Source: Phycisphaerales bacterium (GTDB taxonomy: Bacteria; Planctomycetota; Phycisphaerae; Phycisphaerales; SM1A02). From it: a DNA stretch of 53,001 nt. Positions 1 to 53,001 of this stretch are shown here, in pieces. Numbering within the stretch: position 1 is the stretch's first letter; the number at the start of each line of letters is the position of its first letter. The stretch is taken from contig JAKVBQ010000023.1 in NCBI GenBank assembly GCA_022447205.1, positions 1 through 53,001 on the forward strand, in the 5' to 3' direction. Position numbers and translations under genes: made by a program. Under the pieces are notes generated by a model that saw only the letters and a program-made list of their open reading frames with translations, was not told the DNA's origin and did not search any database.

Positions 1-351
1 TGGAAGCGCGCCCTGGGCAGCGCCACCGGTACCGGCACCACGCTTGCGGATTCACCCGTACTCAGGTCGATGCGCCCCTGGTTGATCGAACAGCCCGACT
101 TCGAGCTTCTCATCGGAATGGGCACCCTGACGAAGTTGTTCGAGCAGCTGAGTCGGACGCTGCCCGTCATCGATCCCGAGATGATCCCCGACATTCCTCC
201 AAGCACTCCGCCCATCGCCTTCGACCTCTCCGCCGATTCCGGACTCTTCGAGACGGCGACCGTCATTCCCACCGGGGTCATTGCGCTTGTCTTCGACCAG
301 GTCATGGAGGGGCTGATGCAGGGATTCGGGGGGGGACCGATCGACCAATGA
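1..351 (+). CDS. Unknown protein, C-terminal fragment (5' end outside window)
   Basis: Frame 1 is open from the first base to a TGA at 349-351, giving 116 residues of the C-terminal part of a protein whose start lies to the left. The tail is rich in proline, phenylalanine and hydrophobic residues, with a Pro-rich stretch (PDIPPSTPP) and an end FGGGPIDQ. I recognise no domain and do not assign a function. Its stop overlaps the start codon of folP as ATGA (348-351), so the two are probably translationally coupled in one transcript. The reading frame is convincing because of this junction, but the identity is unknown. Confidence 0.6.
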   Translation, partial: WKRALGSATGTGTTLADSPVLRSMRPWLIEQPDFELLIGMGTLTKLFEQLSRTLPVIDPEMIPDIPPSTPPIAFDLSADSGLFETATVIPTGVIALVFDQVMEGLMQGFGGGPIDQ

Positions 352-1259
352 CCAGGTCAGGTTCGAGCCACTGGGAGATCGGAGAAGGCAGGTCCCTGGA
401 TCTGACGGCCCCGCTCATCATGGGCATCCTGAACGTGACCCCGGACAGTTTTCATGACGGTGGGATTCACGATGAGGCGTCTTCAGCGATCGAACGCGCG
501 GTCCAGCTGGTGTCCGAGGGAGCGGATGTCGTCGATGTCGGCGGCGAATCCACCCGACCTGGTGCGGACAGGATCGATGCTTCGGAACAGATCCGTCGGA
601 CGGTGGGGGTGATCGCCGGCTTGCGGGCCCGAAGCGACGTGGCGATCTCCATCGACACCACCCTGGCCTCAGTTGCCGAAGCCGCGCTCGAGGCCGGTGC
701 CGACATCATCAACGATGTCTCCGCCGGCACCGATGACCCGGCGATCTTCGACCTTGCCGCGGCTGCCCGGTGCGGCCTCATCCTGATGCACCGTCTGAAG
801 AGGCCTTCGGAGGACACCTGGAGCGATCAGTATCACGAGGAGCCCGACTACGGCGTTTCCGGGGTGGTCGACTCGGTGCGAGCGGCCCTTTCGGAACGTG
901 TCGATGCCGCCAGATCCGCGGGGGTCTCCGAGGCGGCGATCGTCGTTGATCCAGGGCTCGGCTTCGGGAAGTCCGTCGACCAGAATCTCGAGCTCCTCAG
1001 CGGGGTGCCCAGACTGTCGGCCGACGGGAGGCCGGTCCTGGTGGGAGCGAGTCGAAAGAGCTTCATTGGTGCGGTGAGCGGTGGGGAAGGCCCCGGTGAC
1101 CGCCTGCCGGGATCCCTGGCCGCGGCGACGATCGCGGTCTGCGGTGGCGCGTCCCTGATCCGAACCCATGACGTCCTCGAGACCGCCCGCGCCGTCAGGC
1201 TCGCCTGCCTGGCACGTGGTCCTGCCGAGGGGTGGATGGGGACATCCGGGGGCTGTTAG
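348..1259 (+). CDS. folP: Dihydropteroate synthase
   Basis: Condenses 6-hydroxymethyl-7,8-dihydropterin pyrophosphate with p-aminobenzoate to make dihydropteroate in folate synthesis; cytosolic; the sulfonamide target. The 303-residue product carries the family signatures in order: MGILNVTPDSF near residue 25, DVGGESTRPGA near 63, NDVSAG, DPGLGFGKS near 200 and VGASRKSFIG near 230, all typical of the pterin-binding TIM barrel. The length is slightly above the usual 270-290 because of about 20 extra N-terminal residues. The ATG overlaps the preceding stop, which supports this start. A GC-rich hairpin follows at 1283-1304. Nothing in the sequence suggests a resistance variant. Confidence 0.96.
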   Translation: MTRSGSSHWEIGEGRSLDLTAPLIMGILNVTPDSFHDGGIHDEASSAIERAVQLVSEGADVVDVGGESTRPGADRIDASEQIRRTVGVIAGLRARSDVAISIDTTLASVAEAALEAGADIINDVSAGTDDPAIFDLAAAARCGLILMHRLKRPSEDTWSDQYHEEPDYGVSGVVDSVRAALSERVDAARSAGVSEAAIVVDPGLGFGKSVDQNLELLSGVPRLSADGRPVLVGASRKSFIGAVSGGEGPGDRLPGSLAAATIAVCGGASLIRTHDVLETARAVRLACLARGPAEGWMGTSGGC

Positions 1260-1282
1260 TATCTGAACTCTGCTTGACCCTC

Positions 1283-1304
1283 CCGGACCGGCGTGCCGGT
1301 CCGG
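1283..1304 (+). terminator. GC-rich hairpin between folP and trxA
   Basis: Perfect 10-bp arms CCGGACCGGC and GCCGGTCCGG are separated by only GT. It lies 23 bp after the folP stop and 38 bp before trxA. There is no run of T after the stem, so it may act as an attenuator or mRNA-end stabiliser rather than a classical intrinsic terminator. Confidence 0.5.
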
Positions 1305-1342
1305 CTCAATGAAGACTCTTCCTCTTTGGAGCGTAGAACACC

Positions 1343-1675
1343 ATGGCGAGTGATGTGATGATCGAATTCACCGACGGCAACTTCCAGACCGAGGCAATGG
1401 AATCAGATGTCCCCGTTCTGGTGGATTTCTGGGCGGAATGGTGCCAGCCGTGCAAGATGCTCGCACCGACCATCGAGGAACTTGCCAACGACTATTCCGG
1501 TCGTGCCAAGATCGGGAAGCTCGACGTCGACGGGAACAAGGAGACTGCGATGAAGTTCCAGATCCAGTCGATCCCAACGGTCGTTCTCATCAAGGGCGGG
1601 GAAGTGGTCGGCAAGTTCGTCGGAATGCAGCCCAAGGACGCCTTCGCCAACGCCCTTGACGCCGCTCTGGCCTGA
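1343..1675 (+). CDS. trxA: Thioredoxin with CQPC active site
   Basis: Small cytosolic thiol-disulfide reductant, 110 residues, the usual thioredoxin length. The fold signatures are all present: VDFWAEWC around residues 27-34, the redox pair Cys34/Cys37, the KLDVDGN strand, and the cis-proline loop QSIPTVVL around residues 72-79. The unusual point is the active-site dipeptide: the motif reads WCQPCK instead of the nearly universal WCGPCK, so Gly is replaced by Gln between the cysteines. In this family the dipeptide tunes redox potential, so the protein may differ functionally from housekeeping Trx1 (inference). It is monocistronic by position, between the folP hairpin and a tRNA gene. Confidence 0.93.
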   Translation: MASDVMIEFTDGNFQTEAMESDVPVLVDFWAEWCQPCKMLAPTIEELANDYSGRAKIGKLDVDGNKETAMKFQIQSIPTVVLIKGGEVVGKFVGMQPKDAFANALDAALA

Positions 1676-1683
1676 TCACGTTC

Positions 1684-1714
1684 TGGAATCCGCCGTTCGG
1701 GGTTTGCGATTCCA
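1684..1714 (+). terminator. Weak terminator-like hairpin after trxA
   Basis: Seven-base arms TGGAATC (1684-1690) and GATTCCA (1708-1714) enclose a 17-nt loop, 9 bp after the trxA stop. No T-run follows (AAGGGGG). It is a candidate 3'-end structure for trxA only. Confidence 0.3.
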
Positions 1715-1805
1715 AGGGGGCTCGATTACCTTTCGGGGATCGGTGGAAGTCTCTTCTTGAGGCCTCTGCCGGACAATCAGATCGCTGCAGTCAGTGCAGC
1801 ACCAT

Positions 1806-1878
1806 GGGGCCGTAGCTCAGCTGGGAGAGCGCTTGTATGGCATACAAGAGGTCGTCGGTTCGATCCCGATCGGCTCCA
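1806..1878 (+). tRNA. tRNA-Ala (anticodon GGC)
   Basis: A complete 73-nt cloverleaf can be folded by eye. The acceptor stem GGGGCCG/CGGCTCC has one G-T pair. The D arm is GCTC...GAGC, and the anticodon stem CTTGT/ACAAG carries the 7-nt loop ATGGCAT, giving anticodon GGC (reads GCC alanine codons). The T arm GTCGG/CCGAT has the loop TTCGATC. The discriminator is A at 1878, and the 3' CCA is not encoded, so it must be added by a nucleotidyltransferase. It precedes the zeta-type gene by 59 bp and may share its transcript. Confidence 0.95.
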
Positions 1879-1937
1879 CTTCCCGACTCCGTCGATCTTC
1901 AGTTCGCGAGTCTTCCAATCAAGGACAGGATTCTTCC

Positions 1938-2264
1938 ATGAGCAGTGGCTTCGACCAGCGCGAAGAGGGCTTCGAGACTCAGTTCAAGCTTGAACAGGAA
2001 CAGAAGTTCCGCGCCACTGCCCGCAGGAACAAGATGCTCGGTCGCTGGGCTGCTGAACGCATGAGTCTTCCGGCCGAAGAGGTCGATGCGTACGTCATGG
2101 ACGTCGTGAAGTCCGATTTCGAGGAGGCTGGCGACGAGGATGTTCTTCGCAAGGTCATGTCCGACCTTGAGGCCAAGGGCGTTCCCGTCTCTGCAGAAGA
2201 ACTCCGCAAGGTGATGGACGACTTCTACTTGGAGGCATGCAAGGAAGTCAGCCAGGAAGGGTGA
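1938..2264 (+). CDS. DUF1476 / F1-ATPase inhibitor zeta-subunit-like protein
   Basis: 108-residue, highly charged, all-helical protein that matches the DUF1476 family from start to end. The N-terminal SGFDQREEGFETQFKLEQE segment corresponds to the inhibitory region. It is followed by ATARRNKMLGRWAAE, then a four-helix-bundle core with DFEEAGDEDVLRKV and PVSAEELRKVMDDF. In Paracoccus and other alphaproteobacteria this family is the zeta subunit, which binds F1 and blocks ATP hydrolysis. I chose ATG 1938 because it matches the family N-terminus; the upstream in-frame extension runs through the tRNA. The stop is 9 bp before the GTG of the halogenase-like gene, so the two are probably co-translated. 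The role as an ATPase inhibitor here is inferred from the family. Confidence 0.85.
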   Translation: MSSGFDQREEGFETQFKLEQEQKFRATARRNKMLGRWAAERMSLPAEEVDAYVMDVVKSDFEEAGDEDVLRKVMSDLEAKGVPVSAEELRKVMDDFYLEACKEVSQEG

Positions 2265-2273
2265 GGCTTCGAA

Positions 2274-3992
2274 GTGCCTGAGAACATCGTTGAGACTGAT
2301 GTCGCGATCATTGGTGGAGGGCCCTCCGGTTCCACCTGCGCATCCCTCGTCCTGAAGTACGCGCCTGACATGAAGGTGATGGTTCTCGAGAAGGAGAAGT
2401 TCCCTCGGGATCATGTCGGCGAGAGCCAGCTTCCCGTCGTCGGTGCGGTGCTCGACGAGATGGGTGTCTGGGACAAGGTCGAAGCCGCCAATTTTCCTCT
2501 GAAGATCGGTGTCACCCTTCGCTGGGGCAAGGAGTCCAAGCTCTGGGACTTCGACTTCGCCGGTCACGAGGAGACCAAGGACCTGCCCCGTCCCGGCAAG
2601 TACGAGGGCGTTCGAAAGCAGATCGCCTTCCAGGTCGACCGGGCCGTCTACGACAAGATCCTGCTTGACCATGCCGGTGAACTCGGCGCCGACGTGAACG
2701 AGGAGTGCCAGGTCGCCGAGGTCCTGCGAGACGGTGACCGCATCGAAGGCCTTCGTCTCCGTGACGGGCGGATCGTCAAGGCTCGCTGGTATGTCGATGC
2801 ATCAGGTCACGTCGGTGTCCTGAGACGAGCGATGGGTGTCGAGGCGGATCCGATCACCACGCTCCAGAACATCGCGATCTGGGACTACTGGGAGAACACC
2901 AAGTGGGCCGTCAAGATCGGTGTCGGGGGCACTCGAGTCCAGGTCCTGAGCCAGCCATCGGGTTGGATCTGGTTCATTCCCCTCGGTCCGACCAGGACCT
3001 CGATCGGATTCATCTGCCACTCGGAACACTACAAGAAGCAGACCAAGACGCCTGAGGAGCTCTACCTCGAGGCACTGGATCGCGACGATCGTGTCAAGAG
3101 CCTCTGTGAAGGCGCCACTCGTCGAGGCATGGTCGAAACGACCAAGGACTGGTCGTTCATGGCTGAACGGACCACCGGCGAGAACTGGTTCCTGGTCGGG
3201 GAGAGCGCAGGGTTCGCCGATCCCGTGCTGGCTGCGGGCATGATGCTCGCGCATGTCGCGGCACGCGAGCTCGCCTACACCCTCGTCGAACTCAACTCCG
3301 ATGAGTCACGAGCGGATTGGATCAAGGCAGGGTACGACTCGAACCAGCGACGCCGGGTCTCCCAGCACATCCGCTTCGCGGACTTCTGGTATTCCGCGAA
3401 CGGCCAGTTCTCCGATCTCAGGGAGCAGTGTGTCCGGATCGCCAAGGAATCCGGTCTCAAGCTCACCCCCGATGCGGCCTGGAGATGGCTTGCGCAGGGC
3501 GGCTTCGCCAACGACTTCGTCGAGCGTGCGAATTTCGGGACCTTCGATGTCGCATCGATGAAGCATGTCATGGGCTTCGTCCTGGACAAGCAGCTCGACT
3601 GGAAGCTCTCTGATGTGAACGTTCTGACCCTGAACCTGAAGAATGCCGAGAAGCTGGAGATCCCGAAGTTCCACAAGGGACGCATCGAGACGATCGAATG
3701 CTACGAGCGTGCGGGTCGCAGACTCCCCATGACCGGTTTCTACAAGACAGTGGTGGAAATCCTCCAGCAGACCAGCAATGCCGAGGAAGTGATGGGCCTG
3801 CTCAAGAGGCATTACGGGGCTTCGAAGGGGGCCACCTCCGACTTCAACACTGCCGTCCAGACCCTCGAATCGCTTCTTGATGAGCACTGGGTCATGGGCA
3901 AGTTGAACAAGAAGAACAAGCGGATCACCGTTTCGACGGAAGAGGAGACCGATTTTCTCCACTTCAACCGTGACGAGGAACCCGGTTCCTGA
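2274..3992 (+). CDS. Flavin-dependent halogenase-like FAD oxidoreductase
   Basis: 572 residues of the tryptophan-halogenase/FAD-monooxygenase superfamily. The N-terminal FAD site is GGGPSG (14-19). The HVGESQLP segment (47-54) is typical of halogenases. A lysine sits at 77 in FPLKIGVTLRWG, where halogenases carry their catalytic lysine. WIWFIP (231-236) is the WxWxIP motif that distinguishes halogenases from monooxygenases, and GESAGFADPVLAAG is the second FAD-binding motif. Such enzymes need reduced FAD from a partner reductase; none is visible nearby. The start is GTG, 9 bp after the zeta-like gene. The 200-residue C-terminal region (after about residue 370) is not assigned. The substrate is unknown, and a non-halogenating redox role remains possible. 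Confidence 0.82.
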   Translation: MPENIVETDVAIIGGGPSGSTCASLVLKYAPDMKVMVLEKEKFPRDHVGESQLPVVGAVLDEMGVWDKVEAANFPLKIGVTLRWGKESKLWDFDFAGHEETKDLPRPGKYEGVRKQIAFQVDRAVYDKILLDHAGELGADVNEECQVAEVLRDGDRIEGLRLRDGRIVKARWYVDASGHVGVLRRAMGVEADPITTLQNIAIWDYWENTKWAVKIGVGGTRVQVLSQPSGWIWFIPLGPTRTSIGFICHSEHYKKQTKTPEELYLEALDRDDRVKSLCEGATRRGMVETTKDWSFMAERTTGENWFLVGESAGFADPVLAAGMMLAHVAARELAYTLVELNSDESRADWIKAGYDSNQRRRVSQHIRFADFWYSANGQFSDLREQCVRIAKESGLKLTPDAAWRWLAQGGFANDFVERANFGTFDVASMKHVMGFVLDKQLDWKLSDVNVLTLNLKNAEKLEIPKFHKGRIETIECYERAGRRLPMTGFYKTVVEILQQTSNAEEVMGLLKRHYGASKGATSDFNTAVQTLESLLDEHWVMGKLNKKNKRITVSTEEETDFLHFNRDEEPGS

Positions 3993-4022
3993 GCCTTCCG
4001 GCAACGAAACCTTGAATTGACG

Positions 4023-4046
4023 AGAACCCGGCACATGCCGGGTTCT
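4023..4046. terminator. Bidirectional hairpin terminator between halogenase-like gene and AI-2E permease
   Basis: Perfect 10-bp arms AGAACCCGGC and GCCGGGTTCT flank the loop ACAT. It sits 31 bp after the plus-strand halogenase-like gene and 65 bp beyond the stop of the minus-strand permease, so it can serve both convergent units. The plus side continues TGCTGTTCGTTGTCTTT, a loosely T-rich tail. Confidence 0.75.
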
Positions 4047-4110
4047 TGCTGTTCGTTGTCTTTCCGAACCTCCGACGATGGATGCGGGATCATCTCCGCC
4101 GTCGGGTTCC

Positions 4111-5265
4111 TCAAGGACTTTCTGATCGAGCAGGGTTCGTGCCCTTGCTCGGAAGTGGTCCGAGCAAGACACCGATCCAGCGCAGGTCGTCGGATCGATC
4201 AAGCATGATCTTCACGATCATGGTGAGTGGCACCGCGAGGAACATGCCGATGATCCCAAGCAGCCATCCCCAGAAAACAAGGCTCAGGAAGACGACCAGT
4301 GCGGAGAGCCCCATGCGTCTTCCCATGATCTTCGGTTCGAGGATGCTGCCGAAGACGGTGTTGATGCCCAGGTAGATTCCCAGCACGACGGCTGCCCAGA
4401 AAAGGCCACCGGTGGCCCAGGTGATCAGGATCGCCGGGATCGAGGCGATGATCGATCCGAGTGCCGGAATGTAGTTCAGCAGGAAGGTGATGAACGCAAG
4501 CAGCGGCCAGTAGGGGACACCTATCAACCAGAGTGCGAGCCCTGCGCACACTCCGGTTGCCACGCTCATCTGGGTCTTGACGGCAAGGTAGACCTGGATG
4601 TCCTGGTAGACGCGACTGAAGCGTGACATGTCCGCTTCCGGATCCGCGGAAGCGTACCTGATCTTCTCGGGGATCGAGGATGCCTCCGTCAGGATGAAGA
4701 AGACCGTGAGCAGGACGAACAAGGCATTGCGAAGCAATGATGTGAGCGATGAAAGCAACGAGCCGAAGACCCCGACGAGCCGGGATGGGTCGAGCTGCTG
4801 TTCGAGCCAGGTTTCATGCGGCACCTCCTGTCCCGGCGGGAGCGGTGCGGCATCTGGTGCGGTGGGATCGATCGGTGTGATCGGTGGATGTGGTTCGAGG
4901 ATCGTCAGACCGAGGCCACGTGCCCTGTTTCTGAGATCCATGACCAGGTTGTCGACCCGTTCCTCGATCTCGACACGGTATTCAGGCAGGGCTGAACTCA
5001 CTTCCGCCGCGTATCTGGTGGCGAACGCACCGGCGATGAGGACGAGCAGGACGACGATCATGAAGACCAGTGACCCGGCAAGCCAGCTCGGCAGGCCCTT
5101 CCTTCTGAGGAACTGGAGGGGTGGAACGCTGATGATCGCCACGAACATCGCCGCAAGAACGGGCACCACGACCTCCGAGGCCGACTTCAATCCGGCACAG
5201 ACGATCACGAAGCAGGCCAGGATCAGGAGCAGTCGAAGGCCGGTGTCTGTTCGGGCTTGTGGCAT
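4111..5265 (-). CDS. AI-2E family transporter (PerM-like permease)
   Basis: 384-residue integral membrane protein. Two to three N-terminal membrane segments (about residues 10-95) precede a large soluble loop (about 95-185, Pro-rich near PIDPTAPDAAPLPPG). A C-terminal block of five or more segments follows, with the family hallmark NYIPALGSIIASIP (about 265) and GSILEPKIMGRRMGLS (about 330). The family includes TqsA and Na+/H+ antiporters, so the substrate cannot be given from sequence. Start ATG 5265 has no Shine-Dalgarno sequence but has a TACACT box 6 nt upstream, suggesting a leaderless mRNA. The gene is divergent from the pqiA-like gene. Confidence 0.85.
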   Translation of the reverse strand: MPQARTDTGLRLLLILACFVIVCAGLKSASEVVVPVLAAMFVAIISVPPLQFLRRKGLPSWLAGSLVFMIVVLLVLIAGAFATRYAAEVSSALPEYRVEIEERVDNLVMDLRNRARGLGLTILEPHPPITPIDPTAPDAAPLPPGQEVPHETWLEQQLDPSRLVGVFGSLLSSLTSLLRNALFVLLTVFFILTEASSIPEKIRYASADPEADMSRFSRVYQDIQVYLAVKTQMSVATGVCAGLALWLIGVPYWPLLAFITFLLNYIPALGSIIASIPAILITWATGGLFWAAVVLGIYLGINTVFGSILEPKIMGRRMGLSALVVFLSLVFWGWLLGIIGMFLAVPLTMIVKIMLDRSDDLRWIGVLLGPLPSKGTNPARSESP

Positions 5266-5271
5266 GCATGG

Positions 5272-5289
5272 AGTGTATGCACATATGCT
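5272..5289. promoter_or_regulatory. Divergent -10 boxes for the AI-2E permease and pqiA-like gene
   Basis: On the minus strand TACACT occupies 5277-5272, 6 nt before the permease ATG. On the plus strand TATGCT occupies 5284-5289, about 40 nt before the pqiA-like ATG. The two boxes are only 6 bp apart within the 65-bp divergent gap, so transcription from one may affect the other. A TTCACG -35-like hexamer lies 18 bp upstream of TACACT; no clear -35 is seen for the other. Predicted by eye only. Confidence 0.35.
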
Positions 5290-5330
5290 GACAACCGTGA
5301 AACCGACGCAGCTGGAATCGGAATCAAGTC

Positions 5331-5852
5331 ATGCCTGAGACCATGATGCAGCAGAGACTTCTCGAATCCCGTGATTCGCTCGTACGCCAGCGCACGGCCG
5401 CCTTTGCGCTGGCTGCACTGCTTCTCTTTCCCCTCGGCATCCTCATGCCGGTGGTTGCCATGGAACGCTTCGGGTTTCGTCAGGAAACGAGCATCATCGG
5501 CGGGACGTCCGAACTCCTTGCATCAGGCCACGTCGTTCTGGCGATCATCGTCCTGGTCTGCAGCATCCTGATTCCCGTATGCAAGTTGACCGGTCTCCTG
5601 GTTCTCTCCAGCCGGCACCTGCCCATCGGTTCACGTGGTCGCGATCTCGTCTGGCGTTTCCTCGAGGTCACCGGTCGGTGGGGCATGCTTGATGTCCTGC
5701 TCGTCGCCGCACTGGTCGCGGCGGTCAAGCTCGGCGACCTCGTCTCCATAGAATCCGGTCCCGGGCTCTACGCCTTCGCCGGGACCGTCGTGCTCAGTCT
5801 CCTTGCGTCCGCTTCCTGGGATCCCGCTCTGGTTGGAGGTCGTCGATCATGA
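5331..5852 (+). CDS. PqiA-family inner membrane protein (single domain)
   Basis: 173 residues with four predicted transmembrane segments (about 23-45, 68-90, 118-137 and 146-163) and the paraquat-inducible protein A pattern: FPLGILMPVVAMERFG near 33-48, ILIPVCKLTGLLVL near 80-93 and TGRWGMLDVLLVAALVAAVKLG near 113-134. E. coli PqiA has two such domains and a zinc ribbon; this protein is one domain without a CxxC ribbon. PqiA acts with PqiB in lipid transport between inner and outer membranes. It overlaps the following MCE gene by ATGA (5849-5852), so coupled synthesis is expected. Confidence 0.82.
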   Translation: MPETMMQQRLLESRDSLVRQRTAAFALAALLLFPLGILMPVVAMERFGFRQETSIIGGTSELLASGHVVLAIIVLVCSILIPVCKLTGLLVLSSRHLPIGSRGRDLVWRFLEVTGRWGMLDVLLVAALVAAVKLGDLVSIESGPGLYAFAGTVVLSLLASASWDPALVGGRRS

Positions 5853-6697
5853 CCACCGATGTCGGCAGCCGCTTCTCGGCAGCCTGGTTCGTTCCACTCG
5901 CCGTCCTGTTCGTCGTGATCTGGATCATCATCGATGCCTATCGCGCACGAGGTGTCGAGGTGCTCGTGGACTTCCCCGATGGCCATGGACTCGGACGAGG
6001 GGATTCCGTTCGTTGCCGTGGTATCGAGGTCGGTTCGGTGTCATCCGTCAAGCTCGTCGGCTCGGGCGTCGAAGTCGCGCTCGAGATCGACCCACTCAAT
6101 GCGTCGAAGCTTGCACGCGAGGGTTCTCGCTGGTGGATCTCGAGGCCGGAGTTGGACTGGTCGCGCGTGAGCGGTCTTGACTCCCTGGTCGGGCCGAGGT
6201 TCGTCGAGGTCGATCCAGGTGATCCCACCGGAGGATCGAGCACCAGCTTCCAGGGCCTCGGCGAAGCGCCGATCCTCGAGCAGATCGAACCGGGTGATCT
6301 GACCATCGTTCTGGTCGCCGAGACGCGGGGGAGCCTTCAGCCGGGAGCGGCGCTGCACTACAGAGGCGTCCAGATCGGGACGATCCTCTCGACGGCCCTT
6401 GCCGGTGATTCAACCGGCGTGGTCGCGAGGGTCCTGGTCCGAAAGCGATTCGTGCCCCTGGTGCGTGCCAATTCGAGGTTCGCACAGAGCGGCGCCTTCG
6501 ATCTCGACATCGGACTGACCGGTCTCCGTGCGCGACTCGATTCACTCGAGACGCTCATCGTGGGAGGCGTTTCGATGGCCACCCCGACGGATGCCGGTGA
6601 GCCGGTCGAATCCGGTCATGAGTTCGAGGTCGCGACCGAACCGGAGGACGACTGGTCCGACTGGCGACCGGTGATCGACACCGGTTCGGACGACTGA
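5849..6697 (+). CDS. PqiB-like protein with two MCE domains
   Basis: 282 residues: a short cytosolic start, one membrane anchor (about 11-29, FVPLAVLFVVIWIIID), then two periplasmic MCE (mammalian cell entry) domains. The first begins VEVLVDFPDGHGLGRGDSV near 35 with RGIEVGSVSSVKL; the second begins with the TIVLVAET strand near 150 with HYRGVQIGTIL. MCE rings or tubes carry phospholipids across the envelope. Two domains is between MlaD (one) and E. coli PqiB (three), so the tube should be short. The C-terminus is acidic (EPEDDWSDW). No pqiC-like lipoprotein follows; the next gene converges from the other strand 2 bp away. Confidence 0.82.
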   Translation: MTTDVGSRFSAAWFVPLAVLFVVIWIIIDAYRARGVEVLVDFPDGHGLGRGDSVRCRGIEVGSVSSVKLVGSGVEVALEIDPLNASKLAREGSRWWISRPELDWSRVSGLDSLVGPRFVEVDPGDPTGGSSTSFQGLGEAPILEQIEPGDLTIVLVAETRGSLQPGAALHYRGVQIGTILSTALAGDSTGVVARVLVRKRFVPLVRANSRFAQSGAFDLDIGLTGLRARLDSLETLIVGGVSMATPTDAGEPVESGHEFEVATEPEDDWSDWRPVIDTGSDD

Positions 6698-6699
6698 GT

Positions 6700-7686
6700 T
6701 CAGAACTCGAGTCCGAAGAAGAGTGCCACGAACGGAGCAGGCTGTGCGTCCTGATCCTCGATCACGATGCCGTCGGCATTCTGCAGTTCAAGGCGTTCCC
6801 CGAAACTGACGCCGCCGAGCAGGTGGAGCCTCGTACCTCGCGTCGGACGCCATTCCAGCCTCAGCCACATGGGGAAACTGCGTTCGGTGCCGACGCCGCC
6901 TCGGATCGCGGCGGGTCCGCTGTCATCGAGCCTGAATCTCCGGTAGACGTACCGGAAACCGATCGAGAAGCTCAGGTCCTTCTCGAAGTTGTAGAGGATC
7001 TCGACTCCGGCACTTGCCGGGTAGGTTGCCGGGCCTCGCACGTTGGTGACGACGAGCTTGTCCGTGATCCTCCAGTCGACGAGCAGGGACGGGATGAAGA
7101 GCACGCTGCCGTCGAGTCTTCCCGAGGCGAGCACGCCGGCTCCCAGTGTCAGGTCCCTGCTGAAGGCATAGGAGCCCGCGATCACGCCACCGGTCGAGAA
7201 GGAGTCCCCCCAGTCGGCATCGGGTTCCCCCGCCCAGCGTGCGGTACCGGAGCCGAACACGCTCCATTCACGGTCGATGTCCCACCTTGCCGAGACCCCG
7301 ATGGACAGTTCCTGCGTCGTGGTCCAGGGCGTTCCGCCGGCAGCGCTTGCGAAACTCCCTTCACCACTGAACCGGTAGCGATCGACCTCGGTCGCGATCT
7401 TGAAGCCCATTGAGAGTGCAGGCGTGAAGCGATAGTCGAGTCCCGCCCCCAGGAAGGTTCGGTTCACCGAGAAGGAACCACCTCCGTCGATCTCGCTCTG
7501 GAACTGGTAGAGATCCCCACCGAAGACCTTCCAGGTCACACCGAGGTCCTGCCCCGGGCGGCCACCTGATTCGGGCGGGGGAGCGGCTGCAGCCTGCCCG
7601 TCAGCCTCGTCCTGCCCGACCACCGGGTCGATGGCGAGCATCATGCATGCACAGGCGCAGAGGCACGCAAGTCGCGTGAAGTTCAT
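6700..7686 (-). CDS. Outer-membrane beta-barrel-like protein, copy 1
   Basis: 328 residues with an N-terminal signal peptide (hydrophobic stretch with LACLCACACMMLAIDPVVG, likely cleaved near VVGQ). Many alternating amphipathic strands follow (for example LSFSIGFRYVYRRFRL and TRLHLLGGVSFGERL), and the protein ends in FFGLEF, a C-terminal aromatic residue typical of the Bam recognition signal. This supports outer-membrane insertion, but the function is unknown. I chose ATG 7686, not the codon five residues upstream, because GAAGGA lies 7 nt before it. It is clearly paralogous to the gene just upstream at 7712-8662: shared GGDxYQFxSEIDGGGSF, RRFRLDxSGP, and LHLLGGVxxGxxLEL. Probably co-transcribed with it. 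Confidence 0.75.
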   Translation of the reverse strand: MNFTRLACLCACACMMLAIDPVVGQDEADGQAAAAPPPESGGRPGQDLGVTWKVFGGDLYQFQSEIDGGGSFSVNRTFLGAGLDYRFTPALSMGFKIATEVDRYRFSGEGSFASAAGGTPWTTTQELSIGVSARWDIDREWSVFGSGTARWAGEPDADWGDSFSTGGVIAGSYAFSRDLTLGAGVLASGRLDGSVLFIPSLLVDWRITDKLVVTNVRGPATYPASAGVEILYNFEKDLSFSIGFRYVYRRFRLDDSGPAAIRGGVGTERSFPMWLRLEWRPTRGTRLHLLGGVSFGERLELQNADGIVIEDQDAQPAPFVALFFGLEF

Positions 7687-7711
7687 GTCGAGATCCTTCA
7701 ACCTGTTCGAG

Positions 7712-8662
7712 TCAGAACTCGAAGCCGAGGAACACGCCGACGAACGGACTCACGTCGACATCGGCCTTCGAGAGCTGGTTGCCGTTGCGGTCATCCAGCT
7801 CGAGCTTCTGTCCCAGGGTCACGCCACCAAGCAGGTGGATGCGGATCTCTGGAATCGGACGCCACTCGTAGCGCAGCCAGACGGGGAAGCCGCTGTTCGT
7901 CCCGACGCCGCTGTGGATGATGTTCGGCCCGCTTTCATCGAGCCTGAACCGTCGATACTCGTATCGGGAGCCGACCGAGACATTCATCTCCTTCGAGAGG
8001 TAGTAGATGAGCTCGACTCCCAGGCTGGCCGGGTAGCCGACCGGCGCACGCACGTTCGAGAGGAAGAGCTGTTCGGTGATCCGCCAGTCGATGATCGGGG
8101 AGGGGATGTACAGCAGGTCATCCTCGATCCGGGTGGAGACCTGCATCCCGAGACCGATCGTGAGGTCCTCGGAGAAGGTGTAGGAGGCCCCGAACAGTCC
8201 GCCGGCGGTGAATGCGTCCGTGAGTTCCGCATCGGTTTCCGCGGCCCAGCTGACGACGCCACCGAGGAAGACCCGCCACGTGTCGTCGATCTTCCATCGA
8301 CCGAGGCCTCGCATGGTGATGTCCATGGTCGTGTCCCAGGGATCTCCGGCGGCAGGTGCCGCGAATGCGCCGCCGCCCTTGAAGTCGTACCTGTCGATCT
8401 CACTGGCGATCTTGAAGTCCAGGGAGATTGACGGCGTGAATTCGTAGGTGATCCCTCCCCCGATGAAGAGCCGGTTCTCCGTGAAGCTGCCGCCTCCGTC
8501 GATTTCGGAATCGAACTGGTACACGTCACCGCCTGAGATCGCCCAGGTGGTGGTGTTCTCGTCGGTCTGTTCCTGTGCGTCGTCGGCATGCAGGCTTGCG
8601 ACCCCGACGTGAATGAGCGACAGGGCGAGCGTGGCGGTGGTCTTCTTCTTTGACATCATCAT
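7712..8662 (-). CDS. Outer-membrane beta-barrel-like protein, copy 2
   Basis: 316 residues: basic N-terminus (MSKKK), signal peptide ending near SLHADD, then an extended beta-strand pattern and a C-terminal FLGFEF, again a barrel-type terminal Phe. It aligns along its whole length with the protein at 6700-7686, differing mainly in surface-loop regions, so the pair is a tandem duplication that has diverged. The exact start is uncertain because three ATG codons lie in a row (8662, 8659, 8656). A TATCCT -10-like box lies 64 bp upstream. No enzymatic or channel signature is recognised, so only location and paralogy are supported. Confidence 0.75.
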   Translation of the reverse strand: MMMSKKKTTATLALSLIHVGVASLHADDAQEQTDENTTTWAISGGDVYQFDSEIDGGGSFTENRLFIGGGITYEFTPSISLDFKIASEIDRYDFKGGGAFAAPAAGDPWDTTMDITMRGLGRWKIDDTWRVFLGGVVSWAAETDAELTDAFTAGGLFGASYTFSEDLTIGLGMQVSTRIEDDLLYIPSPIIDWRITEQLFLSNVRAPVGYPASLGVELIYYLSKEMNVSVGSRYEYRRFRLDESGPNIIHSGVGTNSGFPVWLRYEWRPIPEIRIHLLGGVTLGQKLELDDRNGNQLSKADVDVSPFVGVFLGFEF

Positions 8663-8725
8663 GGTTGGAGTCCGTCTCGATCAGGTTCGGTTCGGGGAGC
8701 CGACCGGCGGCTCGTGAGTGGGAAT

Positions 8726-8731
8726 AGGATA
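8726..8731 (-). promoter_or_regulatory. TATCCT -10-like box upstream of the barrel gene pair
   Basis: The minus strand reads CGTATCCTATTCCC, with the hexamer 64 bp before the first barrel gene start. The same hexamer precedes the clpP pair (11241-11236) and the TM2 gene (49051-49046). No convincing -35 is seen. The rest of the gap 8663-8815 holds no gene that I can recognise. Confidence 0.35.
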
Positions 8732-8815
8732 CGTCGGAGTACCGCCTGTCGTGCGACCACGACGCGTCGGTGGGACGTGTCCGTCAGGTTCTCCTGTCAC
8801 GATCGATGTGGGGGG

Positions 8816-9844
8816 TCAGCCTGCGGAGAGATCCGACATCGCGGCTTCCGCTGGCAGGGTCTCGACGATGTTCTCGATCACGCTGTCGGTCGAGATGCCC
8901 TCTGCCTCCCCCTCGAAGTTCAGGAGGCAGCGGTGCCGCAGGGCCGGGAGTGCGATCTCTCGGATGTCCTGGATCGAGACGTGGTTCCTGCCATCGAGCA
9001 GGGCACGGACCTTCCCGCCGAGCACCAGCGTCTGTGCTGCTCGAGGGCTCGCACCGAAGCGGAGGAAGCGATTGACCGTCGGCGTGGCGAAGTCGCCCTC
9101 GGGGTGCGTCGCCAGGACCATTCGGACCGCGTAGTCCCTGATCGCAGGCGTGATGTCGACCTGCCGGACGACCCTCTGGTGTTCGATGATCCGTGCACCA
9201 TCAAGGACCGAACTGATGTCCGCGCTGTAGCCGGTGGTGGTCCGATCAAGGATCTCGGCCAGCTGCTCGCGGCTCGAGTAGCCGACTTCGAGCTTGAAGA
9301 AGAATCGATCGAGCTGCGCTTCCGGCAGTGGGTAGGTTCCCTCCTGCTCGATCGGGTTCTGGGTCGCCATGACGAAGAACGGTCTTTCCAGTTCGTGGGT
9401 GGTGCCGCCGACCGTGACCGAGCGTTCCTGCATTGCCTCCAGGAGCGATGACTGGGTCTTCGGTGTCGCACGGTTGATTTCGTCCGCAAGGACGATCTGG
9501 GCGAAGATCGGGCCGGCACGGAACTGGAAGTCACGTCCCTGTTCGGTCTCGACGACGATCGTGGTTCCGGTCACGTCGGCAGGCATCAGGTCCGGAGTGA
9601 ACTGGATCCTGCTGAAGTTCAACTGGAGTGCTTCGCTCAGGGAGCGGATCAGGAGCGTCTTGCCGAGCCCCGGGACACCCTCGAGGAGGGCATGCCCGCC
9701 CGCGAACAGGCAGGTGAGGACACCGTCCACGATCTGATCGTGGCCGACGACGCTCTTTCCAATCTCCCGCCGCACGTTCTCGTAGTCGGCCTTGAAGGCC
9801 TCCGCCTGTTCCTGGGTCGGGAGATTGTCCTGATGCGTGCTCAT
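8816..9844 (-). CDS. MoxR family AAA+ ATPase
   Basis: 342 residues. Walker A GVPGLGKT at about 56-63, Walker B/MoxR signature LADEINRATPKTQSSLLEAM, sensor-1 region MATQNPIEQEGTYPLPEAQLDRF, and an arginine-rich C-terminal lid (GASPRAAQ). MoxR proteins act as chaperone-like ATPases for assembly or activation of envelope or metal-containing proteins. They are usually followed by DUF58 and von Willebrand (BatA-type) genes. Here the neighbours are the barrel pair downstream and clpP upstream, so the usual partners are absent locally. I prefer ATG 9844, because family alignment starts just after it, although no strong ribosome-binding site is visible. Confidence 0.92.
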   Translation of the reverse strand: MSTHQDNLPTQEQAEAFKADYENVRREIGKSVVGHDQIVDGVLTCLFAGGHALLEGVPGLGKTLLIRSLSEALQLNFSRIQFTPDLMPADVTGTTIVVETEQGRDFQFRAGPIFAQIVLADEINRATPKTQSSLLEAMQERSVTVGGTTHELERPFFVMATQNPIEQEGTYPLPEAQLDRFFFKLEVGYSSREQLAEILDRTTTGYSADISSVLDGARIIEHQRVVRQVDITPAIRDYAVRMVLATHPEGDFATPTVNRFLRFGASPRAAQTLVLGGKVRALLDGRNHVSIQDIREIALPALRHRCLLNFEGEAEGISTDSVIENIVETLPAEAAMSDLSAG

Positions 9845-9902
9845 GGCATGTCCATGGTATGCCCTGGATCCGGTCCTGAACAAGAAGTCCAGGAAGTCTC
9901 CA

Positions 9903-10508
9903 TCAATCCTTGCCGCTGCTCGGCAGCTTGGTCAGGATCTCGTCGATCAGCCCGTATTCGAGCATCTCCTCGGAGCTCAACCAGAGATTGCGTTCGCAAT
10001 CCGTTTCGATCCGTGCCCGATCGTGCTTGGTGCAATCGGCATAGATGCCGTAGATCTGGTCACGAAGCCGGAGGATGTGCCTTGCCTCGATCTCGAGGTC
10101 GGTGGCCTGACCCTCGAGCACCCCGCTCAGCAGTGGCTGGTGCATGAGGTTCTCCGCGTGCGGGAGGGCGTAGCGCTTGCCCTTGGTTCCCGAACATGCG
10201 ATCACCGAACCCATCGACGCAGCCTGGCCGATCACGTAGGTCGACACGTCGCAGGGGACGAAGCGGATGGTGTCCACGATCCCGAGGCCCGAGGTGACGC
10301 TGCCACCCGGACTGTTCACGTAGAGGCTGATGTCCGCGGTCGGATCCTCGTTCGCGAGGAACAGGAGCTGGGCGACCACGAGGTTTGCCATCTCATCTCC
10401 GACCGGTCCGGCGCAGAAGATGATTCGGTCGTTCAAAAGACGGGAGAAGATGTCATAGGCGCGTTCGCCGCGGCCAGTCTTCTCGATGACGATCGGTACG
10501 AGACTCAT
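9903..10508 (-). CDS. clpP: ClpP-like protease subunit with Asn in the triad
   Basis: 201 residues with the complete ClpP fold: [21 protein letters not shown] with nucleophile Ser98, and MHQPL with His123. The triad Asp region reads TDCERN where canonical ClpP has RDTERD or RDTDRD, so the catalytic Asp is Asn174 here. A 2-residue insertion after the His loop (LLSGVLEGQ) accounts for the shifted number. Listeria ClpP1 also has a Ser-His-Asn triad and needs hetero-oligomer formation with ClpP2 for normal activity. ATG 10508 was chosen because an upstream extension would overlap the preceding clpP. It lies 19 bp after that gene, giving a clpP-clpP operon. Confidence 0.92.
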
Positions 10509-10527
10509 CGATGTCTCCGGTGCGCGC

Positions 10528-11184
10528 TTACGCGCCCTTCTTGTCCTGGTGCTGGAAAACCTCGTCGACGAGGCCGTACTCCTTGGCCTCGTTCGCGGTG
10601 AAGAACTTGTCACGTTCGCCGTCGGCGACGACCTTCTCGACGTCCTGTCCGGTGTGCTTGGCGATGATCTCGGCGAGGGTGTGCTTCGCCTTGATGATCT
10701 GCTCCGCCTGGATCTGGATGTCGGTGGTCTGGCCGGTCACGCCGCCGTAGGGCTGGTGAATCATCACCTTCGCATGCGGCAGGATGTGGCGACGGCCCTC
10801 CTGGCCTGCGCACAGCAGGACCGAGCCGCCGGAGTAGGCCCTGCCGATGCAGTACGTCGCGACCTCGCTCGAGATGAATCTCATCGTGTCGTAGATCGCG
10901 AGCGTGTCGTCGACCGAGCCGCCCGGACTGTTGATGTAGAAGTTGATCTCCTGCCCTCGCTTCTGGTTCTCCAGGTAGAGCATCTGCATGATGACTCGAG
11001 CGGCGGAGGAGTAGTTGATGTCGCCGATCAGGAAGACCACTCGGTTCTCGAGCAGGAGCTCGTCGATGGTCATCTCCCGAGTGCGCTGGTAATTGACGGA
11101 GGCGAGCATGTCCGGGGTGACCGGACCTCCCGCCCTGACGTCAGGAATCAGCGAAGTCGGCTCGAACGGGTTGCTTGGATGCAT
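10528..11184 (-). CDS. clpP: ATP-dependent Clp protease proteolytic subunit (full triad)
   Basis: 218 residues. The tetradecameric serine protease degrades unfolded substrates delivered by ClpX, ClpA or ClpC. Triad Ser118 (GRAYSGGS), His143 (VMIHQPYGG) and Asp192 (DGERDKF) are all present with canonical His-Asp spacing. The nucleophile loop AYSGG replaces the usual AASMG. An N-terminal extension of about 25 residues precedes the axial-loop region ([20 protein letters not shown]), perhaps a processed propeptide. First gene of a two-clpP unit; its own TATCCT -10-like box lies 52 bp upstream, so the pair is probably transcribed independently of the histidine kinase gene. No clpX is in the window. 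Confidence 0.94.
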
Positions 11185-11235
11185 GAATCAGGGCTTTCAG
11201 CGGTTTGGGTCATCGTTCGATCGTCGCGGGGGCAG

Positions 11236-11241
11236 AGGATA
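11236..11241 (-). promoter_or_regulatory. TATCCT -10-like box for the clpP pair
   Basis: The minus strand reads TTGTTATCCTCTGCCCC; the hexamer ends 52 bp before the clpP ATG, implying a leader of about 45 nt. Nearly the same sequence (GTTATCCTCGGGCCC) precedes the TM2 gene at 49051-49046. No convincing -35 element is visible. Confidence 0.4.
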
Positions 11242-11281
11242 ACAAGCTTGTGCCCGGTACGTGCCGATTCGGGTCGGAACC

Positions 11282-12937
11282 TCAATGTTCAGGCGCCCCG
11301 AACCTGACGTCGAGGTCGGATTCGGGCATGCCCCGGGGACCATGGGTGTCATCCGGTTCCTCCCCCGTGCCGTCTGCCGGAAGCTCGATTCGCATCCTCG
11401 TTCCATTGGGTCCGGTCTGGGCACAGGTCAAGGTTCCGCCATGCCGCTCCGCGATCCTGCGGCTGACCACCAGCCCCAGCCCGGTCCCTCGCTGCCCCTT
11501 CGTCGTGACGAACGGCTCGAAGAGATGGTCTCGGACCACCGGGTCGATGCCTGGCCCGGAATCAATCACATCCACTGAAACAGTGGCTTGCCCGGGATTG
11601 AAACCGAGCTTCAGCTCGATGGCGGATCCCTTGGGAGCGCTTTCCACCGCGTTCGAAAGGAGGTTGATGAGCACCTGCAGGATGGCGGGGGAATCGATCG
11701 GAATCGGAGGGACGGCCTCCTCTTCATGGAACTCGATCGAGACGCCTGACCGTTTCGTCAACGCCTCCATCATGTCCACTGCCTCTCGGGCGACCTTTGA
11801 AACCGATGTTCGCTCCAGTTCCAAGGCTCGCTGTCGAGCGAAGCCCAGCATGTTCATCGTCAGTGCCTGGATACGCTCGATGTTTCTGGAAACGATCGGC
11901 CACCCCTTGGCGGCAAGATCCAGGTCCTTCCGTTCGATGGCAAGCTGCACGGCATCAGCCCCCCCTCGAAGGCCCTGCAGGATGTTCTTGATCCCGTGGC
12001 TGATCGCTGCCACGGTCTCGCCCATCGCTGCAAGTCTTCCTTGTGCAAGGAGTTCTGACATCAAGGCGCCTCGCTCAAGGGCCATGCCGGCCTGTCCGGC
12101 CAGGGCATGGAAGAGGTCGAGGTTGCCATCAGATTGTTGCGTGCCTTCCGCCGAACCGTCGAACTCGAGGCAGACCACCCCACAGACTTCCCCGGCTGCT
12201 CGAAGGGGGCTCCCGATGAGCCAGTGCGTGGTCGCCTGTGCGTCTGCTCCGGCATCCCGACATTCCCGACCCAGGATCGTGCGGTCCTCGGTCTGGACCA
12301 GGCGGATCAGTTCGCGGCTCAGCCCGATGCGCTCCTCTTCGGATCCCCTGCGACTTGCGACCTTGATCGTGGAGGCCTCCTGAGCGCTGCCCATGAAGTG
12401 GATCATCACCACATGCTCGGCTTCGAATGCACCCAGCAGCAGGTCCATGAACGCCGGCAGGTAGTCATCGGCGTTGATGCTCGAGACCGCGAGGTCATTC
12501 GCCCTCAGCAGGACGTCCAGTCGCTCCATGGCATTCGAGGCCTGATGCTGGAACGGTTGGTCGCCTCCCAACCCTCCGGGGTGGCGCTTGATCACCTCGA
12601 AAGTTGATTCGCCTGGTTCAATCGCCCTGATGGGGATGGCCCCGGCTGGTGCCTCGTCGAAGAGGAGCGTCGTGCCGCCGCAGCTGATGCGATCGCCTCG
12701 TTCCAAGCGGGCTCTCCCAGAGAGGAGCTGCCCGTTGATCGAGGTCCCGTTGGTCGATTCAAGGTCCCGGAGGTACCAGGAACCTCCATCAGGGGTCAGT
12801 TCCGCGTGTCGACGACTCACCTCCCGATCGGTGATGGGGAGGGCCTCCGTCGATCGGCCGATCAGCTGCGGTTCGTGGTCCGGCAGCGCGTAGGTCGCGC
12901 CTTGGTCAGGGCCTTCGATCACGTGGAGGAATCGCAC
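11282..12937 (-). CDS. FHA-GAF sensor histidine kinase
   Basis: 551 residues, no membrane segment. Domains in order: FHA phosphopeptide-binding domain (about 20-93; GRST at 27-30, SRRH at 41-44, STNGTSING at 61-69); GAF-like sensor domain (about 140-290); a dimerisation helix with the phosphoacceptor His314 in AAISHGIKN; and an HATPase (LLSNAVES around 427-433, DSGPGID 459-465, GTGLGL 484-489). It should autophosphorylate and pass phosphate to an unlinked response regulator, with input from phospho-Thr binding and a small ligand or redox signal (inference). The start is GTG 12937, with GGAGG 10 nt upstream. Divergent from holA, with 95 bp between them. Confidence 0.92.
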   Translation of the reverse strand: MRFLHVIEGPDQGATYALPDHEPQLIGRSTEALPITDREVSRRHAELTPDGGSWYLRDLESTNGTSINGQLLSGRARLERGDRISCGGTTLLFDEAPAGAIPIRAIEPGESTFEVIKRHPGGLGGDQPFQHQASNAMERLDVLLRANDLAVSSINADDYLPAFMDLLLGAFEAEHVVMIHFMGSAQEASTIKVASRRGSEEERIGLSRELIRLVQTEDRTILGRECRDAGADAQATTHWLIGSPLRAAGEVCGVVCLEFDGSAEGTQQSDGNLDLFHALAGQAGMALERGALMSELLAQGRLAAMGETVAAISHGIKNILQGLRGGADAVQLAIERKDLDLAAKGWPIVSRNIERIQALTMNMLGFARQRALELERTSVSKVAREAVDMMEALTKRSGVSIEFHEEEAVPPIPIDSPAILQVLINLLSNAVESAPKGSAIELKLGFNPGQATVSVDVIDSGPGIDPVVRDHLFEPFVTTKGQRGTGLGLVVSRRIAERHGGTLTCAQTGPNGTRMRIELPADGTGEEPDDTHGPRGMPESDLDVRFGAPEH

Positions 12938-13020
12938 TGGATTCCGGCCTCCATTGGCTGGCTGGACGTCAGGATCTGCAGGTCATGCTAGCAGGCAGGA
13001 CTGCTTCGACGCTCCTGACG

Positions 13021-13026
13021 TACGAT
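13021..13026 (+). promoter_or_regulatory. TACGAT -10 box immediately before holA
   Basis: TACGAT ends 6 nt before the holA ATG (13033) and no Shine-Dalgarno sequence intervenes (GGCCCC). A start site at the normal distance would fall on or beside the ATG, giving a leaderless mRNA. No recognisable -35. Confidence 0.4.
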
Positions 13027-13032
13027 GGCCCC

Positions 13033-14085
13033 ATGGCCCGGAAGTCCGCAGCCCCGATCACCCCACCCGATGCGTCGATGCGCGTCGTCGTGCTGCATGG
13101 GACCGAGCTCTTCCTCCTTGCAGAGTATTCCCGAAGGCTGGCAGAGAGCCTGCGGGAAGCACATGGCGACATCGAGCAGTTCGAGTTCGACGGTGCGCAG
13201 GTGCCTCTCGCGACGGTCCTCGACGAGCTGCGCAGTTGGGGACTCATGCAGACCCACAAGCTCGTCATCCTCGACAACGCCTCCGACTTCATGAAGGCGG
13301 CCGGGAACAGGCCTGCGATGGAGCGTTACGCGCAGGATCCCATGAGCGAAACCACCTTCCTGCTTCGTTCGCGCGAATGGAGGCCGGGCAACTTCGACAA
13401 GGCCGTGAAGAAGGTCGGTGCCGTCATCAAGTGTGACGTTCCACGCGAACACGAGGCAGTCGGTTGGTGCATGGCCCGCGGACGGAAACACCACTCGGCG
13501 GAGATCGACCGCGATGCGGCCGAGCTGCTCGTCGAACGGATCGGCCCCGTCCTTTCGAGGCTCGATGGCGAGCTGGCGAAGCTGGCTGCTTCGGTGGATC
13601 CCGCTCCCGATGGGGGCCAGGTCCGAGTCACGCGTGCTGCCGTGGTGGAACTGGTCGGACTCGGTCGCGAGGAACAGGCGTGGTTGATCCAGGACACGGT
13701 CCTGAGCGGCAGCGCGGGCGAGGTGGTTCGGAAGCTGCATGCGCTCTACCAGGTGGGGCGCGCTCCGAGCGTTCTGCTGATGTGGGCGCTTCTCGACCTG
13801 GCACGCAAGCTGAATGAAGCCGCCAGGCGGAGCGAGCATGGTGAATCTCGCGCAACGGTCGCGAAGGCCCTCCGGCTCTGGGGACCATCCGCCCAGATCA
13901 TTCCCGACGTGGCGGGGCGACTCGGCTCCCTGAGGATCGGGCGGCTGTTCCAGGAAGTGCTCGACCTCGATGCTCGGAGCAAGACCGGGCGGATGCCTGC
14001 CCTGTCCGACGCCCCAGCCAATCGAGTCGCGACTCTGCGGACTCTTGAATGCGTTGCGGTCCAGATGGCCGATAGGCTCCGATGA
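13033..14085 (+). CDS. holA: DNA polymerase III delta subunit
   Basis: 350 residues; the clamp-loader subunit that opens the beta clamp during replication. It begins with the divergent AAA+ domain typical of delta: VVVLHGTELFLLAEYSRRL, where Walker A is degenerate as expected. It continues with the SWGLMQTHKLVILDNASDF region around 75-95, DPMSETTFLLR, a three-helix lid with RIGPVLSRLDGELAKLAA, and a C-terminal collar domain (QVGRAPSVLLMWALLDLARKLNEA). The length fits the family. ATG 13033 is preferred over an in-frame ATG 48 bp upstream because conserved sequence starts here and a -10 box abuts it. The lipoprotein gene follows after 79 bp. Confidence 0.88.
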   Translation: MARKSAAPITPPDASMRVVVLHGTELFLLAEYSRRLAESLREAHGDIEQFEFDGAQVPLATVLDELRSWGLMQTHKLVILDNASDFMKAAGNRPAMERYAQDPMSETTFLLRSREWRPGNFDKAVKKVGAVIKCDVPREHEAVGWCMARGRKHHSAEIDRDAAELLVERIGPVLSRLDGELAKLAASVDPAPDGGQVRVTRAAVVELVGLGREEQAWLIQDTVLSGSAGEVVRKLHALYQVGRAPSVLLMWALLDLARKLNEAARRSEHGESRATVAKALRLWGPSAQIIPDVAGRLGSLRIGRLFQEVLDLDARSKTGRMPALSDAPANRVATLRTLECVAVQMADRLR

Positions 14086-14164
14086 AGTGAAAGACGGGCT
14101 CCGCATGGGGCTTGTCGCCAATACGGCGGGCCAGGACGGCCCCATGGTCGCAGGAGCGCGCCGA

Positions 14165-15391
14165 ATGCAAGATTCCCCCGGAAACCCACTTCCCACCCTT
14201 CTGACCGCCCTTCGGCTGTTTGCTGCCGGGGTGCTTGGCGCCAGTCTTCTCGCCGGCTGCAAGAGCCTGATGTCCCCCTTCACGGTCACCGAAGCGCCCG
14301 CGAGCACCGAAGCGCCCACGAGCACCACCAGCGCCACCAGCGACCCTCCGGCTGCCGATGCGCCGCTCAATGATGTCCTTGCGGTCCAGGAAATCACGAC
14401 CTTCCTCGACAATGCCCGTCAGGACCTGATCGAACGAAGGGCCTCTGCCGAGACCGATGCCCCGGATGCCGCCGCCTTCGAAGGGACGCCCGAGAGCATC
14501 GCGCCAGATGGTTCAGACCCACTCGTGATCGTCACCGCTGAGCCTGCAAGTGATTCAGCCACCAGTGCTGTCGAGACCGTTCAGCCTGCCTCCGCGGACC
14601 CGCAACTCAGCAAGGAAGAGCCGGATTCGGACGACGGTTCATTCCAACCGGATCCGCTCAAGGCCTACATTCGCAACCTTCTGGATGTTGCCTCCACCAG
14701 TGATGCGCCTCTGCGACAGCACCTGACCCTTGCCATCCTGCTGGCCATGACCGATCCGGATCAGGCCTTCAAGCCGGAGGGTCTTGCCGAACTGACCGAT
14801 GCCGAGCAGGATCTGATTCGGATCGTCCATGAACGGTTCCGGGACCTTGGTGAGGAGCTCGAGCAGGGCGGGGACACGGCATCATTCATCAGCTTCATGA
14901 CCGAACTGATCGATCAGGTGGAAGCGGAGCAGCCCTTCAGGATCTCGCGACTGGACCTGTGCACGAAGGTGCAGGACTACGGGGTCGTCGAGAGCGTCGA
15001 TCCACCGATCTTCGATCCCACCGAACGACCCGGCTTCATCTGGTACCTGGAACTCGACGGCTTCGAGCCTGCCCAGGATTCGAAGGACGACACCTGGGTC
15101 TATGAATTCGATCTTCGTCTCGAGATGCTCACCAGGGATACGGGTATCCCGGTCATCGCCCCGATCGAAGGCACCGTTCGTCACAAGGCGACTTCCGAGG
15201 TGAGGGATTTCTATCTTCGAGACCTCTTCAGGATGCCCTCCGACCTGCAGTTTGACTGGTACACGGCGAAGATCACCGTGGTGGAGCGCAGGACCGGTGC
15301 ACAGGCCCAGAAGAGTGCCGACCTGCTCTGGGTTCCCAACCTCGCGGCTGGTGAGGCACATCTGCAGCGCCAGGCGGTCGTCTCACCCTAG
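14165..15391 (+). CDS. Predicted lipoprotein of unknown function
   Basis: 408 residues. A hydrophobic signal (about 12-31) ends in the lipobox LLAGC, giving an acylated Cys32. A low-complexity linker follows, rich in Ala, Thr, Ser, Pro, Asp and Glu (about 40-160, with TEAPASTEAPTST repeats). The C-terminal half is globular: helices near PLKAYIRNLLDVASTSDAPLR and a beta-rich end (LEMLTRDTGIPVIAPIEGTVRHKAT, YTAKITVVERRTG). I recognise no family. AGGAG 9 nt upstream of ATG 14165 fixes the start; a longer in-frame version would run back into holA. Probably attached to the envelope, facing the periplasm (inference). Confidence 0.75.
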   Translation: MQDSPGNPLPTLLTALRLFAAGVLGASLLAGCKSLMSPFTVTEAPASTEAPTSTTSATSDPPAADAPLNDVLAVQEITTFLDNARQDLIERRASAETDAPDAAAFEGTPESIAPDGSDPLVIVTAEPASDSATSAVETVQPASADPQLSKEEPDSDDGSFQPDPLKAYIRNLLDVASTSDAPLRQHLTLAILLAMTDPDQAFKPEGLAELTDAEQDLIRIVHERFRDLGEELEQGGDTASFISFMTELIDQVEAEQPFRISRLDLCTKVQDYGVVESVDPPIFDPTERPGFIWYLELDGFEPAQDSKDDTWVYEFDLRLEMLTRDTGIPVIAPIEGTVRHKATSEVRDFYLRDLFRMPSDLQFDWYTAKITVVERRTGAQAQKSADLLWVPNLAAGEAHLQRQAVVSP

Positions 15392-15431
15392 GAATCCACG
15401 CTCCCGCACACCGGAAACGAGCCACGGTTGT

Positions 15432-15437
15432 TAGCAT
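15432..15437 (+). promoter_or_regulatory. TAGCAT -10 box immediately before pyrB
   Basis: TAGCAT ends 7 nt before the pyrB ATG at 15445; the intervening bases TCCCGCC contain no ribosome-binding site. This suggests a leaderless transcript, as for holA, carA and the AI-2E permease. Confidence 0.4.
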
Positions 15438-15444
15438 TCCCGCC

Positions 15445-16365
15445 ATGGTGCTTGACGACCCACGCAACCTGATCGGACTTGAAGGCCTGCCCGCAGAGGA
15501 ACTTCGACGGATCCTCGACCATGCCAGGGCACTTCGAGCAGGCCGGGACGGTACGGAGCTGGCAGGACGGATCGTCGCCAATCTCTTCTTCGAGGATTCG
15601 ACCCGCACCCGTTGTTCATTCGAGACGGCTGCCGTCCGCCTGGGCGCGCACGTCCTGAATCTCTCGGCCAAGGGGTCCAGTGCGAGCAAGGGGGAATCCC
15701 TCGTCGATACGGCGCTGAACATCCAGGCGATGGGTGTTGATGCGATCGTGGTCAGGACCTCGGCCAGTGGTGGTCCCGCACTCATCGCGGAGGCGTGCTC
15801 GACCCCGGTCGTGAACGCAGGTGACGGTCGACACGAACATCCAACCCAGGCCCTTCTCGACCTCTGTGTCCTCGAGGATCGGCTCGGTTCCCTGAGTGGC
15901 AGAAAGATCGCGATCGTCGGGGACATCCTGAATTCCAGGGTGGCCCGTTCGAACCTGCATGGCCTGACGGCCCTGGGGGCTCAGGTCGTCCTGGTCGGCC
16001 CGCCCACTCTGGTGGATGAGTCCTTCATCGGAATGGTTCCTGCGGTCAGCGGATCGGTCGAGGTCAGCCATGACCTCGATGCCGTGATCGAAGAGGTCGA
16101 TGCGATCATGATGCTGCGGATTCAGCGGGAAAGGGCCTCAGGAGGCCTCATCAGCAGTGATTATCGGCGCATGTATGGCATGACCACGACACGAGCAGCT
16201 CGGCTCAGGCCTGAGCAGTGCGTTCTCCACCCCGGGCCGGTCAATCGCGGTGTCGAGTTGGATGGTGCCGTCCTGGATGATCCAGAGCACTCCGTGGTCC
16301 TCGATCAGGTTGCTGCTGGCGTCTGGGTTCGAGCGGCGGTGCTGATGCGGGCAATGCCCTCCTGA
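15445..16365 (+). CDS. pyrB: Aspartate carbamoyltransferase catalytic subunit
   Basis: 306 residues. Joins carbamoyl phosphate and aspartate in the second step of pyrimidine synthesis. Carbamoyl-phosphate loop STRTR at 52-56, the 80s loop KGES at 82-85 reached from the neighbouring subunit, GDGRHEHPTQALLDL around 131-145, and the aspartate-side HPGPVNRGVE near 255. No pyrI or pyrC gene is adjacent, so this is a stand-alone catalytic trimer type or its partner is elsewhere. carA, which helps make its substrate, is 24 kb away in the same window. No Shine-Dalgarno sequence precedes the ATG. Confidence 0.96.
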   Translation: MVLDDPRNLIGLEGLPAEELRRILDHARALRAGRDGTELAGRIVANLFFEDSTRTRCSFETAAVRLGAHVLNLSAKGSSASKGESLVDTALNIQAMGVDAIVVRTSASGGPALIAEACSTPVVNAGDGRHEHPTQALLDLCVLEDRLGSLSGRKIAIVGDILNSRVARSNLHGLTALGAQVVLVGPPTLVDESFIGMVPAVSGSVEVSHDLDAVIEEVDAIMMLRIQRERASGGLISSDYRRMYGMTTTRAARLRPEQCVLHPGPVNRGVELDGAVLDDPEHSVVLDQVAAGVWVRAAVLMRAMPS

Positions 16366-16387
16366 ACCCCGCCAGCGCGGATATTCC

Positions 16388-16519
16388 GTCCGAGAATCCG
16401 GGCTTTCCTCAACGGACAGGCTTCGCTTTGCCGATTCTCAGCACATGGGATCGCCTCTCCTGATGTGGTGAGGCTGTTCCCATGGTTGGCTGGATCGGGG
16501 CCTTTCTGGGAGGCCCATG
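16388..16519 (+). promoter_or_regulatory. Structured leader region before the polysaccharide export gene
   Basis: The 207-bp gap 16366-16572 holds no gene. It contains GAGAATC (16392-16398) pairing with GATTCTC (16433-16439), and an overlapping alternative GTCCG (16388-16392) with CGGAC (16413-16417). The two share base 16392, so they compete. Downstream, a GGGCCT/AGGCCC hairpin lies inside flanking CCATGG copies (about 16479-16519). The first element may be the pyrB 3' end; the second lies in the probable leader of the export gene. I match none of this to a known riboswitch. Confidence 0.3.
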
Positions 16520-16572
16520 GAAGTGCCCATACCAACTGCTCCGTGCGGTTGTTACAGAACGAGGAGTCGATC

Positions 16573-18108
16573 GTGATCATTCGGAATCAGCTCACATCCC
16601 TCATGGTGCGTTCGTTGGCACTGTTCGGGATGCTGATGGGCTTCGTCGTGTCCTCCGGCTGTGAGGTCGACAACTACATGGACCCCAGCAAGACGGGCTA
16701 CTTCGAGTTCGCTCCGACCACGATCCCCGTCCTCGATCGTCTCGATGTCGTCGAGGTTGATGAGCTTCCCTTCGGTGAGATCACCGAACCGAATCCCGAG
16801 GATCTCGTCCCCAGCAGTCTCGTGTACCGGCTCGCGCCCGGTGACGTGGTGAAATGTGAGATCTACGAGCTGGTATCTGCCGGTCAGATGGACATTTCGG
16901 TCCGTATCGTCGACCAGGCCGGCCAGATTCGACTGCCGACGCTTGGGGATGTCCCGGCGGCAGGCCTGAGTCTCGAGGAGCTTCAGAAGGAGATCGAGGA
17001 TCGACTTCAAGGGTTGATCAATGATCCTCTGGTCACGGTGGCGATCGAATCCGGTCGCAGTTTCCAGTTCACCATCTACGGGTCGGTCAGCGGGACCGGG
17101 ATGTACTCGCTGGATCGACCGGATTTCCGGGTGATGAACGCACTCGCACTTGCCGGGGGAACGATGTCGACGACCCAGTACGTCTACATCATCAGGGAGC
17201 TTGCACTGAATGAACTGGTCAAGCCCGCCTTCGACCGACGGGAGAAGGATCCCGGGGAAGCCTCCGGCACGGATGCTCCCAAGACCGATGCGGAAATCGA
17301 AGCCCTGATCAACCAGCTCCAGAGTGAAGATGGAGCTGCACCATCACCCGGCATGGTTGCGAGCCAGGACGACCCCCTGGTCGACCTTGATGATGTCGAA
17401 TCAGCCCCGACCCCCGTCGCTGATGGTGGCAGCCAGGCCGCGAAAAAAGCAGATGACAAGCCCGCATCAAGCCCTGCGAGCACCGGTGCGGCTGTTTCCT
17501 CGTCCGGGTACAGGTACGACGAGGAAAAGAGGGCGTGGGTTGCCGTCGACGGTGGTGAGGAAGAGGAGGACGTCCTGCTTCCGATCGCTGGCGAGGAGGA
17601 CACCAGCCCTTCCTATGCGACCCGGATCATCAGGGTCGACTACCAGCGGCTTGCTCGCGGCGACAGCAACCTGAACGTCGTCATCAGGCCTTCCGACCGA
17701 ATCTACGTCGCCCCGCCCCTGACCGGGGTCGTCTACGTTGATGGTGAGATCGCTCGACCTGGGGTCTATGCGCTTCCCACGACTGGTCGCCTGACGCTCA
17801 GCCGGCTTGTTTCGGCTGCTGGCGGGCTCGGTCCGATTGCCATACCAGAGCGTGTGGACATGGTGAGGGTGGTTGCACCTGAACGAGAAGCAGCGGTACG
17901 GGTGAACTTGTCTGCGATCAGAAGTCGTTCAGAGCCAGATATTTACCTTCAGCCGGATGACCACGTGATCATCGGAACCAACTTCTGGGCCCAGCCCCTC
18001 GCGGTCGTTCGAAATGGATTCAGGGCCAGCTATGGCTTTGGCTTCCTGCTTGATCGAAACTTCGGCAACGACGTGTTCGGTGCGCCTCCCGTGAACTTCG
18101 TTCGATGA
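16573..18108 (+). CDS. Wza-like polysaccharide export lipoprotein with SLBB domains
   Basis: 511 residues. Signal peptide with lipobox VSSGC (Cys30), then a poly-export domain (about 72-155; YRLAPGDVVKCEIYELV, GQIRLPTLGDVPAAGLSLEEL). A first SLBB-type domain follows (FTIYGSVSGTGMYSL near 165), then an acidic Ala/Ser/Asp-rich insert of about 110 residues. A second SLBB-type domain (GVVYVDGEIARPGVYALP, RLVSAAGGLG) and a C-terminal tail complete it. Wza-type proteins form the outer-membrane exit channel for capsule or exopolysaccharide. I chose GTG 16573 because GAGGAG lies 7 nt upstream; an earlier in-frame ATG would add 36 residues before the signal peptide. The long insert is unusual for the family. 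First gene of the export/exosortase locus. Confidence 0.85.
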   Translation: MIIRNQLTSLMVRSLALFGMLMGFVVSSGCEVDNYMDPSKTGYFEFAPTTIPVLDRLDVVEVDELPFGEITEPNPEDLVPSSLVYRLAPGDVVKCEIYELVSAGQMDISVRIVDQAGQIRLPTLGDVPAAGLSLEELQKEIEDRLQGLINDPLVTVAIESGRSFQFTIYGSVSGTGMYSLDRPDFRVMNALALAGGTMSTTQYVYIIRELALNELVKPAFDRREKDPGEASGTDAPKTDAEIEALINQLQSEDGAAPSPGMVASQDDPLVDLDDVESAPTPVADGGSQAAKKADDKPASSPASTGAAVSSSGYRYDEEKRAWVAVDGGEEEEDVLLPIAGEEDTSPSYATRIIRVDYQRLARGDSNLNVVIRPSDRIYVAPPLTGVVYVDGEIARPGVYALPTTGRLTLSRLVSAAGGLGPIAIPERVDMVRVVAPEREAAVRVNLSAIRSRSEPDIYLQPDDHVIIGTNFWAQPLAVVRNGFRASYGFGFLLDRNFGNDVFGAPPVNFVR

Positions 18109-18435
18109 AGGGCACCAGGGGGTCAATCGGCATGGGCCGATGCGGCATGCCGCTGTCGCAACGACGACCACGATCCCGAGCATCTATTCCAGCTGACTGC
18201 GGCGGGTGGACCATGGTCCGAAAACTCATCGAGAAAATCGCATTTTCATCGACCCCAAGGGGTTCGGTGGTCGTACACAGGTTCGGTTGGGCGTGGTGAG
18301 CGTCTGACCTGGGCCGGGTCATGAGCCTTGGAGAGCGCTCATGACCGATAACCAACGGGACAGGATGTCCAAATGGCTTTGGGGGAGAGCACTTGTTCAT
18401 TGAATGAGTGTGTTGATTGAGTCGATGAGAAGCGT
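18109..18435. repeat. Non-coding gap with a series of perfect palindromes
   Basis: This 327-bp gap between the export gene and the exosortase has no convincing gene. It contains five perfect inverted repeats: GCGGCATGCCGC (18142-18153), GGACCATGGTCC (18208-18219), GAAAAT-CGC-ATTTTC (18233-18247), ACCCCAAGGGGT (18252-18263), and GGTCATGAGC/GCTCATGACC with a 10-nt loop (18317-18346). None has a T-run directly after it. They could be a terminator, operators, or a processed RNA leader for the exosortase-TPR genes. Confidence 0.5.
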
Positions 18436-20292
18436 ATGACACCCCACTCAGGTCAGAGCGAGGCACCAGCTTTGGAGGAGCGCACCCTTCAAGGTGATCG
18501 CGTGCAGTCCTGGCCACTGATCATCGCACTCGTCTGCATGCTTGGCGGGATCGTCTGGGCCTTCTACGACTTCTTCAGGGTTGAGGCATACATCGCCACG
18601 ACACAGCCGTCGGACTGGGGACACATCTTCGTGATTCCCCTCATCGCGTTCTGGTTCGTCTGGCTGCGCCGTGACGAGCTCCTCGAACGCCCCCTCCAGC
18701 CCAGCTGGTCGGGCATGTGGTTCGTCCTGCTGGGGATCGTCTTCTACATCATCGCCATGATGGGCCCCGGCCAGTTGATTCACCATCTCACCAGGTCCTT
18801 CGGGGTCTTCGTGTCCTGTTTCGGCCTGGTCATCCTGCTGCTCGGGTGGGGGTGCCTCAGGGTGGTGGGGTTCCCGTTTCTCTACCTCTTCGCATTCAGC
18901 GTGGTCATTCCCGATCGGGTCATGACTCCGATCACCTACCAGTTGCAGGATATGTCGGCCAAGGGCGCCTGGCTGGTGCTCACCCTCTTCGGCTTCGATA
19001 CCGATCTTTCCGGCAACACACTGACCCTCTTTGAAAACGGGGTCTCCTATCCGCTCAACGTCGCGGAGGCATGCTCCGGCATGAGAATGCTGGTGGCATT
19101 CCTCGCACTCGGCACGGCGATGGCCTACGTCGGACTCAACCGGACCTGGCAGCGCACCCTACTGATCCTGCTTGGTGTCCCGGTGGCGATCTTCGTCAAC
19201 GTGCTGCGCGTGGTCACGCTTGGACTGCTCTCCAGGTATGACAGCGCGTTCGCTGCGGGTGATTTCCACACGTTCATCGGTCTCGTCTGGCTGTTCCCCG
19301 CGTTCATCGTCTTCATCGGCCTGATGTGGGCGGTTCGGAAGCTCGTGGTCGAGGCGCCTGCCGCGATCCAGCCTGCCAGCCCGACCCCTCCCGCGCTTCG
19401 CTTCAAGGGTGGTTTCTCGGGTTTCCTGACCAAGACCATGACGGTGACCTTCGTGTATGCCGCAAGCGCGGTGCTGATGGCTCTCATGATGTCCGCACTG
19501 AGTGGTTTCCTCGCGAAGAAGCCGGTTCCACTGCGAGCTTCGCTCGACTCGCTCTCCTCGAGCTTCGACGTCTGGCAGCAGGTCGGTGAGGAACGGGAAT
19601 ACGATGCCGCGGTCATCGAGTCTCTCGGCACCTCTCAGTTCATTGATCGGATCTATGCGGTGAACGGACAGCCCGAGAAGGGCTACCTGACGCTGCACAT
19701 CGCCTACTACTCGGGAACGATCGACGATGTCCCGCACATCCCGGAACGATGCTGGGATGCCGCGGGCCTCGACCAGATGGGTGACTCCACGCGTCTTTCG
19801 CTCGCGGTCGACCAGTCCGACTGGGTCAGCACCGACGTCGTGAACGTCGGTTCCGGTCTCTCCTACGATGCGGTGAAGGTGGTCCACCCGGTGACCGGAG
19901 CGGAACAGATGGTCAATCTTCCGGTCGGCGATCTGGAACTCATGACCAGCGTGTTCACCACCACCCAGGACCCGGACATGCGACGGGTCGGGGGGTACTT
20001 CTTCATCGCGAACGGCCGCACCTGCGCAAGTTCGTTCGCAGTCCGAGGCCTTGCCTTCGACTGGACCCAGGAGTACGCGTACTACTGCAAGGTCCAGTTC
20101 TCGGGCGCCTTCAAGGTCTCCGTTCACGGCGACGACTTTCTCGATACATACCAGGGTCAGGTCACGGAGCTTTCCGAACAGCTCCTTCCCGACCTGATGC
20201 GTTGTCTTCCCGATTGGTCCGAAGTTGAAGCGGTGTCCAGTTCCAGTACTGGCTCGGACTCTGAAACCAATTCCCAAACCCAAGCGAGCTAG
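18436..20292 (+). CDS. Exosortase fused to an EpsI-type domain
   Basis: 618 residues. Residues about 27-310 form a multi-pass exosortase with catalytic Cys213 in NVAEACSGMR, Arg258 in FVNVLRVV and His278 in DFHTFIG, the three invariant residues. A further membrane segment (about 335-360) leads to an EpsI/DUF3485-type periplasmic domain (about 365-595) with HIPERCWDAAG near 436. Exosortases cleave C-terminal PEP-CTERM-like signals and transfer the protein to the surface, usually beside polysaccharide genes, as here. No protein in the window carries an obvious sorting signal. The TPR gene starts 3 bp after the stop, so expression is coupled. Start ATG 18436 lacks a clear Shine-Dalgarno sequence. 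Confidence 0.93.
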   Translation: MTPHSGQSEAPALEERTLQGDRVQSWPLIIALVCMLGGIVWAFYDFFRVEAYIATTQPSDWGHIFVIPLIAFWFVWLRRDELLERPLQPSWSGMWFVLLGIVFYIIAMMGPGQLIHHLTRSFGVFVSCFGLVILLLGWGCLRVVGFPFLYLFAFSVVIPDRVMTPITYQLQDMSAKGAWLVLTLFGFDTDLSGNTLTLFENGVSYPLNVAEACSGMRMLVAFLALGTAMAYVGLNRTWQRTLLILLGVPVAIFVNVLRVVTLGLLSRYDSAFAAGDFHTFIGLVWLFPAFIVFIGLMWAVRKLVVEAPAAIQPASPTPPALRFKGGFSGFLTKTMTVTFVYAASAVLMALMMSALSGFLAKKPVPLRASLDSLSSSFDVWQQVGEEREYDAAVIESLGTSQFIDRIYAVNGQPEKGYLTLHIAYYSGTIDDVPHIPERCWDAAGLDQMGDSTRLSLAVDQSDWVSTDVVNVGSGLSYDAVKVVHPVTGAEQMVNLPVGDLELMTSVFTTTQDPDMRRVGGYFFIANGRTCASSFAVRGLAFDWTQEYAYYCKVQFSGAFKVSVHGDDFLDTYQGQVTELSEQLLPDLMRCLPDWSEVEAVSSSSTGSDSETNSQTQAS

Positions 20293-20295
20293 AAG

Positions 20296-23200
20296 ATGGC
20301 TACCCGTCTCAACAAGAAATTCATCCTCATCCTGACTGGTGTGATCATGATTCTCGGCGTCGCCGTCGCCGGGGTTGCGTATGTCGCAATCTCCGGTGAT
20401 GCGGATCGACAGATCCGCATGGGCCAGGAAGCGGAGGCCATTGGTGACATCGAGGAGGCGCTCGACCGTTACGGGCGTGCGATCTCCAAGGATCCGATGA
20501 ACCTGAGCCACTACAACGATTTCGAACGGATGCTCCTCAAGGTCAAGCCTTCCAGCCGCGTCGATGCACGTGAGAAGTACAACCAGTTCCTCGGCATCCT
20601 CATCAAGAGAAAGAACGTCTCGGTCGACAATCCCGCCTCATGGGAGCGCCTCATCAACGAGTTTCGAAGGCGTGCCGTCCTGATGTCCGCGGGTGGAGGA
20701 GACCCATGGATGGACATTCAGGATCAGTCCGAGCGAATGGTCAGTCAGTTCGAGAATCGTTCGGATTCCGAATCGGTCGCGGCCGCGGAAAGAGCCAAGG
20801 GTTACCTGCTGCAGGCGATGTCGAAGAGGATCGACCTCCTCAAGCCCCAGGAACTCATCGAGTACGAGGCGCTCTGCAAGAGCATGACGGATGCAGGGAC
20901 CACCGATCCGCTGGTCTGGGAGGCGGTGCTGGGCCAGAGGATCAGCGAGGCACTTCGTCACCAGGCCAAGGGTGACATCCGATTGCTGAACAGATCGATC
21001 AGCGACGAGGGCGGATTCGATCCGCTTTTCGCAAGGATGACCGAACTCGGAGTGGAGATGACCCCGGAGCTCTACGGCCTGCAGGCCCTTCGGCTTCGCA
21101 TGGGTGGGGAGTTTCAAGGATCCGATGCCGAGTTCCAGGCCATGTATGCACGTTTCAAGGAGGATGTCGATGCACTGATCGATGAGATCCAGTCCTTGGA
21201 CGATTCAGTGAACAACCGTACGCTTCACGACACGCTCAGGAGGGTCATCCTGGCGAACGTCCTGACGGCGGAGGATGCCGTCGAGGCGATCGTCCCCCTT
21301 TCCGACACCGGGGACCTGAAGCTCGACATGGCCATGGTCCTCTTCCAGAACGTTGCTCAGTCATCGCCCGATCAGGCAGAAAGACTTGCACGGTACACCC
21401 TGGCCGCCGAGCCCCTGACCGTGGGCCTCATCGCGATGATTCAGCCGGTCGCACGGCAGCAGGCGGCCATCAGCCTTTTCGATTCGATCTATGCGAAGGT
21501 CGTGGCCGAAACGGAAGGTTTCTCGGTCGTGGATCTGAAGGTCGCTCGTGAAGAGGCTCTCGTCGAGTTCGCCGGTGACCCGTTGCTCGATGAGGTCATG
21601 CGCTACATGGATGGCAGCATCGCCCTGTTCGAGGAGGACTACGTCACTGCACGATCGAAGCTCTCCGAGATAGCGAACGGGAACCTCGTGAGAAGCTCCT
21701 TCATGCAGCGAAGATTCACGCCACGATTCGTGGCGGCTTCACTGATGTCGGGCGAGCGAGGCGTGGCGATCAAGAACCTGCAGGAGTACGTGGAGGACAT
21801 GCCTCCGACCGCAGTCCTGGGGATCAGGAACTCCCTTGCAAGGGAGCTGGCGTCCATCGGCCGACTGGAGGATGCCCGGGCCGAGATCGAGAATGTCCTG
21901 TCCATCGATCCTGAAAACGAGGAGGCCATCGGCATCAAGGCCCTCCTTGATAAGCGGGAAATGGACATGGCCACCAACGCGACCGGTGGCTTTTCCGCGT
22001 CAGCCAGAGCCTATGCGCGTGCATCCGCGGCGATTTCAGAAGGTCGTTTCGACGACGCACGCGTCGTGCTCCGTGATGCAGTGAAGACGTTCGAGGACGA
22101 CATGATGTTCAAGCGGATGCTCATCACCGTCGAGACGCTGTTGGGGAACAACGAGGAGGCAATCAGCTTCGCCCGTACGATCGATGGTTATGAGGATGAC
22201 GAGGTCATCCAGAGGCAGATCGCATACGCCAGCGTGAACGACCCGATCGAGCGGATCAACCAGATCGTGGAAATGAGCGGTGATGACGAGGCTTCAAAGA
22301 ACGCCCTGAAGTACCTCTACACGATGGACATCGTGGCCCAGGGCCAGGAAGGCTCCGATGTCGCCCTCGGACTGCTTCCCGCATTGTTCGAGGAAGCCAT
22401 CTCATCGATGTCGCCCAACAGGTCCCTCCGTCAAAGGGTGCTCTTCGCCACATCCAGGAACACGCAGTATCTGAGTGGGGTCGATTCGCCCGTGGATCGT
22501 GCTTTCGCCGCCCTTCAGGAGGTCGAGCCGGACGAGGCCGTGGCCGTGACCACCAAGGCCCGTCTCAGCACGATGATGGGAAATCACTCTGAAGCACTCG
22601 AGATCCTCATTCCCCTCACGGAACGCGGCCTCGACAATGCCGAGAGCTGGTACACGAGAAGTCTCGCCTACGAGGGGCTCGGCAGGACCCAGGATGCACT
22701 TGAGTCCATGTCCAAGGCCGTCTCTCGCGCCCCGGATCGTGCGGAGTTCGTCGTCGAGTACGCAGCGCTGCTCGAGGCATCCGGCGACCAGGACAAGGCA
22801 CTCGAGTTGCTCAGGTCGGCGAGGCGCTCGGATGCCATGGCCTTGCTCGTGCGTGATCCATGGCTGGTGGCCGAATCCGCGTACGGAGACCAGCGTCAGG
22901 CACTTACCCAGCGCCTGTCCATCTACAACTCCGATATCGAGGAGTCCGCTTCAGGACGTGAGGTCATCAACAACGGAAACGCCCTCGAACTTTCAAGGCT
23001 CCTTCTGGTTGTCCCTGTTGAACGACAGGACATTCGCGTTGACGGCAAGGTCAGGTTCTCACCGGCGGCCTGGTCGGGTCTCAAGAGCCAGGCCCGACGT
23101 GAGTTGATCAGCAGGGAGCGAGCTGCCAGACGGAAGTATGCCTTCGACGTCATCGGCAAGGTCGATGAGCTTGCCGATGAGAAGTCGATTCGTGATTCGC

Positions 23201-25191
23201 TTCGGCTCGTGCGAGCACAGGCACATCTCCTTTCCGACGACAGAATCAGTGCGCTCGCCGAATTGGATGGTCTCATCGAGTGCTGCGATGAAACGCTTGA
23301 GATTGCGCAGCGGTACAGGCTGATCGACATGCTCCAGGAATTCGACAGGGTCGATGATGCAACCAGGCAGTTCGAGCTGATCGCCGAGACCGAGGATCCG
23401 GCGGCCCTGAGGGAGCTGGCGATCGTGGCTGCCCGAAGCGGACGTGCGGAGATCGCGCATGAGGCATGCACACGCCTCTATGCAACTACAGTGAACTCCG
23501 ATGACGCCGTTCTCTACATCCAGTCGCTTCTCAACATGTCCGATCTGGATGAGGCGGAGAAGATCCTCGACGAGCTCATCTCGGGCGAACGTTATGCCAG
23601 CGACAGTGATTTCCAGTACCAGTGCCTTCTCATCGATGGGAATCTCCAGGCACTGAGGGGACGTGCTGCCATCGACGAGGCCATCCAGCTCGAGAAGGAC
23701 GTGGTGGTCCTCGAGGATGCAGGAAAGTCCGACGAGGCCCGGCAGGCCTCAGCGAACATCAGCGCCCTGATCGAGACCACGAAGAATCGCTTCGAGCGCG
23801 GGGTCGCGGCGATCAGGGAGGCGCAGGCTCTCTATCCGGGCCGGTTGCTTCCGTTCATTCGACTGCATGAACTGCTTCGCTCCCGCGTCATCCTGCTGAA
23901 GAATTCCGCCGTGGAGGCCGACCTTCTCGCGAATGGCAGGGCCGCACGCGAGCTTTCGCCTGCGGACTGGCGTGCCGTGAGATGTCTCATGGAGTCCCAC
24001 ATGGTCATGGGCAACCCCCGTGAGGCGATGTCCGTGATCGACCAGTACTTCCGGAACGGCGGCATGTCCGAATCCGCCAGGGATTCCCTCATGAGCATCG
24101 CGCGCATCGAGGGCAAGACCGGCCTCGCCATTCCGCCCTTCGAACGAGCGATGGATCGGGATCCGGCCAACCCCGAATGGCCCAGGGCGATTGCCAAGAT
24201 GCTGGTGGAGAGTGGAAACAAGGAAGGTGCCTCTGACATGTGGTGGAAGGTGATCGAACTCGATTCCTCCACTGCTGCAGTCACCGAGTTCATCGAACTC
24301 GAGTTCGAGACCGATGACTTCAACATCGCTCGTGTCACCGAAGCGTTCTCCCTGCAGCCGTCCATGGTCGAGGAGTTTCCGAGACTGAAGGCCGCATATG
24401 CCGCTGTCCTGTACAAGCAGGGCGAGATCCGGCGAGCCGAGCGCATGTTCGATGAGGCCTACAAGAACGCTCGTGATGCGAAGACGTCCGGAAGGGACAT
24501 GCTCTCGGTCGACAAGACGCTCGTCTACTTCAAGCATGTCTACCCCAATGACACCCTCCAGCAGGCGGAGGCTCGACTTGTCGCGATGTCGGGGAACGAC
24601 ATGTGGGCGAACGACTACAACGCGCTCTCGTCTCTCGCCGACGGAGAAGATTTCGAGGATATGAATCTTCCCGAAGCCATCAGGTACCTGACGCTCGCGA
24701 AGGAGAAGTCCGAATCCGACCCGATCTATCGTCGGGCGATCCTGGATCGACTCTCTCGTCACTACTATCTCGATGGCAACTGCGAAGGTGCTGTCGATGC
24801 CCTCCAGGAGATCGTGGACATGGGTGGTGCCGCACCCCCGACACTCAACAACCTCGCGTACATGATGTATGACTGCAAGGGGGATGCGGCTGGTGCGGTC
24901 TACTACTCGACGCAAGCACTTCAGGCATCCCCTGCCTCGCCGATCTACCTGGACACCCATGGGGTGATCCTCATGGCGATGGGGCAGCTCGAGGATGCAG
25001 AACGCTATCTCTCGCGTGCGGTGTCGATCAAGGCATCCCCTGCGAATCTTCTTCACTATGCACAACTCATGCACGAGACCGACCGTGACGACGAGGCCGG
25101 GATCCTGCTCGAGAAGATCGGCAAGGACTTCCCCGTTCTCCCTCCTGACGTACAGGGCAAGGTGAACGCGCTGATCGCCGAGATCGACTGA
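20296..25191 (+). CDS. Giant membrane-anchored TPR protein
   Basis: 1631 residues: a short basic N-terminus (MATRLNKK), one membrane segment (about 9-33), then an almost continuous alpha-helical array with TPR-like units, for example QAEAIGDIEEALDRYGRAI-type near 45-65, LASIGRLEDARAEIENVLSID near 520, AESWYTRSLAYEGLGRTQDALE near 780-800, and a final cluster near 1500-1600. TPR arrays act as protein-binding scaffolds; long ones next to exosortases resemble PrsT-type proteins of PEP-CTERM systems, which is the likeliest relation but not proven. Periplasmic orientation is inferred. Lies 3 bp after the exosortase and 47 bp before the Wzz-like gene. No enzymatic motif is seen. Confidence 0.85.
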   Translation: MATRLNKKFILILTGVIMILGVAVAGVAYVAISGDADRQIRMGQEAEAIGDIEEALDRYGRAISKDPMNLSHYNDFERMLLKVKPSSRVDAREKYNQFLGILIKRKNVSVDNPASWERLINEFRRRAVLMSAGGGDPWMDIQDQSERMVSQFENRSDSESVAAAERAKGYLLQAMSKRIDLLKPQELIEYEALCKSMTDAGTTDPLVWEAVLGQRISEALRHQAKGDIRLLNRSISDEGGFDPLFARMTELGVEMTPELYGLQALRLRMGGEFQGSDAEFQAMYARFKEDVDALIDEIQSLDDSVNNRTLHDTLRRVILANVLTAEDAVEAIVPLSDTGDLKLDMAMVLFQNVAQSSPDQAERLARYTLAAEPLTVGLIAMIQPVARQQAAISLFDSIYAKVVAETEGFSVVDLKVAREEALVEFAGDPLLDEVMRYMDGSIALFEEDYVTARSKLSEIANGNLVRSSFMQRRFTPRFVAASLMSGERGVAIKNLQEYVEDMPPTAVLGIRNSLARELASIGRLEDARAEIENVLSIDPENEEAIGIKALLDKREMDMATNATGGFSASARAYARASAAISEGRFDDARVVLRDAVKTFEDDMMFKRMLITVETLLGNNEEAISFARTIDGYEDDEVIQRQIAYASVNDPIERINQIVEMSGDDEASKNALKYLYTMDIVAQGQEGSDVALGLLPALFEEAISSMSPNRSLRQRVLFATSRNTQYLSGVDSPVDRAFAALQEVEPDEAVAVTTKARLSTMMGNHSEALEILIPLTERGLDNAESWYTRSLAYEGLGRTQDALESMSKAVSRAPDRAEFVVEYAALLEASGDQDKALELLRSARRSDAMALLVRDPWLVAESAYGDQRQALTQRLSIYNSDIEESASGREVINNGNALELSRLLLVVPVERQDIRVDGKVRFSPAAWSGLKSQARRELISRERAARRKYAFDVIGKVDELADEKSIRDSLRLVRAQAHLLSDDRISALAELDGLIECCDETLEIAQRYRLIDMLQEFDRVDDATRQFELIAETEDPAALRELAIVAARSGRAEIAHEACTRLYATTVNSDDAVLYIQSLLNMSDLDEAEKILDELISGERYASDSDFQYQCLLIDGNLQALRGRAAIDEAIQLEKDVVVLEDAGKSDEARQASANISALIETTKNRFERGVAAIREAQALYPGRLLPFIRLHELLRSRVILLKNSAVEADLLANGRAARELSPADWRAVRCLMESHMVMGNPREAMSVIDQYFRNGGMSESARDSLMSIARIEGKTGLAIPPFERAMDRDPANPEWPRAIAKMLVESGNKEGASDMWWKVIELDSSTAAVTEFIELEFETDDFNIARVTEAFSLQPSMVEEFPRLKAAYAAVLYKQGEIRRAERMFDEAYKNARDAKTSGRDMLSVDKTLVYFKHVYPNDTLQQAEARLVAMSGNDMWANDYNALSSLADGEDFEDMNLPEAIRYLTLAKEKSESDPIYRRAILDRLSRHYYLDGNCEGAVDALQEIVDMGGAAPPTLNNLAYMMYDCKGDAAGAVYYSTQALQASPASPIYLDTHGVILMAMGQLEDAERYLSRAVSIKASPANLLHYAQLMHETDRDDEAGILLEKIGKDFPVLPPDVQGKVNALIAEID

Positions 25192-25238
25192 CTGACTTTC
25201 CGGGCACAGGTCGCTTTTTCACACATCTGGACCATTCC

Positions 25239-27422
25239 ATGGCAACGACGACGAAACGAACATCCTCGACCCCACAGCGGCAGCAAGGTGCTGCCCGTGC
25301 AAGCACGGGGACCAGGGTGATTGATCCCATCCGAATCCTGAGACAGCACGTCTGGCTGCTCATGGGTGCTGGCGTCGCGGGCGCCTTCGTGGGTCTCGGA
25401 GCATTCGTCGTCTGCCTGCTGTTCTTCCCGAGATACAACGGATCCGTCGTCTTCGAACTGAGTCCGGATCTCCAGACCGCGGATGCCGTGGTCAGCACCG
25501 ACCGTCGAACCGCAGACACCGTCACTCGTCTTGCTCGAACGGAGACCGGTCGAGTCATGACCCAGAAGGTGCTGACCGCCGCCCTCGAGGATCGTGATGT
25601 CAGGAGAACGGTGTGGGCCGATCAGTTCAAGGTCGACGGGACCAACTTCGACCTGAACGAGGCGCTCGTCGAGCTCGAGGACGAGTTGAGCGCCTATCAC
25701 GTTCGGGACACGAACACCTTCGTGATCTCCTGGAGCGGTTCCTCCGCATCCGACATCCCCGTCATTCTCGGTGCGGTCCAGGCCTCCTACATGTCGTCGC
25801 TGACCGACATCACCGATGCTCGGTACAACAGCAATCTCAAGACGTTCACGGACCAGAAGGACGACCTTGACAGCCTGATCACGTTCCTCGAGACCGAAAA
25901 GCAGAACTTCGTTCGTGAGAACAACATCACGTCCCTGAACGAGGCGGTCAACGAGAGGCGTGAGCGGATCGCGGAGTTGGTCCGTCAGATCTCCGAGGCG
26001 AGTTCGAACGTCGAGATGCTCGCATCGAGAATGGAGCAGCTCCAGGCGAAGATCACCGGTCGCATGGACCCATCCAACGACGACATTCGAACCGCGGAAC
26101 AGGACCCGATCGTGATGAACATCCTCGGGCGCATCCGCAGCCTCAGGATCGAACTCAACACCGCCCGAAATCGCTTCCATCCCGGGCATCTTGCCGTCAA
26201 GCAGGTCGAGAGGATCCTGAAGGCATCCGAGGATGAGAAGGAGTCCGCGGTTCAGGAGATCGTCCACCGGGATCTCAATGCCAAGTTCAAGGAGACGAGC
26301 GAGAGCCGCGAAAGCTATGACCGTCTGTTGCAGACGCTCGAATCCGACTACACCGAGGCCCAGACGAGTCTTCGTGAGTACTCCTCGGCACTCGGTGAGC
26401 TCCAGTCGATCGACCGTCGCCTCGAAGCCGCGAATGCGGATCGCGACGACATCAACCGGACGATCGCCGACATCAACAAGGTTCGAGTCCGCTCCGATGC
26501 CTCCAAGGTGGTGGTCTTCCAGGAGGCGACCCTGCCGAAGGAGCTGGCATTCCCCAAGATCAAGCTGATGATCCCCGCCGGCTTCGCGCTGTTCCTCGCA
26601 CTCGCACTCGGCATCGTGTTCCTGCGCGAGCTCCTCGACAATCGGGTCAAGTACCCGAGTGACATCAACTCGATCGCTGGTGCAAGGCTCCTCGGCGTCA
26701 TCCCCGATTCCGATGATGATCCCACCGGGGTGGAGTCGGTGGAGCTGGTGGTCCGGAACGAGCCGGATTCGGTCATGGCGGAGTCGTTCAGGCAGACGGC
26801 GGCACATGTCTACAAGGAGATGCATGCCAGCGACCACCAGTCCCTGCTCCTGATCAGCGGCATGCCCGACGCGGGCACCACCACGATCTCGAACAATCTT
26901 GCTGGAAGTCTCGCGGCGACCGGCAGGAAGGTCGTGGTCGTTGACGCGAACTTCAGACGGCCCCGACTCGAGGAGGCCTTTGGAATGGAGCAGGCAGCCA
27001 GAGGTCTGGGCGACGCCCTTGCCGGGGAGGCACCGGTCGACAGCGTCGTGGTCACGACAGGCGATTCCGTCGACATCATCGGCGCGGGCAGCGAGATCAA
27101 CCGTGTCTTCGAGCGATTGAACACGAGCGCCATGGACGACATCCTTGCGACGCTCCGACGTCGATACGACATCGTCCTCATCGACGGGCCTCCGGGAGTC
27201 GTTTCCGGTGATGCACTCGTCCTGGCCTCCAAGTGTGATGCCACTGCACTCATCGTGCGTGCCGGAAGCGAGGAGCGCGGCTTGATCGGAAGACTCATCG
27301 GTCAGCTGAAGCAGATGGAGGCATCCTTCATCGGCGTCATCTTCAACCGTCCGAGGCACACCGCCGGCGGCTACTTCAAGAAGAACTTCCAGACCATGGC
27401 CAGCTACTCACCCAAGGCCTGA
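25239..27422 (+). CDS. Wzz chain-length determinant fused to a BY-kinase-like domain, Walker A altered
   Basis: 727 residues. N-terminal membrane segment (about 40-63), a Wzz/GNVR-type periplasmic region with long coiled coil (about 200-420), a second membrane segment (about 441-463), then a cytosolic BY-kinase/ParA-like domain (about 510-715). Walker A' VVVVDANFRRPRL (565-577) and Walker B DIVLIDGPP (644-652) are intact. The P-loop, however, reads SGMPDAGTTT (540-549): the position of the invariant lysine is Thr547. The C-terminus has only two tyrosines (Tyr712, Tyr723) instead of a tyrosine cluster. It may therefore control polymer length without tyrosine-kinase activity (inference). Sits in the locus between the TPR gene and the epimerase gene. 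Confidence 0.87.
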   Translation: MATTTKRTSSTPQRQQGAARASTGTRVIDPIRILRQHVWLLMGAGVAGAFVGLGAFVVCLLFFPRYNGSVVFELSPDLQTADAVVSTDRRTADTVTRLARTETGRVMTQKVLTAALEDRDVRRTVWADQFKVDGTNFDLNEALVELEDELSAYHVRDTNTFVISWSGSSASDIPVILGAVQASYMSSLTDITDARYNSNLKTFTDQKDDLDSLITFLETEKQNFVRENNITSLNEAVNERRERIAELVRQISEASSNVEMLASRMEQLQAKITGRMDPSNDDIRTAEQDPIVMNILGRIRSLRIELNTARNRFHPGHLAVKQVERILKASEDEKESAVQEIVHRDLNAKFKETSESRESYDRLLQTLESDYTEAQTSLREYSSALGELQSIDRRLEAANADRDDINRTIADINKVRVRSDASKVVVFQEATLPKELAFPKIKLMIPAGFALFLALALGIVFLRELLDNRVKYPSDINSIAGARLLGVIPDSDDDPTGVESVELVVRNEPDSVMAESFRQTAAHVYKEMHASDHQSLLLISGMPDAGTTTISNNLAGSLAATGRKVVVVDANFRRPRLEEAFGMEQAARGLGDALAGEAPVDSVVVTTGDSVDIIGAGSEINRVFERLNTSAMDDILATLRRRYDIVLIDGPPGVVSGDALVLASKCDATALIVRAGSEERGLIGRLIGQLKQMEASFIGVIFNRPRHTAGGYFKKNFQTMASYSPKA

Positions 27423-27438
27423 GGCGAGCACATGATCG

Positions 27439-28437
27439 ATGCCTGATCCAGCAGGACAACATGCACTCGTGACCGGAGGTGCGGGCTTCATCGGCTCGCA
27501 TCTGGTCGAGCATCTTGTGGCATCGGGCCAGTTCGTGACCGTGGTCGACGATCTTTCGACGGGAAGTTCGGCCAACCTGGAGCAGGTCATTGCGAAGCAT
27601 CCTGATCGGGTCGATTTCATCAGGGCCGACTTCGCCGAGTGGGCACGGGGCCATGCAGATGCCTCGGTGTTCTCCCGCATCTACCATCTCGCTGCCGCGG
27701 TCGGTGTGCAACTCGTCGTCGATGATCCCATCAGGACGATCGAGACCAACATCCACCAGACTTCAGCGGCCCTCGAACTCGCTCTGTCCGACCGGATCCC
27801 TCTTCTTCTGGCTTCGACCAGCGAGGTGTATGGGAAGGGCGTGAAATCACCCTTCTCCGAAGATGACGACATGATCTACGGACCGACTTCGAGGAGTCGA
27901 TGGTCCTATGCCTGTTCGAAGGCCATCGACGAGTACCTTGCTCTCGCCAATCACCGTGATCATGGTCTTCCGGTCACCATCGTGCGATTCTTCAACACCG
28001 TCGGCCCAAGACAGGTGGGGAAGTACGGCATGGTGCTTCCACGCTTCGTCGAGAGGGCACTCGGTGGTGAGGACCTCGAGGTCTATGGCGATGGAGCGCA
28101 GTCCAGATGCTTCATCGACGTCCGTGACGTGGTCCCTGCCCTGCCCATGCTGCTCGACAGGGAATCATGTGCCGGTCGTGTCTTCAACATCGGCAATGAT
28201 GAGCCGATCTCGATCCTCGAGCTCGCGAATCTGGTCAGGTCCCAGACCGGATCTCGTTCGAGCGTGCGGATCATTCCCTACGACCAGGCGTACACCGATG
28301 GTTTCGAGGACCTCAAGGTGCGTGTCCCTGATCTCACACGCATCCGCGAGGCGATCGGCTTCCAGCCGCTGACCGATCTGTCCTCGACCATTCAGGACAT
28401 CGCCGAGGCCATGTCCGTCGAGGGGTTGAAGTCATGA
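27439..28437 (+). CDS. NAD-dependent sugar epimerase/dehydratase (extended SDR)
   Basis: 332 residues. NAD-binding GGAGFIG (13-19), the acidic residue of VVDDLSTG near 37, YHLAAAVGV, STSEVYG near 127-132 with the active-site Ser/Thr region, and the catalytic pair Tyr157/Lys161 in SYACSK. RFFNTVGPRQ and DGAQSRCFIDVRDV are typical of UDP-glucuronate decarboxylases and UDP-glucose/galactose epimerases. The exact reaction cannot be decided. It probably makes a nucleotide sugar for the polymer of this locus. The gene starts 16 bp after the Wzz-like gene and overlaps the next one by ATGA (28434-28437). A different ATG at 27432 is out of frame. Confidence 0.9.
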   Translation: MPDPAGQHALVTGGAGFIGSHLVEHLVASGQFVTVVDDLSTGSSANLEQVIAKHPDRVDFIRADFAEWARGHADASVFSRIYHLAAAVGVQLVVDDPIRTIETNIHQTSAALELALSDRIPLLLASTSEVYGKGVKSPFSEDDDMIYGPTSRSRWSYACSKAIDEYLALANHRDHGLPVTIVRFFNTVGPRQVGKYGMVLPRFVERALGGEDLEVYGDGAQSRCFIDVRDVVPALPMLLDRESCAGRVFNIGNDEPISILELANLVRSQTGSRSSVRIIPYDQAYTDGFEDLKVRVPDLTRIREAIGFQPLTDLSSTIQDIAEAMSVEGLKS

Positions 28438-29750
28438 AGGGCCCGGCAATCGATATCGACTTCGGTGTGGACAGTGCATTCTTCGACTTCGTCGGCGGGT
28501 CCGCGATCAGTGACACCGGACCGACCGTGACGGGACTCCTCAACAGCTATGTCCCGGTCTTCATCATCGCATTCATCGTGACGATCCTGGTCACGCCTCT
28601 GATTCGTCGCCTCGCCGTGAGCGGAGGTGTCGTCGACAAGCCCGATCAGCAGAGAAAGCTGCACAAGTTCCCCATCGCCTATCTCGGTGGACTTGCGGTC
28701 ATGATCGGCATTTGCGCCGGGCTCGTCTATTCCTACCTTGTCGTTCCCAATGTTCCGGTCGAGTACGACCTGGTTCCCCTCGGCGTCCTCCTCGGAATGT
28801 TCGCCATCTGCATCACCGGTTTCATGGATGACGTCTGGCATTGGGATCCTCGGCTGAAGATCGCCGGCCAGCTGGTGGCGGCTGCCGGGCTCGCGATATC
28901 CGATGTCGGTGTGAAGGTCGCCTCGGGATTCCTCGTCCCGTTCTTCGGAATGGATGACACGGTGCTCTTCGAGATCGGCGGCTACATGTTCCAGGCCGGC
29001 GAGCTCTACTACTGGGTGGGCACCTTCCTCATCGCGGTCTTCGTGATCGGCGGATGCAACGCCGCCAATCTCCTGGACGGTCTCGATGGCCTGCTGACAG
29101 GCACGACCGCCATCATGTCCATCGGGTTCCTTGCCATCGCCATCCTCATGGCCGTGAACGAGACGGGATTGAATCCCGACGAGGGCACCTTGTCCGGTGC
29201 GAGGATGGTCGTCGCCTTCGCCCTGTTGGGTGGGGTGCTTGGATTCCTGCCATACAACTTCAATCCTGCAGCGATCTTCCTCGGTGACTGCGGCAGCCTG
29301 CTCATCGGATACATGTGTGTCGTCCTGATCCTGATGTTCGGGGACGCCGGGCAGACCCACCTGGTGATCGCCGGCCTGATCATCTTCTCCCTGCCGATCA
29401 TGGACACCGTGCTCGCCATCATTCGCAGGAAACTGAACGGTCTTTCGATGTCGGAAGCGGACAACGGCCACATTCACCACATGGTGCTTCGTTCGGTCGG
29501 TTCCGTGAAGCGAGCGGTGCTCTCCCTCTACTGCATCACCCTGCTGTTCACCCTTTCGGGTGTCGCACTGGCCTGGATCTTCCTCGCGGGCGTGGTCCAG
29601 GGACGCTTCGTCTACGCATCCTTCGTCGTACTCTTCAGCTTCATCTCGGCCATGGCCATCAAGACCGCGCGGCTCAAGCAGTGGGAGTCCGCAACCGCTC
29701 CCTCACTCTCGGAAACCTCCGACAAGGATGGCGACCCGGCCTCCGACTGA
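28434..29750 (+). CDS. WecA/MraY-family undecaprenyl-phosphate sugar-1-phosphate transferase
   Basis: 438 residues, about eleven membrane segments. Family motifs in order: DKPDQQRKLH near 68-77, the Mg-binding pair Asp132/Asp133 in GFMDDVWHWDPRLK, the signature NAANLLDGLDGL (209-220), FLGDCGSLLIGY near 283-294, and HIHH near 344-347. These enzymes move a sugar phosphate from UDP-sugar to undecaprenyl phosphate, the first committed step of a lipid-linked glycan. WecA/TagO type is more likely than MraY itself, given the polysaccharide context and absence of mur genes. The gene ends 5 bp from the convergent ftsI stop, with no terminator between them. Confidence 0.92.
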   Translation: MKGPAIDIDFGVDSAFFDFVGGSAISDTGPTVTGLLNSYVPVFIIAFIVTILVTPLIRRLAVSGGVVDKPDQQRKLHKFPIAYLGGLAVMIGICAGLVYSYLVVPNVPVEYDLVPLGVLLGMFAICITGFMDDVWHWDPRLKIAGQLVAAAGLAISDVGVKVASGFLVPFFGMDDTVLFEIGGYMFQAGELYYWVGTFLIAVFVIGGCNAANLLDGLDGLLTGTTAIMSIGFLAIAILMAVNETGLNPDEGTLSGARMVVAFALLGGVLGFLPYNFNPAAIFLGDCGSLLIGYMCVVLILMFGDAGQTHLVIAGLIIFSLPIMDTVLAIIRRKLNGLSMSEADNGHIHHMVLRSVGSVKRAVLSLYCITLLFTLSGVALAWIFLAGVVQGRFVYASFVVLFSFISAMAIKTARLKQWESATAPSLSETSDKDGDPASD

Positions 29751-29755
29751 CTTGT

Positions 29756-31762
29756 TCATTCGCCGCCGATGACGACCGGCATGCCCTCGGTCCTCAAGGT
29801 TCCCGCGATCCGTCCTGACTGATCCGCGCCCTCGATGTCGGGCTTGACACCGATGTAGCGCAGTGTCTGGTCGACGACGTCCCTGACCACGGGCCCCGCG
29901 ACCGTGCCGCCGTAGTACCCGTTCTTCTTCGGGTCATCGACCACGCAGTAGACCACGATCCTCGGTTCCTCGAACGGTGAGGCGGCGATCACGTTCGATG
30001 TGTACCGATTCTTGAAGTAGCCACCAGCTGGATTCGGGAGGTCCGCGGTGCCTGACTTCCCGAACATCGAATAGAGCTCGGATCGACCATGGTTCTTCAG
30101 CGTGCCGCTCAGGACCACGCGTTGCAGTGCACGCTTGGTGCGAAGTGCCGTCTCCGGCTTGAGCGCACGCGCCATCAGCCGATCGGCGACATCGACACCA
30201 TCGACCTCGAGCGGTCTCGAGATCCTGAGCTGTGGCATGAGACCATCGTTGCAGAAGGCGCTGAACGCACGGGCCATCTGGAGGGTGGTGACCGCAACCT
30301 CGTGCCCGAACGAGACCGAGATCGTGGTGTTCGCGAACGACCAGTTCTTCAGGGAGGTGATCTGGCCGGGATGCTCGGCCTGGCCGCCCAGTCCGCATTT
30401 GGTGCGCGTGCCGAACCCGAATCGGGTGAGTATCGATCGGGCCTCCTCGTCGGTCAGGGTCCTGACCATCTCGGCCATGCCGGTGTTGAGGCTCTTCTCG
30501 ATGATGTACTCGATGTCCTTGACGTTCTTCTTGTAGGGGTTCCTTCCGGCGTCCTTGACGGTCGTCCTGCGGCCCTTGATCGAGATCGGAGCCACGTTCA
30601 CCTTGCTCAGGTCGACAGGGCGGGCGGGCGTGGTGACTCCGAGTTCGAGTGCTCCCGCCCACATGATCGGCTTGAAGGTGGAACCAGGTTCGAAGGCATC
30701 GACCACGTTCCGGTTGCGTGCCAGACTGGGTTCCACACGTCTCTGTGGATCGTCGAGGATGACCTCGTCATGTCCGTCTCGTCGTCTCAGGATGTCGACC
30801 ATGGCCAGGATGTCACCGTTGTTCGGATCGATGACCAGGCAACGTCCTCCTCCGGCATCATGCTTCTCGAGTTGTTCGTTCAGGCGGTTCTCGACGAAAA
30901 GCTGGATCCTGGCGTCGATGGTGAGTGCGAAGTCATCACCATGACTCCCACGGTCGTAGGTGCCGGCAGGAATCGAGATGACCGCTCCCCGGCTGGTGTT
31001 CCTCGTGTTCAGGACCCCCCTGGTCGACTGGAGGTTGCTGTTCCGGAGCTGTTCGAGACCGGATCCTCCCTCGCCGTTGTCCCTGCACTTGCCGACGATC
31101 ATGTGCAGGCTTTCCGGTCCGAAGAAACGTCGTTCCGTGCGCTTCTCGAGCAGGAGTCCGAGGTTCCTTCCGTCGAGCCAGGCTCGCACCGCATCGACCT
31201 GCCACTCATCCAGGAGCTTGTCCAGCACGACGTACCGTCTCGACTCCGGTGCTTCGAGCAGCTTGCGCGTGACTTCCTGTCGGGAGATTCCGATGAGGTC
31301 GTCCAGTTCACTCGCCAGTGAACGCATCTTGATGACCCGGAGATGCCTGTCCGCCAGTTCGAGCGGTGCGGCGATCGCCTCCAGCTGCTCGTCGAAGTCG
31401 GTCGTCAGGACCTCGTTCCTGGCGATTGAGTCGGTCGAGGTCTCGAGATCGTCTCCCCGGACCATCTTCTCGAACCCGTGTCGGCAGAAGTAGTCCGGAT
31501 CGATCGCAAGGCGCCAGCATGGACTGTCGATGGCGAGGGTCCGTCCGTTGCGGTCGCAGATCTCCCCTCGAAAACGTTCCTCGTACCTGACTCGAGCCTC
31601 GGCACCACTCCTCGCGCCGAACTTCCCATCGGGATCGAGTTTCAGCCAGCCGACCCTGACGACCGTCAGGGCGATTCCAGCGACGATCATGCCGACCGCG
31701 ATCCGACCCCATCTTGAGGTGCTGTCGATGATCGCCTGGTTCCGGTTCGTGGCGTTCTTCAT
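29756..31762 (-). CDS. ftsI: Division-type penicillin-binding protein (FtsI/PBP2-like transpeptidase)
   Basis: 668 residues: basic N-terminus, one membrane anchor (about 20-40), dimerisation domain with RGEICDRNGRTLA near 65-76, and a transpeptidase domain with Ser361-x-x-Lys364 in PGSTFKP, SLN at 424-426, and the third motif KSGT (569-572) in place of the commoner KTGT. It crosslinks septal peptidoglycan in the periplasm. Position after an ftsL-like gene in an rsmH cluster supports the FtsI assignment. Its ATG overlaps the ftsL-like stop (31759-31762). The dimerisation region is long, with an added segment near 100-240, and no PASTA domain is visible. Confidence 0.9.
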   Translation of the reverse strand: MKNATNRNQAIIDSTSRWGRIAVGMIVAGIALTVVRVGWLKLDPDGKFGARSGAEARVRYEERFRGEICDRNGRTLAIDSPCWRLAIDPDYFCRHGFEKMVRGDDLETSTDSIARNEVLTTDFDEQLEAIAAPLELADRHLRVIKMRSLASELDDLIGISRQEVTRKLLEAPESRRYVVLDKLLDEWQVDAVRAWLDGRNLGLLLEKRTERRFFGPESLHMIVGKCRDNGEGGSGLEQLRNSNLQSTRGVLNTRNTSRGAVISIPAGTYDRGSHGDDFALTIDARIQLFVENRLNEQLEKHDAGGGRCLVIDPNNGDILAMVDILRRRDGHDEVILDDPQRRVEPSLARNRNVVDAFEPGSTFKPIMWAGALELGVTTPARPVDLSKVNVAPISIKGRRTTVKDAGRNPYKKNVKDIEYIIEKSLNTGMAEMVRTLTDEEARSILTRFGFGTRTKCGLGGQAEHPGQITSLKNWSFANTTISVSFGHEVAVTTLQMARAFSAFCNDGLMPQLRISRPLEVDGVDVADRLMARALKPETALRTKRALQRVVLSGTLKNHGRSELYSMFGKSGTADLPNPAGGYFKNRYTSNVIAASPFEEPRIVVYCVVDDPKKNGYYGGTVAGPVVRDVVDQTLRYIGVKPDIEGADQSGRIAGTLRTEGMPVVIGGE

Positions 31763-32067
31763 TCATCCCCCCGGGCGGAGGCGTCGCCACCTTTCGGGCC
31801 ATCGCCCGACATCATGAACAATCTGGAACGTTCCCCGACCGAGATCCACTGGATGCCGAGTGCATCCTTCATCCTTTCCAGTTCCGCGGATCGGGTCGAT
31901 TCAGCGACCCGGACCTTGCGTTCCTGGATGGCACGTTCAAGCTGCTCCAGCTGGGAATGGAGCTGGATCGTCTCGTTCACGATCTCGTACCTGCGCTGAC
32001 GGTTGACCAGAAGCATGGCTGCGAGCAGGCCAAGTCCGAGGATCAACATCATCAGTTTCGCAAACAT
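31759..32067 (-). CDS. FtsL/FtsB-like single-pass division protein
   Basis: 102 residues: one N-terminal membrane helix (about 3-22, KLMMLILGLGLLAAMLLV), then a leucine/glutamine-rich coiled coil (about 33-70, ETIQLHSQLEQLERAIQE), then an end LGIQWISVGERSRLF like the short C-terminal segments of FtsL or DivIC. Sequence conservation is low in this family, so the call rests on architecture plus position between rsmH and ftsI. AGGAGAGG lies about 13 nt before ATG 32067. It shares a 4-bp overlap with ftsI. FtsL-type proteins link FtsQ/FtsB and activate FtsW-FtsI. Confidence 0.7.
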   Translation of the reverse strand: MFAKLMMLILGLGLLAAMLLVNRQRRYEIVNETIQLHSQLEQLERAIQERKVRVAESTRSAELERMKDALGIQWISVGERSRLFMMSGDGPKGGDASARGDE

Positions 32068-32110
32068 GTCGGCGGTCGAACCTCTCCTGGCTGGAGGCTG
32101 CTCGTGGGTG

Positions 32111-32872
32111 TCAGTTCCCTGCGGTCACCACGGGAATGCGCAAGGTCATCCCGACACGGAGAACGTCCGGGTCCGGGAGGGAGTCCTTGTTTGCGTTCCA
32201 GATGACGGCCCAGAGATTCTGGTTGCCGAGTTCACGCTTCGCGATGTCGCTGAGGTTCTCGCCATCGCGCACGATCGTCGTCCGGGGTCTGGTGTTCTGC
32301 GTCGCGACCCGAGTCTGGTTGCCGCCACCGTCCGTCAGGTCGGGAATGATGAGGCGGATGCCGACTCCCATCTGACTGGGATTCGCAAGATCATTCGCTC
32401 TCTGGATCCGCTTCCAGTGTGCGGAGGTCCCGTAGAACTTCTGGGAGATGCTGCTCAGGGAGTCGCCCTTGCGGACGATGTGGGTCCGCTGGGAGGGAGT
32501 CCGGTCCGGTGCCCTCGTGCCGGCATCGGTACCGGATCGAGATTGGCTGTTGCCCATGACGATCCGGTCCTCGGCTTCTCGGGTCGGTACCGGAGCCGGG
32601 GTGTTGCGGTTCCTGGTCCTGGGGGGTTCCTGGACCCTTGAAGCCTCCGTTGCGGCAATGGTGCCCGGAGCCGTGGAGCCATGGTCCGTCCGGGCATGGT
32701 CCTGCTGATTGACGTGCAGGATGTCCGGATCGGCAACCCATCGGGTCTCGGCAGCCTGAAGCGAATCGTCATCCAGGCGCTGGTCGTTGGAGAGGTGGTC
32801 CGACAGGAGGACCCCCGCCAGGAGGAGAAGGCCGAATCCGATCACCAATGCCAGTTTGTTCTCTCGCGTCAT
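32111..32872 (-). CDS. Membrane-anchored protein with two LysM domains
   Basis: 253 residues. One N-terminal membrane segment (about 6-24), a low-complexity Ser/Thr/Arg-rich stretch (about 30-125), then LysM domain 1 (about 131-177: HIVRKGDSLSSISQKFYG, WKRIQRAND) and LysM domain 2 (about 198-247: TIVRDGENLSDIAKRELG, WAVIWNANKD, GMTLRIP). LysM binds N-acetylglucosamine in peptidoglycan. There is no hydrolase domain, so it may target or hold other proteins at the wall. It lies between rsmH and the ftsL-like gene, so a septal role is likely (inference). Confidence 0.88.
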   Translation of the reverse strand: MTRENKLALVIGFGLLLLAGVLLSDHLSNDQRLDDDSLQAAETRWVADPDILHVNQQDHARTDHGSTAPGTIAATEASRVQEPPRTRNRNTPAPVPTREAEDRIVMGNSQSRSGTDAGTRAPDRTPSQRTHIVRKGDSLSSISQKFYGTSAHWKRIQRANDLANPSQMGVGIRLIIPDLTDGGGNQTRVATQNTRPRTTIVRDGENLSDIAKRELGNQNLWAVIWNANKDSLPDPDVLRVGMTLRIPVVTAGN

Positions 32873-32914
32873 TCGGGCAGCGTCCGTGCTGTGTGCCCCT
32901 CGTTTCGAGGGACT

Positions 32915-33910
32915 CTAGTTGCGCGGAGTGCCAACCGTGGCACTCCTGAGTTTCGCCGATCTTGCCCTTGAGTTCGAGCGGACCTCGGCCTGGGTCGGAG
33001 TCAGGGGCTTGCGGGCTCGATCCTTGAGCCACCCCTTGTCATCCATCCTGGCGAATGCCTGCTTGACCAGTCGGTCCTCGAGGCTGTGAAAGCCGATGAT
33101 GGCGAGTCGTGCACCAGGGCGAAGCCAGCCCGTCGACCCGGTTGCCAAGTGCCGTGCGGTTCGTTCGATTTCCTCGAGCAGGGCCTCGAGGGCCCCGAGT
33201 TCATCGTTCACCGCAATCCGCAACGCTTGGAACGTTCGGGTCGCCGGATGCAGCCGTGCCTCCCTGGTGCGTGACCCGTAGGCTTCGCAGACAAGTCGAG
33301 CAAGATGCGCCGTATCCAGAATCGGCTTCTCCGCACGGTTTGCGACAATTTTCCGGGCAATGCGCCTGGCTGCTGGATCCTCGCCGAATCGCCTGATGAG
33401 ATCGGTCAGTTCGTCCTCCGAGAGGCTGGCCAGCAGGTCGGATGCCTTGAGTGGTGAGCCGGGGTCCAGCCTCATGTCCAAGGGACCTTCCCGACCGAAG
33501 CTGAGGCCGCGCTCGGCCTCTTCGAGTTGGTTGCTGGCGAAGCCGAGATCGGCGATCAAGCCGTCTGCCTGGAGGGTTCGGGCCCGCAACTCCCGCCCCA
33601 CGGATGCGAAGGAACCCTGGATCGAGATCGGATCGAGGCCGGTCTCATCCCGCACCCGATCGGAAGCGTAGGTCAGGTTGCCCGGATCCAGATCGAGGAG
33701 GATCAGGGTCCCGTTCGGGGCGATGCGCCTGGCCAGCTCGACGGCATGGCCGCCGCGCCCTGCAGTGGCGTCGATGATCGTCTCTCCCTCACTGGGATTC
33801 ACGGCCTCAAGCACCTCGTCCAGCATCACTGGTAAGTGCCCGTGAGGCAATGACTTGCCATCGACACCGGCGCCATTCGGTCTGGGATCAGGGTCGTTGA
33901 GGTTGGTCAC
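32915..33910 (-). CDS. rsmH: 16S rRNA (cytosine(1402)-N4)-methyltransferase
   Basis: 331 residues from GTG 33910. It methylates N4 of C1402 in 16S rRNA using S-adenosylmethionine and usually opens the division/cell-wall cluster. SAM-binding [16 protein letters not shown], the family regions [14 protein letters not shown] and [38 protein letters not shown] and [16 protein letters not shown], and a basic C-terminal tail ([12 protein letters not shown]). I chose GTG 33910 because it makes a GTGA overlap with the sucB stop; an ATG 36 bp upstream would lie inside sucB. Followed by the LysM gene after 42 bp. Confidence 0.95.
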
Positions 33911-35184
33911 ATGTCCAGCATGAGGCGAGCAGGATCCTCGATGCACTCCTTGATGTGCTTGAGGAACCCGACTGCTTCGGTGCCATCAATGATCCGGTGG
34001 TCGTAGCTGAGGGCCAGGTACATCATCGGTCTCAGGACGATCTGACCCGGGTTGTCAGGGTCCTCGACCGCCCGCTTCTTGATCCCGTGCATGCCCAGGA
34101 TGCCCGACTGGGGCGGGTTGAGGATCGGGGTGGACATCATCGATCCATACACGCCCCCATTGGACACCGTGAAGGTGCCACCGGTCATTTCGTCGACGCC
34201 CAGCTGCCCATCTCTGGCGCGCCGGGCGAAGTCGGCGATGGTCCATTCCAGCTGTGCGAAACCCATGGATTCCGCATTTCGGATCACCGGAACCACCAGG
34301 CCTCGGTCGGTTCCCACGGCAACAGCGATGTCGCAGTAGTCGTGGAACTGGATCTCCTTGTCCACGATGTAGGCGTTCACCTTGGGATAGTTCTGGAGTG
34401 CGGACACCGCGGCCTTCAGGAAGAAGCTCATGAAGCCCAGACGGACACCATGCTTCTTCTCGAAGCCCTCCTTGTGCGTGCTTCGAGTGTTCATGACCGC
34501 ACTCATGTCCACCTCGTTGAAGGTGGTCAGCATGGCGGCGTTCTGCTGGGAGGCGACCAGTCGTTCCGCGACCTTCTGTCGCAACTTCGTCATGCGCTCT
34601 CGCCTGATGCCGCGAGAGCCACCAGTGGCAACGGCAGGTGGTGGCGGGGGGGCAGGCGAAGGAGCAGAAGTCCTTTCATGGGAAGGACTTGGCGGAGAAT
34701 CCGTGGCAGCCGGAATCGCATCCACCGCTGCCGAGAGGACATCAGCCTTCATGATCCTGCCAGCAGGTCCGCTGCCGGGGATCGTTTCAAGGTTGACTCC
34801 CTTTTCCTCCGCAAGCTTCCTGGCCATCGTCGATGCGCGGGCGGTTCCGGCATCGCCGGCTGCAGCTGCCGGTTCCAGTTCGGTTTCCACGGGTGCAGCC
34901 TGCTTCTTGCTGGAGGTCTTCTTCTTCTTCTTGCCGGCGGCCTTCTTCGCCGAGGTATCGATGGTGCCCAGCACGGCACCCACTTCCAGTTCCGTGCCGA
35001 CATCCGCGGCAGCATGAAGCACGCCCGCGGCGGGAGAACCCACCTCGAGGGTGGCCTTGTCGGATTCGATCTCGCAGATCGCTTCATCCTGCTCGACCCA
35101 GTCGCCATCCTTCTTCAACCAGGTGCCGACCGTGACTTCGTTGACTGATTCGCCAGGACTCGGAATGGTGATTTCAACACTCAT
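33907..35184 (-). CDS. sucB: 2-oxoglutarate dehydrogenase E2 (dihydrolipoyl succinyltransferase)
   Basis: 425 residues. An N-terminal lipoyl domain (1-78) has lipoylated Lys43 in [12 protein letters not shown] lysine-rich linker (80-94, [16 protein letters not shown]), a peripheral subunit-binding domain (about 110-150, [24 protein letters not shown]), a Pro/Ser-rich linker, and the catalytic domain follow, with HRIIDG near 400 holding the active-site His and Asp. It transfers the succinyl group to CoA in the TCA cycle. The lysine-rich linker is unusual. Located 54 bp after sucA; its stop overlaps rsmH. The E3 gene (lpd) is not in the window. Confidence 0.94.
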
Positions 35185-35238
35185 GGTTCAAGCCTGCTTG
35201 TACCGCCATCGGCCCGAGCCGAGGTGGTCAGTGTGTGT

Positions 35239-38154
35239 TCAAGAAGCCTTCTTCTTCCGGCCCTTGGTGTTCGACCGCCTGCGACGTTTGCTTGCGGTCT
35301 TGCTTGCGGCCGTATCACGGGAGGCCGCTGGTTTCTGCTCGAGACTTGTCGATGGTTCGGTGCTGGGAAGCGAGCCGAGCGCATTATCGAGGATCGTCGC
35401 GTGTTCCCGGTTGCTCACGAGCATCGAGCCGACTGCCGGGGATGCGTTCTCTTCACGTCCGACGTAGTCGAGTTCGATGCCGAACATGTGCTTCATGGAA
35501 TGTTCCATGAACCGCCATGCGCCGCTGTTCTCCGGTTCTTCCTGGACCCAGCGGACGATCTCCCGTCCGTCGTAGCGGTTCAGGATGCCCTTCATTGCCG
35601 TGGCATCGATCGGGTAGAGCTGTTCGAAGCGCACGATGGCGACATCGTCCCGGCCGAGTTCCCTTCGACGGGCATCGAGTTCGTAGTAGATCTTGCCCGA
35701 GCACAGGAGCAACTCCCTGACCTTCGAGGGATCGTCGGTCTTGTCGTCGATGATCGTCCGGAATTCGCCCTCGATCAGTTCACGTGGCGTGCTCTTCGCC
35801 TGCGGGAGCCGGAGCATGCTCTTCGGGGTCATGACCACGAGTGGCTTGCGGAACGGCTGCTTCACCTGCCGACGCAGCATGTGGAAGAGCTGGGCTCCGC
35901 TCGTCGGTGCACAGACCTGCATGTTGTCGTCCGCGCAGAGGGAGAGGAAGCGCTCCAGCCGTGCGCTGGAGTGTTCGGGTCCCTGTCCTTCGTAGCCATG
36001 GGGCAGGAACAGCGTGAGCCCGGAGGATCGCTTCCACTTGGTCTCGGCGCTTGCGACGAACTGATCGAAGATCACCTGCGCGCCGTTGGCGAAATCTCCG
36101 AACTGGGCTTCCCAGATGATCAGCATCTGCGGATCGGCCAGTGAGTAGCCGTATTCGAATCCGACCACCGCACACTCGGTGAGTGGGGAGTTGTGGATGC
36201 AGAATCGTGCCTGGTCCTCCGCGATCGCGTTCAGACCGGTCCATGATTCACCGGTCTCCTGGTCATGGACCACCGAATGCCGGTGACTGAACGTCCCGCG
36301 TTCGACGTCCTGTCCGGAGAGCCGGACGGCGTGCCCCTCGAGGAGAAGCGAACCGTACGCGAGGAGTTCAGCCGTTCCCCATTCGATCGGCTTGTCGATG
36401 TCCTCCTTGGCGGACTCCCTTCCCTTGAATCCTCGAGCGACGGTCTTGTGCATCTTGAATTCATCGGGCACGCTCGTGATCGCATGGGTGATCGAGTCCA
36501 GCGTGTCCTGGTCCACGCGGGTGTCGACCGGTTCGAAGATGTGCTCGCCCTGGATCTTCGACCACATGCTCTTGAAGGGATCGATGGAGGGGTCCACCGG
36601 TTGTTCCTTGGAGCGGGCCTGCGCTTCCTCGAGGCGGTCGTTCAGTTCGCCGAGTTGTTCCTCGAACTCGTCCATGGTCAGTTCGCCACGGTCGATCAGC
36701 TTGTCGCGATAGACCTCGAGGACAGGGGTCTTCTCCCGGACCTTCTTGTACATCATCGGTTGCGTGAATGATGGTTCGTCCGACTCGTTGTGTCCGTTCC
36801 TGCGGTAGCACCACATGTCGATCACGACGTCGTTCTTGAACGTCTGTCGATACTCGAGAGCGACTCGTGCGACCCACGCACAGGCTTCCGGATCGTCGCC
36901 GTTCACGTGGAAGATCGGCGCATCGATCATCTTGGCGATGTCCGTGCAGTACCGGCCGCTGAAGGAATCCCGCTGGTTGGTCGTGAATCCCACCTGGTTG
37001 TTCAGGACCAGGTGGATGGTTCCGCCCACCGTGTAGCCATCCAGGCTCATCATGTTGAAGCATTCCGCCACGATGCCCTGTCCCGGGAAGGCGGCGTCGC
37101 CATGCACGATCAGCGGGATCACCTGCTCGCGATTCTCGTCGCTCTGGACCCGCTGCTTGGCACGGCAGCGTCCGAGGACGACGGACGTGACGAACTCGAG
37201 GTGCGATGGATTGGGTGCGAGGGTGAGGTGGATCGACTGTCCGCCCCTGGTGGTCAGTGTGTTGGAGTAGCCGCTGTGGTACTTCACGTCACCGCCGCCG
37301 TCGAGGTAGTCCTCGACCCAGCTCTCCTCGAAGTCGGTGAAGATCTGTTCGAACGACTTCTGAAGGATGTTGACCAGGACGTTGAGCCGGCCCCGGTGGG
37401 CCATGCCGATCGCGAATTCCTTGATCCCGTTGGCAGGTCCCTGGTCGATGATCTGGTCCATCATCGGGATGAGGGATTCGCCGCCCTCCAGTCCGAACCG
37501 CTTCTTGCCGACGTATCGCTTGCGCAGGAACGCCTCGAACCCGTCCGCGTTGACGAGGCTCTGGAGCAGCTGCATCTTGTTCTCGTGCGAGAACTCGGGC
37601 TTGTTCCTGACCGTCTCCATCCGACGCTGAAGCCATCGGCGGCGGTCACGGTCCTGGATGTGCATGTACTCGGCACCGATGTGCCTGCAGTAGGTCTCCT
37701 CGAGATGTTCGATGATGTCGCCGAGGGTCGATGGGTTGTCCAGTGGAAGCGTGCCGGGGTCGAACTTCTCCTGGAGGACCGTGTCATCCAGGCCGAACGA
37801 CTCGAGGGTCAGCGTCTCCGGGAAGGGTCGTTGTGTTCCAAGCGGGTCGAGGTCCGCCGCGAAGTGCCCGATGTCACGGTAGTGGTAGATCAGGGAGTCG
37901 ACCCGACCTTGTGCGGTGTTGGCGACGCTGACCGGTTCGCCGCCTGAGTGCTCGCCGCCTTGTCGTCCGAGATCGAAGCCCAGGAAGAACTGCTTCCAAT
38001 CGTCGGAAAGAGCGGACGGATCCTCCCGCCACTGGGCATAGAGACGCTCGATGTACTCGGCGTTCCATCCATTCACGGCAGGGCCCGAACCGGTCGAGGG
38101 GTCACTGCTGTTGCTTGGATGTTCGGCAGGATTCCCCGCCTCAGGGGTGGCCAT
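35239..38154 (-). CDS. sucA: 2-oxoglutarate dehydrogenase E1 (thiamine-dependent decarboxylase)
   Basis: 971 residues; decarboxylates 2-oxoglutarate with thiamine diphosphate and passes the succinyl group to SucB. It starts with the usual GWNAEYIERLYAQWREDPSAL E2-binding segment. It contains GMAHRGRLNVL, HGDAAFPGQGIVAECFNM, VNGDDPEAC and, near the end, LYPIDATAMKGIL. ATG 38154 was chosen because the conserved start follows and the 21 residues upstream are not conserved-looking. The C-terminus carries a polybasic tail (about 953-971, with KRRRRSN and KGRKKKAS) beyond the normal end. A TACAAT -10 box and an inverted repeat lie upstream at 38227-38259. Confidence 0.95.
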   Translation of the reverse strand: MATPEAGNPAEHPSNSSDPSTGSGPAVNGWNAEYIERLYAQWREDPSALSDDWKQFFLGFDLGRQGGEHSGGEPVSVANTAQGRVDSLIYHYRDIGHFAADLDPLGTQRPFPETLTLESFGLDDTVLQEKFDPGTLPLDNPSTLGDIIEHLEETYCRHIGAEYMHIQDRDRRRWLQRRMETVRNKPEFSHENKMQLLQSLVNADGFEAFLRKRYVGKKRFGLEGGESLIPMMDQIIDQGPANGIKEFAIGMAHRGRLNVLVNILQKSFEQIFTDFEESWVEDYLDGGGDVKYHSGYSNTLTTRGGQSIHLTLAPNPSHLEFVTSVVLGRCRAKQRVQSDENREQVIPLIVHGDAAFPGQGIVAECFNMMSLDGYTVGGTIHLVLNNQVGFTTNQRDSFSGRYCTDIAKMIDAPIFHVNGDDPEACAWVARVALEYRQTFKNDVVIDMWCYRRNGHNESDEPSFTQPMMYKKVREKTPVLEVYRDKLIDRGELTMDEFEEQLGELNDRLEEAQARSKEQPVDPSIDPFKSMWSKIQGEHIFEPVDTRVDQDTLDSITHAITSVPDEFKMHKTVARGFKGRESAKEDIDKPIEWGTAELLAYGSLLLEGHAVRLSGQDVERGTFSHRHSVVHDQETGESWTGLNAIAEDQARFCIHNSPLTECAVVGFEYGYSLADPQMLIIWEAQFGDFANGAQVIFDQFVASAETKWKRSSGLTLFLPHGYEGQGPEHSSARLERFLSLCADDNMQVCAPTSGAQLFHMLRRQVKQPFRKPLVVMTPKSMLRLPQAKSTPRELIEGEFRTIIDDKTDDPSKVRELLLCSGKIYYELDARRRELGRDDVAIVRFEQLYPIDATAMKGILNRYDGREIVRWVQEEPENSGAWRFMEHSMKHMFGIELDYVGREENASPAVGSMLVSNREHATILDNALGSLPSTEPSTSLEQKPAASRDTAASKTASKRRRRSNTKGRKKKAS

Positions 38155-38226
38155 CGTCCATGCGCTCCGTGCCCACTCGCCGGGGTCTGTCCGTACCCCC
38201 GCGGCGGGCTCTTGCACTCATGGTCA

Positions 38227-38259
38227 ATTGTACGTTCCAGATGCACCTGACGCAGGTGC
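38227..38259 (-). promoter_or_regulatory. sucA promoter with an operator-like inverted repeat
   Basis: The minus strand has TACAAT at 38232-38227, one mismatch from consensus -10, 73 bp before the sucA ATG. Just upstream, 38243-38259 is a perfect inverted repeat GCACCTG-ACG-CAGGTGC placed around the -35 position, where a bound regulator would block or contact polymerase. The rest of the 189-bp gap between priA and sucA shows no gene. Confidence 0.5.
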
Positions 38260-38343
38260 CGATGGCCTCAGAATCCCGTGAAAACGTGAGTTCTCCACCA
38301 TCCGGTCAGCCTGCCCGAGCGATGCGTCCGATCACTTCCACGA

Positions 38344-40695
38344 TCACATCAGTCCAAGCGGATCCACGTCCACCGCGATGCGTTCCCCGGGCTTGATGAC
38401 GTCGGCCCGACGGGCGGCTCGGAGCACCGATCTCAGGGTGTTCGCATCCGGTGCGAGCAGGAGGATCTGCCATCTCGTTCGCCCGCTGATCCGGCCGATC
38501 GGGCATGGCTCGGGCGGCTGCAGCTCGACAGCTTCGACGAGGTGCGGTCGGAGTCGCTCCGCGAGTGCCTCGGCCGCAAGCCGGCAGGCGTTGTCGTCCT
38601 GGTCCCTGATCACGATGCGGGCCATCCTCCTGATGGGTGGCAGTCCGAATCGCTTCCGCTCGACCAGTTCGCCGTTGGCGAAGGTTTCGTAGTCGTGCAG
38701 GGCTGCGATCCTGATTGCCGGGGCATCAGGCTGGAAGGTCTGGATGATCGCGATGCCGGACTGGGTGCTGCGTCCGCATCGACCGGTCACCTGGGACACC
38801 AGCTGGTAGGTCCGTTCCGTGGCACGGAAGTCGGGGAGATTGAGCGCCGTGTCGGCGTTCACGACCCCGACCAGGCGGACGTTGGGAAAATCCAGCCCCT
38901 TGGCGATCATCTGGGTGCCGAGAAGGACCTTGATCCGACCTCGTGCGAAGCGGTCGAGCGTCTCGTGGAAATCGCTCGCCCCACGCATCGTGTCCGAGTC
39001 GACCCTCTTGACGGCTTCGGGACCGACGGACGGTCCGAGGAGTTCCCTGACCTCCTGCTCGACCCGCTGGGTCCCGAGGCCGAAAACGGTCGTTTTGCGA
39101 CTGCACTGCGGGCACTTCGAGGGCAGGCGCTGCTCGGTGAGGCAATGGTGACAGCGGACGAATTCATGGAGCTTGCTCGCCGGCTGCCGGTCACGGTGGT
39201 AGACCATGCCGGCATCGCACTGTTCGCACTGCATGACCCAGCCACACCGGACATCCGGGCATGAGATGTAGTTGGCGTAGCCTCGCCGGTTGAGCAGGAT
39301 CAGGGCCTGCGCCCCCGAGGAGACGGTTTCGGACAGGGTCCTTGCCAGCCGAGGCCCGAGGAGATGTATCCTCTTGTCATTCCAGCGCTTGCGTTCTTCG
39401 GCGAAGTCCATGATCTCGACACGTGGCAGGGCCAGGCCTGGCGCACGCTCTGGAAGGCGATGGAGTGTCATGAGGCCGCGATTGACCGCGTTGTGCCAGG
39501 TTTCAAGGGAAGGGGTCGCACTGCCCAGGAGTATGGGGCAGGCGGCCAGCTGGGCTCGTCGGATGGCGACATCGCGTCCGTTGTATCGAGGCGCGGAGTC
39601 CTGCTTGTAGGACCCATCATGTTCCTCGTCGACCACGATCAGCCCGAGCCTGCCGTCCGGAATCGGTGCGAAGATCGCGCTGCGAGCGCCGATCACGATG
39701 TCGATCTCTCCTTCGGCCACCATCGTCCACTGCTGGTTGCGCTGGGCCTGAGTCAGTCCCGAATGAAGCAGCGCGACCCGTCGGTCTGGAAACCGGTTGA
39801 ACAGTCGACCCGCGGTCTGCGGGGTCAGTGCGATCTCCGGTACCAGGACCAAGGCGATCTTCCCCCGCTGGATCACGTGATCGACCAGTCGGATGTAGAC
39901 CTCGGTCTTGCCTGCCCCCGTGACACCAAAGAGCAGGTGCTGACTGAATCCGGCATCGAGGGTGCTTGCGATCGATTCGATGGCGTCGGCCTGGGCCGGT
40001 GTCGGTTCGGGTGGGGGGGCTTTCCCCGCAATGGCCTCTGATCGCTGCATCCAGTCGGCGTGGATGCTGGATCGCGTCGCACCGACGACCAGCCCCTGTT
40101 CGAGAAGAGCTCGAATGGGGCCCTTGGTCCTCAGACCCGCCCGCTCCGCCAGGATTCCGATTTCAAGGGGTCGCTCTTCGGCGGGCATGGCATGCAGGAT
40201 CTCGAGGACCTTTCGTCGGCCGCGTCCGAACCGTGCCGGCAATGTCGTGGGGTCCGGGCTGTCCGGTGGCAGGTCGATGAACTGGCGGGTCACCTTGCCT
40301 CGTTGCTGCCTGACCGCGGCAGGCAGCATGGCGGCGAGGGTCATGCCGATCGGGCAGATGTAGTACTCACTGATCCAATGGGCCAGGGAAAGCAGGTCAC
40401 CCGGGAGTCGGGCTCCGGAAGGATCGGCCTTCAAGACCGCCTTCAGTCGATTCGCATCCATGCCGCCGAGCTGCTCATCGGCCTCTCCGGCCTCGATCGT
40501 TCGCACGATCCAGCCCGAGGTCGGCACGTTTCCCCTGCCCAGGGGGACCACCACCCTGTCACCGGCGGTGAGGTGCTCCAGCCCTTCCGGCAGTGCATAG
40601 CTCAGACCGTTCGGATAGCGATCAATGCCCCGTTCGATCGCCACCTGGGCGATGCGGGTCGGTCCGACTTCCAGAAGCATGCCGGTCTGGTTCAC
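38344..40695 (-). CDS. priA: Primosomal protein N' (replication restart helicase)
   Basis: 783 residues. Restarts stalled replication forks by 3'-5' unwinding and helps load the replicative helicase. N-terminal 3'-DNA-binding domain (about 10-120), winged helix region, then the helicase core with Walker A GVTGAGKT (257-264) and DEEH (356-359). The zinc-binding cysteines are clustered between the core domains (about 475-525, CPDVRCGWVMQCEQCDAG, RCHHCLTEQR, CPQC). Motifs GTQMIAKGLDFPNV and QVTGRCGR follow. Start ATG 40695 is divergent from carA, with 103 bp between them. Length and motif order are normal. Confidence 0.95.
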   Translation of the reverse strand: MNQTGMLLEVGPTRIAQVAIERGIDRYPNGLSYALPEGLEHLTAGDRVVVPLGRGNVPTSGWIVRTIEAGEADEQLGGMDANRLKAVLKADPSGARLPGDLLSLAHWISEYYICPIGMTLAAMLPAAVRQQRGKVTRQFIDLPPDSPDPTTLPARFGRGRRKVLEILHAMPAEERPLEIGILAERAGLRTKGPIRALLEQGLVVGATRSSIHADWMQRSEAIAGKAPPPEPTPAQADAIESIASTLDAGFSQHLLFGVTGAGKTEVYIRLVDHVIQRGKIALVLVPEIALTPQTAGRLFNRFPDRRVALLHSGLTQAQRNQQWTMVAEGEIDIVIGARSAIFAPIPDGRLGLIVVDEEHDGSYKQDSAPRYNGRDVAIRRAQLAACPILLGSATPSLETWHNAVNRGLMTLHRLPERAPGLALPRVEIMDFAEERKRWNDKRIHLLGPRLARTLSETVSSGAQALILLNRRGYANYISCPDVRCGWVMQCEQCDAGMVYHRDRQPASKLHEFVRCHHCLTEQRLPSKCPQCSRKTTVFGLGTQRVEQEVRELLGPSVGPEAVKRVDSDTMRGASDFHETLDRFARGRIKVLLGTQMIAKGLDFPNVRLVGVVNADTALNLPDFRATERTYQLVSQVTGRCGRSTQSGIAIIQTFQPDAPAIRIAALHDYETFANGELVERKRFGLPPIRRMARIVIRDQDDNACRLAAEALAERLRPHLVEAVELQPPEPCPIGRISGRTRWQILLLAPDANTLRSVLRAARRADVIKPGERIAVDVDPLGLM

Positions 40696-40782
40696 GCCTT
40701 GATTCTACGCCTCGGACCGGCCCGGGGCGGGTTGACGTCTGCGGTGGGCAACTCGTGCATGTTCATGCCGCCTCCTCATTCG

Positions 40783-40788
40783 TATAAA
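40783..40788 (+). promoter_or_regulatory. TATAAA -10 box just before carA
   Basis: TATAAA ends 10 nt before the carA ATG (40799); the spacer CTCCCTCCCG has no ribosome-binding site. A start site at the usual distance gives a leader of only 0-4 nt. A weak -35 (TGTTCA, 40760-40765) lies 17 bp upstream. Confidence 0.45.
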
Positions 40789-40798
40789 CTCCCTCCCG

Positions 40799-42004
40799 AT
40801 GCCTACAGAAACACCACGTCGAACGGCTCGGCTCGTCCTGGAGGATGGCTCGATCTTCGAAGGCCCTGCCTTCGGGGCGGATGCCACAACCACCGGAGAG
40901 GTGGTCTTCAACACCGCGATGTGCGGCTACCAGGAAGCGCTGACCGACCCGAGTTATCGAGGTCAGGTGTTGGTGATGACCCCCTCGGAGGTCGGCAACT
41001 ACGGTGTCGCCGAGGAGGACGTCGAATCCGGCGCGATCTCCGTCAGCGGCTTCGTGGTCCGTGAGCTCGCCCGGAAGCATTCGAATCACCGGGCGTTCAC
41101 CGATCTCGACGGTTGGATGGCAGCAGAAGGCGTACCCGGCATCGCCGAAGTGGACACCCGGGCCCTGGTCCGGCGCCTGCGGGTTGGTGGCGCGATGCGC
41201 GGGATCCTCTCGACTGATGCAAGCCTCAGTGATCAGGAGCTTCTCGCCCGTGCTCGTTCCTCGGAACCGATGAGCGGGCGAAACCTGGCTGCCGAGGTCA
41301 CGCCATCGGGACCAGGTTCCTTCACTGAGGATCTCGGTGAATGGGGGATGCCCTCGAGACCTGCGGTGAACTCCCGTTACCGGGTGGTCGCCCTCGATTG
41401 TGGCGCAAAGCATTCGATCTACCGACACCTCGTCGACCGAGGTTGTGAGATCCACTCTCTTCCGCTCGATGTGACGGCCGAAGAGATCCTGGCCTCCGGT
41501 GCCGATGGTCTCTTCGTCTCCAACGGTCCCGGAGATCCCGCGGCGGTCGAGGGCACCATCGAGACGCTTCGGCAGGTCGCCGGCACCCTGCCCACCTTCG
41601 GTATCTGCCTCGGACACCAGCTCCTCGCCCTCGCTCTTGGTGCAAGGACCTGGAAATTGAAATTTGGCCACCGTGGAGCAAATCAGCCGGTCCGGAACCT
41701 GCTGACTGGCAGGGTCGAGATCACCAGCCAGAACCACGGGTTCTGTGTTGATGCGGAAAGCCTGGTCGCCGCTGGCGCAGAAGTCACCCATATCCACCTC
41801 AATGACGGCACCGTGGCGGGGTTCAGGCATCGCGAAAAGCCGATTTTCAGCGTGCAGTACCACCCGGAAGCCTCACCCGGGCCTCATGATTCCGCCTACC
41901 TCTTCGACTGCTTCATTCGGTCAATGGCCTCGGGCCAGCCTGTCGGAGCATCGGATTTCAGCGCGATGCAGGAAGCTCGAGCTGGTGTTGGGCACCAGGC
42001 CTGA
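40799..42004 (+). CDS. carA: Carbamoyl-phosphate synthase small (glutaminase) subunit
   Basis: 401 residues. Hydrolyses glutamine and feeds ammonia to CarB for carbamoyl phosphate used in pyrimidine and arginine synthesis. N-terminal CarA domain with FNTAMCGYQEALTDPSY, then a class I glutamine amidotransferase domain: SNGPGDP (241-247), nucleophile Cys270 in GICLGHQ, and His355/Glu357 in VQYHPE. It is slightly longer than usual (about 380) because of a C-terminal tail. carB is not adjacent. No Shine-Dalgarno sequence; see the -10 box at 40783. Confidence 0.96.
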   Translation: MPTETPRRTARLVLEDGSIFEGPAFGADATTTGEVVFNTAMCGYQEALTDPSYRGQVLVMTPSEVGNYGVAEEDVESGAISVSGFVVRELARKHSNHRAFTDLDGWMAAEGVPGIAEVDTRALVRRLRVGGAMRGILSTDASLSDQELLARARSSEPMSGRNLAAEVTPSGPGSFTEDLGEWGMPSRPAVNSRYRVVALDCGAKHSIYRHLVDRGCEIHSLPLDVTAEEILASGADGLFVSNGPGDPAAVEGTIETLRQVAGTLPTFGICLGHQLLALALGARTWKLKFGHRGANQPVRNLLTGRVEITSQNHGFCVDAESLVAAGAEVTHIHLNDGTVAGFRHREKPIFSVQYHPEASPGPHDSAYLFDCFIRSMASGQPVGASDFSAMQEARAGVGHQA

Positions 42005-42240
42005 CCCGCAGCCCTGCAGAACCCCCGTTTGCCTGCCCAGAAACTTTTGCCCTCTCACCACCTCCGGCACCCCAATTGGTTGCGCCGCGTGCCGTCGATC
42101 AAGTAGGGTTCCTTAATCTTCAATGCCCTCTCCTCGCCCTGGAAGCCCGGGTCGGGGGCTTGGCATGTGGAGTTAAACCTGTTCAGAGGTAGTCGAGCGC
42201 GCATGCGACGGACGTTGCCGGCGACTGCAAGGAGCCCCTA
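42005..42240 (+). promoter_or_regulatory. Promoter/leader region of the secretin gene
   Basis: 236 bp without a gene. TAATCT at 42114-42119 is a -10-like box, which would give a leader of about 115 nt. Within the leader, AAGCCC and GGGCTT (about 42143-42161) can pair. The region ends with AAGGAG 7 nt before the secretin ATG. No strong -35 or known riboswitch is recognised. Confidence 0.35.
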
Positions 42241-45093
42241 ATGATCTCTCAAGAGAAGCTTCACGAATCGTACGCCGCATCCTTCAGGCGAACGTTCGCT
42301 GCCATGACTCCGATCGCCATTGCGGTTCTTGGCGTGGCACTGACAGCACCTGCGGCGTATGCCCAGGACGGCAGTTCCGCCGTTCCTGTCGAGACCCAGG
42401 AGCCGAGTGCCGCCGATCAGGCTGCCGTCGAAGCACGTGCTGCGATGAGTCAGTCCAACTGGGAAGACGCCGTCGACGCCTGGAACAGGGTGCTCGCCGA
42501 CGAACCTGACAACGCGGAAGCGAAGCAGGGGCTCGCCGATGCACAGGCCGCACTCGATCAGGCTTCGACGATCCAGGGCGTGGAGGACGACCTCGCGCTT
42601 CGTCGTCAGCGTGCCGTGGTCGAATTCAACGACGGGCTCCGGCGGGCGGACAGTGAATTTGATGCGGGCGACTACGACGGTGCACAGCGAACCGCACTCA
42701 CCGCGAAGGTCCGGCTGGACCGAAACCGTTCGATCATCCCAGCCTCCGCATACAGCGACATGTCCGCTCGCGTCGAGGCGATGCTGGAGCGAATCAACGA
42801 CCAGAGGATCAACGAACAGCTCCTCGAGGTCGAACAGAAGCGTGAAGAGGCCCGAAACGCGGCCACCGAGGCACAGCGCATCGAGAAGGCGACTCGGGAG
42901 CGCCAGATCCGCGAGAACATCATTCGCGTTCGTCAGCTCCAGATGGAACTGAAGTACGACGAGGCACTCCAGATCCTCGACCAGATCCTCTTCATGGATC
43001 CCATGAATCCCGCCGCCCTCGCGCTTCGGGACGTGATCCACACCAGCAACATCTACATGGACCTCACGGAACTCAATCGTGAGCGTGCCTACGCCTACGA
43101 GGAATTCTCCGTCCAGGGCGCACAGTCGATGGTGCCCCCGCGTGTGAACATGCTCGGCCCCGGTCCGAAGTCGACCAACGGCGTCGTCACCTACCCCGAG
43201 GACTGGCCGCAGCTGAGCGTCAAGCGGCTTGGCGGTGGTTTCGAGGACTCCCCCGCGAACCAGCGTGTCCAGGTCCAGATGCAGAACCCGGTGTCCGTGA
43301 ACTTCAAGCGCAACTCGCTTGGTCAGGTCATCAACTACATGAAGACCGTGACCGGTGCGGAGATCTACGCCGACTGGAAGGCTCTCGACACGATCGGGAT
43401 CCGTACCGACGATGAGATCTCACTTGAACTCGGCCGGGTTCCCGCCGAGGTCGCCCTGCGTCGCGTGCTCGAACAGATCGGCGACAAGCTCGATCGTCCC
43501 CAGTTCGGCATCGAGGACGGCATGGTCGTCATCACCACCGAGGACGCTCTCCGTCAGCGAAAGGTCACGCTCGTCTACGACATCCGTGATCTTCTTCTCG
43601 AGGTGCCCTACTTCGACAACGCACCCGACTTCAATCTCGGTTCCGCGATCTCCGGAGGTCCTGCACGGGCCGACGGTGCCTTCGGCTCCGGCGCGAATGC
43701 CGCCGATGGCGATCGTGACGAGGTCTTCGGTGGAGGTTCCAAGAAGACCGATCCCCGCCGTCGATCGAGGGACCAGCTCGTCAACGAGATCGTCACGATC
43801 ATTCAGGACGTGGTCGACCCCGAACGTGGCTGGTTCGAGACCAGTGGCGAGGGTGGCAAGATCCAGGAGCTCAACGGCAACCTGATCATCACCAACACCC
43901 CTCGGAACCATCGAGCGATCGAAGGTCTCCTCAACAAGCTTCGTGCGATCCGTGCTCTTCAGCTCAATGTCGAGGCGCGTCTTCTGACCGTCGACATGGA
44001 GTGGTTCGAGGAAATCGGCATCGACATGGACATGTACTTCAACACGAACCCGGACATGCTGGACGCCGCTCGAGTCGGCAACCCGTTCTTCCAGATCTCC
44101 GACTTCTTCGATCCCGATGCACCGGGTGGTTCCCGAGGTCTGCCTCAGGATCCGTTCTACTGGGTTGCCGGTGACACCGATCCGCTTCCCCCCGGCACGA
44201 GGCCTGCGGCTCCCTGGTGGGATCCGGCCACCGGACTCGTCTATCCGAACGCTCCTCCCGGAGGATTCGCTCCTGTCGGGCGTGAATCCGGTTGGGATCC
44301 GATCTCCGTCCAGCAGAGCTCCCTCGGCCTGATCAGGACCATCGCCAGTGGTGCGCTCAACTCCGCAGTCGCGACCACCGCTCTTTCGAATCCGGCGCTT
44401 GCCGTCGGGATCAGCTTCCTCGACGACATCCAGGTCGACCTCCTCATCGAGGCCACCCAGGCCGATCAGCGCAACGCCGTCCTGACGGCTCCGCGTCTCA
44501 CGCTCTTCAACGGGCAGCGGTCCTGGATCTCCGTCGCCAAGGGCATCAGCTACGTCGCCGACCTCATTCCGGTCACTGGTGACGCATCCGGCGCGTTCCA
44601 GCCCGACATCGACGTGGTCTACCAGGGCTTCGTCCTCGATGTCGAAGGCGTGATCAGCGCCGATCGCCGCTACGTCACGATGACGGTCAGCTTCAACCTG
44701 AACCAGGACGTCACCTTCCGTGACGAAGCTGTCCAGGGTGCTGCTGGTGGCGGTTTCAACGGCGGAACCTCATCGGTCTTCTCCGGCAGGATCCAGCTGC
44801 CGACCCTCCAGGGTACCCAGATCCGAACGACCGTCTCCGTGCCCGACAAGGGAACGATTCTCCTCGGTGGACAGCGAGTGGTGAATGAGATCGAGATCGA
44901 GGCCGGTGTGCCGGTCCTCTCGAAGATTCCGGTCGTCAACCGATTCTTCACGAACCGGATCACCAGCAAGGTCGAGAAGACCATGCTCCTCCTGATCCGC
45001 CCCGAGATCATCATCCACACTGAGAACGAAGAGGACCTCTTCCCCGGTCTGAATGAGAGCCTCGGCATCTCATCCGGATTCGAGGGCTTCTGA
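42241..45093 (+). CDS. Secretin family outer-membrane channel with TPR-like N-terminus
   Basis: 950 residues. A signal peptide ends near AYAQD (about 40). A repeat-rich N-terminal part with TPR-like units follows (about 55-100 NWEDAVDAWNRVLADEPDNAEA and 225-270 MELKYDEALQILDQILFMDPMNPAA), with a coiled coil between them. Next come N-domain-like ring segments (about 350-600) and a C-terminal secretin domain with VPDKGTILLGGQRV, EAGVPVLSKIPVVNRFF and LLLIRPEII, the PulD/PilQ signature. Secretins form the outer-membrane pore of type II secretion or type IV pili. No other secretion gene lies nearby, so the machine is unknown. AAGGAG supports the start, and a strong terminator follows. Confidence 0.88.
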   Translation: MISQEKLHESYAASFRRTFAAMTPIAIAVLGVALTAPAAYAQDGSSAVPVETQEPSAADQAAVEARAAMSQSNWEDAVDAWNRVLADEPDNAEAKQGLADAQAALDQASTIQGVEDDLALRRQRAVVEFNDGLRRADSEFDAGDYDGAQRTALTAKVRLDRNRSIIPASAYSDMSARVEAMLERINDQRINEQLLEVEQKREEARNAATEAQRIEKATRERQIRENIIRVRQLQMELKYDEALQILDQILFMDPMNPAALALRDVIHTSNIYMDLTELNRERAYAYEEFSVQGAQSMVPPRVNMLGPGPKSTNGVVTYPEDWPQLSVKRLGGGFEDSPANQRVQVQMQNPVSVNFKRNSLGQVINYMKTVTGAEIYADWKALDTIGIRTDDEISLELGRVPAEVALRRVLEQIGDKLDRPQFGIEDGMVVITTEDALRQRKVTLVYDIRDLLLEVPYFDNAPDFNLGSAISGGPARADGAFGSGANAADGDRDEVFGGGSKKTDPRRRSRDQLVNEIVTIIQDVVDPERGWFETSGEGGKIQELNGNLIITNTPRNHRAIEGLLNKLRAIRALQLNVEARLLTVDMEWFEEIGIDMDMYFNTNPDMLDAARVGNPFFQISDFFDPDAPGGSRGLPQDPFYWVAGDTDPLPPGTRPAAPWWDPATGLVYPNAPPGGFAPVGRESGWDPISVQQSSLGLIRTIASGALNSAVATTALSNPALAVGISFLDDIQVDLLIEATQADQRNAVLTAPRLTLFNGQRSWISVAKGISYVADLIPVTGDASGAFQPDIDVVYQGFVLDVEGVISADRRYVTMTVSFNLNQDVTFRDEAVQGAAGGGFNGGTSSVFSGRIQLPTLQGTQIRTTVSVPDKGTILLGGQRVVNEIEIEAGVPVLSKIPVVNRFFTNRITSKVEKTMLLLIRPEIIIHTENEEDLFPGLNESLGISSGFEGF

Positions 45094-45143
45094 TCGACGA
45101 CTGCCATGGGGACTCTCGCCGCATGCGGCGTAGAGGCCTTCCT

Positions 45144-45196
45144 CACCGCCCCCGCGCGCACCAGACGGTGCCTGCGGGGGCGGTGTTCTGTTTCTT
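45144..45196 (+). terminator. Rho-independent terminator after the secretin gene
   Basis: Perfect 12-bp arms CACCGCCCCCGC (45144-45155) and GCGGGGGCGGTG (45174-45185), with a smaller GCACC/GGTGC pairing inside the loop, followed by TTCTGTTTCTT. This is the clearest intrinsic terminator in the window, 51 bp after the secretin stop. Confidence 0.88.
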
Positions 45197-45282
45197 GCAG
45201 TCGCTCGGTTGCGCCCACCCGACCCTCGCCATACGCTTTTCGAGCGCTTCTTCACTGATTCATGGGCTATGGACACGGAACA

Positions 45283-45642
45283 ATGGCTGCACAGATGGCA
45301 CGACTCAGGGTTACCAGGATCGGCGAAGTCACACAGGTCGAGTTTGTTGATCGCAACATCCTCGACGAGTCGAACATCCAACAGATCAGCGAGGAGCTGA
45401 CCTCCGTCGTGGACGAGCTTCCCACGCCGAAGCTGTTGATTCGCTTCTCGAACGTGGAGCATCTCTCCTCGGCCGCACTTGGTGCGATGATCACCATCAA
45501 CAATCGGGTGCGTGGAAAGGACGGGCTGCTCAAGCTCTCCGAGATCGCACCGCAGATTCGAGAGGTCTTCACGATCACCAAGCTCGACAAGATCTTCGAG
45601 ATCCACGACGACCATGAAGATGCCTTGAAGAGTTTTTCCTGA
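45283..45642 (+). CDS. STAS-domain anti-sigma factor antagonist
   Basis: 119 residues covering one STAS domain: beta-strand start LRVTRIGEVTQVEFVDRNIL, helix DESNIQQISEELTSVV, then LLIRFSNVEHLSSAALGAMI, where Ser62 or Ser63 is at the phosphorylation site of SpoIIAA/RsbV proteins. It ends with a C-terminal helix. It should bind an anti-sigma kinase when unphosphorylated; the adjacent HATPase gene, 59 bp downstream, is the natural partner. The start is uncertain: an in-frame ATG at 45262 would add seven residues, and neither has a strong ribosome-binding site. Confidence 0.88.
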   Translation: MAAQMARLRVTRIGEVTQVEFVDRNILDESNIQQISEELTSVVDELPTPKLLIRFSNVEHLSSAALGAMITINNRVRGKDGLLKLSEIAPQIREVFTITKLDKIFEIHDDHEDALKSFS

Positions 45643-45701
45643 ACCCGTCCAATCGGTCCTTCCGGTCGTTTGCCTGCGTTGACTTCGAGGGTGCTTGTTT
45701 C

Positions 45702-46142
45702 ATGAACACCACTGGGTCAGACCGTTCAAGTGGGGAATTCAGCACCGTGGTCGAGTTGTCTTTCGACCGTTCGGAGATCGAGGCGGTGCAGTCCGAAGTC
45801 GCTCGCGAACTTGCCGAGCGTGGTTTCGATGAATCCGCGGCCTTCGCGGTCCGCCTGGCCATCGAGGAAGCGCTTGTCAACGGTTTTCGCCATGGGAACG
45901 GTGGTGATCTCACCAAGAAGGTGCGCTTCGAATGTCGGATCAACAGCTCTTCGATCTGCATCGAGGTGATCGACGAAGGGCCTGGATTCAATCCGGACGG
46001 CGTGCCTGACCCCACGCATGAATCGAATCTGGAGACCCCCTCCGGCCGCGGGATCATGTTGATGAAGGCGTACATGAGCGAGGTCGAATACCTCCCTCCG
46101 GGCAATCGCGTTCGCATGTCCTACCACCGGACACCTGCCTGA
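45702..46142 (+). CDS. RsbW-type serine kinase / anti-sigma regulatory factor
   Basis: 146 residues, a stand-alone GHKL ATPase of the HATPase_c_2 class. N box EEALVNGFRHGN with Asn60, G1 box DEGPGFNP (91-98), G2 box GRGIMLMKAY near 116-125. Such proteins phosphorylate STAS antagonists and sequester a sigma factor or another regulator. Paired with the STAS gene 59 bp upstream, it makes a minimal partner-switching module. Neither a PP2C phosphatase nor a sigma gene lies beside them. It converges with rsmA, with 19 bp between the stops. Confidence 0.9.
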   Translation: MNTTGSDRSSGEFSTVVELSFDRSEIEAVQSEVARELAERGFDESAAFAVRLAIEEALVNGFRHGNGGDLTKKVRFECRINSSSICIEVIDEGPGFNPDGVPDPTHESNLETPSGRGIMLMKAYMSEVEYLPPGNRVRMSYHRTPA

Positions 46143-46161
46143 AGAGCCAGGTGAACGTCTT

Positions 46162-46965
46162 TCAGTTGTTCAATTCGTACAGCTCGACCATCGCCTCGAT
46201 CGAGAGTTCCTCGGGCCGCATCGTGGGCTCGATGCCTTTCGGGAAACCGGCATCCCGTCCGATGATCGTGCCGAGCTGCTTTCTGCGGCGGCTGAAAAGG
46301 CGGTGCAGGAACGCTCCGAAGTCGGCCGCGTCCTCGACCATCGGCCTTTGGTGTGGAATGATCGAGACCATCGCACTGTCCACCTTCGGTGGCGGCCAGA
46401 AGCAACCCGGTGGCAGGATCCCGATCCGTCGAACCGACGCCAGTGCCCCGATGAAGATCGTCAGGCTTCCGTAGGCCTTGGTCCCTGGCACTGCCAGGAG
46501 CCGATCAGCGACTTCTCGCTGGATGGTGACATGCTGGGCCGTGCAGTCCTTCCTCGACGCCAGAAGGCTCATCAGCGGGCTGGCGGCCCCATACGGGAGG
46601 TTCGAGACCAGGGTGAACGTTCGCCCCGAGAGGGCCTCCTCGAGTTCCACGGAGAGCGTTCTCTGGTCCTCGAGGCAATCGGTCCTGACCAGGGTGATCC
46701 GGTCCCCCAGCCGTTCCTCGAGGATGGCCGCAAGGTCCCGATCGAGTTCGCAGGCCACCACGGAGCAGCCTCGGTCCAGGAGAGCTTCTGTCAGGGTTCC
46801 GGTCCCTGGCCCCACTTCGAGGACCAGATCGGAATCACCAACAGCTGATGCCTCCAGCAGGCGTCGAAGCTGGTTCTGGTCGTGGAGGAAGTTCTGCCCG
46901 AGTGCCTTCTTGGGATGGAGCCCTCGCTCCGCCAGGATCGATCGTATCTCGCCGAGGGTCTGCAT
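46162..46965 (-). CDS. rsmA: 16S rRNA dimethyladenosine transferase
   Basis: 267 residues. Dimethylates two adjacent adenosines in the 3' hairpin of 16S rRNA during 30S maturation. PKKALGQNFLHD (18-29), SAM-binding LEVGPGTGTLTE (49-60), ELDRD (73-77), and the catalytic NLPY (122-125), followed by the C-terminal helical domain with PPPKVDSAMV. Full length and normal motifs. The start is 3 bp after the stop of the DUF4139 gene, so they are co-transcribed. Also known as ksgA. Confidence 0.96.
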   Translation of the reverse strand: MQTLGEIRSILAERGLHPKKALGQNFLHDQNQLRRLLEASAVGDSDLVLEVGPGTGTLTEALLDRGCSVVACELDRDLAAILEERLGDRITLVRTDCLEDQRTLSVELEEALSGRTFTLVSNLPYGAASPLMSLLASRKDCTAQHVTIQREVADRLLAVPGTKAYGSLTIFIGALASVRRIGILPPGCFWPPPKVDSAMVSIIPHQRPMVEDAADFGAFLHRLFSRRRKQLGTIIGRDAGFPKGIEPTMRPEELSIEAMVELYELNN

Positions 46966-46968
46966 CGC

Positions 46969-48561
46969 CTACCAGGTGTACTTGACGGTGTAGGTGATCG
47001 TTCGTGAACCTTCTGCAGGCACGTCGAGGTCCCATTGGATCGTTCGGGCGTTCAGCTTGGTGTACTCATCGGAGCTCTTGGTGATGGCCCAGTTCCGCCA
47101 TCGATAGAGTGGTTCGCGAACGATCACCTTCTGCGACTCGGACTTCTGGTTCCGGATCTCGATCGACCAGGTCTCGGTCATGGTCTTCGCCGTGGTGTTC
47201 ACCTTGAAGTCGACCTGGGTTCGTTCGCCCACCACGTCGAAGGCGTTGCCGATCTTCAGCCGGACCGTCTCGTTGCGTGGGGTGTGGTCGATCACGTCCT
47301 CGCCGATGAAGACCAGGGAGCCGTCGCTGGGGTTCTCCTTGTAGGCCCTGATCTTGCCGGCAGGCATCGGCATGCCGAGTCCGTTGTCCTTCTTGTTCTC
47401 GAACTCGACGAAGATCTCGATTTCACCGTCGCTCACGACGCCGTACCCGGCATTGGTCGACGGGTTGTTCGGCCAGTTGCCGCGCATCAGACCGGGGGCA
47501 CCCTGAAAGAGAAGTTCCTTCGTGACCTTGAAGCCCCGGATCGGCGGGAACAACGTCAGCTGCTGCGTGCCGTTCGCCTTGACGTCGGTCCGTCGCGGCA
47601 GGGTGTAGAGGTGATACTCGAAGAAGGACTCCTCCTCGAATCCGCCACCGCCTCCGAAGCTGTCCGCCTCCATCATCCGCGCTCCACGCGCCATGCCGGC
47701 GAGCCGTTGCGGCTGGATGCGCTGGACGTCACCGGCAACAAGCTTGAGGCGTGCGTTCTCGTAGGACGAGCCGGAGACATTCAACAGCGAGACCCACGCC
47801 GTGAGGTCGGCGCTGGTCTCGTCCTGGCCGAGGACCAGGTTGTAGTCCGCTCGCCAGGTGATGCCTGCGGTCTGGTAGCTGGTCTGGATGTCGTGCTTTC
47901 CGGCAACGGGCGAGTTCACCTTCCAGACGAGTGTGGGGCGCGTGATCAGGCCCCCCGGCAGCTCGCCCATCGAGATCCTGGCGTCCTTCGTCGGGACGAT
48001 CTGGATGGCCGCCCCCTCCATGTGCTCGCTCACGTCCAGCACCGCCATGCTCCCGTTGGCAGAGAGGAGGGTGCCCGTCATCGACTGGCCCCCGGCATCC
48101 CAGTTCAGGGTCACTTCGCGGTCGATGTACTTCTTGAGCAGCTTGGCCGGGCTGACGAGGTCGAATTCGAAGTTCTGCTCCAGGACGGTGGTGCCGCGCG
48201 AGGTGAGGTCCGTGAAGCCGACCGACGTCGGATCGATGAAGGCCGCGACATCGGTGAACCGAAGCTCACTGAGCCCCTTCTCGATCTCGAGCTGTCGTGT
48301 CTCCCGGACCACGGCGAACCCCGGGATGAACCTCGCGTAGCTCGAGCTGTCATTCGTCCCCTGGCTGCTGATGAATTCCTGTGGATCGAATCCCGCCGGG
48401 TCCGCCGTCGAATAGACGGTGAGTGCGGGACCTTCCGAGTCCGTCGACTGCTGTGTGCCGGCCACCGCCAGTGAAGCGATCGAGCAGAACATGCCGGTAC
48501 CGGCGAGAAGGTGGGCGATTGTTCGTCCGGTGGATGCAGTTCCGGGCGTCTTGGTCATCAT
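46969..48561 (-). CDS. DUF4139 domain-containing secreted protein
   Basis: 530 residues. Signal peptide (about 12-33, ending near AVAGTQ), an N-terminal region (about 40-200), and a beta-rich DUF4139-type C-terminal half with TYQTAGITWRADYNLVL, LTAWVSLLNVSGSSYENARLKLVAGD, and the end RTITYTVKYTW. DUF4139 proteins are periplasmic or surface proteins of unknown function. A glycine/phenylalanine-rich loop (DSFGGGGGFEEE) lies near 300. AAGGAG 7 nt before ATG 48561 fixes the start; an in-frame extension upstream is Arg-rich and unlikely. The start is followed by a second ATG. Operon with rsmA. Confidence 0.83.
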   Translation of the reverse strand: MMTKTPGTASTGRTIAHLLAGTGMFCSIASLAVAGTQQSTDSEGPALTVYSTADPAGFDPQEFISSQGTNDSSSYARFIPGFAVVRETRQLEIEKGLSELRFTDVAAFIDPTSVGFTDLTSRGTTVLEQNFEFDLVSPAKLLKKYIDREVTLNWDAGGQSMTGTLLSANGSMAVLDVSEHMEGAAIQIVPTKDARISMGELPGGLITRPTLVWKVNSPVAGKHDIQTSYQTAGITWRADYNLVLGQDETSADLTAWVSLLNVSGSSYENARLKLVAGDVQRIQPQRLAGMARGARMMEADSFGGGGGFEEESFFEYHLYTLPRRTDVKANGTQQLTLFPPIRGFKVTKELLFQGAPGLMRGNWPNNPSTNAGYGVVSDGEIEIFVEFENKKDNGLGMPMPAGKIRAYKENPSDGSLVFIGEDVIDHTPRNETVRLKIGNAFDVVGERTQVDFKVNTTAKTMTETWSIEIRNQKSESQKVIVREPLYRWRNWAITKSSDEYTKLNARTIQWDLDVPAEGSRTITYTVKYTW

Positions 48562-48664
48562 GATTGGTCTCCTTGGCGTCCGGGACGTCGTTGTCCGGGT
48601 CGTTCGCCATTTGATGGCCGCTCGGAATCGCTCGTCCACCCGAAAGAGTGAAAATCCCGTCTGC

Positions 48665-48973
48665 TCAGAACCACTGCTTGTCACCGGCGATGTAGAGCTG
48701 GTGGAAGTCCTCGTCGGTCTTGGTCAGATAGATGATGCCCTCGACCAGGGTCATGATGTTGAAGATGACGGCTGCGGCACCACAGGTGCAGATGCTCACC
48801 AGGAGGGTGATGAGTCCGGCCTTGTTGAACCCCAGCATGAACTTGGGGATGCCGATCCAGCCGAGTCCGATCACCGCCAGGATGATCGAGAGTATGCCGA
48901 CCGACATCTTGCGACTGTGTGCGATCTGCTGGTTGAACGGCTGGGGGGCCTGGGACATCATTGGGTCGGTCAT
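48665..48973 (-). CDS. TM2-domain-like small membrane protein
   Basis: 102 residues with two membrane segments (about 25-45 and 53-78) joined by the short loop PKFMLGFNKAGL, matching the TM2 pattern of a glycine-rich helix, FMLGxxKxG turn and second helix ending near a charged stretch. The C-terminus (TKTDEDFHQLYIAGDKQWF) is soluble. TM2 proteins have no agreed bacterial function. AAGGAG lies 10 nt before ATG 48973, and a TATCCT box lies 73 bp upstream. No operon partner is obvious; the DUF4139 gene starts 103 bp further downstream. Confidence 0.8.
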   Translation of the reverse strand: MTDPMMSQAPQPFNQQIAHSRKMSVGILSIILAVIGLGWIGIPKFMLGFNKAGLITLLVSICTCGAAAVIFNIMTLVEGIIYLTKTDEDFHQLYIAGDKQWF

Positions 48974-49045
48974 CTGTGCAGCTCCTTGTGCGATGTGTTT
49001 CGTGCTTCCGAACGAACCGGCACTTGCCTGATGCTGTCGGGCCCG

Positions 49046-49051
49046 AGGATA
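49046..49051 (-). promoter_or_regulatory. TATCCT -10-like box for the TM2 gene
   Basis: The minus strand reads ATGTTATCCTCGGGCCC, lying 8 bp past the RNase Y stop and 73 bp before the TM2 gene. Nearly identical to the clpP box at 11241-11236. No -35 recognised. Confidence 0.35.
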
Positions 49052-49058
49052 ACATCCC

Positions 49059-50681
49059 TCAACGGGCTGCGGCTTCCGCTCTTGTTTCTCGCAAGACCGT
49101 CACCTTGATTTCACCCGGGAAGGTCATCTCCTCCTCGACACGCTTCGCGATGTCCTTCGCGATGGCGAAGGTCGTGTCGTCATCCGCCTTGCTCGCGTCG
49201 ACGATGACCCTGACCTCCCGGCCGGCCTGGACCGCATAGGCCTCGTCAACCGGTTCAAATGCCCGTGCGATCGCTTCAAGCTGTTCCAGTCGCTTGACGT
49301 AGAGCTCCATCGACTCCCGACGTGCTCCGGGGCGGGCGCCTGAAATGGCGTCCGCAGCCATCACGATCGGGGTGTACGGGGTCGTCGAGGGGATGTCGTT
49401 GTGATGACCGCCGATGGCATTCAGGACCGCTTCCGACTTTTCGCCGAACTTCTTCGCGAATTCCATGCCGATCGCCGGGTGTCCGCCCTCGATCTCATGA
49501 TCCATCGCCTTGCCGATGTCGTGAAGGAAACCCGCTCGTCTCGCGATCTGGCCGTCGAGACCGAGCTGGTCGGCGATGATCTGCGAGAGGAACGCGACTT
49601 CGACGGAGTGCCTGAGAACGTTCTGTCCGTAACTCGTCCTGAAGTGCAGCTTGCCCATCGCCTCGACGACCTTCCCGTGCAGGCCACGGATGTTCGCTTC
49701 CACGATGGCGTCGCTGCCAGCCTTCTTGATACGTTCGTTCACGTCACGGCTGGTCTGGGCGACGAGTTCCTCGACCCGGGAGGGGTGGACCCTGCCGTCG
49801 GCGACGAGTCTCTGGAGGGACTCCGCGGCGATCGTTCGCCTGATGGGGTCGAAGCAGGAGACGCTGATCACGCCCGGGGTGTCATCGACGAGGACATCGG
49901 CTCCAGTCGCTCGTTCGATTGCGCGGATGTTCCGGCCTTCACGCCCGATGATCCGCCCCTTCATGTCATCCGAAGGAATCTTCACGGTCCGAACCGTCGA
50001 TTCCGAAACGTTCTCTGCGGCGTATCTCTGGATCGCCATCAGGGTGATTTCCTGTGCCTGGACCCGCGCCTGGCTCTCCGCTTCCTCGAGGATGCTCCTG
50101 GTGAGGTGGTTGCCTTCGTGGGCGCATTCCTCTCGGATCTGCTGCATGTAGGCCTCGACGGCTTCCTCGCGCGAGAGTTCGGACACCTGTGAAAGCCGTT
50201 CGGACAGGTCTTCAAGCTTCCTGTTGACGTCCGCTTCACGTGCCTCCGCGCGCTCCAGGGCCTCCTTGCTCCGGTTGTCGCGGTCCTCGAGTTTCGATTC
50301 CCCCCGTTCAAGCTGTTCGAACCGCTTGTCCAGGGTCTCTTCGCGCTTCGTGGCACGTTCCTGGCTCTTCTTCAGTTCGTTCAACGAGTCCGCGACCTCC
50401 TGGTCCACGCGACTTCGCTGTTCGTTGGCCTTCTTCTCCGCATCGAGTTCGATCTTGCGGGCGCTGGCTTCCGCTTCAAGCTGTGCTTCCTTCAGGATGC
50501 CGTCCGCTTCGACCCTGGACGAGGAGATGCTTCGCTTGGTGATGATGGCGTGGATCAGAGCGCCCAGAAGCAGGCCGGCGATCAGTCCGATCCAGATGAG
50601 CGCATCCCAGAATTGATCGCTGCCTGTCGTCGGAGCAGTTGCCAGGTTCGACATCAGGTTGTTGAGTGTTGCATCGAGCAT
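49059..50681 (-). CDS. rny: Ribonuclease Y
   Basis: 540 residues. Membrane-anchored endoribonuclease that starts mRNA decay. N-terminal membrane segment (about 26-47, WDALIWIGLIAGLLLGALIHA), a long charged coiled coil (about 50-200), a KH RNA-binding domain with GRIIGREGRNIRAIE, and an HD catalytic domain with FLHDIGKAMDHE and the second metal region GGHHNDIP. Domain order and length are normal. I chose ATG 50681; a TTG two codons upstream is also possible, and AGGAGAGG serves either. A GACCGGAT/ATCCGGTC pairing lies in the leader at 50706-50746. Confidence 0.94.
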   Translation of the reverse strand: MLDATLNNLMSNLATAPTTGSDQFWDALIWIGLIAGLLLGALIHAIITKRSISSSRVEADGILKEAQLEAEASARKIELDAEKKANEQRSRVDQEVADSLNELKKSQERATKREETLDKRFEQLERGESKLEDRDNRSKEALERAEAREADVNRKLEDLSERLSQVSELSREEAVEAYMQQIREECAHEGNHLTRSILEEAESQARVQAQEITLMAIQRYAAENVSESTVRTVKIPSDDMKGRIIGREGRNIRAIERATGADVLVDDTPGVISVSCFDPIRRTIAAESLQRLVADGRVHPSRVEELVAQTSRDVNERIKKAGSDAIVEANIRGLHGKVVEAMGKLHFRTSYGQNVLRHSVEVAFLSQIIADQLGLDGQIARRAGFLHDIGKAMDHEIEGGHPAIGMEFAKKFGEKSEAVLNAIGGHHNDIPSTTPYTPIVMAADAISGARPGARRESMELYVKRLEQLEAIARAFEPVDEAYAVQAGREVRVIVDASKADDDTTFAIAKDIAKRVEEEMTFPGEIKVTVLRETRAEAAAR

Positions 50682-51236
50682 CGACAAGGACCTCTCCTGT
50701 CTCTTGACCGGATGCTGCGACAGCCTCCGGCAATTTCAATCCGGTCGGAGGGTCGGCGTGGTAGGAAGATGACCTGTATTCGATGCCTGTCGTCCATGGA
50801 TTCGGACTTCAGGCGGTGCACATCTGACCTGGCTATCCCCGGTTGATGGCAGACGATTCAACTGTTCGGTGCTTCCGCGTCGATTCGCTGCCGGGATCTC
50901 CTCTGCTCTGGTCTGCTGCCCTTGGGCAGTGGGTGTCTTCGTGCTCGTTCGAACGATGGTTCTGAAATCGGGTCAGCTTCTGTTCAATCTATCCAGCACG
51001 CCAGCGGGCGCCGCCCGCAAGCACTTGTGCTGTCAGCACTTGCATTCGCGCAAGGCCGAGTGATCGGTCCACAGCCGCAATCCGGCCGGTAGATACCGTG
51101 GAACTCCGTTCCTGGGGGCCAGGTACGGGGGTGAGCCCTCAAGCGTACGTGGCCGTCTTCCGGGCTGTCAAGGGTAGGATGTCCTTTCGAGGGCTTCCGG
51201 GGCCTTCCAGCCGTCTTCCTACCAAGGGAAATCGAG
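50682..51236. other. Non-coding divergent region rich in inverted repeats
   Basis: This 555-bp stretch between the divergent rny and ABC-2 permease genes has no convincing gene and no tRNA, SRP, tmRNA or RNase P signature I can recognise. It contains GACCGGAT/ATCCGGTC (50706-50746), CTGCCCTTGGGCAG (50916-50929), TCGTTCGAACGA (50945-50956), GCGGGC-GCC-GCCCGC (51004-51018), AGCACTTGTGCT (51020-51031), CTTGC/GCAAG (51039-51054) and the hairpin at 51117-51154. A TAGGAT box at about 51175-51180 could serve the permease gene. It may hold regulatory sites or an unannotated RNA. Confidence 0.45.
51117..51154 (+). repeat. Long hairpin upstream of the ABC-2 permease
   Basis: GGCCAGGTACG (51117-51127) pairs with CGTACGTGGCC (51144-51154), with a single G-G mismatch in 11 bp; the loop contains a further GGG/CCC. 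It lies 82 bp before the permease ATG and about 20 bp before a TAGGAT box. Could be a terminator of an upstream transcript or a regulator-binding site. Confidence 0.45.
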
Positions 51237-53001
51237 ATGCCAGCCTTTCTTGACTGGGCCCTCAGGCTCGGACCACTCAACCCCATCAGTGTTCGGCTGG
51301 TCCAGACAGGCTCACGCAGGGTTCGTCACCTCACGATCCGGTGTGCGTATCTCGGGGTCCTGATGGTGGTCCTCTTCTTCGGGCTGCTTGGCGACACCGG
51401 GACCCTGCGGGAAATGGCGCAGCGAGGCGCGGCCGCCTTCACGGTGATCAGTTTCGGTCAGGTCCTGCTGATCTGTCTCCTGACCCCGGTGTTCATGGCC
51501 GGGGCGATCGCACAGGAGGCGAATGCCCAGACCTGGGACATCCTGCTGACCTCCCCGTTGAATTCACTCCAGGTCGTTCTCGGCAACCTCTTCGGAAGGC
51601 TCTTCTTCATCATCGGGTTGCTTGTCTCCACGCTTCCGGTCTTTGCCGTGACCCAGTTCTTCGGTGGCGTCCCAGCGGAGGCGATCTTCGAATCCTTCTC
51701 GATCACCGGCTGCAGCGCACTGCTCGTCGCGGCCATCGCGATCACCCTGAGCGTGACGCGCACCGCAGGTCGCCGCGCGGTCTTCATCTTCTACGTCTCG
51801 GTGGTCCTCTACCTCTTCGCCACCTGGGCGATCGACAAGCAGCTTCGCGCCCCGGTCTCGCCGGGTTCCGCTGCGATGAGCACGACCGTCCTCACGCCAT
51901 TGAACCCGTTCCTTGCGATGGAAAGTCTCCTGTTGTCGAAGTCGTACGTGCCACTCGACGATTCCCAGGCGGTGTGGTTCCGCAAGCTCTGGCTCGGCCA
52001 TCCCGTTGCATCGTTCAGCTGGCTGTGCATCATCCTGAGCACCGTTCTCGTCGCTTTCTCGACCCTTCGTCTCAGGGTGATCGGTTCGAGTACCTCGGGA
52101 TTCGCCCGCCTTCGCAGCATGTTCCGACGCGAGTCGACCGGAGCCAGGGGGCCTCGCAAGGTCGGCAACAATCCGATCGCCTGGTGGGAACGAGAGGGTC
52201 GTGGTCGCACCCTCGGAGCGGTCATCGGGCGCTGGTCGTTCTTCGCACTCGGCATCTCCGGGTGCATCGTGCTGCTCGGTCTCTACGCACAGGGTTCGAT
52301 CTCATCCCAGGTCCTGCGCGTCTCCCTGCTCACGCTCCTTTCAGCCGAGACCATCATCATCGTCCTGACCGCGCTCAATCTCAGTGCGACCGCGGTCAGT
52401 CGGGAACGGGAGGATGGAACCCTCGACCTGATCCTGACGACCCCCATCCAGCCGGGCCCCTATCTCGCCGGGAAGCTGCGAGGCGTCATCCAGAACCTGC
52501 TCCCGATGATCCTCGTCCCGTCGATCTCCCTCGGTCTGGCCTCGCTCTTCATCGTGACGGGGGGATTCGGCGCTCCGACCACGGTTTCCTCGATGGTCGA
52601 CACCCAGAACGTGACCATGCCGCTCGTCCTGCCCGAGGTCGCCCTCGTCTTTCCATTCGTGCTGGTCGGCTTCACGGCCTTCTGCGTCATGGTCGGTCTG
52701 CAGTGGTCGATCAAGAGCAAGGGCACGATCGGTTCGATCATCGCCGCCGTGTGCGTGGTGGGGGTGGTCGGCGGGATCCTTGGTTTCTGCGGTCTCGTCG
52801 CAGGTCAGTCGATCGAGGTGGTCGGTGGGTTCATGGCGGGATTGAGTCCCGTCAATCTCCTGCTCGCCGCGGTCGATCCCGGTGAATTCCTCGCGAAGAG
52901 CCTGTCCAGCGGGCAGGAGGGGGCCGGCAGGGTCTCGCTCATGATTGGTGGTGTGCTTGCGGCAGCCGGATACGTCGGCGTCGTCTTCGGAATGCATGCT
53001 T
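51237..53001 (+). CDS. ABC-2 type transporter permease, tandem-fused (3' end outside window)
   Basis: Open from ATG 51237 to the window end (588 codons, no stop), preceded by AAGGGA 7 nt upstream. The protein starts MPAFLDWALRLGPLNPISV and has many membrane segments. It contains two ABC-2-type repeats: AIAQEANAQTWDILLTSPL near residue 85 with VVLGNLFGRLFF, and SREREDGTLDLILTTPIQ near 388 with GPYLAGKLRG, each being the cytosolic elbow typical of ABC-2 permeases. One polypeptide therefore probably contributes both permease halves. The ATPase gene would be expected just outside the window. A different 514-codon frame overlapping it (51341-52885) looks like a shadow. Substrate unknown. Confidence 0.83.
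   Translation, partial: MPAFLDWALRLGPLNPISVRLVQTGSRRVRHLTIRCAYLGVLMVVLFFGLLGDTGTLREMAQRGAAAFTVISFGQVLLICLLTPVFMAGAIAQEANAQTWDILLTSPLNSLQVVLGNLFGRLFFIIGLLVSTLPVFAVTQFFGGVPAEAIFESFSITGCSALLVAAIAITLSVTRTAGRRAVFIFYVSVVLYLFATWAIDKQLRAPVSPGSAAMSTTVLTPLNPFLAMESLLLSKSYVPLDDSQAVWFRKLWLGHPVASFSWLCIILSTVLVAFSTLRLRVIGSSTSGFARLRSMFRRESTGARGPRKVGNNPIAWWEREGRGRTLGAVIGRWSFFALGISGCIVLLGLYAQGSISSQVLRVSLLTLLSAETIIIVLTALNLSATAVSREREDGTLDLILTTPIQPGPYLAGKLRGVIQNLLPMILVPSISLGLASLFIVTGGFGAPTTVSSMVDTQNVTMPLVLPEVALVFPFVLVGFTAFCVMVGLQWSIKSKGTIGSIIAAVCVVGVVGGILGFCGLVAGQSIEVVGGFMAGLSPVNLLLAAVDPGEFLAKSLSSGQEGAGRVSLMIGGVLAAAGYVGVVFGMHA

Follow-up and report, generated by a model that had tools for sequence, protein, structure and literature searches.

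An intact gene for a zeta-type F1-ATPase inhibitor was identified in a member of the Phycisphaerales, immediately ahead of a gene for a putative CmlS-like flavoenzyme. In the reading favored here, to which a probability of about 0.78 is assigned, zeta is a resident F1-ATPase subunit of the order and the CmlS-like gene is a neighbor without a conserved partnership. In the published account, zeta is called essentially exclusive to alphaproteobacteria, hits elsewhere are regarded as truncated pseudogenes, and this view is used in arguments on the origin of mitochondria and the loss of the inhibitory epsilon (PMC9317440). No report of a planctomycete zeta was found in the open-access literature, a scope outside which most subscription journals and all preprints fall, and public databases may already list planctomycete zetas under the Pfam family.

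Locus Layout and Genomic Setting

The window, i.e., the whole stretch of 53,001 nucleotides analyzed here, is the entire contig 16 (C16) of genome G000 (3.25 Mb, 95% complete), which contains a single zeta match. The zeta frame runs from an ATG at 1938 to a stop codon ending at 2264 and the flavoenzyme frame from a GTG at 2274 to a stop codon ending at 3992, with a gap of 9 bp (2265–2273) on the same strand. The features of the locus are as follows:

348..1259, + strand: folP (dihydropteroate synthase), conserved upstream anchor (PF00809, E 5e-73)
1343..1675, + strand: thioredoxin (trx), conserved upstream anchor (PF00085, E 3e-31)
1806..1879, + strand: tRNA-Ala (GGC), located by ARAGORN, 58 bp 5′ of zeta
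1938..2264, + strand: zeta-type F1-ATPase inhibitor (PF07345, DUF1476), 108 aa, assigned by Pfam, PDB sequence matches, AF2, and Foldseek
2274..3992, + strand: putative CmlS-like flavin-dependent halogenase/monooxygenase, 572 aa, GTG start, assigned by Pfam, PDB matches, and AF2 with Foldseek
4022..4046, + strand: terminator-like hairpin, matching the hairpin directly 3′ of zeta in G001; its T-run is poor in the window

The coordinates and the Pfam assignments agree with an earlier note on this DNA, in which a full-length zeta-family protein was placed 9 bp ahead of a GTG-started, halogenase-like gene; the tRNA-Ala and the hairpin are additions to it. On the 3′ side of the flavoenzyme, an AI-2E family transporter lies on the opposite strand, followed by pqiA and a MlaD protein. 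The folP-trx adjacency is also found in G001 (the sole other available member of the genus), in G033, and in zeta-less genomes of the related genus g13, and a tRNA-Ala also precedes zeta in G001, G033, G440, G375, G376, and G442. The planctomycete-like character attributed to the neighborhood was supported by TIGR04138 (Plancto_Ver_chp), a family presumably restricted to Planctomycetes and Verrucomicrobia, which was detected in 6/6 genomes tested, including G000, and in 0/14 control genomes.

Many genomes in the set are fragmented, G000 itself comprising 86 contigs, which speaks for a contaminating or mis-binned contig from an alphaproteobacterium as the source of this zeta. By contrast, zeta recurs across the family (58/181 genomes) and is carried by G505, a genome in a single contig of 4.6 Mb, and the window contig has folP-trx-tRNA-Ala and MlaD in common with family members that have no zeta. 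Mis-binning is ruled out by the single-contig carrier together with this synteny, and its probability is considered negligible.

Structure and Conservation of the Zeta Protein

The window gene is a genuine and intact member of the F1-ATPase zeta family with the zeta fold. Its product matches PF07345 (ATPaseInh_sub_z) at E 1.2e-35 and 122.4 bits (cut-off 25) over profile positions 3–101 of 102, and at E ≤ 1 its PDB sequence matches are limited to 7vkv and 2ll0/5dn6, both annotated as zeta, and 2kzc, which is unnamed. The AF2 model, obtained from 30 aligned zetas, has a pLDDT of 90.2 and consists of helices 3–41, 46–59, 67–79, and 86–107; in a Foldseek search with this model, ranks 1–3 are occupied by 7vkv, 2kzc, and 2ll0 at a probability of 1.00, and the remaining rows shown do not exceed 0.33. 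The window zeta has membership of the Pfam family over its whole length, the fold, and the invariant columns in common with the zetas of Paracoccus denitrificans (2LL0/5DN6) and Sinorhizobium meliloti (7VKV) and with 2KZC, at 38–44% identity to the solved proteins in the Foldseek alignments. Most of the N-terminal segment and the location away from the beta gene are likewise features of alphaproteobacterial zeta. Unlike the latter, the window zeta belongs to a planctomycete-type order, and nesting within the alphaproteobacteria is not shown by the trees described below.

Columns F24, W37, D60, G65, D68, and V69 are invariant across the 30 aligned zetas. Residues R8 and E13, conserved in at least 90% of them, are retained in the window zeta, whereas position 15, a Lys in at least 90% of the aligned zetas, is Gln in the window. 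The N-terminal inhibitory segment is predicted as one continuous helix (3–41). The full-length DUF1476 protein with an N-terminal inhibitory-type segment proposed from the sequence agrees with the profile match, the helix, and R8/E13. In published structural work, an extended zeta helix is tied to the inhibitory state, the Sinorhizobium zeta is compact with five helices by NMR, and AF2 models of zeta are described as least reliable at their N-termini (PMC10469736); because of this uncertainty, the extended helix in the window zeta is suggestive only.

Distribution and Selection in the Order

Matches to PF07345 were obtained in 10/61 relatives, in 58/181 genomes of the family (13/45 genera; 123/181 without a match), and in 64/400 genomes of the order across families f1, f5, and f6, which amounts to 66 different carriers over all order-level sets. 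Among 294 genomes drawn from the phylum, two carriers were found, both belonging to the order studied here. One zeta match is present in 57 of the 58 family carriers, and G424 has a second, partial match. None of the listed zeta matches contains an internal stop, and nearly all span almost the entire profile, the exceptions being G442, in which a contig end cuts zeta, and three diverged genomes of g22, namely, G022, G465, and G466 (E between about 1e-8 and 1e-9). The within-genus dN/dS has a median of 0.122 and a range of 0.013–0.456 (42 pairs with usable dS of 126), and, as judged from these ratios, zeta is evolving under purifying selection. The published restriction to alphaproteobacteria does not hold for the family and order counts given above, which is a taxonomic and not a mechanistic statement. 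The zeta described here soundly extends the range of a known regulator into an apparently new phylum. The earlier note had considered a horizontally acquired bioenergetic regulator; the regulator outside the alphaproteobacteria stands, as a recurrent and selected gene, and the notion of a stray acquisition was given up.

Origin of Zeta

Two zeta trees were inferred, namely, a 129-row tree in which the alphaproteobacterial rows are the best 80 of at least 572 by similarity to the query, and a 57-row tree of 107 columns with 32/54 planctomycete and 25/80 alphaproteobacterial zetas, thinned by identity. It is conceivable, albeit unlikely, that this genus received its zeta from an alphaproteobacterium independently of the other planctomycete zetas, the gene entering behind the tRNA-Ala. 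Consistent with this, the window zeta and that of G001 stand beside one alphaproteobacterial zeta in the 129-row tree with a support of 80/80; the best identity of the window zeta is 55% to an alphaproteobacterial zeta (among the best 80 of at least 572) and 52% to a planctomycete zeta from another genus; and in neither analysis do the planctomycete rows form one group in any of the 200 bootstrap trees. Furthermore, g13 genomes without zeta have folP-trx-tRNA-Ala and then MlaD within approximately 200 bp (3/4 genomes, readable that far).

Against separate acquisition, the stem is long and its support weak, and the alphaproteobacterial placement is favored by the sampling because the rows are the 80 zetas most similar to the query. 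When the 32 planctomycete rows of the 57-row tree were forced into one clade, the log-likelihood was 3.95 above that of the free search (AU p 0.566); the free trees require two and three changes between the planctomycete and alphaproteobacterial labels. The likelihood test does not reject one clade for the planctomycete zetas, although none of the bootstrap trees contains it. The tRNA-Ala, moreover, recurs 5′ of zeta in three genera, g1, g33, and g254, and the order in G033 (g33) is folP-trx-S9 peptidase-tRNA-Ala-zeta. The zeta tree is weak because it rests on 107 columns, and the direction of transfer is not readable because the tree is unrooted. Regarding the phylogeny against alphaproteobacterial zeta proposed in the earlier note, nesting of the window zeta was not shown by the likelihood test, and a single planctomycete group was equally lacking among the bootstrap trees.

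Identity of the Flavoenzyme

The product of the downstream gene is a putative CmlS-like flavin halogenase or monooxygenase. It matches Pfam Trp_halogenase at E 8.6e-38, and the nearest solved chains by PDB sequence are 8zop, PltA, CndH, and CmlS. The FAD motif GxGxxG is present as IIGGGPSGST, with G14, G15, G16, P17, and G19 invariant in 10/10 sequences; the WxWxIP motif reads WIWFIP at 231–236 and is kept in nine of the ten aligned sequences (WTWNIR in L031); and Lys77, invariant in 10/10, aligns with a lysine of CndH that we take to be the catalytic lysine of variant B halogenases. Both the WxWxIP motif and the active-site lysine read from the sequence at the outset were accordingly found in place. 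The FAD motif, WIWFIP, and Lys77 are features held in common with the variant B enzymes CmlS (3I3L), CndH (3E1T), PltA (5DBJ), and FasV (8ZOP). The AF2 model has a mean pLDDT of 73, with values below 50 at 76–117, 212–221, and some shorter stretches, and in Foldseek it aligns best with CmlS 3i3l, over 580 columns. The flavoenzyme is not a CmlS orthologue because it scores 174 bits against the CmlS equivalog, the cut-off of which is 900. The QhpG, LodB, and GoxB maturases gave weaker flavin-domain matches (5.9e-31, 2.1e-24, and 3e-11, respectively), the flavoenzyme scores below their equivalog cut-offs, and no quinoprotein gene is present among the neighbors scanned in the window. A C-terminal peptide-binding domain was considered and dismissed: PDB and Pfam profile searches gave no significant match, and the alignment with CmlS spans the 580 columns.

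Probable Transcription Unit and Relationship Between the Two Genes

A hairpin of the pattern GAGAACCC..GGGTTCT is located 3′ of zeta in G001 and 3′ of the flavoenzyme in the window; the pattern occurs twice in G000, once in G001, and not in the reversed-pattern controls. The window hairpin folds at −23 kcal/mol, both copies fold strongly (z −4.6 in G001 and −5.9 in the window), and they differ by one paired stem change (G-C to A-U) plus the loop. The T-run behind the stem is clean in G001 and poor in the window, which makes termination at the window copy less certain. Because the hairpin that matches the one behind zeta in G001 follows the flavoenzyme, the latter appears to lie inside the zeta transcription unit, and the two genes are probably co-transcribed. 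The flavoenzyme gene would have been inserted into this unit in the window lineage or lost from the unit in G001.

The pairing suggested by the earlier note, in which F1 or the energy state controls the flavoenzyme or the flavoenzyme works with zeta, draws on the 9 bp gap on the same strand and on the likely single transcript, both genes standing ahead of one hairpin. By contrast, the flavoenzyme adjoins zeta in 1/66 carriers, the window only (49 neighborhoods clustered plus 17 carriers by tblastn). The flavoenzyme, with orthologues called at E ≤ 1e-100, is present in 18/181 family genomes and zeta in 58/181, and both occur in seven (G000, G033, G375, G376, G438, G440, and G443) as against 5.8 expected (Fisher p 0.34; p 0.36 among the 61 relatives). 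Of these seven co-carriers, only G000 has the two genes side by side, and the other six have them on different contigs. In G001, folP-trx-tRNA-Ala-zeta and AI-2E-pqiA-MlaD are kept, a PDZ-like, Ser/Asp-rich gene lies between zeta and the AI-2E transporter, and the flavoenzyme orthologue is absent from the genome. Where the orthologue occurs elsewhere, the six neighbors scanned comprise three TauE-like transporters, another halogenase, PEPCK, and a MauE-type protein. A functional pair is accordingly regarded as very improbable, and the proposal was not sustained; the flavoenzyme is probably a lineage-specific neighbor of zeta, unrelated in function. The survey of gene order around DUF1476 homologues that had been called for gave zeta neighbors that are constant within a genus and mostly different between genera, some being common to g5/g7 and to g1/g33/g254, which tells against a conserved halogenase partner. 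A further conserved neighbor of zeta, "cluster 0", has 23 members spread over six genera and was judged a loose linkage, not a partner; of its four members scanned, three have secreted-protein repeats or domains (FG-GAP, dockerin, and P-domain) and one matches nothing.

Function of Zeta and Relationship to Epsilon and Beta

Zeta as a resident subunit most likely acts as a unidirectional brake on F1, a role that would entail binding to the cognate F1 and its inhibition; this is proposed because the fold, the N-terminal conservation, and the selection fit it. Published zetas vary in inhibitory strength, the Sinorhizobium zeta being without inhibition of its own enzyme (PMC10469736), and a moonlighting role is proposed for the zeta of Zymomonas (PMC9317440). 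Both statements, together with the patchy distribution in the family and Gln15 in the window zeta, lend some weight to the view that this is a zeta-fold protein that lost F1 inhibition and serves another role, as reported for some Rhizobiales zetas and suggested for Zymomonas. This view is considered doubtful, since R8 and E13 are kept in the window zeta as in the great majority of its relatives, and the AF2 helix corresponds to the extended form, unlike the compact Sinorhizobium form. The weight of zeta in unidirectionality is itself disputed, because, according to a study in Paracoccus, loss of zeta by deletion does not suffice to switch on ATP hydrolysis (PMC5795051).

Alphaproteobacterial zeta genes are reported to be located outside the atp operons (PMC9317440). 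Similarly, G000 carries zeta on C16 and its beta gene on C2, and zeta and beta lie on separate contigs in 10/10 carriers among the 61 relatives, a comparison made with the beta gene only. The lengths of epsilon were compared in 49 proteins from 167 epsilon-bearing family genomes (30 best-scoring and 19 chosen), with starts placed by alignment to the G000 epsilon: epsilon has 130–145 aa in 25 zeta-positive genomes, 130–142 aa in 22 zeta-negative genomes, and 130 aa in two genomes with a divergent zeta. Zeta as a substitute for a shortened epsilon was not supported, and no compensatory need is visible, because epsilon is about equally long with or without zeta; in the G000 epsilon, Pfam at E ≤ 1e-5 recognizes the N-terminal beta-sandwich domain only. 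A gain of zeta together with an alphaproteobacterial F1 was likewise not supported, the G000 beta being nearest to 2qe7 (665 bits), with 5dn6/5cdf at 623, in what is a similarity ranking among PDB sequences and not a tree.

Perspective

Further-reaching, and held to be rather improbable, is the proposition that zeta in a planctomycete lineage is of ancient origin and works as a functional brake, acting alongside epsilon on an F1 with unlinked beta and epsilon genes. As far as the unrooted tree goes, alphaproteobacteria may have obtained zeta from the planctomycete lineage, or both from an older common source, in which case the idea that alphaproteobacteria invented zeta would be overturned. 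At the level of the resident subunit, a full-length, selected, and recurrent zeta in an apparent other phylum changes the premise of the published zeta account, and the planctomycete-type zeta gives an independent F1 for probing the division of labor between epsilon and zeta, which is disputed even in Paracoccus.

Locus without zeta and placement of the F1 genes

In genus g13, which lacks the zeta-type inhibitor, folP, trx, and tRNA-Ala are followed by MlaD within approximately 200 bp (excerpted loci L303, L304, and L306), and therefore the zeta/AI-2E/pqiA segment is either missing from this genus or an insertion behind the tRNA-Ala gene. The genes for F1 beta and epsilon are not linked in the single-contig genome G009, where approximately 2 Mb separates them, nor in the window's own genome (G000), where they are located on separate contigs (C2 and C12, respectively).

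G009 C1:1569032-1570450, F1 beta
G009 C1:3535162-3535533, F1 epsilon
G000 L261:5700-6128, F1 epsilon, with scpB on one side and a gene of the DNA polymerase III delta' type on the other

Elsewhere in the window, a gene cluster for polysaccharide export and exosortase was observed, and a tandem pair of similar-looking proteins (6700-8662), outer-membrane-like by eye, yielded nothing at E <= 0.001 in an NCBIfam search.

16465-27422, Poly_export, EpsH, large TPR protein, and AAA ATPase

Orthologues of the flavoenzyme

In two genomes the flavoenzyme orthologue has a second halogenase-type gene beside it: in G057 this neighbour is a Trp_halogenase (E 4e-99), and in G050 it is a tandem paralogue. 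One in-frame TAG is present within the orthologue of G009 and likewise of G377, and a TauE/SafE-type transporter gene adjoins the orthologue in three genomes, the transporters sharing 41-50% identity with one another.

G057 L029:1438-4692, orthologue and Trp_halogenase
G050 C19:103686-107102, orthologue and tandem paralogue
G009 C1:2139091-2140794, orthologue with in-frame TAG
G377 C528:4740-6431, orthologue with in-frame TAG
L021:3265-4368; L024:3258-4352; L031:1907-3055, TauE/SafE-type transporters

Zeta in other genera

The zeta of genus g22 (G022, G465, and G466) is far diverged (E about 1e-8 to 1e-9) and may be either a paralogue or a copy undergoing degeneration. In genus g35 (G035 and G457), a double GNAT acetyltransferase gene precedes zeta, which overlaps an HD-domain gene by 4 bp, the latter overlapping a third gene by 4 bp, all on one strand. 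In six genomes of genus g259, a gene assigned to polyphosphate kinase 2 by Pfam on one member, another nucleotide-energy enzyme, lies immediately upstream of zeta on the same strand.

G022 L019:9200-9540, diverged zeta
G035 L013:8406-11093, g35 zeta run
G457 L081:39-2316, g35 zeta run
g259 L101:8251-9192, polyphosphate kinase 2
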